In this document: positions 1-34,263 of the stretch, in pieces | How positions within the stretch are numbered: the first letter of the stretch is position 1 | Layout: each line of letters opens with the position of its first letter | From: Bacteroidota bacterium | Lineage (GTDB): Bacteria; Bacteroidota; Bacteroidia; Flavobacteriales_C; GCA-002722245 | Length of the DNA: 34,263 nt | Reading direction: 5' to 3' | NCBI GenBank assembly: GCA_026390935.1 | Contig: JAPLEZ010000065.1 | Coordinates: forward strand, 1-34,263 | The notes under the pieces: generated by a model | Databases searched by the model: none | What the model saw: the letters and a program-made list of their open reading frames with translations, nothing else | Told to the model about the DNA's origin: nothing | Position numbers and translations under genes: made by a program

Positions 1-1
1 T

Positions 2-2485
2 ATGGACATTGCCAACGCATCATTGCTGGATGAAGCTACTGCTGCAGCGGAAGCAATGATCATGTTGCTGAATTCACGTAGCAGAGATGCCGTGAAAAAA
101 AATGCCAATACTTTTTTTGTTGATGAAAAATGCTTTCCGCAAACGATTGATGTTTTAAAAGCAAGGACCAAAGTTTTGGGCATTGACCTGATCGTTGGTG
201 ATTATAAAACTGTTGATTTGAATGACACGTTCTTCGGGGCTTTGGTGCAATATCCAAACGTTTATGGAGTAGTTGAAAATTATAAACCATTTGTAGACGC
301 AGCACATTCAAAAGGAGTTGCAGTTGCAGTTGCTACTGATTTACTTTCTCTGGCTTTACTGGAAGAGCCTGCAAAATTTGGTGCCGATATCGTTTTTGGA
401 AACACCCAACGCTTTGGTGTTCCAATGGGATTTGGTGGCCCACATGCTGCTTTCTTCGCCGCGAAAGACGAATACAAAAGAAATATGCCAGGAAGAATCA
501 TTGGTATTTCTATTGATGCCCGTGGCAAAAAAGCATACAGGATGGCGCTGCAAACACGCGAGCAACACATCAAACGCGACAAAGCGACTTCCAACATTTG
601 TACTGCCCAGGCTCTTTTAGCTATCATGGCAAGTATGTATGCCGTTTATCACGGTCAGGAAGGAATCAAAGCAATTGCTACTGAAGTGCATCAAAAAGCC
701 TCATTGGTAAAAGAAAAAATTGCAGCTTTAGGATTGAACTGTGTATCCAACAGCTATTTTGATACTCTTTGTATTGAAGCAGACAAATCAATTGTAGAGA
801 AAATTATTGCTGAAACATTGAAAGCAGAAATCAATGTTGGAGTACACAACAATAAAATCATCATCGCCTTAGATGAAGCTACAACAGTTGACAACATCAA
901 CCATTTGCTTTCTGCTATTGCTGCAGCAACTGGAAAAACTACAACACCAATCACAAAAGAAAATGTAGAAAAGGCTGCGCTCTCCAAAGCGGCGAACAGA
1001 ACTTCTGCATACTTAACGCATCCTGTTTTCAATACTTTCCACTCGGAAACTGAAATGATGCGCTACATCAAAAGATTAGAAAATAAGGATCTTTCTTTGG
1101 TTCATTCCATGATTTCTTTGGGCTCATGCACCATGAAACTCAACGCTGCTGCCGAAATGATGCCGTTAAGCAATCCGCTTTTCGCCAACATGCATCCTTT
1201 TACTCCAAAAGAACAGACAGCAGGATTTCAGGAAATGATAGGCGATTTGGGAACTTACTTGAAAGAAATAACGGGATTCAGCGGTGTATCTTTTCAACCA
1301 AATTCAGGCGCACAAGGGGAATTGGCCGGACTTCTAGTAATTAAAGCGTACCTCGATGATCAGGGACAAACACAAAGAAATATAGCACTCATCCCAACTT
1401 CTGCTCACGGTACCAATCCGGCTTCTGCTGCAATGGCAGGAATGGACATTGTTTTGGTGAAATGTGATGATCAGGGAAATATTGATCTTCAGGATTTAAA
1501 ATTGAAAGCTGAACAGCACAAAGACAATTTAGCTTGTGTTATGGTGACTTATCCTTCTACACATGGTGTTTATGAAGAAGGCATTAAAGAAATTACAGCT
1601 ACCATTCACCAATTTGGCGGACAGGTTTATATGGATGGAGCGAACATGAATGCACAGGTTGGATTGACCAATCCGGCGGAAATTGGCGCCGATGTTTGTC
1701 ACCTCAACTTACACAAAACCTTCGCTATTCCTCACGGTGGTGGCGGACCAGGAATGGGACCTATCGGTGTTGCAAAACATTTGGTGCCTTACCTTCCTTC
1801 ACATCCTTTGGCATACGAGAAATCAGCAAAAGGAATTCCTGCAGTGGCTGCAGCACCATTCAGCAGTGCACTAATTCTGCTAATTTCTTACGGCTACATT
1901 CGCATGTTGGGAACTGAAGGTGTTACAGAATCTACTAGAATGGCTATGCTGAACGCCAATTACCTGAAAGTAAAACTGGAAAATTATTATCCGGTATTGT
2001 ACCAAGGGAAAAACAATAAAGTAGCCCACGAAATGATTTTGGATTGCAGAGCTTTCAAACAAAGTGCTGGCATTGAAGTCATGGACATCGCCAAAAGATT
2101 GATTGATTATGGCTTTCACGCTCCAACCGTAAGTTTCCCTGTTGCGGGAACTCTTATGATTGAGCCAACAGAAAGCGAATCGAAAGATGAACTGGATCGT
2201 TTTTGCAAAGCCATGATTGAAATCCGCAAAGAGATTTCTGAAATTGAAGATGGCATTGCCGACAAAGAAAATAACGTATTGAAAAATTCTCCACACACCC
2301 TTGCCGATGTAATTGGAGAATGGCAACGACCGTATTCAAGAGAGAAAGCCGTAACTCCTTTACCTTATTTAAATGAAAGCAAATTCTGGTCAACAGTGAA
2401 CCGTATCGACAATGCATACGGCGATAGAAATCTTGTTTGCAGCTGCGTGCCAACAGAGGAATACAGCAAGGAGCTGGCATCTTAA
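2..2485 (+). CDS. gcvP: Glycine dehydrogenase (decarboxylating), P protein, 5'-truncated by window edge
   Basis: P protein of the glycine cleavage system: a PLP enzyme that decarboxylates glycine and passes the aminomethyl group to the lipoyl H protein. The frame is open from the first bases, and the Met at base 2 lies inside the conserved MDIANASLLDEATAAAEAM segment, so it is internal and not the start. 827 residues are visible against about 950-960 for the family, so roughly 120-130 N-terminal residues lie outside the window. The PLP-binding region reads HLNLHKTFAIPHGGGGPG, with the Schiff-base Lys at visible residue 572. The C-terminal half is complete, ending with the conserved WQRPYSREKA segment and a TAA stop. 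No damage is seen. Its partners gcvT and gcvH are not in the window. Confidence 0.97.
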   Translation: MDIANASLLDEATAAAEAMIMLLNSRSRDAVKKNANTFFVDEKCFPQTIDVLKARTKVLGIDLIVGDYKTVDLNDTFFGALVQYPNVYGVVENYKPFVDAAHSKGVAVAVATDLLSLALLEEPAKFGADIVFGNTQRFGVPMGFGGPHAAFFAAKDEYKRNMPGRIIGISIDARGKKAYRMALQTREQHIKRDKATSNICTAQALLAIMASMYAVYHGQEGIKAIATEVHQKASLVKEKIAALGLNCVSNSYFDTLCIEADKSIVEKIIAETLKAEINVGVHNNKIIIALDEATTVDNINHLLSAIAAATGKTTTPITKENVEKAALSKAANRTSAYLTHPVFNTFHSETEMMRYIKRLENKDLSLVHSMISLGSCTMKLNAAAEMMPLSNPLFANMHPFTPKEQTAGFQEMIGDLGTYLKEITGFSGVSFQPNSGAQGELAGLLVIKAYLDDQGQTQRNIALIPTSAHGTNPASAAMAGMDIVLVKCDDQGNIDLQDLKLKAEQHKDNLACVMVTYPSTHGVYEEGIKEITATIHQFGGQVYMDGANMNAQVGLTNPAEIGADVCHLNLHKTFAIPHGGGGPGMGPIGVAKHLVPYLPSHPLAYEKSAKGIPAVAAAPFSSALILLISYGYIRMLGTEGVTESTRMAMLNANYLKVKLENYYPVLYQGKNNKVAHEMILDCRAFKQSAGIEVMDIAKRLIDYGFHAPTVSFPVAGTLMIEPTESESKDELDRFCKAMIEIRKEISEIEDGIADKENNVLKNSPHTLADVIGEWQRPYSREKAVTPLPYLNESKFWSTVNRIDNAYGDRNLVCSCVPTEEYSKELAS

Positions 2486-2546
2486 TTTTGACAATACTGT
2501 TTGCTTTGTTTAATTTGGACTTATTAAACACTTCAATTATTGTCGG

Positions 2547-3818
2547 ATGAAAAAACTATTATTCCTTGTTTGCTCTGTTTTTACTATTCAGTTTGCTTCA
2601 GCTCAAACGGAATATACTGTACCTACTGATTTTCCTGAAAACACCACAAAGCGTTTCGAAATCCCTCAGCAGGGTGATTATAGAGGAGTAATTGTTACAG
2701 AGTGGTATGATTTCGGATTGTTATCAAACCAAAATTACAGCGGTGACAATGCGCCTTTCATTAACGCTTATCTATTTCCGGATTCAGCATATTTTCAAGT
2801 TGGAGCTAGTACATATGCACGAGGATCGAATTACAAAGAAGCTGTTATTATCGATCCTAAGGCTGATTTATTCAAGACGTTAAAAGATCCTGATTTCGGA
2901 AAGTTTTTATCCTACAATGTTGATTCCATCACCATTTTGTTTCAATACTATAGAAATACAAGCGCTGACATTGTAGACACCTTGTTTGTGGAAGTTGGAA
3001 GTGATTCCACTGTAAGCACTGGTTACCTTTCTGGTGCAGCCAACTATGGTGATGGCACAATATTTAACAACTTCGGAGCAAATTCTTTAGCTTTTAAAGT
3101 TTTAAAATTTCAGGCAACTGTCAATGGCGTTGGAGAATTGGATATTCCGAAAAAAGAAATCATTCCAATTTTATTGACTCCTGATTATGCAGGTGACGTA
3201 AACTCTCCTGGCATTTCCTCTTTAACCATTCATCCTTATCTAAGCCGCTTCAAAGGAGGTCAGAACATTGTAGTCGGTTTAAGCTTTAAACCAGGCTTTA
3301 AGTACTCGAAGAACGATACCCTTACTAAAACCGGAAACACATTCAATACCTTCGCTTGGGAAGAACAAGGTCCAAACACCTTTCAACAATACAATGCTGG
3401 AGAGTGGAATTGCTCCTACTGGGCATACTACGACAATATGAACCCAATGTCCTCTTGGTATGAAGCATTTTACCCATCATGGATATGGCCAAAAGATTTT
3501 CCTGAACACCACTGGTTAAGGGCAAAAACATCTTATGATGATGACTGGCTGGGTGTAAATCCTTCTGCAGAAATTTCAATCGGAAATTGTTTTCCAAATC
3601 CTGCCACCAACGAAGTGTTGATTGCCTATTCACTAAAAGGTGAAGAACAAATTTCTGTTCGTATTTATGATATTGCCGGACAATTGATTTTTCAAAAGGA
3701 GGAAGGCAAACAAATAAAAGGACAACATTTCGCTCAAATAAATCTTAATGATTTTAGTTCAGGAATATATTTCTATTCACTGAATGGAGGAGAAATGAAA
3801 AAATTCGTGAAGGAATAA
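2547..3818 (+). CDS. Secreted protein with C-terminal T9SS type A sorting domain
   Basis: An exported protein of 423 residues. It starts with a clear signal peptide (MKKLLFLVCSVFTIQFASAQ). The middle section has no family I can name; it is rich in aromatic and polar residues, as expected of a beta-rich surface protein. The last 80 residues or so match the Por secretion system type A C-terminal domain: CFPNPATNEVLIAY, then VRIYDIAGQLI, and the end motif SSGIYFYSLNGGEMKKFVKE. This domain directs outer-membrane translocation by T9SS and is normally removed by PorU, whose genes lie 18 kb downstream. The gene stands alone, 61 bases after gcvP and 117 bases before the protease cluster. Its function is unknown. 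Confidence 0.85.
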   Translation: MKKLLFLVCSVFTIQFASAQTEYTVPTDFPENTTKRFEIPQQGDYRGVIVTEWYDFGLLSNQNYSGDNAPFINAYLFPDSAYFQVGASTYARGSNYKEAVIIDPKADLFKTLKDPDFGKFLSYNVDSITILFQYYRNTSADIVDTLFVEVGSDSTVSTGYLSGAANYGDGTIFNNFGANSLAFKVLKFQATVNGVGELDIPKKEIIPILLTPDYAGDVNSPGISSLTIHPYLSRFKGGQNIVVGLSFKPGFKYSKNDTLTKTGNTFNTFAWEEQGPNTFQQYNAGEWNCSYWAYYDNMNPMSSWYEAFYPSWIWPKDFPEHHWLRAKTSYDDDWLGVNPSAEISIGNCFPNPATNEVLIAYSLKGEEQISVRIYDIAGQLIFQKEEGKQIKGQHFAQINLNDFSSGIYFYSLNGGEMKKFVKE

Positions 3819-3862
3819 AACTCCACTCCGAAAAATATACTTTCAAATTAAAATCCAAATTA

Positions 3863-3870
3863 TATATTTG
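3863..3870 (+). promoter_or_regulatory. Possible Bacteroidota-type -7 element
   Basis: TATATTTG fits the TAnnTTTG -7 consensus of Bacteroidota promoters. It lies 65 bases before the protease start at 3936 in a 117-base gap. No convincing TTG -33 element is visible at the expected spacing, so this is a weak call. Confidence 0.35.
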
Positions 3871-3935
3871 TGCCTCCATAAGGCCTAAAATAAAATTGTG
3901 GTAAAAAAAGTATTCTAAAAAATCATTTCTCTCCG

Positions 3936-5561
3936 ATGAAAACCCTGTATTGCTTACTTTTCCTCAGTGTTTTAAATTCCTTATGTTTTGCACAATCCGG
4001 AGAAAAAAAATTCTTTGATAAGCTAGGCAAAAGTTGTGTGGAATCTTCTGCATATTACTACAGAACAAAAGCCGGAGCAAATAATTACAAATCTTATTAT
4101 GTAAATGGTGGAGGCGTTTATTTCGAAGGACAAATCATTAGTGCCAGCACCAGTGACGAATCGTTAAACCGTTACACTGGAAATTGCAAATGGTATTACA
4201 AAAATAGTAAACCTAAGTACATTCGGAATTTTGACGAAGCAGGATTAGAGGATGGAATGTCCATCTATTATTATGAAAGCGGCAAAATCTGGAAAGAAGT
4301 TGTATATAAAAAAGGCAAATCCGACATTCAATACAAAGAATACAATGAAGACGGACAGGTTAGTCAGATCTTTGAAGAAGAGTTCCACAACAACAGAAAC
4401 GACTGGGATCTATACTCCAGCGATAAAAGCATTTCAAAAATAGAAAATGAAAAATTGGTGCTAACATCATTAACCAATGATGGAACCTCACGTTATATAA
4501 GTGTTCCTTCACAATCCAACTTTTATACCATTGAAACAATCTTAAACACAGCAGAGTTGAAAAGCGGCTGCAAAACAGGCCTTTTATTCGGATTCAAAGA
4601 CTGGAACAACTACAACTTTTTTCTCATTACCGAATCCTCCTTCTATATTGGAATGGTATTCGAAGGAGTGTCCAATACTATAGTGGAAGGCATGTTTAGC
4701 TCTGCAATAAAGAAAGGAAGCGAAAATTTACTTAAAGTGATCTCTGGCGAGCAAACAATTTTTTCAATTAATGGTAAAATCCAGTATTCTACCACTACCT
4801 CTTTCAGATGTTACGGCAGCAATATCGGCTTCGTGGTAAGTGGTAAATCAAGTGTGAATTTTAATAACGTGATATACAAAGAAGTAAATTTCAACTCCTC
4901 AGACATTGAAATGTCTAAATCGGATTTAGATGTAAAGGGAACGGGCTCGGGATTAATAATTAGCACAACCGGCTATGTGCTCACCAACTACCATGTTATT
5001 GATGATGCCAAAACCATTTCGGTAGAAATCCTAGAAAACGGAGCGGTAAAAACATACAGTGCTGAAATCGTTCAAAAAGATGCCAACAATGACTTAGCCA
5101 TTCTTAAAATAACCGACAAAAATTTCGCTCCCCTTCCTTCACCTTTAAAATATGCGTTTAAAGAGACAGGAGGCATTGAAGTAGGAGCCTCTGTGTTCAC
5201 CATTGGCTATCCATATGCACTTGGAGGAATGGGTAAAGAAGCAAAATACAATGACGGAAAAATAAGTGCAAAAACGGGATACAACAATGCCATTAATGCT
5301 TTTCAAACCTCTATTCCTGTGCAACCAGGAAATAGTGGTGGACCAGTTTTTAACGACAAAGGGCAATTAATCGGTGTAATCAATGCGAAAATTCATGATG
5401 CAGACAATGTTTCCTATGCAATAAAATTGAATTACATAAAAACATTAGTGGAACTATTGCCAGAAACTATTGCCCTGCCAACTTATACAGCAAGCAACCT
5501 GAATACTGAACAACTAATCAAGAACATTACTCCTTATTCAGTTTTGATAAAAATAAAATAA
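3936..5561 (+). CDS. Exported trypsin-like serine protease (S1C/HtrA-like fold) with N-terminal repeat and jelly-roll-like regions
   Basis: A 541-residue exported protein. Signal peptide MKTLYCLLFLSVLNSLCFAQ, then (about 60-150) a region with MORN/YwqK-like repeats such as GNCKWYYKNSKPKY and DGMSIYYYESGKIWKE. A section at about 150-315, starting near FHNNRNDWDLYSSD, resembles LamG/DUF1080-type jelly rolls (fold inferred by eye). The C-terminal third (about 330-520) is a trypsin-like domain: GTGSGLIISTTGYVLTNYHV with His353, NNDLAIL with Asp386 and PGNSGGP with Ser467, so the catalytic triad looks complete. No PDZ domain follows, unlike DegP. It probably acts in the periplasm or at the surface. 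The next gene starts directly after its stop, so it likely leads an operon with the three following genes. Its substrate is unknown. Confidence 0.85.
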   Translation: MKTLYCLLFLSVLNSLCFAQSGEKKFFDKLGKSCVESSAYYYRTKAGANNYKSYYVNGGGVYFEGQIISASTSDESLNRYTGNCKWYYKNSKPKYIRNFDEAGLEDGMSIYYYESGKIWKEVVYKKGKSDIQYKEYNEDGQVSQIFEEEFHNNRNDWDLYSSDKSISKIENEKLVLTSLTNDGTSRYISVPSQSNFYTIETILNTAELKSGCKTGLLFGFKDWNNYNFFLITESSFYIGMVFEGVSNTIVEGMFSSAIKKGSENLLKVISGEQTIFSINGKIQYSTTTSFRCYGSNIGFVVSGKSSVNFNNVIYKEVNFNSSDIEMSKSDLDVKGTGSGLIISTTGYVLTNYHVIDDAKTISVEILENGAVKTYSAEIVQKDANNDLAILKITDKNFAPLPSPLKYAFKETGGIEVGASVFTIGYPYALGGMGKEAKYNDGKISAKTGYNNAINAFQTSIPVQPGNSGGPVFNDKGQLIGVINAKIHDADNVSYAIKLNYIKTLVELLPETIALPTYTASNLNTEQLIKNITPYSVLIKIK

Positions 5562-6335
5562 ATGCAAGGCTACAAATCGATTATATTTTCCTGCATTTTT
5601 ATGTTTATTAGTGACATCCTTTGTGCGCAAAACAAAAATGAATTTGATGATGTATACACCCCTCCTGCAACATCTTTAATGGGGGCGAAAAATTTTTCTC
5701 ACGGAGCATTTTCTGATGGCCCAAAAAACATCATAAAATTATCTCCAACCTTACTCACCAGAAGTATAATTGCCATAAACTATGAGCGTTTCATTAACCC
5801 GAATCTTTCGTTAACTGGTGGTTTAGGCTATGCTTTCAGTAGAGATTGGATGTTGCTTCTATCTAGCGAATTCCTTTCAGAATTTTCTTTTACAGAAAAC
5901 TCCAGTCTCACCGCATATGAAATAATTTATGAAGGAAGTTTTGTAAAGCCAGGCAACATGTATTATGGACTTGGGATGAGAATATATTATGACGGTTTCT
6001 TAAGTGATGACATCAATTCTTATGTGGATCTGAGCGGACGATTTTATGCCAATACTTTTGCAATTACTTCGCAAGTTGGCACAACAAAAACCAGTATAAA
6101 CAACTCTGTGATTAATATGTCATGGGGCTTCTCATCATGCACCTCTGGGAAAATCCAAACAACACATGATTTTTACTTCGGTTTTGGAATGAGAGTCATT
6201 TCCTATAATAAATTTGTAAAACAAGATGTCACTTACAATTTCAGCACATACACTGTTGATGTAATGACGAACGAAAAAATAAATGTTTACAGTCCTACTT
6301 TACTAGCAGGATATACATTTGGAGTTGGATGGTAA
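5562..6335 (+). CDS. Exported outer-membrane beta-barrel-like protein, paralogue of the gene at 8148
   Basis: A 257-residue unknown protein with an N-terminal signal peptide (MQGYKSIIFSCIFMFISDILCAQ). The mature part starts with a short acidic stretch (NEFDDVYTPP), followed by alternating hydrophobic/polar strands typical of outer-membrane barrels: KLSPTLLTRSIIAINYERF and LTGGLGYAFSRDW. It ends with the strand-like YTFGVGW, a C-terminal aromatic as in barrels. The same landmarks (DD.Y.P, IKLSP, YER, LGY.FSRD, TSGKI.TTH, YGL/FGFG, GY.FG.GW) occur in the protein at 8148-8954, so the two are paralogues. The ATG directly follows the protease stop, and the stop overlaps the longest form of the next gene, so it is operon-borne. 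Barrel topology is inferred; no function is known. Confidence 0.75.
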   Translation: MQGYKSIIFSCIFMFISDILCAQNKNEFDDVYTPPATSLMGAKNFSHGAFSDGPKNIIKLSPTLLTRSIIAINYERFINPNLSLTGGLGYAFSRDWMLLLSSEFLSEFSFTENSSLTAYEIIYEGSFVKPGNMYYGLGMRIYYDGFLSDDINSYVDLSGRFYANTFAITSQVGTTKTSINNSVINMSWGFSSCTSGKIQTTHDFYFGFGMRVISYNKFVKQDVTYNFSTYTVDVMTNEKINVYSPTLLAGYTFGVGW

Positions 6336-6358
6336 TTAATAATTTAAAAATTAAAACA

Positions 6359-8146
6359 ATGAAAGCGCGATTATTTTTATTCTTTTTATGTTTATCCTTT
6401 GGTGTTTCCAAGGCTCAAGAGTTAAAGGCCTCATGGTCGGAAATGCAGGTTTACGACAATGGCAAAGATGGTTTTTTCGGGGATTTTAGCGGGATAAACT
6501 CAAAATACATCTACGGAAAATTCATTCGCTTTCAAATGGCCAGCCCCTTCAAAAAAAATCAACGCATCAGCAAAATAAAACTGGTGGCTTTTGATAAGCT
6601 GACGATGAAGAAAACTTTTACAGCTGCCTTGATAGGATTTCCTGAAAATAAGGCTGCAAAAGAAAAATACAAGGATCTAATTTTCTATAAAACAATTGTT
6701 TTTGAAAACACCGTATATGTCTTCTGGTTCAAAGAATCCAAGCTGAAAGACGAACTATATGTACAAAGTTTTGATGCCAATCTCAAAGTGATAAAGCCTT
6801 TACAAAAAATTTATGAGCTGTCTGCTGAAAAAGGACAAAAGAAAAAACCTGAACTCTTTGTAATGGGAAACAAAGAAATAGAGGACAAAATATTGATCGG
6901 AGGGGAAATGGCTGGAGACAAAAATGAAAACGTCAAAATTGAATACCGTTTACTGAATAAAGATTTTAGTTTCGAAGCATCTGGGCAGGTAACTTTACCT
7001 TATCTCATTACACGCCGCTCAAACAGTTTATCGTCATCCTATGAACTTGGAAATGATGGTAATCTACATATCAAATCCTTTGTTAACAAAGACGGGGAAG
7101 AAAGAAAATTATTACTTAAAGGAGAATCCTCTGCTTATCCTATCATATCAGTTGTGGATTTGAAAACTGGTGTATTAAAGCCGCTAGAATTTAAATTTGA
7201 CAACAAAAATATTTTTGATTTCAATTATATAATCGGTAAACAAACCACTAAAGTTTTTGGTTTCTTTTGTGATTTAAAAAAAGACCCAAATGGATGGGAT
7301 ACACACGGTATTTTTTATGCTATTATTGACAATGCTTCAAACACTGTAAAATCCATTAATTTTTCAATGTTCACCAAAGATCAGTTAAATCAGCTTTTCG
7401 TTAAAGACAAAGAAGATCAGAAAAAAGCACGAAGAAAAGACCTTAAAAAAGGGAATGACGCAGCAAAATCCGACGAGGAATCCCTGCAAAGTGATTATGT
7501 AATTGAAAATGTTCAGTCTGCGGATAATAATAATCTGGTCCTGTTTTGCTCCAGAATGTACAACTACTCTGTAACTACTTGTACCACCAATGCTAACGGC
7601 GGAAGAAGCTGTACAACAAACTATTATTGTGAAAAAAGCAACGTCACCGCTTTTAGAATTGATGCAGACGGAGATATCGTTTGGGCATCCAACCTTGATA
7701 GAGAAATTACCTATTCGGGATGGTACAAATGGGATGTTACAGTTATAAATGACAAAGCAAACTTCTATGTATTGTATGGTTCTGCTTATAACGAAGGGGC
7801 AACGAAAAAAGGAAAAACAAAAAAGAAATCAAAGTCAATGAAAGAAAGTAGAGATCAGCTGGAGTACGCTGTATTCAGCTATGAAACTGGAAAATTTCAG
7901 AAAAGAACCTACATGATCAACAGTCCTACAACACCAAAAGCAGAAAGAAAATCCGTAAATCCCTTGGCTATTCAGGTATTTGAAAATCGCTTCTATTTCA
8001 ATCATGTGAAGACAAGCTTCAAACCACTGCCAACTATCTTGACATGCGCAGCTTCTCTAGCTTGCCCTCCTGTTCTGCTAATGTTTTACAATGGCGACAT
8101 TTACAAAGGGAAAGGCTGTTTAGGAACGCTTGCACCAATGAAATAA
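6359..8146 (+). CDS. Exported protein of unknown function
   Basis: 595 residues from the start chosen here. An upstream in-frame ATG at 6329 overlaps the previous stop, but the ATG at 6359 gives a clean signal peptide (MKARLFLFFLCLSFGVSKAQ) and is preferred. The body is lysine-rich, with strands and repeated phrases that could form a propeller-like fold (for example VYVFWFKESKLKDELYVQSFDANLKV split over two strands), but I do not recognise the family. A highly charged segment lies near residues 345-375 (KDKEDQKKARRKDLKKG), followed by a Cys/Thr-rich loop (TTCTTNANGGRSCTTNYYC). The C-terminus has a hydrophobic Cys-containing stretch (ILTCAASLACPPVLLMF). It sits between the two paralogous barrel-like genes with almost no spacing, suggesting joint expression and a shared envelope role. 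Confidence 0.75.
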   Translation: MKARLFLFFLCLSFGVSKAQELKASWSEMQVYDNGKDGFFGDFSGINSKYIYGKFIRFQMASPFKKNQRISKIKLVAFDKLTMKKTFTAALIGFPENKAAKEKYKDLIFYKTIVFENTVYVFWFKESKLKDELYVQSFDANLKVIKPLQKIYELSAEKGQKKKPELFVMGNKEIEDKILIGGEMAGDKNENVKIEYRLLNKDFSFEASGQVTLPYLITRRSNSLSSSYELGNDGNLHIKSFVNKDGEERKLLLKGESSAYPIISVVDLKTGVLKPLEFKFDNKNIFDFNYIIGKQTTKVFGFFCDLKKDPNGWDTHGIFYAIIDNASNTVKSINFSMFTKDQLNQLFVKDKEDQKKARRKDLKKGNDAAKSDEESLQSDYVIENVQSADNNNLVLFCSRMYNYSVTTCTTNANGGRSCTTNYYCEKSNVTAFRIDADGDIVWASNLDREITYSGWYKWDVTVINDKANFYVLYGSAYNEGATKKGKTKKKSKSMKESRDQLEYAVFSYETGKFQKRTYMINSPTTPKAERKSVNPLAIQVFENRFYFNHVKTSFKPLPTILTCAASLACPPVLLMFYNGDIYKGKGCLGTLAPMK

Positions 8147-8147
8147 A

Positions 8148-8954
8148 ATGAAAAAGTTGGAGATGAAATATTACGTATTTTTTGTTCTGTTTTACTGCGG
8201 AATTGCCGCAAGTGTTTTTGCACAAAACGGTCCTAAAAATGAAATGGATGACATGTATTCGCCTTCAAATAGTCCGATTTTTAATAGTTCCAATAATAAC
8301 GGATCATCTTCCTTCTCAATCACACGACCTTTAAACACCATTAAGCTATCTCCTTTTCTATTTTTCAAGGGGATAGCTTCTGTTTCTTACGAAAGAACAT
8401 TGAGCGATGTGTTTTCTGCCCAAGCCAGTTTAGGCTATTGCTTCTCAAGAGACTATTCTGCCAATTTCTCTTTAGCTGAAATATTTGGCGACATTAACAA
8501 CGTTACCACCTCTATCAGCATGTATGAAATGATGAATTATGGAAAATGGAATGCCGGAAGCAATTTTTACTTTTCTCTTGCCGGAAGAGCTTATTTTGAG
8601 TCGAGTTATTCACTTTATAGCTGGCTGTTTGATTGGGATGAATCATACATTGAATTGAATTACCGTTTATATAACTACCAACTTAACTTAGAAAAAGAGG
8701 TGTTCCCTTTGTTAGAGAACGACCGTGTTTCTATAAGAAACAACTCTTTCAACATTATCCTCGGACAATACTATTCTACCAGTGGAAAAATCAAATCTAC
8801 CCACGAGCTCTATTATGGACTCTCCTTTTTATCCAGAAGTTTTGATATTTACAAATCTGACCCTATAACAGGCTTTCATCAAAAAACCGGGGAACGCGGT
8901 TCAATATTAGCTCCGATGTTTATATTTGGCTATAATTTCGGCATCGGCTGGTAA
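8148..8954 (+). CDS. Exported outer-membrane beta-barrel-like protein, paralogue of the gene at 5562
   Basis: 268 residues, starting one base after the preceding stop; a second in-frame ATG at 8163 (MKYYVFF) would give a more compact signal peptide, and either could be used. The signal ends near ASVFAQ. The mature protein opens with NEMDDMYSPSNSP and a Ser/Asn-rich stretch, then barrel-like strands (NTIKLSPFLFFKGIASVSYE, SLGYCFSRDYS, TSGKIKSTHELYYGL) and ends MFIFGYNFGIGW. These landmarks align with the protein at 5562-6335, so the pair arose by duplication with one unrelated gene between them. It is the last gene of the protease-led cluster, converging on the minus-strand operon with only four bases between stops. 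Function unknown. Confidence 0.75.
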   Translation: MKKLEMKYYVFFVLFYCGIAASVFAQNGPKNEMDDMYSPSNSPIFNSSNNNGSSSFSITRPLNTIKLSPFLFFKGIASVSYERTLSDVFSAQASLGYCFSRDYSANFSLAEIFGDINNVTTSISMYEMMNYGKWNAGSNFYFSLAGRAYFESSYSLYSWLFDWDESYIELNYRLYNYQLNLEKEVFPLLENDRVSIRNNSFNIILGQYYSTSGKIKSTHELYYGLSFLSRSFDIYKSDPITGFHQKTGERGSILAPMFIFGYNFGIGW

Positions 8955-8958
8955 GAAT

Positions 8959-9783
8959 TTACAAAAAACGCAAAGGGTATTTTTGCAACTTCATTTTAAC
9001 AGAAGTATAGCAAAGTAAATTCTGTTCAGATTTGACTTTTTCCTTTTTCTTCTGGTAAAGAACATTTGTCAATTTAAGATTACCTACATAAAATTTAGTG
9101 AAAAGTGCACCTCCCCAACCAACTGCATTAATCACCAAAGCTTCTTTGAGAAATAGATAAACAACAAACCCTACCGACGCATTGAGAATAAGTGCCGTGA
9201 TTCCTTTTACAAAATAACCATTCAGCATCATTCCCGATCCTGGTATAATGGCCGATGCCAGAATAAAATGATTTTCCTGATCGGTTGTATCATTATGATT
9301 AATGTTAGCCAGACAACCCAAACATGCAAAAAGACTGTCGATTCTCAATAAATGCCCAAGATCCCCAGCAATCAGCGTATCATCGCCGATGTTCTGATAA
9401 ACGCGAAGAATTCTGCGCTCAACATACAAAGTATCCCGCTTCAACTCTTCCAACCGATTGAGGTAAAAAGAACTGTAATCCCTGTCATTATTAAGATGTG
9501 CGAGCAAAGAAGCATTCCACAAATACTTCCATTGCAAAGAATCAGGCAATAATTTATGATCTACCCTTTTTGCTTCTAAAAAAGTTTGAGCGTCATATCT
9601 GCCTTGTGCAAGGCAATAATTGAATTTCTTACAAATCAAAATGTTACGCAACGTATCATTAACAGAAGAAAAAATAGAATACTCTATTTTCATCAACTCT
9701 TCATCAATGTTTTCTTTAGCCTGAATTCTATCGCAGAATGCAAGACTCAGAATAAGGATAATAGTAATTCGCCACATCTTCAT
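8959..9783 (-). CDS. Exported/membrane protein with PGSG helix, unknown function
   Basis: About 274 residues from the ATG at 9783 (MKMWRITIILILSLAFCDRI), which gives a signal-like helix; an in-frame ATG at 9825 would add 14 polar residues and is less likely. It is the last gene of the mlaE operon, its start lying about 55 bases inside the preceding gene. The N-terminal ~165 residues are helical and polar (LLPDSLQWKYLWNASLLAHL, SFYLNRLEELKRDTLY), perhaps TPR-like. A glycine-containing membrane region follows: FILASAIIPGSGMMLNGYF, then two hydrophobic helices. The C-terminal tail is basic. The layout (signal, polar helical domain, PGxG membrane hairpin, basic tail) matches the preceding gene product, so the two may be distant relatives. 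The PGxGxxxxG motif is typical of DUF5683/TM2-like small membrane domains (by memory). Function unknown. Confidence 0.7.
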   Translation of the reverse strand: MKMWRITIILILSLAFCDRIQAKENIDEELMKIEYSIFSSVNDTLRNILICKKFNYCLAQGRYDAQTFLEAKRVDHKLLPDSLQWKYLWNASLLAHLNNDRDYSSFYLNRLEELKRDTLYVERRILRVYQNIGDDTLIAGDLGHLLRIDSLFACLGCLANINHNDTTDQENHFILASAIIPGSGMMLNGYFVKGITALILNASVGFVVYLFLKEALVINAVGWGGALFTKFYVGNLKLTNVLYQKKKEKVKSEQNLLCYTSVKMKLQKYPLRFL

Positions 9784-10516
9784 AGAATTGATTCTTGAGC
9801 ATGATTTTGTATTCCTTAAGATCATGATAACTTGAATAAATATTCGCTACATAAAATACACTCAGCAGTCCTAGTGAAAAAACACTATATGGATGCGTAA
9901 ACCCGAGTTTTGCAACACTTTCATAAGTTTGAAATCCGTACATAGAATGCATGAATAGAGTGTTGACAAAGGAGCGTTTCCTACCCCCATACAGCTTTCC
10001 TAATCCGGGCACCAATATCGACAAACCTGCAGCTGCATATGGGCTTCTATTGTCAATACGACGATATTTCACAAAGCTGTTTTTCAACTCAGGAGGCAAA
10101 TAACTACTATTGAAGGTTTGCGGATTTAGTCCCGCTTCATAATATCTATTTAAATAATTAAAAAAAAAATACTTGCTCTCATTGGCTTTCATCCAACCAA
10201 ACCATTCATCTCTTGTTTTTCCTTTCTCTTTAATATATCTCCAATTGGCATAGTTGATCATACATGTGTCTGCAAAAAAAAGAGTTGGACAAAGAAAAAC
10301 ATTTGCCCTGAACAGCGAATCATCAAAATACTGTAGATAATATTTCGATTTATAAAAACACAAGGAATCCTGATTGGCAGACACCGACAAGGAATTCAAA
10401 TAACAGAAGTGTTCTGCAGGCAATTTCTGCACTGATAAATGATTAATGAACTCTTTATTGATTTGAGCCGATAACTGCCATGAAAAAAAAACAAGAAAAA
10501 TGATGCTATTCCTCAT
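9728..10516 (-). CDS. Exported/membrane protein with PGLGKLYGG helix, unknown function
   Basis: 262 residues with an N-terminal signal peptide (MRNSIIFLVFFSWQLSAQ). A polar helical part of about 145 residues follows (LCFYKSKYYLQYFDDSLF, DEWFGWMKANESKYFFF). Then comes a hydrophobic region starting AAAGLSILVPGLGKLYGGRK, with further hydrophobic helices at MHSMYGFQTYESVA and VFSLGLLSVFYVANIYSSY. The PGLGKLYGGRKRS motif is the kind seen in DUF5683-like membrane proteins. The start overlaps the YidD-like gene by 11 bases, and its 3' end overlaps the next gene by about 55 bases, so the three are translationally linked. Its place next to a YidD-family protein and MlaEF suggests an envelope function, but nothing catalytic is visible. 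Confidence 0.72.
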   Translation of the reverse strand: MRNSIIFLVFFSWQLSAQINKEFINHLSVQKLPAEHFCYLNSLSVSANQDSLCFYKSKYYLQYFDDSLFRANVFLCPTLFFADTCMINYANWRYIKEKGKTRDEWFGWMKANESKYFFFNYLNRYYEAGLNPQTFNSSYLPPELKNSFVKYRRIDNRSPYAAAGLSILVPGLGKLYGGRKRSFVNTLFMHSMYGFQTYESVAKLGFTHPYSVFSLGLLSVFYVANIYSSYHDLKEYKIMLKNQFYEDVANYYYPYSESCILR

Positions 10517-10958
10517 CTCCGATAGAATTAATAACCTTGAGATCCTCCGAAATCTTGTATTCGGGATATTCGCTCATGATTCCTGTAAAGCAATTGTTCA
10601 ATTGATTGCAACCCTTTAAAATCCCAATGATCAGGCCTCTTTTCTCTATTTGTTTTTTGGTGTATTCTGAACAGGAAATGTGGTACACACAATTGGCCTG
10701 AATCTGTTCGGACAGCACTCGCTGATAAAAAAACAACAAGCCTGCTGAAAGATAACTCATAGGATTTACCTTTCCCATAAGTGTGCGTTGTTCCAGCGAC
10801 AAAATTTTTCTTTTGGCAGGAATATGAATGCTCGTCTCCGTGATGTTCTTATCGATAATAAGGCTCCCAACGTTCACCGGAACCTCTTGCTGCGCGTTAA
10901 CAATTTGAAAAGAGAGAAAGAAAAAAAAAGATATTTGAAATATATGCCATTTTCTCAT
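10506..10958 (-). CDS. yidD: YidD-family protein with N-terminal signal peptide
   Basis: 150 residues. Residues 1-23 form a signal peptide (MRKWHIFQISFFFFLSFQIVNAQ), and about 45 polar residues follow. The YidD domain spans about 66-125: FFYQRVLSEQIQANC, HISCSEYTKKQIEKRG, then GILKGCNQLNNC. The four cysteines (90, 96, 117, 123) and the SCSEY core are the family's hallmarks. Classical YidD is a short protein of some 70-90 residues encoded beside rnpA and yidC, and it aids YidC-dependent membrane insertion from the cytoplasmic side. Here the domain follows a signal peptide, which would place it in the periplasm or outer envelope, so the classical role should not be assumed. The start overlaps the mlaF stop by four bases; the end overlaps the next gene by 11. 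Confidence 0.8.
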   Translation of the reverse strand: MRKWHIFQISFFFFLSFQIVNAQQEVPVNVGSLIIDKNITETSIHIPAKRKILSLEQRTLMGKVNPMSYLSAGLLFFYQRVLSEQIQANCVYHISCSEYTKKQIEKRGLIIGILKGCNQLNNCFTGIMSEYPEYKISEDLKVINSIGDEE

Positions 10959-11710
10959 TTTCTGAAATCCTTAAATTCCTTCATAAAAGTAGAAGCATAA
11001 ACAAAATCACACAACTCTTTATTATCGGCTTTTAGCAAGTCGTTGCGCTTACCTTCCCACCATTTTTGTCCGCTAAAAATAAAAAAGATATTATCGGAAA
11101 TTTCCATCACCGAGTTCATGTCGTGAGAAATAACAACCGTTGTCATGTTGTATTCCAAAGTAATTTCTCTGATCAGGTTATCAATAACTATAGAGGTTTG
11201 AGGATCTAAACCTGAGTTAGGCTCATCACAAAACAAATACTTCGGATTCATGGCGATGGCACGTGCAATGGCCACCCGCTTTTTCATCCCACCGCTTATT
11301 TCGTCAGGAAAAAGTTTATTGGAATTTGGGAGATTTACCCTTTTCAAACAAAAATTGGCGCGATCCAATCTTTCGGATTTGCTCATATTAGTGAACATTT
11401 CCAATGGAAAGGCCACATTTTCTTCTACTGTAAGTGAATCAAACAATGCTCCACCTTGGAAAAGCATACCAATTTCCTTTCTCAATTCTTTCTTCTGCTC
11501 GTAATCCATGTCAGTGAAATTCCTACCATCGTACCATATTTCACCACCGTCGGTCTCCACTAAACCTACAAGACATTTTAACAATACTGATTTCCCGGCG
11601 CCACTCTGACCAATTACCATGTTCACTTTGCCAGTTTCCAAATACATGGACACTTCGGAAATAATCTTTCTGTCGCCAAAAACCTTGGATATGTTGCCAA
11701 TCTCTATCAT
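10955..11710 (-). CDS. mlaF: MlaF-type ABC transporter ATP-binding protein
   Basis: 251-residue ATPase of a MCE/Mla-type phospholipid transporter, working with the permease encoded just upstream. Motifs in order: Walker A GQSGAGKS at residues 34-41, the Q-loop in LFQGGALFDSLTVEENVAFP, the signature ISGGMKKRVAIARAIA, Walker B YLFCDEPNSGLDP and the H-loop VVISHDMNSV. The GGALFDSLTVxENVxFPL phrase and the ISGGMxKRVxxARAI signature are characteristic of the MlaF/Ttg2A subfamily. In E. coli MlaFEDB moves phospholipids between inner and outer membrane to keep outer-membrane asymmetry. The start directly follows the mlaE stop, so translation is coupled. No mlaD (MCE substrate-binding subunit) follows; the next gene is the YidD-like one. 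Confidence 0.92.
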   Translation of the reverse strand: MIEIGNISKVFGDRKIISEVSMYLETGKVNMVIGQSGAGKSVLLKCLVGLVETDGGEIWYDGRNFTDMDYEQKKELRKEIGMLFQGGALFDSLTVEENVAFPLEMFTNMSKSERLDRANFCLKRVNLPNSNKLFPDEISGGMKKRVAIARAIAMNPKYLFCDEPNSGLDPQTSIVIDNLIREITLEYNMTTVVISHDMNSVMEISDNIFFIFSGQKWWEGKRNDLLKADNKELCDFVYASTFMKEFKDFRK

Positions 11711-12481
11711 TTAATTCAAAAGTAATTTAGTCAGAATGAGGTTGAACAAAATAATCACAATAGTACTGTAAACCACTGCTTTAGTACTCGATCTCCCCAC
11801 TTCTAGCGCCCCTCCTTTAGCGTTGTATCCGTGATAGGCCGAAACAGAAGTGAGTATAAATGCAAATACCACGGTTTTAGTGAGCGCATAAACGATATAG
11901 TAAGGAACAAAACCATACTGCAAGCCATAAATGTATTTATTGGTAGAAACAGAATCAGTAATTAAAGTAGCCAGATAGCCGCCAAAAATTCCTAAAGTCA
12001 TACTTGCCAGAATGAGGAAAGGAATAATAAGCACGCCAGCAACAATTTTAGGTAAAACCAAATGATTAACCGGATTAACACCCATAATTTGCAAAGCATC
12101 AATTTGTTCGGTAACTCTCATTGTTCCCAATTCAGAAGCAATGCTGGAACCTACCTTACCTACCAAAATCAAACAAATTATAGTAGGGGAAAACTCCAAA
12201 AGCATAGAATCACGTGTGGCAACTCCTTCGGCATAAGCCGGTATTAATGGATTTTCAAAGTTGTATGCGCTTTGAATTAAGATAACGGCACCCATGAAAA
12301 GAGAGAGAATAGAAACAAGAGCCAAAGAATCTACCCCGATGAGTTCAATTTCAACGCTGAGCCTCTTAAAAAATATTTTCATTTTCTCGGGTTTCGTGAA
12401 CGCCTTACGCAGCATTAGGAAGTAAGCCCCTAAGTGTGTTAAAATATTAATCATCCGAGCATTTTTACCAAAAATAGACAT
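11711..12481 (-). CDS. mlaE: MlaE-family ABC transporter permease
   Basis: 256 residues with five or so hydrophobic segments. The family core is visible: FSPTIICLILVGKVGSSIASELGTMRVTEQIDALQIMGVNP (described here as two blocks, LVGKVGSSIASELGTMRVTE and QIDALQIMGVNP), then LVLPKIVAGVLIIPFL. It forms the inner-membrane channel subunit for a phospholipid transporter with MlaF, whose gene abuts it. It is the first gene of the minus-strand operon and is separated by 49 bases from the divergently read lipoprotein gene at 12531. The N-terminal Met at 12481 gives a short cytoplasmic lead (MSIFGKNARMINI); an internal Met ten residues in is also possible. Confidence 0.92.
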   Translation of the reverse strand: MSIFGKNARMINILTHLGAYFLMLRKAFTKPEKMKIFFKRLSVEIELIGVDSLALVSILSLFMGAVILIQSAYNFENPLIPAYAEGVATRDSMLLEFSPTIICLILVGKVGSSIASELGTMRVTEQIDALQIMGVNPVNHLVLPKIVAGVLIIPFLILASMTLGIFGGYLATLITDSVSTNKYIYGLQYGFVPYYIVYALTKTVVFAFILTSVSAYHGYNAKGGALEVGRSSTKAVVYSTIVIILFNLILTKLLLN

Positions 12482-12530
12482 TATTTAGAAAATCATTTTA
12501 CTAAATTTACGATGTTATAAACCTTGTCGT

Positions 12531-12668
12531 ATGGAAAAGATAATTGCTTTGTGTTTTTGCTGCATGGTAATGTTATTTGGATGCAAGGTTTTTAAAAAAG
12601 ATAAGTGCAGTGATTGTCCGTCATTCAACAAAAGCAATGAGAAACTGGAAAGAGTTGAGAAAATATAG
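12531..12668 (+). CDS. Small lipoprotein (45 residues)
   Basis: A short reading frame: ATG at 12531, TAG at 12666. The product begins MEKIIALCFCCMVMLFGCKV, a lipoprotein signal with lipobox L-F-G-C and acceptor Cys18. The mature part is only 28 residues, polar, with a Cys pair (KDKCSDCPSFNKS). It overlaps the start of the next gene (ATG 12637) by 32 bases, in another frame, suggesting translational coupling. Small lipoproteins of this type are common before other genes in Bacteroidota, but I cannot name a family. The clear lipobox is the main reason to believe in it. Confidence 0.6.
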   Translation: MEKIIALCFCCMVMLFGCKVFKKDKCSDCPSFNKSNEKLERVEKI

Positions 12669-13269
12669 CAGTCGGGCGGACTTTTACAAACGTTTACCTG
12701 CTCAATCGATTGTTTTTGTGCACTCTTTAACTAGAGGGCAAGAATTTGACCTGAACATTACCGAACCTCGAAAAGGACGATTGGGCTGCTTCAGCAGATC
12801 ACGCTCAAAACCCTTAACCATAGAGCTCAACAGAGATTTAACGCCATATTTTTTATTGATAGTTTTTTTACACGAATGGGCGCATCTTGTTACTTGGAAC
12901 GAATACGGTTCCCGCGTTCAGCCACACGGTCAAGAATGGAAAGACAATTTCAAGAAAATCTTGAATAAACTACAAAAAAACACTCGTCTGCCTGTTGTAC
13001 TTAGACAAGCCATTGATTTAGAAGCCGACAATTTAAAAGCGAATATATACAGCAATCACATTTTGCTGAATGCCATTAAAATTGCCGATAAGCACAAACC
13101 GCAAACCGTTTTGCATGAATTGCCATTTAACAGTCATTTCAAGCTTACAGAGCGTACTGAGGTTTTTCGCAAAAAAGAAAAAATACGAGTACGTTACAAA
13201 TGCTATAATCTAGGCAACAAAAGATGGTACACCATTTATGCTTCTACTCCCGTGGAGCAAATAAATTAA
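12637..13269 (+). CDS. SprT-like zinc metalloprotease-domain protein
   Basis: About 210 residues from the ATG at 12637 (MRNWKELRKYSSRADFYKRL). A longer version would need a TTG at 12577 inside the preceding lipoprotein gene and adds 20 residues without family features. The domain matches SprT-like proteins: LTIELNRDLTPYFLLIVFLHEWAHL, with the zinc motif HEWAH at residues 79-83, then a further His in VQPHGQEWKDNF as likely third ligand. The C-terminal part carries a strand-rich section (KIRVRYKCYNLGNKRWYTIY). Eukaryotic SPRTN cleaves DNA-protein crosslinks; bacterial SprT proteins are largely uncharacterised, so the substrate is unknown. It is followed after one base by the barrel gene. Confidence 0.85.
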   Translation: MRNWKELRKYSSRADFYKRLPAQSIVFVHSLTRGQEFDLNITEPRKGRLGCFSRSRSKPLTIELNRDLTPYFLLIVFLHEWAHLVTWNEYGSRVQPHGQEWKDNFKKILNKLQKNTRLPVVLRQAIDLEADNLKANIYSNHILLNAIKIADKHKPQTVLHELPFNSHFKLTERTEVFRKKEKIRVRYKCYNLGNKRWYTIYASTPVEQIN

Positions 13270-13270
13270 A

Positions 13271-14473
13271 ATGGAAATCTTTGAAACAAACGCATCTCTC
13301 CTCTGCCTCCTTCTACTTTTTCCCTTTTTTTTAACCGCTCAAAACGACAGTACAGTCCGGGAAGTTGACCTCATTGATATAGCACGCAAAACATTGGGCA
13401 TCAAAGAAATCCCAAACAAGGATACGATCAAGGAAGACTCTACCGTATACATCGCAGTGCTTCCCGCCTTGGGTTACGCCATTCAAACTGGATTTACCGC
13501 CGTGATCATCTCCAACTTTTCATTTTATGCAGGAAAGGACAGAAAGACCAATATTTCTACCATCAACGCAATTGCTGAGTACTCGGAACTCAACCAAATC
13601 CTGGTGCCCATCAACCTGAACATCTGGTCAAAAGGAAATAAATGGAATTTCTCCGGCGACTGGCGCTATTATAATTATAACGCTTTCAATTACGGACTGG
13701 GTGGTAGCAGTACTGTTTCCAATGAGATGCTAGTGTATTATGATTACATAAGAGTGTATCAGCTGGCTTTAAAGAGAATTGCCCATAACTTCCTGGGAGG
13801 CATAGGCTATAACCTTGATTATCATTACAAAATTCGTGAAAAGGATCCTGAAAGTCAGCCCGACAACCATTTCAAAAATTATGGAAACGGACCACAAACA
13901 GTATCCTCCGGATGGTCGGCCAATTTACTTTACGACATTCGGAAAAATTCCAATGCCCCTGTAGCCGGCGAATATTTCGGAAATGCTATCTTCCGCGACA
14001 ACCGTACTTTTTTAGGCAGCGATAACAACTGGCAATCGCTTTTTACAGATTTCAGAACTTATATTGCCCTTCCTTCAAAAACAAAAAACATATTGGCCTT
14101 TTGGAGTTATAATATTTTTACTTTGGCGGGAAAACCGCCTTACTTCGATCTCCCAAGCACCGGATGGGACAGTTATACCAACGCAGCACGACAATTCCGT
14201 CAGGGAAGGTACATAGGAAAACACCTGATGTACCTGGAAACAGAATATCGTTTTAAAATATCCAGGAACGGGCTCTTTAATGGCGCCCTATTCGCCAACG
14301 TGCAAAGCGTAGCAGAATGGCCGAGCAACCAGTTTAAAAAAATAATTCCAGGCATTGGTTGTGGATTGCGCACCAAACTTAACAAGCGCTCCAATGTTAA
14401 CCTTTTGGTAAGCTACGGAATAGCAACTGATGGCTCAAAAGGATTTTTCTTTAACCTGGGCGAAGTATTTTAA
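13271..14473 (+). CDS. BamA/TamA-like outer-membrane barrel protein
   Basis: 400 residues. The N-terminus (MEIFETNASLLCLLLLFPFFLTAQ) is a signal peptide. After a 50-residue linker the protein consists of barrel-like strands. Features of the BamA/TamA or surface-antigen type include ILVPINLNIWSKGNKWNFSG, LLYDIRKNSNAPVAGEYFG and NNWQSLFTDFRTYIALPSKT, with GIGCGLRTKLNKRSNVNLLV and GFFFNLGEVF at the end. No POTRA domains are visible; the protein is short compared with true BamA (800 residues or so), so it is a barrel-only relative rather than the assembly factor. The start is one base after the SprT-like stop, so they are co-transcribed. Role unknown. Confidence 0.75.
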   Translation: MEIFETNASLLCLLLLFPFFLTAQNDSTVREVDLIDIARKTLGIKEIPNKDTIKEDSTVYIAVLPALGYAIQTGFTAVIISNFSFYAGKDRKTNISTINAIAEYSELNQILVPINLNIWSKGNKWNFSGDWRYYNYNAFNYGLGGSSTVSNEMLVYYDYIRVYQLALKRIAHNFLGGIGYNLDYHYKIREKDPESQPDNHFKNYGNGPQTVSSGWSANLLYDIRKNSNAPVAGEYFGNAIFRDNRTFLGSDNNWQSLFTDFRTYIALPSKTKNILAFWSYNIFTLAGKPPYFDLPSTGWDSYTNAARQFRQGRYIGKHLMYLETEYRFKISRNGLFNGALFANVQSVAEWPSNQFKKIIPGIGCGLRTKLNKRSNVNLLVSYGIATDGSKGFFFNLGEVF

Positions 14474-14545
14474 TGCAGATTTGAGCGCGTTTTCCAAGCA
14501 ATTTTAATACTTTAGTTTCCCTAAAGAAAAAACGACAATCGATAA

Positions 14546-15634
14546 ATGAAAAACAACTACTGTATTATCATGGCCGGAGGGATCGGAAGCAGGTTCTGGC
14601 CAATTAGCAAAAGTTCAAAACCAAAACAGTTTCTTGATATTTTAAACGTAGGCAAAACCCTTTTGCAACTAACGTTTGAAAGAATTGAAAAAGTTTGTCC
14701 GAAAGAAAATATATTCATTGTAGCAAATGTTGAATACAAAGAATTAATTCAAGAACAATTGCCCAATATCGATGAAAGTCGAATCTTATGCGAACCGCAG
14801 CGAAGAAATACCGCTCCATGTGTAGCCTACGCTTCTCATAAAATTGCAGCACTTAATCCTGAGGCTCGACTAATCATCGCCCCTTCAGATCACCTTATTT
14901 TGAAAGAAGATGTATTTACAGAGGTTTTAAAAACCGCTTTGAATGCATGTTCCATGGATGATTGTTTGGTTACTTTAGGCATTGAGCCTAACCGTCCAGA
15001 TACAGGATATGGCTACATTCAAGCCACAGACGAATCATTTAAATTCGAATCGAAACTCAAAAAAGTGAAAACTTTCACCGAAAAACCTAACCTTGAAATG
15101 GCTAAGTTTTTTCTTCAAAGCGGTGATTTTTCATGGAATAGCGGGATTTTCATTTGGTCGGCAAAAAGCATCATCACCGCTTTGGAAAAACACCTTCCAG
15201 AAATCAACAACATTTTTAAAGAAGGCAAAAACGCATACAATACCCCACAGGAAGAGGCATTTATTATTAAAGCATATTCAGAATGCACCAACATTTCCAT
15301 TGATTATGGAATTATGGAAAAAGCAAAGAATATGTATGTATTGCCTTGTGAATTCGGCTGGACGGATTTAGGTACTTGGGGTTCAGTGTATGAGCATCTC
15401 GACAAGGACGACAAAGGAAATGCAGTGATTGGAAAAAATGTAAAAGTGTACAATTCCGAAAACAATATTTTCAATGTATCTAACGGGAAACTTGTTGTGG
15501 TTAGCGGATTGAACGATTTTATTATTGTTGACTCCGACAATGTTTTATTGATTTGTCCTAAAGGAGATGAACAACAAATCAAACAATTTGTGAACGATGT
15601 GAGCTCCGATGCAAAACTTAAAAAATACTTATAA
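14546..15634 (+). CDS. manC: Mannose-1-phosphate guanylyltransferase
   Basis: 362 residues. It makes GDP-mannose from mannose-1-phosphate and GTP, feeding polysaccharide and glycoprotein synthesis. The nucleotide-binding signature is [20 protein letters not shown] at residues 9-28, and the catalytic FTEKP box is at 177-181 (TFTEKP). Further family segments are [16 protein letters not shown] and IAPSDHLI, then [20 protein letters not shown] and [13 protein letters not shown]. The protein has only the transferase and left-handed helix part and lacks the phosphomannose isomerase domain of the ~470-residue bifunctional form. It is two bases upstream of fumC, a likely two-gene transcript although the functions are unrelated. 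Confidence 0.95.
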
Positions 15635-15636
15635 TC

Positions 15637-17031
15637 ATGGAATACAGAATCGAAAAAGACACCTTGGGTGAAGTAAAAGTTCCTGCCGATAAATACTGGG
15701 CAGCACAAACACAGCGATCTATAGAGAATTTTAAAATTGGCGGCAATCAAATGCCAATTGAAATTATTCGTGCCTTCGCTTACTTGAAAAAAGCTGCTGC
15801 TCAAACCAATGAAACGCTTGGTGCTCTTGCAAAAGACAAATCAGATGCTATTGCCACTGTTTGCGATGAAATACTTTCAGGAAAATTAGATGATCAGTTT
15901 CCATTAGTAGTGTGGCAAACTGGATCAGGGACTCAATCCAATATGAACGTGAATGAAGTGATTGCCAATCGTGCACACGTCATTTTAGGCAATCAACTGG
16001 GCAAAGGAGAAAAACTTTTGAATGCCAATGACGACGTGAACAAATCACAATCTTCTAATGACACTTTCCCTACTGCAATGCACATTGCGGCATACAAAAT
16101 AGTGTTGGAAAACACCATTCCAGGCGTAAAAAAACTCAGAGATTGCCTCGCAGCAAAATCAAAAGAAATGAAAAACGTGGTGAAAATTGGCAGAACGCAT
16201 TTTATGGATGCTACACCTCTTACCCTCGGACAAGAGTTCAGTGGCTACGTATCGCAATTGGATCATGGCTTAAAAGCTTTAAATAACACACTGGCTCATC
16301 TTTCTGAATTGGCTTTGGGTGGAACTGCTGTAGGCACAGGAATCAACACCCCAAAAGGCTATGCAGAATTGGTAGCAAAAAACATTGCTCAACTTACAGG
16401 TCATCCTTTTGTTACTGCTGAAAATAAATTTGAATCGCTAGCCGCTCATGATGCCATAGTGGAAACTCACGGTGCCTTGAAACAGCTATCTGTAAGCCTA
16501 ATGAAAATCGCGAGCGACATCAGAATGCTTTGTTCTGGTCCGCGTTCAGGCATTGGTGAAATCACCATTCCTGCCAACGAACCGGGATCTTCCATTATGC
16601 CGGGAAAAGAAAATCCAACACAATGTGAGGCCCTCACTATGGTGTGCTGCCAAGTTTTAGGAAATGACGTTGCTATCTCTGTAGGTGGAATGAATGGACA
16701 TTTTGAATTGAATGTTTTCAAACCTTTAATGATTTTCAATTTCCTCAACTCTGCAAGATTGATTGGTGATGCTTGCGTTTCCTTTACCGACAACTGCGCC
16801 GTTGGAATTCAACCAAACACACAAAGAGTTCAGGAACACTTGAACAACTCTTTAATGCTTGTTACTGCTTTGAACACCAAAATTGGGTATTACAAAGCTG
16901 CAGAGATAGCCCAAACAGCTCATAAAAATGGCACAACTTTAAAACAGGAAGCTGTAAGATTGGGCTACTTAAAACCGGAAGAATTTGATGAATGGGTTAG
17001 ACCTGAAAAAATGATTGGATCTTTGGATTAA
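15637..17031 (+). CDS. fumC: Fumarate hydratase, class II
   Basis: 464 residues, the normal length for class II, iron-independent fumarase, which interconverts fumarate and malate in the TCA cycle. The start [20 protein letters not shown] and the [15 protein letters not shown] segment match the family N-terminus. Active-site elements: [49 protein letters not shown], and the mobile loop [13 protein letters not shown] with catalytic Ser319. The C-terminal tail [16 protein letters not shown] is typical. It follows manC with a two-base gap. No lesion is seen. Confidence 0.97.
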
Positions 17032-17070
17032 AATAGATTTAGTATTTTAAAGAAACACACAAACCCAATT

Positions 17071-17526
17071 ATGAAAAAAATTATTCCCGCACTTTTGTTC
17101 TGCTTTGCAAGTTCGTTGTCTTATGCTCAAGTGATTGGAGTGGGACTTGGAAATGGCGGTTTAAACATCAAAAGTGATCCTGAAAAAAGACTCGGACTGA
17201 TAGGTCGCGTTGGATTAGGAACCGGAAATAATTGGTATACCGTGAGCCCCAATATCAGTGGTATTATGCGCGTTTTTACTTCTGATAATGCAAAGCCTTA
17301 TTTTGGCATTGGTATGGGCACATCTTTTACGCATACCAACACTAGTAATTCTGTAGCTTATAACACTTTCATTCCCATTGGTGTTGAAGTATTTCCCTTG
17401 GGAAATAAAAGAATGAGTGTTACAGTTGAATCTGGCGTAGGAATGAGCTCTTTTAACAACAGTTTCTTTTACAGTGGATTCCGCGGACTTCTGGAGTTTA
17501 CTTTTTATGTAGGTTCTCAGAAATAG
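17071..17526 (+). CDS. Small exported outer-membrane barrel-like protein
   Basis: 151 residues with a signal peptide (MKKIIPALLFCFASSLSYAQ). The mature protein is made of short amphipathic strands with glycines: VIGVGLGNGGLNI, GLIGRVGLGTGNNWYTVSPN, KPYFGIGMGTSFTH, and FIPIGVEVFPLGNKRMSVTV, ending FRGLLEFTFYVGSQK. This pattern fits an eight-stranded OmpA/OmpX-like or similar small barrel. There is no PAL-binding domain or lipobox. It stands 39 bases after fumC and before a strong terminator, so it may end the manC-fumC transcript or have its own promoter. No specific function can be given. Confidence 0.72.
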   Translation: MKKIIPALLFCFASSLSYAQVIGVGLGNGGLNIKSDPEKRLGLIGRVGLGTGNNWYTVSPNISGIMRVFTSDNAKPYFGIGMGTSFTHTNTSNSVAYNTFIPIGVEVFPLGNKRMSVTVESGVGMSSFNNSFFYSGFRGLLEFTFYVGSQK

Positions 17527-17545
17527 AAATAAAAAAATACAATGT

Positions 17546-17577
17546 AAAAGCCCATGACAAAATCATGGGCTTTTTTT
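17546..17577. terminator. Bidirectional intrinsic terminator between the 17071 gene and murF
   Basis: Perfect 12-base stem: AAAAGCCCATGA (17546-17557), loop CAAAA, TCATGGGCTTTT (17563-17574), followed by more T to 17577 on the plus strand. On the minus strand the hairpin is followed by TTTTACATTG, a weaker T run. It lies between converging genes and touches the murF stop codon (17576-17578), so it probably serves both directions, more strongly the plus strand. Confidence 0.9.
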
Positions 17578-18853
17578 ACAATACTTCTTCTACCACTTCC
17601 AGCTTTATTCCTCGGGATCCCTTTATCAAAAAGGTGGTGTCGGCAATAGTAGTAGTAGCAAGGAAAGTCTTTAGATCAGTGGAGTTTTCAAAACTTTGAA
17701 AAGCTGAATTGCATTTAGTGAATTCAGCACCTACCAAAAAAGCGCTGATCTTATTGAGCTCCAAAAGGCGTATGATATTTTTATGCTCCGCTTCTGAAGC
17801 TTCACCCAACTCCAACATATCACCTACAATTGCTATTTTATTTCTTGCGGTTATCTTTGTAAAGGCTGTTAACGCCATTGTCATGCTGGTAGGATTAGCA
17901 TTATAAGCATCTAAAATCAGTGTATTTCCTTTGGCTGATTTTTTAATTTGCGACCGATTGTTTTCGGGTTGGTATTCTTCCAAAGCCTTTTTAATATTGG
18001 CGGTTGATACGCCAAACTCTCTGCCCACTGCTGCTGCTGCAACCATGTTGATCAAGTTGTGCTCACCAAAGAGTTTTGTTTTTATTTCTGTTTCTTCTTT
18101 GCCAAGATGCAACATGGCATTGACATAAGGTGAAAGGGCGAGTACGTCTCCGTAAAAACCAGCGTTTTGATAAAGCAAGCGCTGCTTTACACGCGCAGAT
18201 TGTTTCATCAACAATTGATCGGCTGCATTCACAAATACTTTTCCATTGTGCAAAGCAGCAAAATCATACATTTCAGATTTGGTTTTAACTACCCCTTCAA
18301 AGCCTCCAAAACCCTCCAAATGCGCTTTTCCCATATTAGTCACCATTCCATAATCTGGCTCAGCGATATTGCACAAAAACTCAATTTCATAAGGATGATT
18401 GGCTCCCATCTCAATAATAGCGATTTCAGCATCCTTTGTCATGGAGAGCAAAGTCAATGGAACACCAATATGATTGTTTAAATTCCCTTTGGTATAATGC
18501 ACTTTAAATTGCGTGGAAAGCACCGCTCCAACCAATTCTTTTGTAGTTGTTTTTCCATTGGTTCCTGTGATACCAATTACGGGAATCTTGAATTGTTTTC
18601 TGTGAAAATTGGCAAGATCCTGTAAAGTTTTTAAGGCATCAGCCACTACAATAAACTTGTCGTTAATTAGTTCCTGACTGTCCACAACGGCATATGAACA
18701 ACCGCCTTCAATAGCGGATTGCGCAAAGAAATTAGCATCAAAATTTCCTCCTTTTAAAGCAAAGTAAATTGCCCCCTTTTCTATCTTCCGGGTATCCGTG
18801 CAGATCTGTTGATTCTGCGCTAAAAATATTTTGTACAACTCTTCAATACTCAT
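17576..18853 (-). CDS. murF: UDP-N-acetylmuramoyl-tripeptide--D-alanyl-D-alanine ligase
   Basis: 425 residues. It adds D-Ala-D-Ala to the UDP-MurNAc-tripeptide in the cytoplasm, the last soluble step in building the peptidoglycan pentapeptide. The N-terminal Mur domain contains CTDTRKIEKGAIYFALKGG; the ATP-binding loop is GITGTNGKTTTKE (GTNGKTT at 97-103). Then LNNHIGVPLTLL, IAIIEMGANHPYEI and the C-terminal DAYNANPTSMTMAL with GDMLELGEASEAEH follow. All are hallmarks of MurF. The start codon lies directly behind the terminator of gldJ, leaving about 13 bases of leader. In Flavobacteria murF and gldJ are, to my memory, also neighbours. The gene is intact. Confidence 0.95.
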   Translation of the reverse strand: MSIEELYKIFLAQNQQICTDTRKIEKGAIYFALKGGNFDANFFAQSAIEGGCSYAVVDSQELINDKFIVVADALKTLQDLANFHRKQFKIPVIGITGTNGKTTTKELVGAVLSTQFKVHYTKGNLNNHIGVPLTLLSMTKDAEIAIIEMGANHPYEIEFLCNIAEPDYGMVTNMGKAHLEGFGGFEGVVKTKSEMYDFAALHNGKVFVNAADQLLMKQSARVKQRLLYQNAGFYGDVLALSPYVNAMLHLGKEETEIKTKLFGEHNLINMVAAAAVGREFGVSTANIKKALEEYQPENNRSQIKKSAKGNTLILDAYNANPTSMTMALTAFTKITARNKIAIVGDMLELGEASEAEHKNIIRLLELNKISAFLVGAEFTKCNSAFQSFENSTDLKTFLATTTIADTTFLIKGSRGIKLEVVEEVL

Positions 18854-18859
18854 AAAAAA

Positions 18860-18900
18860 AGAAATAAAAAATCCCTCTGCTTTGCGGCTGAGGGATTTTA
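18860..18900 (-). terminator. Intrinsic terminator of gldJ, adjoining the murF start
   Basis: Stem AAAATCCCTC (18867-18876) pairs with GAGGGATTTT (18890-18899), loop of 13 bases with a small internal GC pair. Read on the minus strand the hairpin is followed by a T-rich tract (TTTTTTATTTCTTTTTTT) that runs up to the murF ATG. It ends the porP/sprF-like and gldJ transcript. Confidence 0.85.
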
Positions 18901-18928
18901 ATGATCAATATCTGACTAAATTTTGTTA

Positions 18929-20443
18929 CTAATTGTCTTTACCGTAAGGTACCGGACTTCCAACTCTGTGCATTGCACATCTGAAACCAATGCAATCCGT
19001 TGCCTGATCTTCATCCAAATATCTTCTTGTACCAGGTACCATCCAATATGTTCTGTCTTTCCAAGAACCACCTTTATAAACACGTGTTCTTTGTGACATC
19101 ATAGAATGACCTTCAACCGTTGGCGCTGCATTTTCGTACATCAGCTTGTTTTGCTTCGCTGCATCTTTGTAACCTTCGTCAGTAAAGTAAACAGAAGAAG
19201 TGAAGTCACCATCTAAGAAGTCGATGTTATTCGCTCTTTTGTAGTTTCTTCTTTGCGCCAAGTTATCTTTTTCAACGTCAACATCTCTGTATACCATTCT
19301 ACCTAAACTATCTTTTTCAGCAAGTACATCAGGCTCACTCGCATCTTCCTGCAAAGTCTTGAATACATTACCTCTGAAAGCTCTAAATTCATTTCCGTCT
19401 TCCAAAGTCAACGGGCGATAAACGTCCATTACCCATTCAGATACGTTACCAGCCATATGATATAAACCATAATCATTAGGCCAGAAAGATCTAACCGGAG
19501 CAGTGATATCGGCAGCGTCATTCAACTTGCTCGCAACACCCATCATATCACCTTTCGCTCTCATGATGTTGGCCATCATTTCACCTTGCCATTTATCGTC
19601 TTTGTTACGCACCCAGTGTCCATTCCAAGGATAAACACGGCGGTCGATAATACGTTCATCGATTGTATTTCCAATTAAACCAATAGCTGCATATTCCCAT
19701 TCAGCTTCTGTTGGGAGACGATATTTTGGAAGAATGATACCATCTTCCCTCATTACTTTTCTGAAACCTCCAGTGTTAGGATCAAGGTTAACTAAATCAC
19801 CTTTTACTTCACCTACATATTGGCCATTCAAATAAGCATCAGTGTTAAAGTTGTCATCATCTTGTTGATTCGGATTCACTTTCAAAATTCCTTCTCTGAT
19901 CATGATCATTTCGTTCACACGGTCAGTTCTCCAAATACAATAATCAGTAGCTTGCAACCAGTTCACACCTACAACCGGATATTCATTGTAAGCCGGATGT
20001 CTGTAGTACCAATCAACATATTCTTCAGTGTAAGCCAATTCATCTCTCCATGCCAATGTATCTGGCAAAGCTTTTTTAGGAACCTCAGGATAAGATTGTC
20101 CGAAAACGCGATTCAACCAGTAAACATACTCTCTCCAGTCGATATTACGGATTTCTGTTTCATCCATATAAAAAGAAGAAACCGACATTGTTCTCGGTTT
20201 GCTATCCCATTCATACATTACATCTTGCTCATTTTGACCCATGGTAAATCTACCACCTTCAACTAAGATCAAGCCCGGACCAGTTTCCTGTTCACCGTAA
20301 GGTTGTACTTCAAAACCACCATTTTTAGGATCGTTATTGTTCCAACCAGTTGTGTTGGATACATCTTTCCCGCAACCATAAAATAATGCCAGGGCTGCTA
20401 TCGCACAAACACTACCTGATTTTAAATGCCTCTTAGGGTTCAT
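18929..20443 (-). CDS. gldJ: Gliding motility/T9SS lipoprotein GldJ
   Basis: 504 residues. The N-terminus is a lipoprotein signal (LALFYGCGKD) with acceptor Cys24. The rest is a formylglycine-generating-enzyme-like (FGE-sulfatase) domain, shared by GldJ and GldK: GGRFTMGQNEQDVMYEWDSK, SSFYMDETEIRNIDWREYVY, YRLPTEAEWEYAA, WPNDYGLYHMAGNVSEWVMD, and near the end RVYKGGSWKDRTYW and CIGFRCAMHR. The DDVMxxW...SFYMDETE start and the NYKRANNIDFLDGD segment match GldJ rather than GldK. In Flavobacterium johnsoniae GldJ is needed for gliding and stabilises GldK, an outer-membrane-associated ring component of T9SS. It follows the porP/sprF-like gene by 26 bases and precedes its own terminator. Confidence 0.9.
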   Translation of the reverse strand: MNPKRHLKSGSVCAIAALALFYGCGKDVSNTTGWNNNDPKNGGFEVQPYGEQETGPGLILVEGGRFTMGQNEQDVMYEWDSKPRTMSVSSFYMDETEIRNIDWREYVYWLNRVFGQSYPEVPKKALPDTLAWRDELAYTEEYVDWYYRHPAYNEYPVVGVNWLQATDYCIWRTDRVNEMIMIREGILKVNPNQQDDDNFNTDAYLNGQYVGEVKGDLVNLDPNTGGFRKVMREDGIILPKYRLPTEAEWEYAAIGLIGNTIDERIIDRRVYPWNGHWVRNKDDKWQGEMMANIMRAKGDMMGVASKLNDAADITAPVRSFWPNDYGLYHMAGNVSEWVMDVYRPLTLEDGNEFRAFRGNVFKTLQEDASEPDVLAEKDSLGRMVYRDVDVEKDNLAQRRNYKRANNIDFLDGDFTSSVYFTDEGYKDAAKQNKLMYENAAPTVEGHSMMSQRTRVYKGGSWKDRTYWMVPGTRRYLDEDQATDCIGFRCAMHRVGSPVPYGKDN

Positions 20444-20469
20444 ATATATTTACTTATTAATAATTCAAT

Positions 20470-21483
20470 TTAAAATGACGGACAACTCAATGGTCTGAAT
20501 TTTTTTGTTCGTGGTTTACAATCGAACAGAAGAGCCAGAGAAATCTCATGAGAACCCGCTGTAGCATTACTTAATTTAGAAACCGTTACATCATAACTGT
20601 ACCCGAATTTAAAGAAGCCCTGTTGCACACCCACCAATAAAATAAAGGAATCCGAATTTCTGTACCAAATACCACCCACTATAGGTCCTTTGGTAACGTA
20701 CACCCCTAAATTTAATTGCTGAAAATCTTTTTGCATACGGAATAGGACGTTAGGAGAAATTGAACTTTGCGGAGCTCCCTTATTACGGCCCTTTTGTTGA
20801 GGCCCAATTGGAATAACTGCTCCAGCATGACCTGTAAATTTCATTGGAAGAGGACTTGGTCCGAAGAAACCTTCATTTGGTTCAAGAATATGATGAACCG
20901 CACCTCCTATAAAAAACGACTTACTATATCCCAAAATCCCAGCGGAGAAATCCACAGTAGAAACGGTTGTGCTCCCTGGTTGAACCTCATTGGTTTTATA
21001 AATAAAACCGTACTTAGCGTCAATCATGTCACCAAAAGTTAACTTTGACCAGTCAACAGATTTTTGATGATAAGTCCCCTGAAAGCCCACTTTAATAGAA
21101 AATGACTTACTAACCGCTAAGTGGTAAGAGTAAATTAAACTTGCATTCAAAGTATTTAAAGTTCCCTCACCTGCGCGGTCTTGTGTTACAAGCACACCGA
21201 TACCACCGGATAAAATATCTACATGCTGGTCATACGAAGCACTATAAGTAACAAAAGTTCCGGAAATAGCTGGCCATTGATTTCGGTAATTTGAAACAAA
21301 CCGAGGACAGCGGTTAGTCCCTGCCATTGCTGGATTCAGGTACAAAGGGTTAGCATAAAATTGAGTAAACTCAGGATCCTGAGCACGGGCAAGCGTTGGA
21401 TTGACTAATTCGCTTAGAATCATCAATAGCGTTACAACGCCCAGCTTACTAAACATTAAGATAGTTTTACTTTCCACAGGCAC
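20470..21483 (-). CDS. PorP/SprF-family type IX secretion outer-membrane protein
   Basis: 337 residues; the start at 21483 gives a long lead, and a Met nine residues in (21456, MFSKLGVV) would give a more usual signal peptide ending at LARAQ. The mature start QDPEFTQFYANPLYLNPAMA is the hallmark of PorP/SprF proteins, followed by barrel-like strands (GGIGVLVTQDRAGEGTLNTL, ASLIYSYHLAVSKSFSIKVG) and C-terminal FKFGYSYDVTVSKLS. PorP is a core T9SS protein; SprF-like paralogues assist particular substrates or bind PorE/peptidoglycan. Which kind this is cannot be told; the usual porK-porL-porM-porN genes are not nearby. It heads a two-gene transcript with gldJ, divergent from porU. Confidence 0.85.
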   Translation of the reverse strand: MPVESKTILMFSKLGVVTLLMILSELVNPTLARAQDPEFTQFYANPLYLNPAMAGTNRCPRFVSNYRNQWPAISGTFVTYSASYDQHVDILSGGIGVLVTQDRAGEGTLNTLNASLIYSYHLAVSKSFSIKVGFQGTYHQKSVDWSKLTFGDMIDAKYGFIYKTNEVQPGSTTVSTVDFSAGILGYSKSFFIGGAVHHILEPNEGFFGPSPLPMKFTGHAGAVIPIGPQQKGRNKGAPQSSISPNVLFRMQKDFQQLNLGVYVTKGPIVGGIWYRNSDSFILLVGVQQGFFKFGYSYDVTVSKLSNATAGSHEISLALLFDCKPRTKKFRPLSCPSF

Positions 21484-21503
21484 AATTATACAAATTATTT
21501 TTA

Positions 21504-21511
21504 CAAACCTA
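21504..21511 (-). promoter_or_regulatory. Possible promoter -7 element for the porP/sprF-gldJ transcript
   Basis: CAAACCTA on the plus strand reads TAGGTTTG on the minus strand, matching TAnnTTTG. A TTTTGAC (plus 21534-21540) lies 24 bases further upstream and could be the -33 element, slightly beyond the usual spacing. It is about 20 bases before the start at 21483. Confidence 0.4.
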
Positions 21512-21633
21512 ATACCCTAATAATCGATACGAAGTCAAAAGGTAACAATATTTTTTTTACAATCAACGTTTTAATATGCTTTTTGGCAGAAAAAAATTAC
21601 CATTCCACCAGGAAAATAGTTACTTTAATCTCC

Positions 21634-24600
21634 GTGAGACGATTATATTCAGTGATACAAGTCTTTTTATTTTTGTACGCAGCAGACCTTGCAGCTCAAA
21701 ATCGCCATGTTGATTTAAACACGGAACCCCTTATCTATCAAGACAATCAGAACTTTCAAATTGCTTGGCACAACGAATCCATTTCTCTTTCAACAATTGC
21801 CGATTCGGTAAAAGTAAGTGTACGCAACGTAATTTCAGTACCCTTTGAAAAAAAAGGAATTGACTTAAAAACACTGCCCAATTCCTTTCAATGGAAATCA
21901 GAAAAAGGAGTGTCGGCAAAAAAAACAGTAGTCTCTGTTTTGATCTTCCCTCTTTTTAAAAATGAAAATGGAGACATTCAAATAGTTAAATCCTTTGACT
22001 ATGATATTGAAATTGTGTCAGTTTCGAAGCCAAAAAGCAATGTGCAATTTTATTCTACTAATCAATCAGTGCTTGCTTCTGGCAATTGGTATAAATGGGG
22101 TGTGGCGGAAAAAGGGGTTTACAAGCTAGATTATTCTGCAATAAAAAACACAGGCATTGATGTAAATGAAATTTCGAAATTGGAAAACATTAAACTGCAT
22201 GGAAGAGGCGGAAAAATGCTGCCGTATCCAAACAGTGAATCCAGATATGATGATTTGCCAGAACTCGCAGTGCAACGGGTGGACAATGGCAACGGTTTTT
22301 TCGACAACGGGGATTACTTGCTATTTTATGCTGAAGGTCCGCACTTGTGGAATTTCGACACTCTTTCAGGCAAATACAGTCATGACTATAATATTTACAG
22401 CGATTCGGTATATTATTTCATGACTCTTAATTCCGATTCTCCAAAAAGCTTTGTTAGTCAGAGTGAATCTGCGCTTCCTCAAAATAAATTCGTAACGTCT
22501 TTTGATGAACATATTTTTCATGAAAAAGATGAGATCAACCTTTTATTGAGTGGGAGATTGTGGTTAGGCAATCACTTTCAGGGGAGTGGTAATCAATCCT
22601 TCCAATTTGTTTTACCTGATCTTGTCCCCTTTTCAACTATTGACATCAAAGCACAACTATTTGCAAAAAGCTCTGATGCAAATGGGAGCAACTTTATTAT
22701 CACTGCAAATGACAGCATCTCCCCTCCTATTAATATTGCCAGAATCACAGGGAATTCCACCGATGATATTGCCAAAAGTAAAACAAGCACAATGTCGATT
22801 ATAGCGAACAACGACAGTGTGATAATTGATGTTCAGCTCCTTGCTCCAGATGTGTTTACCGAAGGATGGATTAATTACATTGAGCTATCAGGCAGAAGAA
22901 AACTACAATATAATGGTTCACCATTTTTCTTCAGAGATCACAGTATTCTTGGGAATGGAAATGTAGCGCATTACAAAATAAGCAAGGCAACTAGCGCTTT
23001 GTCATTATGGGAAATCACCAATTTCACGTCGCCGAAAGAACAAATTAATTCCTTTTCTGACGACTCCATTGTTTTTAATGTTGCAGCAGATTCATTGAGA
23101 GAATTTGTATTGTTTGATCCTCAAAAGGCAGCTGCACCTAATTACATTGGCAAAATAAATAATCAAAATCTTCATGCTTTGGATCCCGCCGATTTAATTA
23201 TTGTTGCCCACACTTCCTTTTGGAGTGAGGCAAAAAGATTGGCCGACTTTCATCAAAATATTGATTCGCTCAGCGTGCATCTAGTGGATATTCAACAAAT
23301 TTACAATGAATTTTCAGGAGGTATTGAAGATATTGTTGCTGTTCGTGATTTCATGAAAATGTTATATGATAAAGCATCTGGACCCTCTGATGCGCCAAGA
23401 TATTTATTGCTGTTTGGTGACGGCACCTACGATTATAAAAATATCTTAAAAGGCAGCACCAACTTTGTTCCCACCTATCAATCTGTAAATTCCACTAAAA
23501 GTACAGCTTCTTATACCTCTGATGATTTCTTTGGATTACTTGATAACAATGAAGGAAACTGGGGAAATTTTGATGGAGATTTACTAGATATTGGCATCGG
23601 GCGTTTTCCGGTAACAAGCAAAGAGCAGGCAAAAATTTTGGTGGATAAAGTGCTCGCCTATTCCAACTACTTTGATGCTTCAAATTCCTCTTACCAAAAG
23701 CAGCAAAAGGAAGTCTATGCACCTTGGCGTAACGAAGTCTTATTCATGGCCGACGATGAAGATTATAATATTCACTTAAATCAAGCCAATCAACTCGCCA
23801 CCAAAGTTGAAAATGAGCAGCCACAATACAATGTAGATAAAATTTATATTGATGCTTTCCAACAAACACAAACCAGCGAAGGAGACCGCTATCCCGATGC
23901 TAAAGAGGCAATAAAAAACAAAATCAATGAAGGTGTTTTCTTGGTAAATTATACCGGACATGGCGGAGAAGATGGATTAACCTCTGAAGGAGTTTTTGAA
24001 ACTTCTGATATCATTGGGCTGAAAAACGGTATCAAAATGCCACTATTTGTTACTGCAACTTGTGAATTCAGTCGCTACGATCTTACCGACAGAACATCAG
24101 CTGGAGAGCTTCTTTTTCTTAATCCACATGGAGGTGCAATTGCTTTATTATCTACTGTGCGGTTAGTTTTTTCTACACCTAATTTTAATTTAAATAAAAC
24201 ATTTTATAACGTAGCCTTTAGCCAACCAGCAGGCTATCAAACTCGTCTTGGCGACATGTTTAAGGCGACAAAGGTGATCAATAATGGAGGAATTAATGAC
24301 CGCAATTTCACTTTGCTGGGTGATCCAGCTTTGCGAATGGCTTTTCCAAAGCATGAAATAATATTGAATAAAGTCATGAGTTCTTATGACAACACCGCAA
24401 CTGATACTATAAGAGCGCTAATGAAAGTAAAAATGGAAGGAAGCATTACTGACACTGCAGGCAATAAATTAACATGGTTCAACGGTTCCATTTATCCGAA
24501 AATTTTAGATAAAGCCGTTGATTATAACACTCTTGTCAATGATGCCCCAGGATCAGCTTATCCATTCACCCTGCAACAAAACCTGATTTTTAAAGGCAAC

Positions 24601-25434
24601 GCAACTGTAAAACAAGGCGACTTCAGTTTTGAATTTATGGTGCCTAAAGATATTGCCGCTGCCTTTGGCGCAGGAAAAATAAGTCTGTATGCCGAAAATG
24701 GAAATGGCATTGACGCCCAGGGATACAACAAAAGTATTACGATTGGTGGGGCTTTCGACAAGGCTAGTGCCGACAGCGACGGTCCTGAAGTAAATGTATA
24801 CATGAATGATTCTTCATTTATTACAGGCGGACTTACCTCTGCTTCTCCGCTATTGATCGTTAATGTGTGCGATTCCAGCGGTATTAATTTAACAAAAGGT
24901 AGTGTAGGTCATGAGATGTCAGCAATTCTGGATAATTCTACAAGTCAGGTTATTGATCTTACTTCGCACTACCAACCCGCGTTGAATTCCTATCAAAAAG
25001 GTACTATTCAATACCAGTTAGAGGATTTAAGCGAAGGCAAGCACTCCATTGAAGCAAAAGTTTGGGACAGCTACAACAATTCTTCCCGAGGATATACTGA
25101 ATTTATCGTGTCTACCAATGCCAATACAGCATTGGAACACGTATTGAATTATCCAAATCCATTCACTAGCAAAACTGGGTTCTATTTTGAACACAATCAG
25201 ATTGGGAAAAACTTAGAGGTGACAGTGCAAATTTTTACGGTATCGGGCAAGTTGATAAAAACGATCACCGAGGGAATTTATGCCGACAGCAAGAGAGTGG
25301 GGCCAATTGATTGGGACGGACTTGATGATTTTGGAGATGCTATTGGCAGAGGTGTTTATGTTTATAAAATAAAAGTGAAGAGCGACAACGGAACTTCTGA
25401 CAATGTTTTTGAAAAACTGGTCATATTAAAATAA
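21634..25434 (+). CDS. porU: Type IX secretion sortase PorU, first copy
   Basis: About 1266 residues from the GTG at 21634, which gives a good signal peptide (M-RRLYSVIQVFLFLYAADLAA-Q); an in-frame TTG at 21583 would add 17 polar residues. No in-frame ATG fits. The middle holds the gingipain-like C25 peptidase: LLFGDGTYDYKN, DDFFGLLDNNEGNWG, IGRFPVTSKEQA, then NYTGHGGEDG with catalytic His776 and FVTATCEFSRYD with Cys810. The C-terminus is a T9SS-like domain (LNYPNPFTSKTGF, VYVYKIKVKSDNG). In T9SS, PorU is a surface-bound peptidase that cleaves sorting domains and joins cargo to the attachment lipid or sugar. It is 33 bases before a second porU, giving a duplicated pair. Around the active His it reads GLTSEG where the second copy has GWADER. 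Confidence 0.92.
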   Translation: MRRLYSVIQVFLFLYAADLAAQNRHVDLNTEPLIYQDNQNFQIAWHNESISLSTIADSVKVSVRNVISVPFEKKGIDLKTLPNSFQWKSEKGVSAKKTVVSVLIFPLFKNENGDIQIVKSFDYDIEIVSVSKPKSNVQFYSTNQSVLASGNWYKWGVAEKGVYKLDYSAIKNTGIDVNEISKLENIKLHGRGGKMLPYPNSESRYDDLPELAVQRVDNGNGFFDNGDYLLFYAEGPHLWNFDTLSGKYSHDYNIYSDSVYYFMTLNSDSPKSFVSQSESALPQNKFVTSFDEHIFHEKDEINLLLSGRLWLGNHFQGSGNQSFQFVLPDLVPFSTIDIKAQLFAKSSDANGSNFIITANDSISPPINIARITGNSTDDIAKSKTSTMSIIANNDSVIIDVQLLAPDVFTEGWINYIELSGRRKLQYNGSPFFFRDHSILGNGNVAHYKISKATSALSLWEITNFTSPKEQINSFSDDSIVFNVAADSLREFVLFDPQKAAAPNYIGKINNQNLHALDPADLIIVAHTSFWSEAKRLADFHQNIDSLSVHLVDIQQIYNEFSGGIEDIVAVRDFMKMLYDKASGPSDAPRYLLLFGDGTYDYKNILKGSTNFVPTYQSVNSTKSTASYTSDDFFGLLDNNEGNWGNFDGDLLDIGIGRFPVTSKEQAKILVDKVLAYSNYFDASNSSYQKQQKEVYAPWRNEVLFMADDEDYNIHLNQANQLATKVENEQPQYNVDKIYIDAFQQTQTSEGDRYPDAKEAIKNKINEGVFLVNYTGHGGEDGLTSEGVFETSDIIGLKNGIKMPLFVTATCEFSRYDLTDRTSAGELLFLNPHGGAIALLSTVRLVFSTPNFNLNKTFYNVAFSQPAGYQTRLGDMFKATKVINNGGINDRNFTLLGDPALRMAFPKHEIILNKVMSSYDNTATDTIRALMKVKMEGSITDTAGNKLTWFNGSIYPKILDKAVDYNTLVNDAPGSAYPFTLQQNLIFKGNATVKQGDFSFEFMVPKDIAAAFGAGKISLYAENGNGIDAQGYNKSITIGGAFDKASADSDGPEVNVYMNDSSFITGGLTSASPLLIVNVCDSSGINLTKGSVGHEMSAILDNSTSQVIDLTSHYQPALNSYQKGTIQYQLEDLSEGKHSIEAKVWDSYNNSSRGYTEFIVSTNANTALEHVLNYPNPFTSKTGFYFEHNQIGKNLEVTVQIFTVSGKLIKTITEGIYADSKRVGPIDWDGLDDFGDAIGRGVYVYKIKVKSDNGTSDNVFEKLVILK

Positions 25435-25467
25435 TATATTCACGTTTTCGTTTACAATAAAAAATTA

Positions 25468-28400
25468 ATGAAAGCCTTCTTCTCCATAATTTTTGTCACT
25501 CTTTTCACATCTGCATTTTCATCAGAAATCACTTTGGTATGGAACAACAAGTGGTTCAATCCTGAAAATCGAAAAACAAATTCTCCCTTTGACAACGCTA
25601 CAGAATTAAGTGAATATGGTCACTTGCCTTTTTTTCAGCAAACTCAAATTTTTGAAGGAAAACTGAACTCTTTTGATGTTGAATTTACAACTTTGAAAAC
25701 AGAAGCACTGACAGCTTCTGAACTAAAAAACTTAAATGACATTGCTCTTCCAGAGTCGTTTATTGTAAAAAAACAAACAGGTCAACACCTCAAAAATGGT
25801 GTTGCAGAAGTGTACATTAGCAGCATTAGAAAAAATGCATTAGGCATTGCAGAGAAATTAATTTCTTTTCAATTACAAATAAAAAACGCTTCCATTTCCC
25901 CAACAACTTTTGCTTCCAAAAGCGCATATAAATCGGGAAGTTCAAGTGTTTTAGCTTCTGGCAAATGGTATAAACTTAAGGTAACTTCAACTGGTTTGTA
26001 CAAAATTGACAAAGCGCTGCTACAAAGTATGGGAGTAGATCCCGCTTCTATTAACCCCAAGAATCTCCGCATTTATGGTAATGGCGGAGGTATGCTTCCT
26101 GAATTGATAAAAACTTATACGCCTGATGATCTAAGGGAAAATGCAATTATGGTTGCAGGCGAAAACGACGGTGTTTTTAACGATAATGATTATGCCCTCT
26201 TTTATGCAACTGGTCCGCATACGTGGACTTACGATACGCTTACAAAGAAATATTCACATAAATTCAACGTGTATTCGGATGCTGCATATTACTATATAAC
26301 ATTTGATTTAGGTGCTGGAAAGCGCGTTGGCACACAGTTGCAAAACGCTGGCGCTGCAACGCACACAACTACAAAATTTGATGATTATTCATTTCAGGAA
26401 AACGACAGTTACAACTTGATTAAATCCGGAAAAACCTGGTTTGGCGACCTTTTCAATGTAGTCACCAAAGAAAGATCGTATTCGTTCTCCTTTCCAAATA
26501 TGGATCTCTCAACACCCGCTTTGATGAATACACAACTCGCCGTGCGATCGTCTCAAACCTCATCAATGACAGTGCAAGTGAATGGATCATCTTTGGTAAA
26601 TTTAAATGGCCTATCACCTATCTCCAGCGGCTATGATGATCCTTACGCTACAATAAAAACGTCGGTCGCCAATTCATTTACTCCTTCCTCATCATCGTTC
26701 AATATAAAAATGACTTACAATCTTCCTTCAGGAAATAATGAAGCAGAATGCTGGTTGAACTACTTGGAAGTAATTGTTAGAAGAAATCTCACTCTGTCAG
26801 GAAATGGAATTGTTTTTCGCGATGCCAACACTACAGGAAAAAACAACATAGTTGAATATCAAATTAGTGGCAACAGCGGATCAGAAATATTATGGGATAT
26901 CACCGACCTCAGTAACATTAAAGCGCAAGCCTATGAGTATAACGGCGGACAAATAAAATTCACGCAAACGGCCGACACCTTGAAGGAATATATGCTCTTT
27001 TCCGGGAGCAATTTCGCGCTTCCTAAATTTGTTGAAGTAGTTTCCAATCAAGATATACATGGAAAAGGAATAGTGGATTATGTAATTGTAGTTGCGCCCG
27101 AATTTTGGAACGCTGCACAAAAATTATCCGATTTTCATAAAACTTACAGCAACTTAGATGTACTAGTGGTTACGCCAGATCAAGTGTATAACGAATTTTC
27201 ATCTGGATCAAAAGATGTCACCGCCATCCGAAACATGATGCGCTATTTTTATAAGAATGCAAGTAGCCCACAAGAATTACCAAAATACCTATTGTTGTTT
27301 GGAGATGGTAGTTATGATTTCAAATCAAAAATAGCTGCTGGTGATTTTGTTCCGGTGTATGAGTCGGCAGAGTCTATTGACCCCACCTCTTCTTATGCGA
27401 CCGATGATTATTTTGGATTCTTGGATGACAACGAAGGAAACATGGATCCCAACTCTTCCGACAATGTTGACATTGGTATTGGCAGGTTCCCCGTTACCAG
27501 CCTTGAACAAGCCAATGGCGTTGTGAATAAAGTGATATCGTATTCGGGCCATGGTTCACAAGTTGCAACCAATAGCACTTTAACACCCTACATTAAAGAT
27601 GTATATGGCAATTGGAGAAATCAAATTGTTTTCATTGCCGATGATGGCAGCGATCCAAATGGAAACTACGACTATGCTGAGCATGTTTCTGGCTGCGAAA
27701 CCATGTCGGATCTATTGCGCAATTTAGACAGTAACTACAACCATCAAAAAATATATTTTGATGCTTATCTGAAACAATCATCCGCAGGAGGAGGAAGATA
27801 TCCAGATGTGGAACGATCCATCAATCAAGCTTTAGACAAAGGCGCACTTGTTGTTAGTTACGTTGGGCATGGCGGTGAAGCGGGATGGGCCGACGAACGA
27901 GTTTTAAGCATTCAGCAAATCAACCAATGGAGCAACTTTACGAATTTGCCATTCTTTATTACTGCCACTTGTGAATTCAGCAGATTCGATGATCCACAAA
28001 GAGTTGCTGCTGGTGAATATGTTTTAAACAACAGCAACGGAGGAGCAATTGGTCAGCTCACAACTACTAGGTTGGTGTACGGTTCTTCAAATCTTGATTT
28101 CACTAAAAACTTTTTCAAAAGTACTTTTATCAACGCGGCCACCCGACCAACATTGGGACAAGCACTAACGGAGGCAAAAGCACTTACCGGCAACGGTACC
28201 TACAACAACAAAAGAAAGTTTTTTCTGATGGGTGACCCTGCAGTAACACTCGCTTTTCCTGAAAACAAAGTAGTTACAACTGCCATCAATCAACAACTTG
28301 TGAGTAACAGTGACACCATTAAAGCATTGATGAAAGTGAAGGTAGAAGGGAAAATGGTGGATCGACAAGGGGCGTTTTTATCTTCATACAACGGCATCAT

Positions 28401-29340
28401 TTATCCCACTGTGTATGATAAGGCGCAACAAATGCAAACGTTGAATAACGTAAACAAATCAATTTTGAATTTCGACGTTCAAAACAATATTTTATACAAG
28501 GGAAAAGCAACAGTAAGCAAGGGTTTGTTCAGCTTTGAGTTCATTGTTCCTAAAGACATCAGTTATCAATTTGGCAATGGAAAAATAAGCTACTACGCAG
28601 CCAATAAGGAGGAGGATGCATGTGGTTTTTATGAAAACTTCATTATTGGTGGTAGTGATACAAACGCTCTTAAAGACGAAAGTGGTCCGGAAGTGCATTT
28701 ATACATGAACGATTCTAGTTTCGTGATGGGCGGCCTAACCGATCAAAATCCAAAAATATTTGCAGTGCTTTACGACGAAAGCGGCATCAACACAACAGGA
28801 AGCAACATTGGACACGATATAGTCGCCACTCTCGATAAACAAAGCAGTCAATCCATTATTTTAAATTCCTATTATGAAGCCAATCTCGACAGCTACAAAA
28901 AAGGGACAATTAATTATCCGCTGGAAAACCTTTCAGAAGGTGAACATCAGCTCACTCTAAAAGTATGGGATGTCAACAATAATTCTGCTGAAAAAAATAC
29001 TGTCTTTGTTGTTTCTTCCTCGGCTGAACTAGCTTTAAGTCATGTGCTGAATTATCCGAATCCATTTACAACAAGTACTGAATTTTGGTTTGAGCACAAC
29101 CACGCCACAGGATCTTTAAATGTGCAAATTCAAATATTTACAATTTCTGGAAAACTGGTTAAAAACATCAACACAACAATAGATGTAAGCGAGCGTTATA
29201 AGCCTACTCCAATTCAATGGGATGGACTTGATGACTTTGGCGACTCTATAGGAAAAGGTGTATATGTGTACCGTTTGAAAGTTCAGACAGAAAACGGTGA
29301 GTACGCTGAAAAAACAGAAAAACTGGTGATTCTTAAATAA
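25468..29340 (+). CDS. porU: Type IX secretion sortase PorU, second copy
   Basis: 1290 residues, starting with a signal peptide (MKAFFSIIFVTLFTSAFS). It can be matched to the first copy along its whole length: YLLLFGDGSYDFKSK, ATDDYFGFLDDNEGNMD, IGIGRFPVTSLEQA, SYVGHGGEAGWADERVL with His801, and FFITATCEFSRFDDPQR with Cys835. The region ends GGAIGQLTTTRLVYG. The C-terminal domain has LNYPNPFTTSTEFWFEHN and GVYVYRLKVQTENG. Its active-site neighbourhood is closer to the PorU consensus I know (GWxxERVL, SRFDDPxxxAA) than that of the first copy, so this may be the housekeeping sortase. It is 35 bases upstream of porV, its expected outer-membrane partner. Confidence 0.93.
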   Translation: MKAFFSIIFVTLFTSAFSSEITLVWNNKWFNPENRKTNSPFDNATELSEYGHLPFFQQTQIFEGKLNSFDVEFTTLKTEALTASELKNLNDIALPESFIVKKQTGQHLKNGVAEVYISSIRKNALGIAEKLISFQLQIKNASISPTTFASKSAYKSGSSSVLASGKWYKLKVTSTGLYKIDKALLQSMGVDPASINPKNLRIYGNGGGMLPELIKTYTPDDLRENAIMVAGENDGVFNDNDYALFYATGPHTWTYDTLTKKYSHKFNVYSDAAYYYITFDLGAGKRVGTQLQNAGAATHTTTKFDDYSFQENDSYNLIKSGKTWFGDLFNVVTKERSYSFSFPNMDLSTPALMNTQLAVRSSQTSSMTVQVNGSSLVNLNGLSPISSGYDDPYATIKTSVANSFTPSSSSFNIKMTYNLPSGNNEAECWLNYLEVIVRRNLTLSGNGIVFRDANTTGKNNIVEYQISGNSGSEILWDITDLSNIKAQAYEYNGGQIKFTQTADTLKEYMLFSGSNFALPKFVEVVSNQDIHGKGIVDYVIVVAPEFWNAAQKLSDFHKTYSNLDVLVVTPDQVYNEFSSGSKDVTAIRNMMRYFYKNASSPQELPKYLLLFGDGSYDFKSKIAAGDFVPVYESAESIDPTSSYATDDYFGFLDDNEGNMDPNSSDNVDIGIGRFPVTSLEQANGVVNKVISYSGHGSQVATNSTLTPYIKDVYGNWRNQIVFIADDGSDPNGNYDYAEHVSGCETMSDLLRNLDSNYNHQKIYFDAYLKQSSAGGGRYPDVERSINQALDKGALVVSYVGHGGEAGWADERVLSIQQINQWSNFTNLPFFITATCEFSRFDDPQRVAAGEYVLNNSNGGAIGQLTTTRLVYGSSNLDFTKNFFKSTFINAATRPTLGQALTEAKALTGNGTYNNKRKFFLMGDPAVTLAFPENKVVTTAINQQLVSNSDTIKALMKVKVEGKMVDRQGAFLSSYNGIIYPTVYDKAQQMQTLNNVNKSILNFDVQNNILYKGKATVSKGLFSFEFIVPKDISYQFGNGKISYYAANKEEDACGFYENFIIGGSDTNALKDESGPEVHLYMNDSSFVMGGLTDQNPKIFAVLYDESGINTTGSNIGHDIVATLDKQSSQSIILNSYYEANLDSYKKGTINYPLENLSEGEHQLTLKVWDVNNNSAEKNTVFVVSSSAELALSHVLNYPNPFTTSTEFWFEHNHATGSLNVQIQIFTISGKLVKNINTTIDVSERYKPTPIQWDGLDDFGDSIGKGVYVYRLKVQTENGEYAEKTEKLVILK

Positions 29341-29375
29341 AAGGGTTTATTATATATATTTGTAGAAATTCAAGC

Positions 29376-30620
29376 ATGATGAACAGAATAGATTTCCTTG
29401 GCAACAAAAAAACTTATGCTTTACTAGCGCTATCTTTTCTATTTGTGGAAGGCTATGGGCAGTTGTCCACTCAGTCTAAAGATAAATTCTCCAGCGTTGG
29501 CCTTAACCCAATTACCACTTCAGTTCCATTTTTATTGATTGCTCCTGAATCTCGAGGTGGAGCGATGGGAGATGCTGGTGTTGCTTCTTCTCCTGATGCA
29601 GTTTATATGCATTGGAATGCTTACAAATTGGATTTTATCGAAAAACAAACAGGTGTTTCAATCGCCTATACTCCTTGGTTAAAAACGTTAGTGCCGGATA
29701 TTAATTTAGGATATGTATCCTTCTTTCACCGCCTCAACAGCAAAGGAACAATGGGTGGATCACTGAGATATTTTAGTTTGGGTAAAATTGATTTTACCGA
29801 TCAAAACGGTGCATCTCTTGGATCACGCACACCCAATGAATTAGCGGTTGATTTAGGCTACGCGCACAAATTAAGCAAAAACTTTTCTGGTGCTTTTTCA
29901 CTGCGTTACATTTATTCAAATCTTACTCAAGGAGTAGATGCCTCTACAAAACCAGCGAGTACAGTGGCAGCCGATCTTTCGGGATATTATAGAACTGATA
30001 TAAAAATTGGGAAAAACAAAGGATTGTACGCAGCAGGAATTAACATCTCCAACTTAGGTGGAAAAGTGGGATATACTGATTCAGGGAAAAGAAATTTTAT
30101 TCCAATGAACCTAAAATTAGGAACGTCTCTAAGCCTTGATATTGATGATTACAATAAAATCACCTTCATGGTAGATTTTAATAAATTACTGGTTCCAACG
30201 CTTCCGATTTATGCAAAAGACAGCACAGGTGCCTATATCAAAAATTCGGATGGTTCTCTAGTGATTAACGAGGGAGATGGAATGGACCCCAATGTATCAG
30301 TTGCTCAAGGGGTGTTCCAATCTTTTTATGATGCGCCAGACGGGTGGAAAGAAGAACTACAAGAAATCAATATCTCAGGTGGTTTAGAATATGTTTACGA
30401 TAAGCAGTTTGCTTTGAGAGCCGGATATTTTTACGAAGCTCCTAATAAAGGCAATCGCCAATACTTCACGATGGGAGCTGGTTTGAAATACAGTATTTTC
30501 AATCTGGATTTCTCGTACCTAGTTTCAATGTTGCGCAACAATCCTTTAGACAACACGCTGCGCTTCACCTTATCTTTCAACTTTGATGACATCAAGGCTG
30601 CTGAAGAAAAATCAGAATAA
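29376..30620 (+). CDS. porV: Type IX secretion outer-membrane channel protein PorV (LptO)
   Basis: 414 residues; the first two codons are both ATG, so either 29376 or 29379 is the start. The signal peptide (YALLALSFLFVEGYGQ) is followed by the conserved PorV start SVPFLLIAPESRGGAMGDAG and ASSPDAVYMHWNAYKLDF, then barrel strands of the FadL-like kind (GGSLRYFSLGKIDFTDQNGA, LGYAHKLSKNFSGAFSLRY, ALRAGYFYEAPNKGNRQY). PorV is an outer-membrane barrel that binds the sorting domain of exported cargo and hands it to PorU. The gene follows two porU copies and is two bases upstream of ispF, so a four-gene transcript (porU1, porU2, porV, ispF) is likely. Confidence 0.93.
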   Translation: MMNRIDFLGNKKTYALLALSFLFVEGYGQLSTQSKDKFSSVGLNPITTSVPFLLIAPESRGGAMGDAGVASSPDAVYMHWNAYKLDFIEKQTGVSIAYTPWLKTLVPDINLGYVSFFHRLNSKGTMGGSLRYFSLGKIDFTDQNGASLGSRTPNELAVDLGYAHKLSKNFSGAFSLRYIYSNLTQGVDASTKPASTVAADLSGYYRTDIKIGKNKGLYAAGINISNLGGKVGYTDSGKRNFIPMNLKLGTSLSLDIDDYNKITFMVDFNKLLVPTLPIYAKDSTGAYIKNSDGSLVINEGDGMDPNVSVAQGVFQSFYDAPDGWKEELQEINISGGLEYVYDKQFALRAGYFYEAPNKGNRQYFTMGAGLKYSIFNLDFSYLVSMLRNNPLDNTLRFTLSFNFDDIKAAEEKSE

Positions 30621-30622
30621 TC

Positions 30623-31105
30623 ATGTTTCCATTCAGAATAGGTTTTGGCTTTGATGTTCACCAACTGGTGGACGGACGTGACTTTTGGCTCGGAGGAATA
30701 AAAGTGGAACACCACAAAGGAGCCCTCGGACATTCAGATGCTGATGTAATGATTCACGCCATTTGCGATGCATTACTTGGCGCAGCAAACCTTGGCGACA
30801 TCGGCAAACACTTCCCTGATACATCTTCGGAATTCAAAGGCATCGACAGTAAAATATTGCTGTCGAAAGTAATTGAACTATTAAAAGAAGAAAGCTACGC
30901 TATTGGTAACGTAGATGTAACGCTATCGCTGGAGCGTCCTAAAATAGCTCCTTATCTACCATTAATGCGCACAACACTTGCAGCAGTGATGGCCATAGAA
31001 GAGAACCAAATCTCAATCAAGGCTACCACTAACGAAAAGCTGGGTTATGTAGGCGCAGAGCTTGGCGTTAATGCCTATGCGGTGGCACTCATACATAAAA
31101 TCTGA
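30623..31105 (+). CDS. ispF: 2-C-methyl-D-erythritol 2,4-cyclodiphosphate synthase
   Basis: 160 residues, full length for IspF. It forms methylerythritol cyclodiphosphate in the non-mevalonate (MEP) isoprenoid pathway. The metal site is present: Asp11 and His13 in GFGFDVHQL, and His45 in DADVMIHAICDALLGAA. Other family motifs are GHSDADV, GDIGKHFPDT, and near the end the substrate-binding IKATTNEKLGYVGA. The ATG follows the porV stop by two bases, so ispF is probably co-expressed with the secretion genes without a functional link. Confidence 0.96.
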   Translation: MFPFRIGFGFDVHQLVDGRDFWLGGIKVEHHKGALGHSDADVMIHAICDALLGAANLGDIGKHFPDTSSEFKGIDSKILLSKVIELLKEESYAIGNVDVTLSLERPKIAPYLPLMRTTLAAVMAIEENQISIKATTNEKLGYVGAELGVNAYAVALIHKI

Positions 31106-31136
31106 GCATTCTTTAACGATTTCTCCTAAAGATTTC

Positions 31137-31144
31137 TATTTTTG
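31137..31144 (+). promoter_or_regulatory. Possible -7 element upstream of pdhA
   Basis: TATTTTTG matches TAnnTTTG and lies 25 bases before the pdhA ATG, in the 63-base gap after ispF. A -33 TTG is not obvious. It suggests the pdh genes have their own promoter. Confidence 0.4.
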
Positions 31145-31168
31145 CCAGATTCAATCTATCAAAAAATC

Positions 31169-32176
31169 ATGGCTAAAAAAGAAACAAAAGAAAAGTATGG
31201 CAAGGAGGTCTACCTAATGTGGTACGAACTTATGCTCCTCATTCGCAAGTTTGAGTAAAAAGCCGGACAGCTTTACATACAGCAAAAAATCAGAGGTTTC
31301 TGTCACCTTTACATCGGACAGGAAGCAGTAGTAGCAGGTTGCGAAGCAGTACTTACCCCAGAAGACAAAATGATTACAACCTATAGAGATCACGCACATC
31401 CTATAGGAAGAGGAACAGACCCAAAATTAATTATGGCTGAATTGTACGGTAAAATTACCGGCGTTTCAAAAGGAAAAGGTGGATCAATGCACATGTTCGA
31501 CAAGGAGCACAACTTCTTTGGAGGACACGGTATTGTTGGTGCACAAATTCCATTGGGTGCTGGAATTGCATTTGCCGATAAGTACAATGGCAATAAAGCA
31601 GTAACGCTTTGTTTCATGGGTGATGGCGCAGTTCGTCAAGGTGCTTTCCACGAAACATTAAACATGGCCATGACCTGGAAACTCCCAGTGATCTTTGTGA
31701 TTGAAAACAATCAATACGCCATGGGAACTTCAGTGGAAAGAACTTCAAACGTTACTGATCTCTATAAATTAGGATTGGCTTACGACATGCCTTCTTTCCC
31801 TGTGGATGGAATGCGTTGTGAAGACGTAGCAGATGCAGTGGAAGAAGCTGCGGCGCGTGGAAGAAAAGGAGATGGCCCAACTTTGTTGGAAATCAGAACC
31901 TACCGTTACAAAGGTCACTCCATGTCCGATCCGGCAAAATACAGATCCAAAGAAGAATTGGAATGCTACAAAGAACAAGATCCTATTAGTTCTGTATTAA
32001 ATACAATCAAAAACAAAAAATACGCTAGCGACAAAGAGCTGGAAGCTATTGAAGAAAGAGTAAAAGCTAAAGTAGACGAAAGCGTTCAATTTGCTGAAGA
32101 ATCATCGTTCCCTGAATTAGATGAATTGTATAAAGACGTATACTATCAAAAGGACTATCCTTTTATAATGGATTAA
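31169..32176 (+). pseudogene. pdhA: Pyruvate dehydrogenase E1 alpha subunit, interrupted by an in-frame stop
   Basis: Thiamine-diphosphate-dependent subunit that decarboxylates pyruvate in the pyruvate dehydrogenase complex. From the ATG at 31169 the frame reads MAKKETKEKYGKEVYLMWYE, then LMLLIRKFE and a TAA at 31256-31258 (codon 30), and goes on in the same frame with KAGQLYIQQKIRGFCHLYIG. Family members have Glu at this place (RRFEEKAGQLY), so GAA to TAA is the simplest change. The remainder is intact: YRDHAHPIGRG, the ThDP site GDGAVRQGAFHETLNMA and ENNQYAMGTS, RYKGHSMSDPAKYRS. Whole length 335 codons, normal for the family. The next in-frame ATG (31370) would drop 67 residues, including part of the conserved N-terminus. 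It is followed after 13 bases by pdhC. Whether it is a true pseudogene or an error is open. Confidence 0.85.
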
Positions 32177-32189
32177 AATATTTACCCCT

Positions 32190-33424
32190 ATGGCCGAAAT
32201 TGTTAGAATGCCCAAATTGAGTGATACCATGACCGACGGTGTGGTAGCTGTGTGGCACAAAAAAGTTGGAGATACTGTTAAGTCAGGTGAACTCCTAGCA
32301 GAAATTGAAACCGATAAAGCAACAATGGAATTCGAATCCTTTCAGGATGGTGTTCTTTTGCACATCGGTTGTGAAAAAGGAGTTAGCGCTCCTGTAGAGC
32401 CATTCTTGGAAAAGCGGGCGAAGATGTGTCTGCATTAATTGCTTCCGAAAAAGATAAAAAACCTGCAGCTGCAGCGGTGGCGGCTCCTGCTCCGGCAGCA
32501 GCGCCTGCTCCAAAAGCACCTGCACCAGCTCCTGTTGCCGCTAAAGCAGCAGTAGCAGCTCCAAGAGCAGCAGCTCCTGCTCCTGTTGAATCTAACGGCA
32601 GAGTATTCGTTTCTCCATTGGCTAAAAAATTAGCTGAAGAGAGACATATCAATATCAATAAATTACGAGGATCAGGTGAAGGAGGGCGAGTAGTTAAAAG
32701 AGATATCGATAATTTCAATCCGGGATCTTCAGTAGCACAAATAGAAAGTTTCAGCGAAGTTGCCGTTACTCAAATGCGTAAAATCATTGCCACCCGATTA
32801 GGTGAGTCATTGTTTACCGCTCCTCATTTTTATTTAACTATCGACATTGATATGGATGCAATCATGGCTGCAAGAAAAGCCATCATTGAGGCCAGCGGTG
32901 AAAAAGTATCTTTCAATGACTTGGTGATCAAAGCGGTATCTTCTAGTTTAGGAAAACATCCAGCTATAAATTCTTCATGGCAAGGCGACAGAATCCGTTT
33001 CAATGAGCATGTTCACATTGGTGTGGCCATGGCGGTGGAAGATGGTTTAATTGTGCCTGTTGTGAAATTCGCGAATGCTAAATCTGTTCAGGAAATTTCT
33101 GCTCAGGTGAAAGACTTCTCAGCACGCGCTAAAGCGAAAAAACTTTCTCCTGATGAATATGCAGGAAGCACCTTTACAATTTCCAATTTAGGAATGTTCG
33201 GTTTGGAAGAATTTACAGCCATTATAAATTCACCTAACGCTTGTATTTTAGCTGTTGGTGCAATTCGTCAGGTGCCTGTTGTTAAAAACAATGCAGTCGT
33301 TCCAGGCAATATGATGAAAGTAACTTTGAGTTGCGACCATCGTGTGGTGGATGGTGCTACTGGTGCTGCTTTCCTTCAAACATTGAAAAGAGCAATAGAA
33401 AATCCGGTATTGATTTTCATGTAA
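32190..33424 (+). pseudogene. pdhC: Pyruvate dehydrogenase E2 (dihydrolipoamide acetyltransferase), frameshifted
   Basis: E2 core of the pyruvate dehydrogenase complex. Frame 1 (32190-32438) encodes the lipoyl domain, with lipoylation Lys43 in IETDKATMEFE, and ends in a TAA after a stray tail. The rest lies in the -1 frame: ILGKAGEDVSALIASEKDK from about 32402, an Ala/Pro-rich linker to about 32590, the E1/E3-binding domain (VSPLAKKLAEERHININKLR, GSGEGGRVVKRDI) and the catalytic domain with DHRVVDGATGAAFLQTL and the end PVLIFM. The shift sits between 32399 and 32402 (GAG-CC-ATT). By memory of homologues about ten bases are missing here, not one. The two halves leave no full-length product unless ribosomes shift. 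Together with the damaged pdhA this is a decayed or misassembled locus. Confidence 0.85.
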
Positions 33425-33425
33425 A

Positions 33426-33743
33426 ATGCGCCAACTTGCGCTGATCATAATTTTATTTTTCTCGAGCTGTCTTTTAAAAACAAAAGACAGCTCTTTTGTT
33501 TCCTGCCCTGATGGTTTTGAAAAAGTATTTGTTGTAAATCGCACAGGTTTAGACGGATGTGGATTTATGTTGCAAAAATCTGATAGCACCTTTTACGAAG
33601 TCCCAAACTTTCCTGACTCACTAAAAATAGAGGGCAAAATATTGTGTATCCGATTCAAATTCGCCAACAATTTGCAGTCAATTTGCATGAGTGGTCGATC
33701 AATAGTGCTCATTGGGGTAGAACAGTGTAATCCCTTACGCTAA
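33426..33743 (+). CDS. Small lipoprotein of unknown function
   Basis: 105 residues, starting one base after the pdhC stop. The N-terminus MRQLALIIILFFSSCLLKTK is a lipoprotein signal with lipobox F-S-S-C. The mature part has two more cysteine pairs (VSCPDGFEKV, GLDGCGFMLQK, SICMSGRS, EQCNPLR) and a strand-like core, but no family I recognise. Codons 13-23 coincide with a perfect 12-base hairpin followed by T residues, which looks like the terminator of pdhC. The gene may therefore be read only by readthrough or from a promoter inside pdhC. The reading frame is consistent with a real lipoprotein. Confidence 0.6.
   Translation: MRQLALIIILFFSSCLLKTKDSSFVSCPDGFEKVFVVNRTGLDGCGFMLQKSDSTFYEVPNFPDSLKIEGKILCIRFKFANNLQSICMSGRSIVLIGVEQCNPLR
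33464..33501 (+). terminator. Terminator-like hairpin inside the start of the small lipoprotein gene
   Basis: GAGCTGTCTTTT (33464-33475), loop AAAAAC, AAAAGACAGCTC (33482-33493): a perfect 12-base stem followed by TTTTGTTT. It lies 40 bases behind the pdhC stop, where an intrinsic terminator is expected, yet within the coding part of the lipoprotein, including its lipobox Cys codon. Confidence 0.75.
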
Positions 33744-33882
33744 AGTACGTAGCGGACGCATTTACCATATTTCAGGATTTTATTACAATTAATACCATTC
33801 AGGCTCGAGTAACTTAGAGCCAGCGCCTGTGTTATACCCATGTAAGAACATGTTGCCCCAAACAGTCAAAATTGTGAAGTCT

Positions 33883-34263
33883 ATGAAAATTCTTTTTAGC
33901 ATGCTTATCTTTCTAATCACAGTAGAAGGATTTAGTCAAATTTGTCCCCCAAATCCAAGCAATGAGTTAGTTATAAACGGCGGTTTTGAAAAAGGAGGCA
34001 GTGGTGCAACAACGGGGCAGGATGGATCATACTCAAGTACGCTTGCCAACAGTGGAAACTACAATGGAGCAGTAGCAGTAAATCAATGGGGTATTGTTAA
34101 AAATGCGAACAATGCAAATGTTACATACATGACTAACACCTTAGCGCACAGCGGCGATAACTTCATGCTGATTGATGTTGGAAATTCAAACAACACCAAT
34201 CTTTGGCAACAAACGATTTTAGCGGCTGATCTCACACCTAGTACCACCTATTTCTTTTCTTGC
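33883..34263 (+). CDS. Secreted surface protein, 3'-truncated by window edge
   Basis: ATG at 33883, open to the end of the window (127 codons). The N-terminus MKILFSMLIFLITVEGFSQ is a signal peptide. The mature start ICPPNPSNELVINGGFEKGG resembles the first strand of carbohydrate-binding/DUF642-like jelly rolls (VxNGxFE). Later phrases such as LAHSGDNFMLIDVG and NLWQQTILAADLTPSTTYFF fit the same beta-sandwich type, where NxxFE and LxPxTxYxFS alternate. In T9SS organisms such proteins are often large cargo with a C-terminal sorting domain; that end is not visible here. It is 139 bases after the small lipoprotein gene. Confidence 0.75.
   Translation, partial: MKILFSMLIFLITVEGFSQICPPNPSNELVINGGFEKGGSGATTGQDGSYSSTLANSGNYNGAVAVNQWGIVKNANNANVTYMTNTLAHSGDNFMLIDVGNSNNTNLWQQTILAADLTPSTTYFFSC

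Follow-up and report, generated by a model that had tools for sequence, protein, structure and literature searches.

The window analyzed here is a stretch of 34,263 nucleotides that constitutes one contig (C130) of a near-complete assembly of 3.76 Mb in 155 contigs from an uncultured member of the Bacteroidota. As originally predicted, it contains two complete adjacent porU genes, at 21634–25434 and 25468–29340, separated by 33 bases; both encode full-length proteins that are collinear up to the C-terminus, and the His/Cys dyad is kept in each. The features of the locus are as follows.

18929–20443, minus strand: GldJ-like lipoprotein gene (TIGR03524, 426 bits, slightly below the cut-off of 458), within a murF-gldJ-porP block
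20470–21483, minus strand: gene of the PorP/SprF family (TIGR03519, 235 bits), divergent neighbour of the porU pair
21634–25434, plus strand: porU copy 1, 1266 residues from a GTG codon (NF033707, 1282 bits), adjoining porP/gldJ; member of the copy-1 clade
23197–24339, plus strand: C25 protease domain of copy 1, residues 522–902 (PF01364, 363 bits)
23959–23961, plus strand: codon of the catalytic His776 of copy 1 (GHGG), aligned with the active-site His of 6ZA2 and invariant in its clade
24061–24063, plus strand: codon of the catalytic Cys810 of copy 1 (TATC), aligned with the Cys of 6ZA2 and invariant in its clade
25150–25386, plus strand: C-terminal type A sorting-like domain of copy 1, residues 1173–1251 (TIGR04183, 25.5 bits)
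25468–29340, plus strand: porU copy 2, 1290 residues from an ATG codon (NF033707, 1330 bits), adjoining porV
27079–28251, plus strand: C25 protease domain of copy 2, residues 538–928 (PF01364, 348 bits)
27868–27870, plus strand: codon of the catalytic His801 of copy 2 (GHGG), aligned with the His of 6ZA2 and invariant in its clade
27970–27972, plus strand: codon of the catalytic Cys835 of copy 2 (TATC), aligned with the Cys of 6ZA2 and invariant in its clade
29053–29301, plus strand: C-terminal type A sorting-like domain of copy 2, residues 1196–1278 (TIGR04183, 26.5 bits)
29376–30620, plus strand: porV (NF033710, 483 bits), beginning 35 bases downstream of copy 2; the genome's sole canonical PorV gene
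30623–31105, plus strand: ispF (TIGR00151), closing the conserved porU-porV-ispF block

Both copies match the "T9SS sortase PorU" model NF033707 at model positions 1–1095, with scores (1282 and 1330 bits) far above its cut-off of 420 bits, and their dyads (H776/C810 in copy 1, H801/C835 in copy 2) align with the His and Cys of Porphyromonas gingivalis PorU (PDB entry 6ZA2). The C-terminal domains both lie just above the TIGR04183 cut-off of 23 bits. The AlphaFold2 models are confident (mean pLDDT of 88 and 86 for copies 1 and 2), and 6ZA2 is the top structural match of both, with E-values of about 1e-76 over approximately 1200 columns. The TM-score to 6ZA2 is about 0.5 with an rmsd of 18 Å for both models, which probably reflects either a different placement of the domains in these long chains or an uncertainty in their predicted placement. 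Judged from homology, both copies should perform PorU chemistry.

In a BLASTP comparison, the two proteins align over 1214 columns at 41% identity (E=0.0). Conservation is best in the protease and C-terminal parts, and the N-terminal 100–150 residues or so are scarcely alignable between the copies. The model of the N-terminal "long form", NF052318, is exceeded by copy 2 (45.8 bits) but not by copy 1 (22.9 bits, cut-off 40), despite a similar length of the N-terminal region in copy 1. The start of copy 1 may lie either at the GTG at 21634 (1266 residues) or at the TTG at 21583, where the mechanically defined open reading frame begins (1283 residues). An assembly artefact as the source of the pair was rejected, as 59% of the aligned residues differ and the identical tandem and gene order are found in five separately assembled genomes. 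Downstream of the block, at 31169–33424, pdhA is interrupted by an in-frame stop after some 30 codons and pdhC changes frame near 32400; both genes are intact and full-length in the relative G007, and these two defects are probably errors of the window's assembly.

Two PorU proteins encoded in tandem are present in all five genomes of the window's genus. Four of the five genomes of the sister genus also have both copies, unlinked, the fifth genome being 74% complete. Families with a single porU carry murF-gldJ-porP and porU-porV-ispF on opposite strands. The two porU genes of the window's genus occupy precisely this slot between porP and porV, so that porV adjoins copy 2 directly and copy 1 by way of copy 2. 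The sister genus has this slot interrupted between the two genes: copy 1 is found with porP-gldJ-murF and copy 2 with porV-ispF, and porV adjoins copy 2 only. The gene order in both genera thus fits an in-place tandem duplication before the genera parted, followed by rearrangement. In one sister-genus genome (L071:12150–15267, G003:C15) gldJ is itself doubled in tandem beside the copy-1 porU, the two products (496 and 495 residues) being each about 70% identical to the window's GldJ. The nearest named records are environmental metagenome-assembled genomes (MAGs) called Flavobacteriales (CANFBW01, JAHEZL01, and JAHEZM01); one further near record, the MAG CAMBXP01, is labelled Chryseobacterium gleum, a doubtful name. 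More generally, MAGs from this and neighbouring groups (L123, L143, L126, and L133) were deposited as Chryseobacterium gleum or Chitinophaga pinensis, but their PorU sequences group with those of other Bacteroidota MAGs and the deposited names look doubtful.

A phylogeny of both proteins had been proposed in the original prediction as the means to recognize a split predating the genus and a conservation of both copies. This is indeed what was obtained: each copy forms a clade of its own in every tree, and no near-complete genome of the family lacks either of them. Under a mixture model with bootstraps, the copy-1 clade is supported at 100/99 and the copy-2 clade at 99/93, and the genera and species follow a matching order inside each. 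A recent, within-genus duplication was rejected, since a tree forcing the two copies of the genus together gives a p-AU of 0.005. The split of the copies therefore firmly predates both genera. Concerning its deeper origin, the first tree joins the two family clades (SH-aLRT 88), and a tree holding all family copies as one clade is not rejected (p-AU 0.265). In larger free trees the two clades are not sisters: copy 1 groups with L183, and copy 2 either groups with L036 or falls on an unresolved backbone. These placements, which involve long single branches (L183 and L036), are probably due to long-branch attraction. A duplication in the family's own stem is likely, mainly on the grounds of synteny.

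Both copies have been maintained since. The catalytic dyad is invariant in the 10 copy-1 and 9 copy-2 sequences of the family. Between the window and G007, dN amounts to 0.18 for copy 1 and 0.13 for copy 2 with dS saturated or about 2.0, which indicates purifying selection on both; in the same comparison both porU copies evolve faster than porP and gldJ. A decaying pseudogene can be discarded for either copy in view of the family-wide open frames and dyads and the low dN. We found no gene conversion: in every segment of the protein, the identity between copy 1 and copy 2 within a genome equals that between genomes. Only seven positions are fixed differently between the two clades, six of them in the protease domain and none at the dyad. 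Beside the dyad, no clade-wide signature separates the copies, except for an Asn-to-Ser tendency in copy 2; a Trp-to-Leu change following GHGGE in copy 1 is confined to the window's genus. The pair thus consists of real, ancient, and actively maintained paralogues.

We further analyzed the rest of the genome for components of the type IX secretion system (T9SS) and for its cargo. Searches of the genome recovered one canonical PorV, one PorQ (contig C91), and one PorZ above cut-off, together with sorting domains of which at least 150 are of type A and about 60 of type B. This genome thus combines a heavy T9SS load with an attachment machinery that, PorU apart, appears to be present only once; with its single canonical PorV, PorQ, and PorZ, no second attachment complex is visible that would serve the two PorU copies separately. 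A third, distant C25 protein is assigned by NCBIfam as PorU2 and lies next to PorV2 on contig C66 (at about 7632–14000, loci L074 and L264; 1749 and 392 residues, respectively), bringing the PorU-type proteases of this genome to three. In addition, contig C78 encodes at about 33800–36300 (L263) a barrel of the PorV family that remains under the cut-offs of PorV, PorQ, and PorV2 and comes directly after a gene whose product has a C-terminus resembling those of PorZ and PorU.

The original prediction also held that T9SS organisms usually have one porU next to porV. This stands as a rule, but the exceptions are more numerous than was supposed. PorU was found in 361 of 395 sampled genomes of the class and two copies in about 12 of 351 outside the family, a rough count for which the best two candidates per genome were scored and in which some second copies are partial or located at contig ends (G349, G425, and G450). 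Tandem porU genes precede porV in L159, L163, L175, and L177 (one MAG lineage, together with L164 and L165), in L132, in G344, and, with two small genes in between, in G494, while a second porU lies elsewhere in the genome in G331, G338, G354, G388, G517/G592, and G600. On the tree, doubled copies pair among themselves in the L159 lineage (96/84), in f82 (100/100), and in G331, G338, G344, and G388 (each 100/100); the G354 pair groups with a single-copy relative, and the L132 copies fall into a clade that includes single-copy relatives. Besides the doubling in the window's family, at least eight more, apparently independent, have thus occurred in porU, and a few of the dispersed pairs could be contaminating contigs. 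Doubling is thus uncommon but not unique to the window's family. In G344 the locus (L269, G344:C22:134500–154000) reads porV-porV-porU-porU-porV-ispF, with two extra PorV-like genes ahead of the pair and a third porV after it. The His/Cys dyad is kept in 187 of 188 aligned PorU sequences, the sole exception being the second tandem copy of L132 (L132:12657–16529, JAQZBR010000001.1), where GHGG is changed to GYGG and TATC to TATA in a frame that remains open over its full length of 1291 residues, making it a candidate pseudo-sortase.

In P. gingivalis, PorU removes the sorting domain of the cargo and joins the new end to A-LPS delivered by PorZ, PorU itself sitting on PorV (PMC5562754, PMC8545088). 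According to a 2023 review, which cites Mizgalska 2021, PorU is inhibited by dimerization: in the latent dimer, the protease of each monomer is obstructed by a hairpin from its partner (PMC10202324). The same review lists as an open question how PorU picks anchoring or release of its cargo. The phylogenetic survey of PMC7323717 retained only the best hit per strain, so that PorU paralogues would not have appeared in it. A description of paired PorU was not found in the open-licence papers searched, which is weak evidence of novelty.

Based on these results, the explanation that we favor overall, at somewhat better than even chances, is a duplication in the family stem after which both copies were kept as active sortases dividing the labor within a shared machinery. 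An ancestral porU located between the divergent porP-gldJ-murF and porV-ispF blocks would have been duplicated in place before the two genera separated, and both daughters would have been retained since as full-length sortases with intact catalytic residues. In the window's genus the tandem would have persisted and is probably transcribed together with porV. Rearrangement in the sister genus would have parted the copies, so that copy 1 remained beside gldJ/porP and copy 2 beside porV. The T9SS would export each protein by way of its C-terminal domain, which would stay uncleaved, and the protein would sit on the outer-membrane barrel PorV, where its Cys/His pair would cut the sorting domain off type A cargo, the cut cargo being either released or handed to an LPS acceptor. 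The two copies would then differ in the cargo that they take or in the frequency of anchoring versus release. Such a division of labor is most likely the reason for keeping both: that the copies have been kept, have diverged, and have remained unconverted speaks for different duties, and the presence of PorV, PorQ, and PorZ as one protein each points to a shared complex. Weighing against it are the small number of positions fixed differently between the clades and the lack of another PorV or PorZ as the mark of a separate attachment route. A difference in acceptor choice or a partial redundancy of the copies may also play a part. The two cargo classes or two chemistries of attachment suggested in the original prediction are possible; inspection of 28 type A domains by eye gave no split into two classes, the number being too small to exclude one.

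Among the alternatives, it seems unlikely that the copies do the same job and are kept for dosage or robustness in exporting a very large T9SS cargo. The type A load of the window's genome is among the larger ones seen, and several unrelated genomes with doubled porU also carry large loads (G344, G354, and G331), as this explanation would have it. However, 41% identity without gene conversion would be unusual for pure dosage, and the sister-genus genomes keep both copies with only 51–73 type A domains, not above the 73 to at least 150 of neighbours with a single porU. Load alone is therefore a weak reason for two copies, and as the reason for them it is inconsistent with the sister-genus figures; retention could nevertheless partly reflect dosage. 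A regulatory pair, in which one copy would act mainly as a heterodimeric partner setting the latency of the other, is quite unlikely. The dimer latency of P. gingivalis PorU described in the review indicates that a paralogue could set the latency of its partner, the L132 second copy retains its full length after losing both His and Cys, as would be expected of a regulatory or structural partner, and tandem co-expression suits a complex; yet both dyads are invariant in all orthologues of the window's family, and the copies are unlinked in the sister genus. Finally, the failure of the larger free trees to join the two clades means that one copy could be older or come from elsewhere. It is very unlikely, though, that such a PorU, older or acquired by transfer, came to lie next to the resident gene: a location right between porP and porV and collinear with the resident gene is what a tandem duplication would produce, the first tree joins the clades, the one-clade tree is not rejected, and the rival placements lie on long branches.

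Extending the division of labor beyond this family, we tentatively propose, with the odds somewhat against it, that duplication of T9SS sortases at the porU-porV locus, followed by specialization, is a recurrent event, leaving some Bacteroidota with two sortases of distinct function on one shared PorV/PorQ/PorZ complex, the window's family being an old and stable case. Such specialization may take the form of one anchoring and one releasing sortase, or one copy may be catalytic and its partner regulatory or dead. Two sortases that are old, intact, and diverged and that share one attachment machinery make this lineage a natural separation-of-function experiment; most relatives having one PorU, the window's family offers a natural system for asking how PorU chooses its jobs.

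With respect to known systems, the window copies share with P. gingivalis PorU (family C25, 6ZA2) and its Bacteroidota orthologues whole-length homology, the identical Cys/His pair, the C-terminal type A-like domain, and the neighbouring porV; they differ in being two diverged copies instead of one, and in an N-terminal "long form" region that is poorly conserved between them. The putative PorU2/PorV2 system (NF052324/NF052325) likewise places a second PorU-like protease beside a PorV-like barrel, and its pair is present on contig C66. However, PorU2 is a distantly related protein of about 1750 residues, and neither window copy corresponds to it, since both fall well short of the NF052324 cut-off of 450 bits with scores of 166 and 181. 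The other doubled porU genes resemble the window's in providing two full-length PorU per genome, often in tandem before porV, but they are apparently separate duplications, whereas the window's pair is the one found across a whole family. Among them the L159 lineage is a close parallel to the window's family, with both copies predicted to be catalytic and falling into reciprocal clades.
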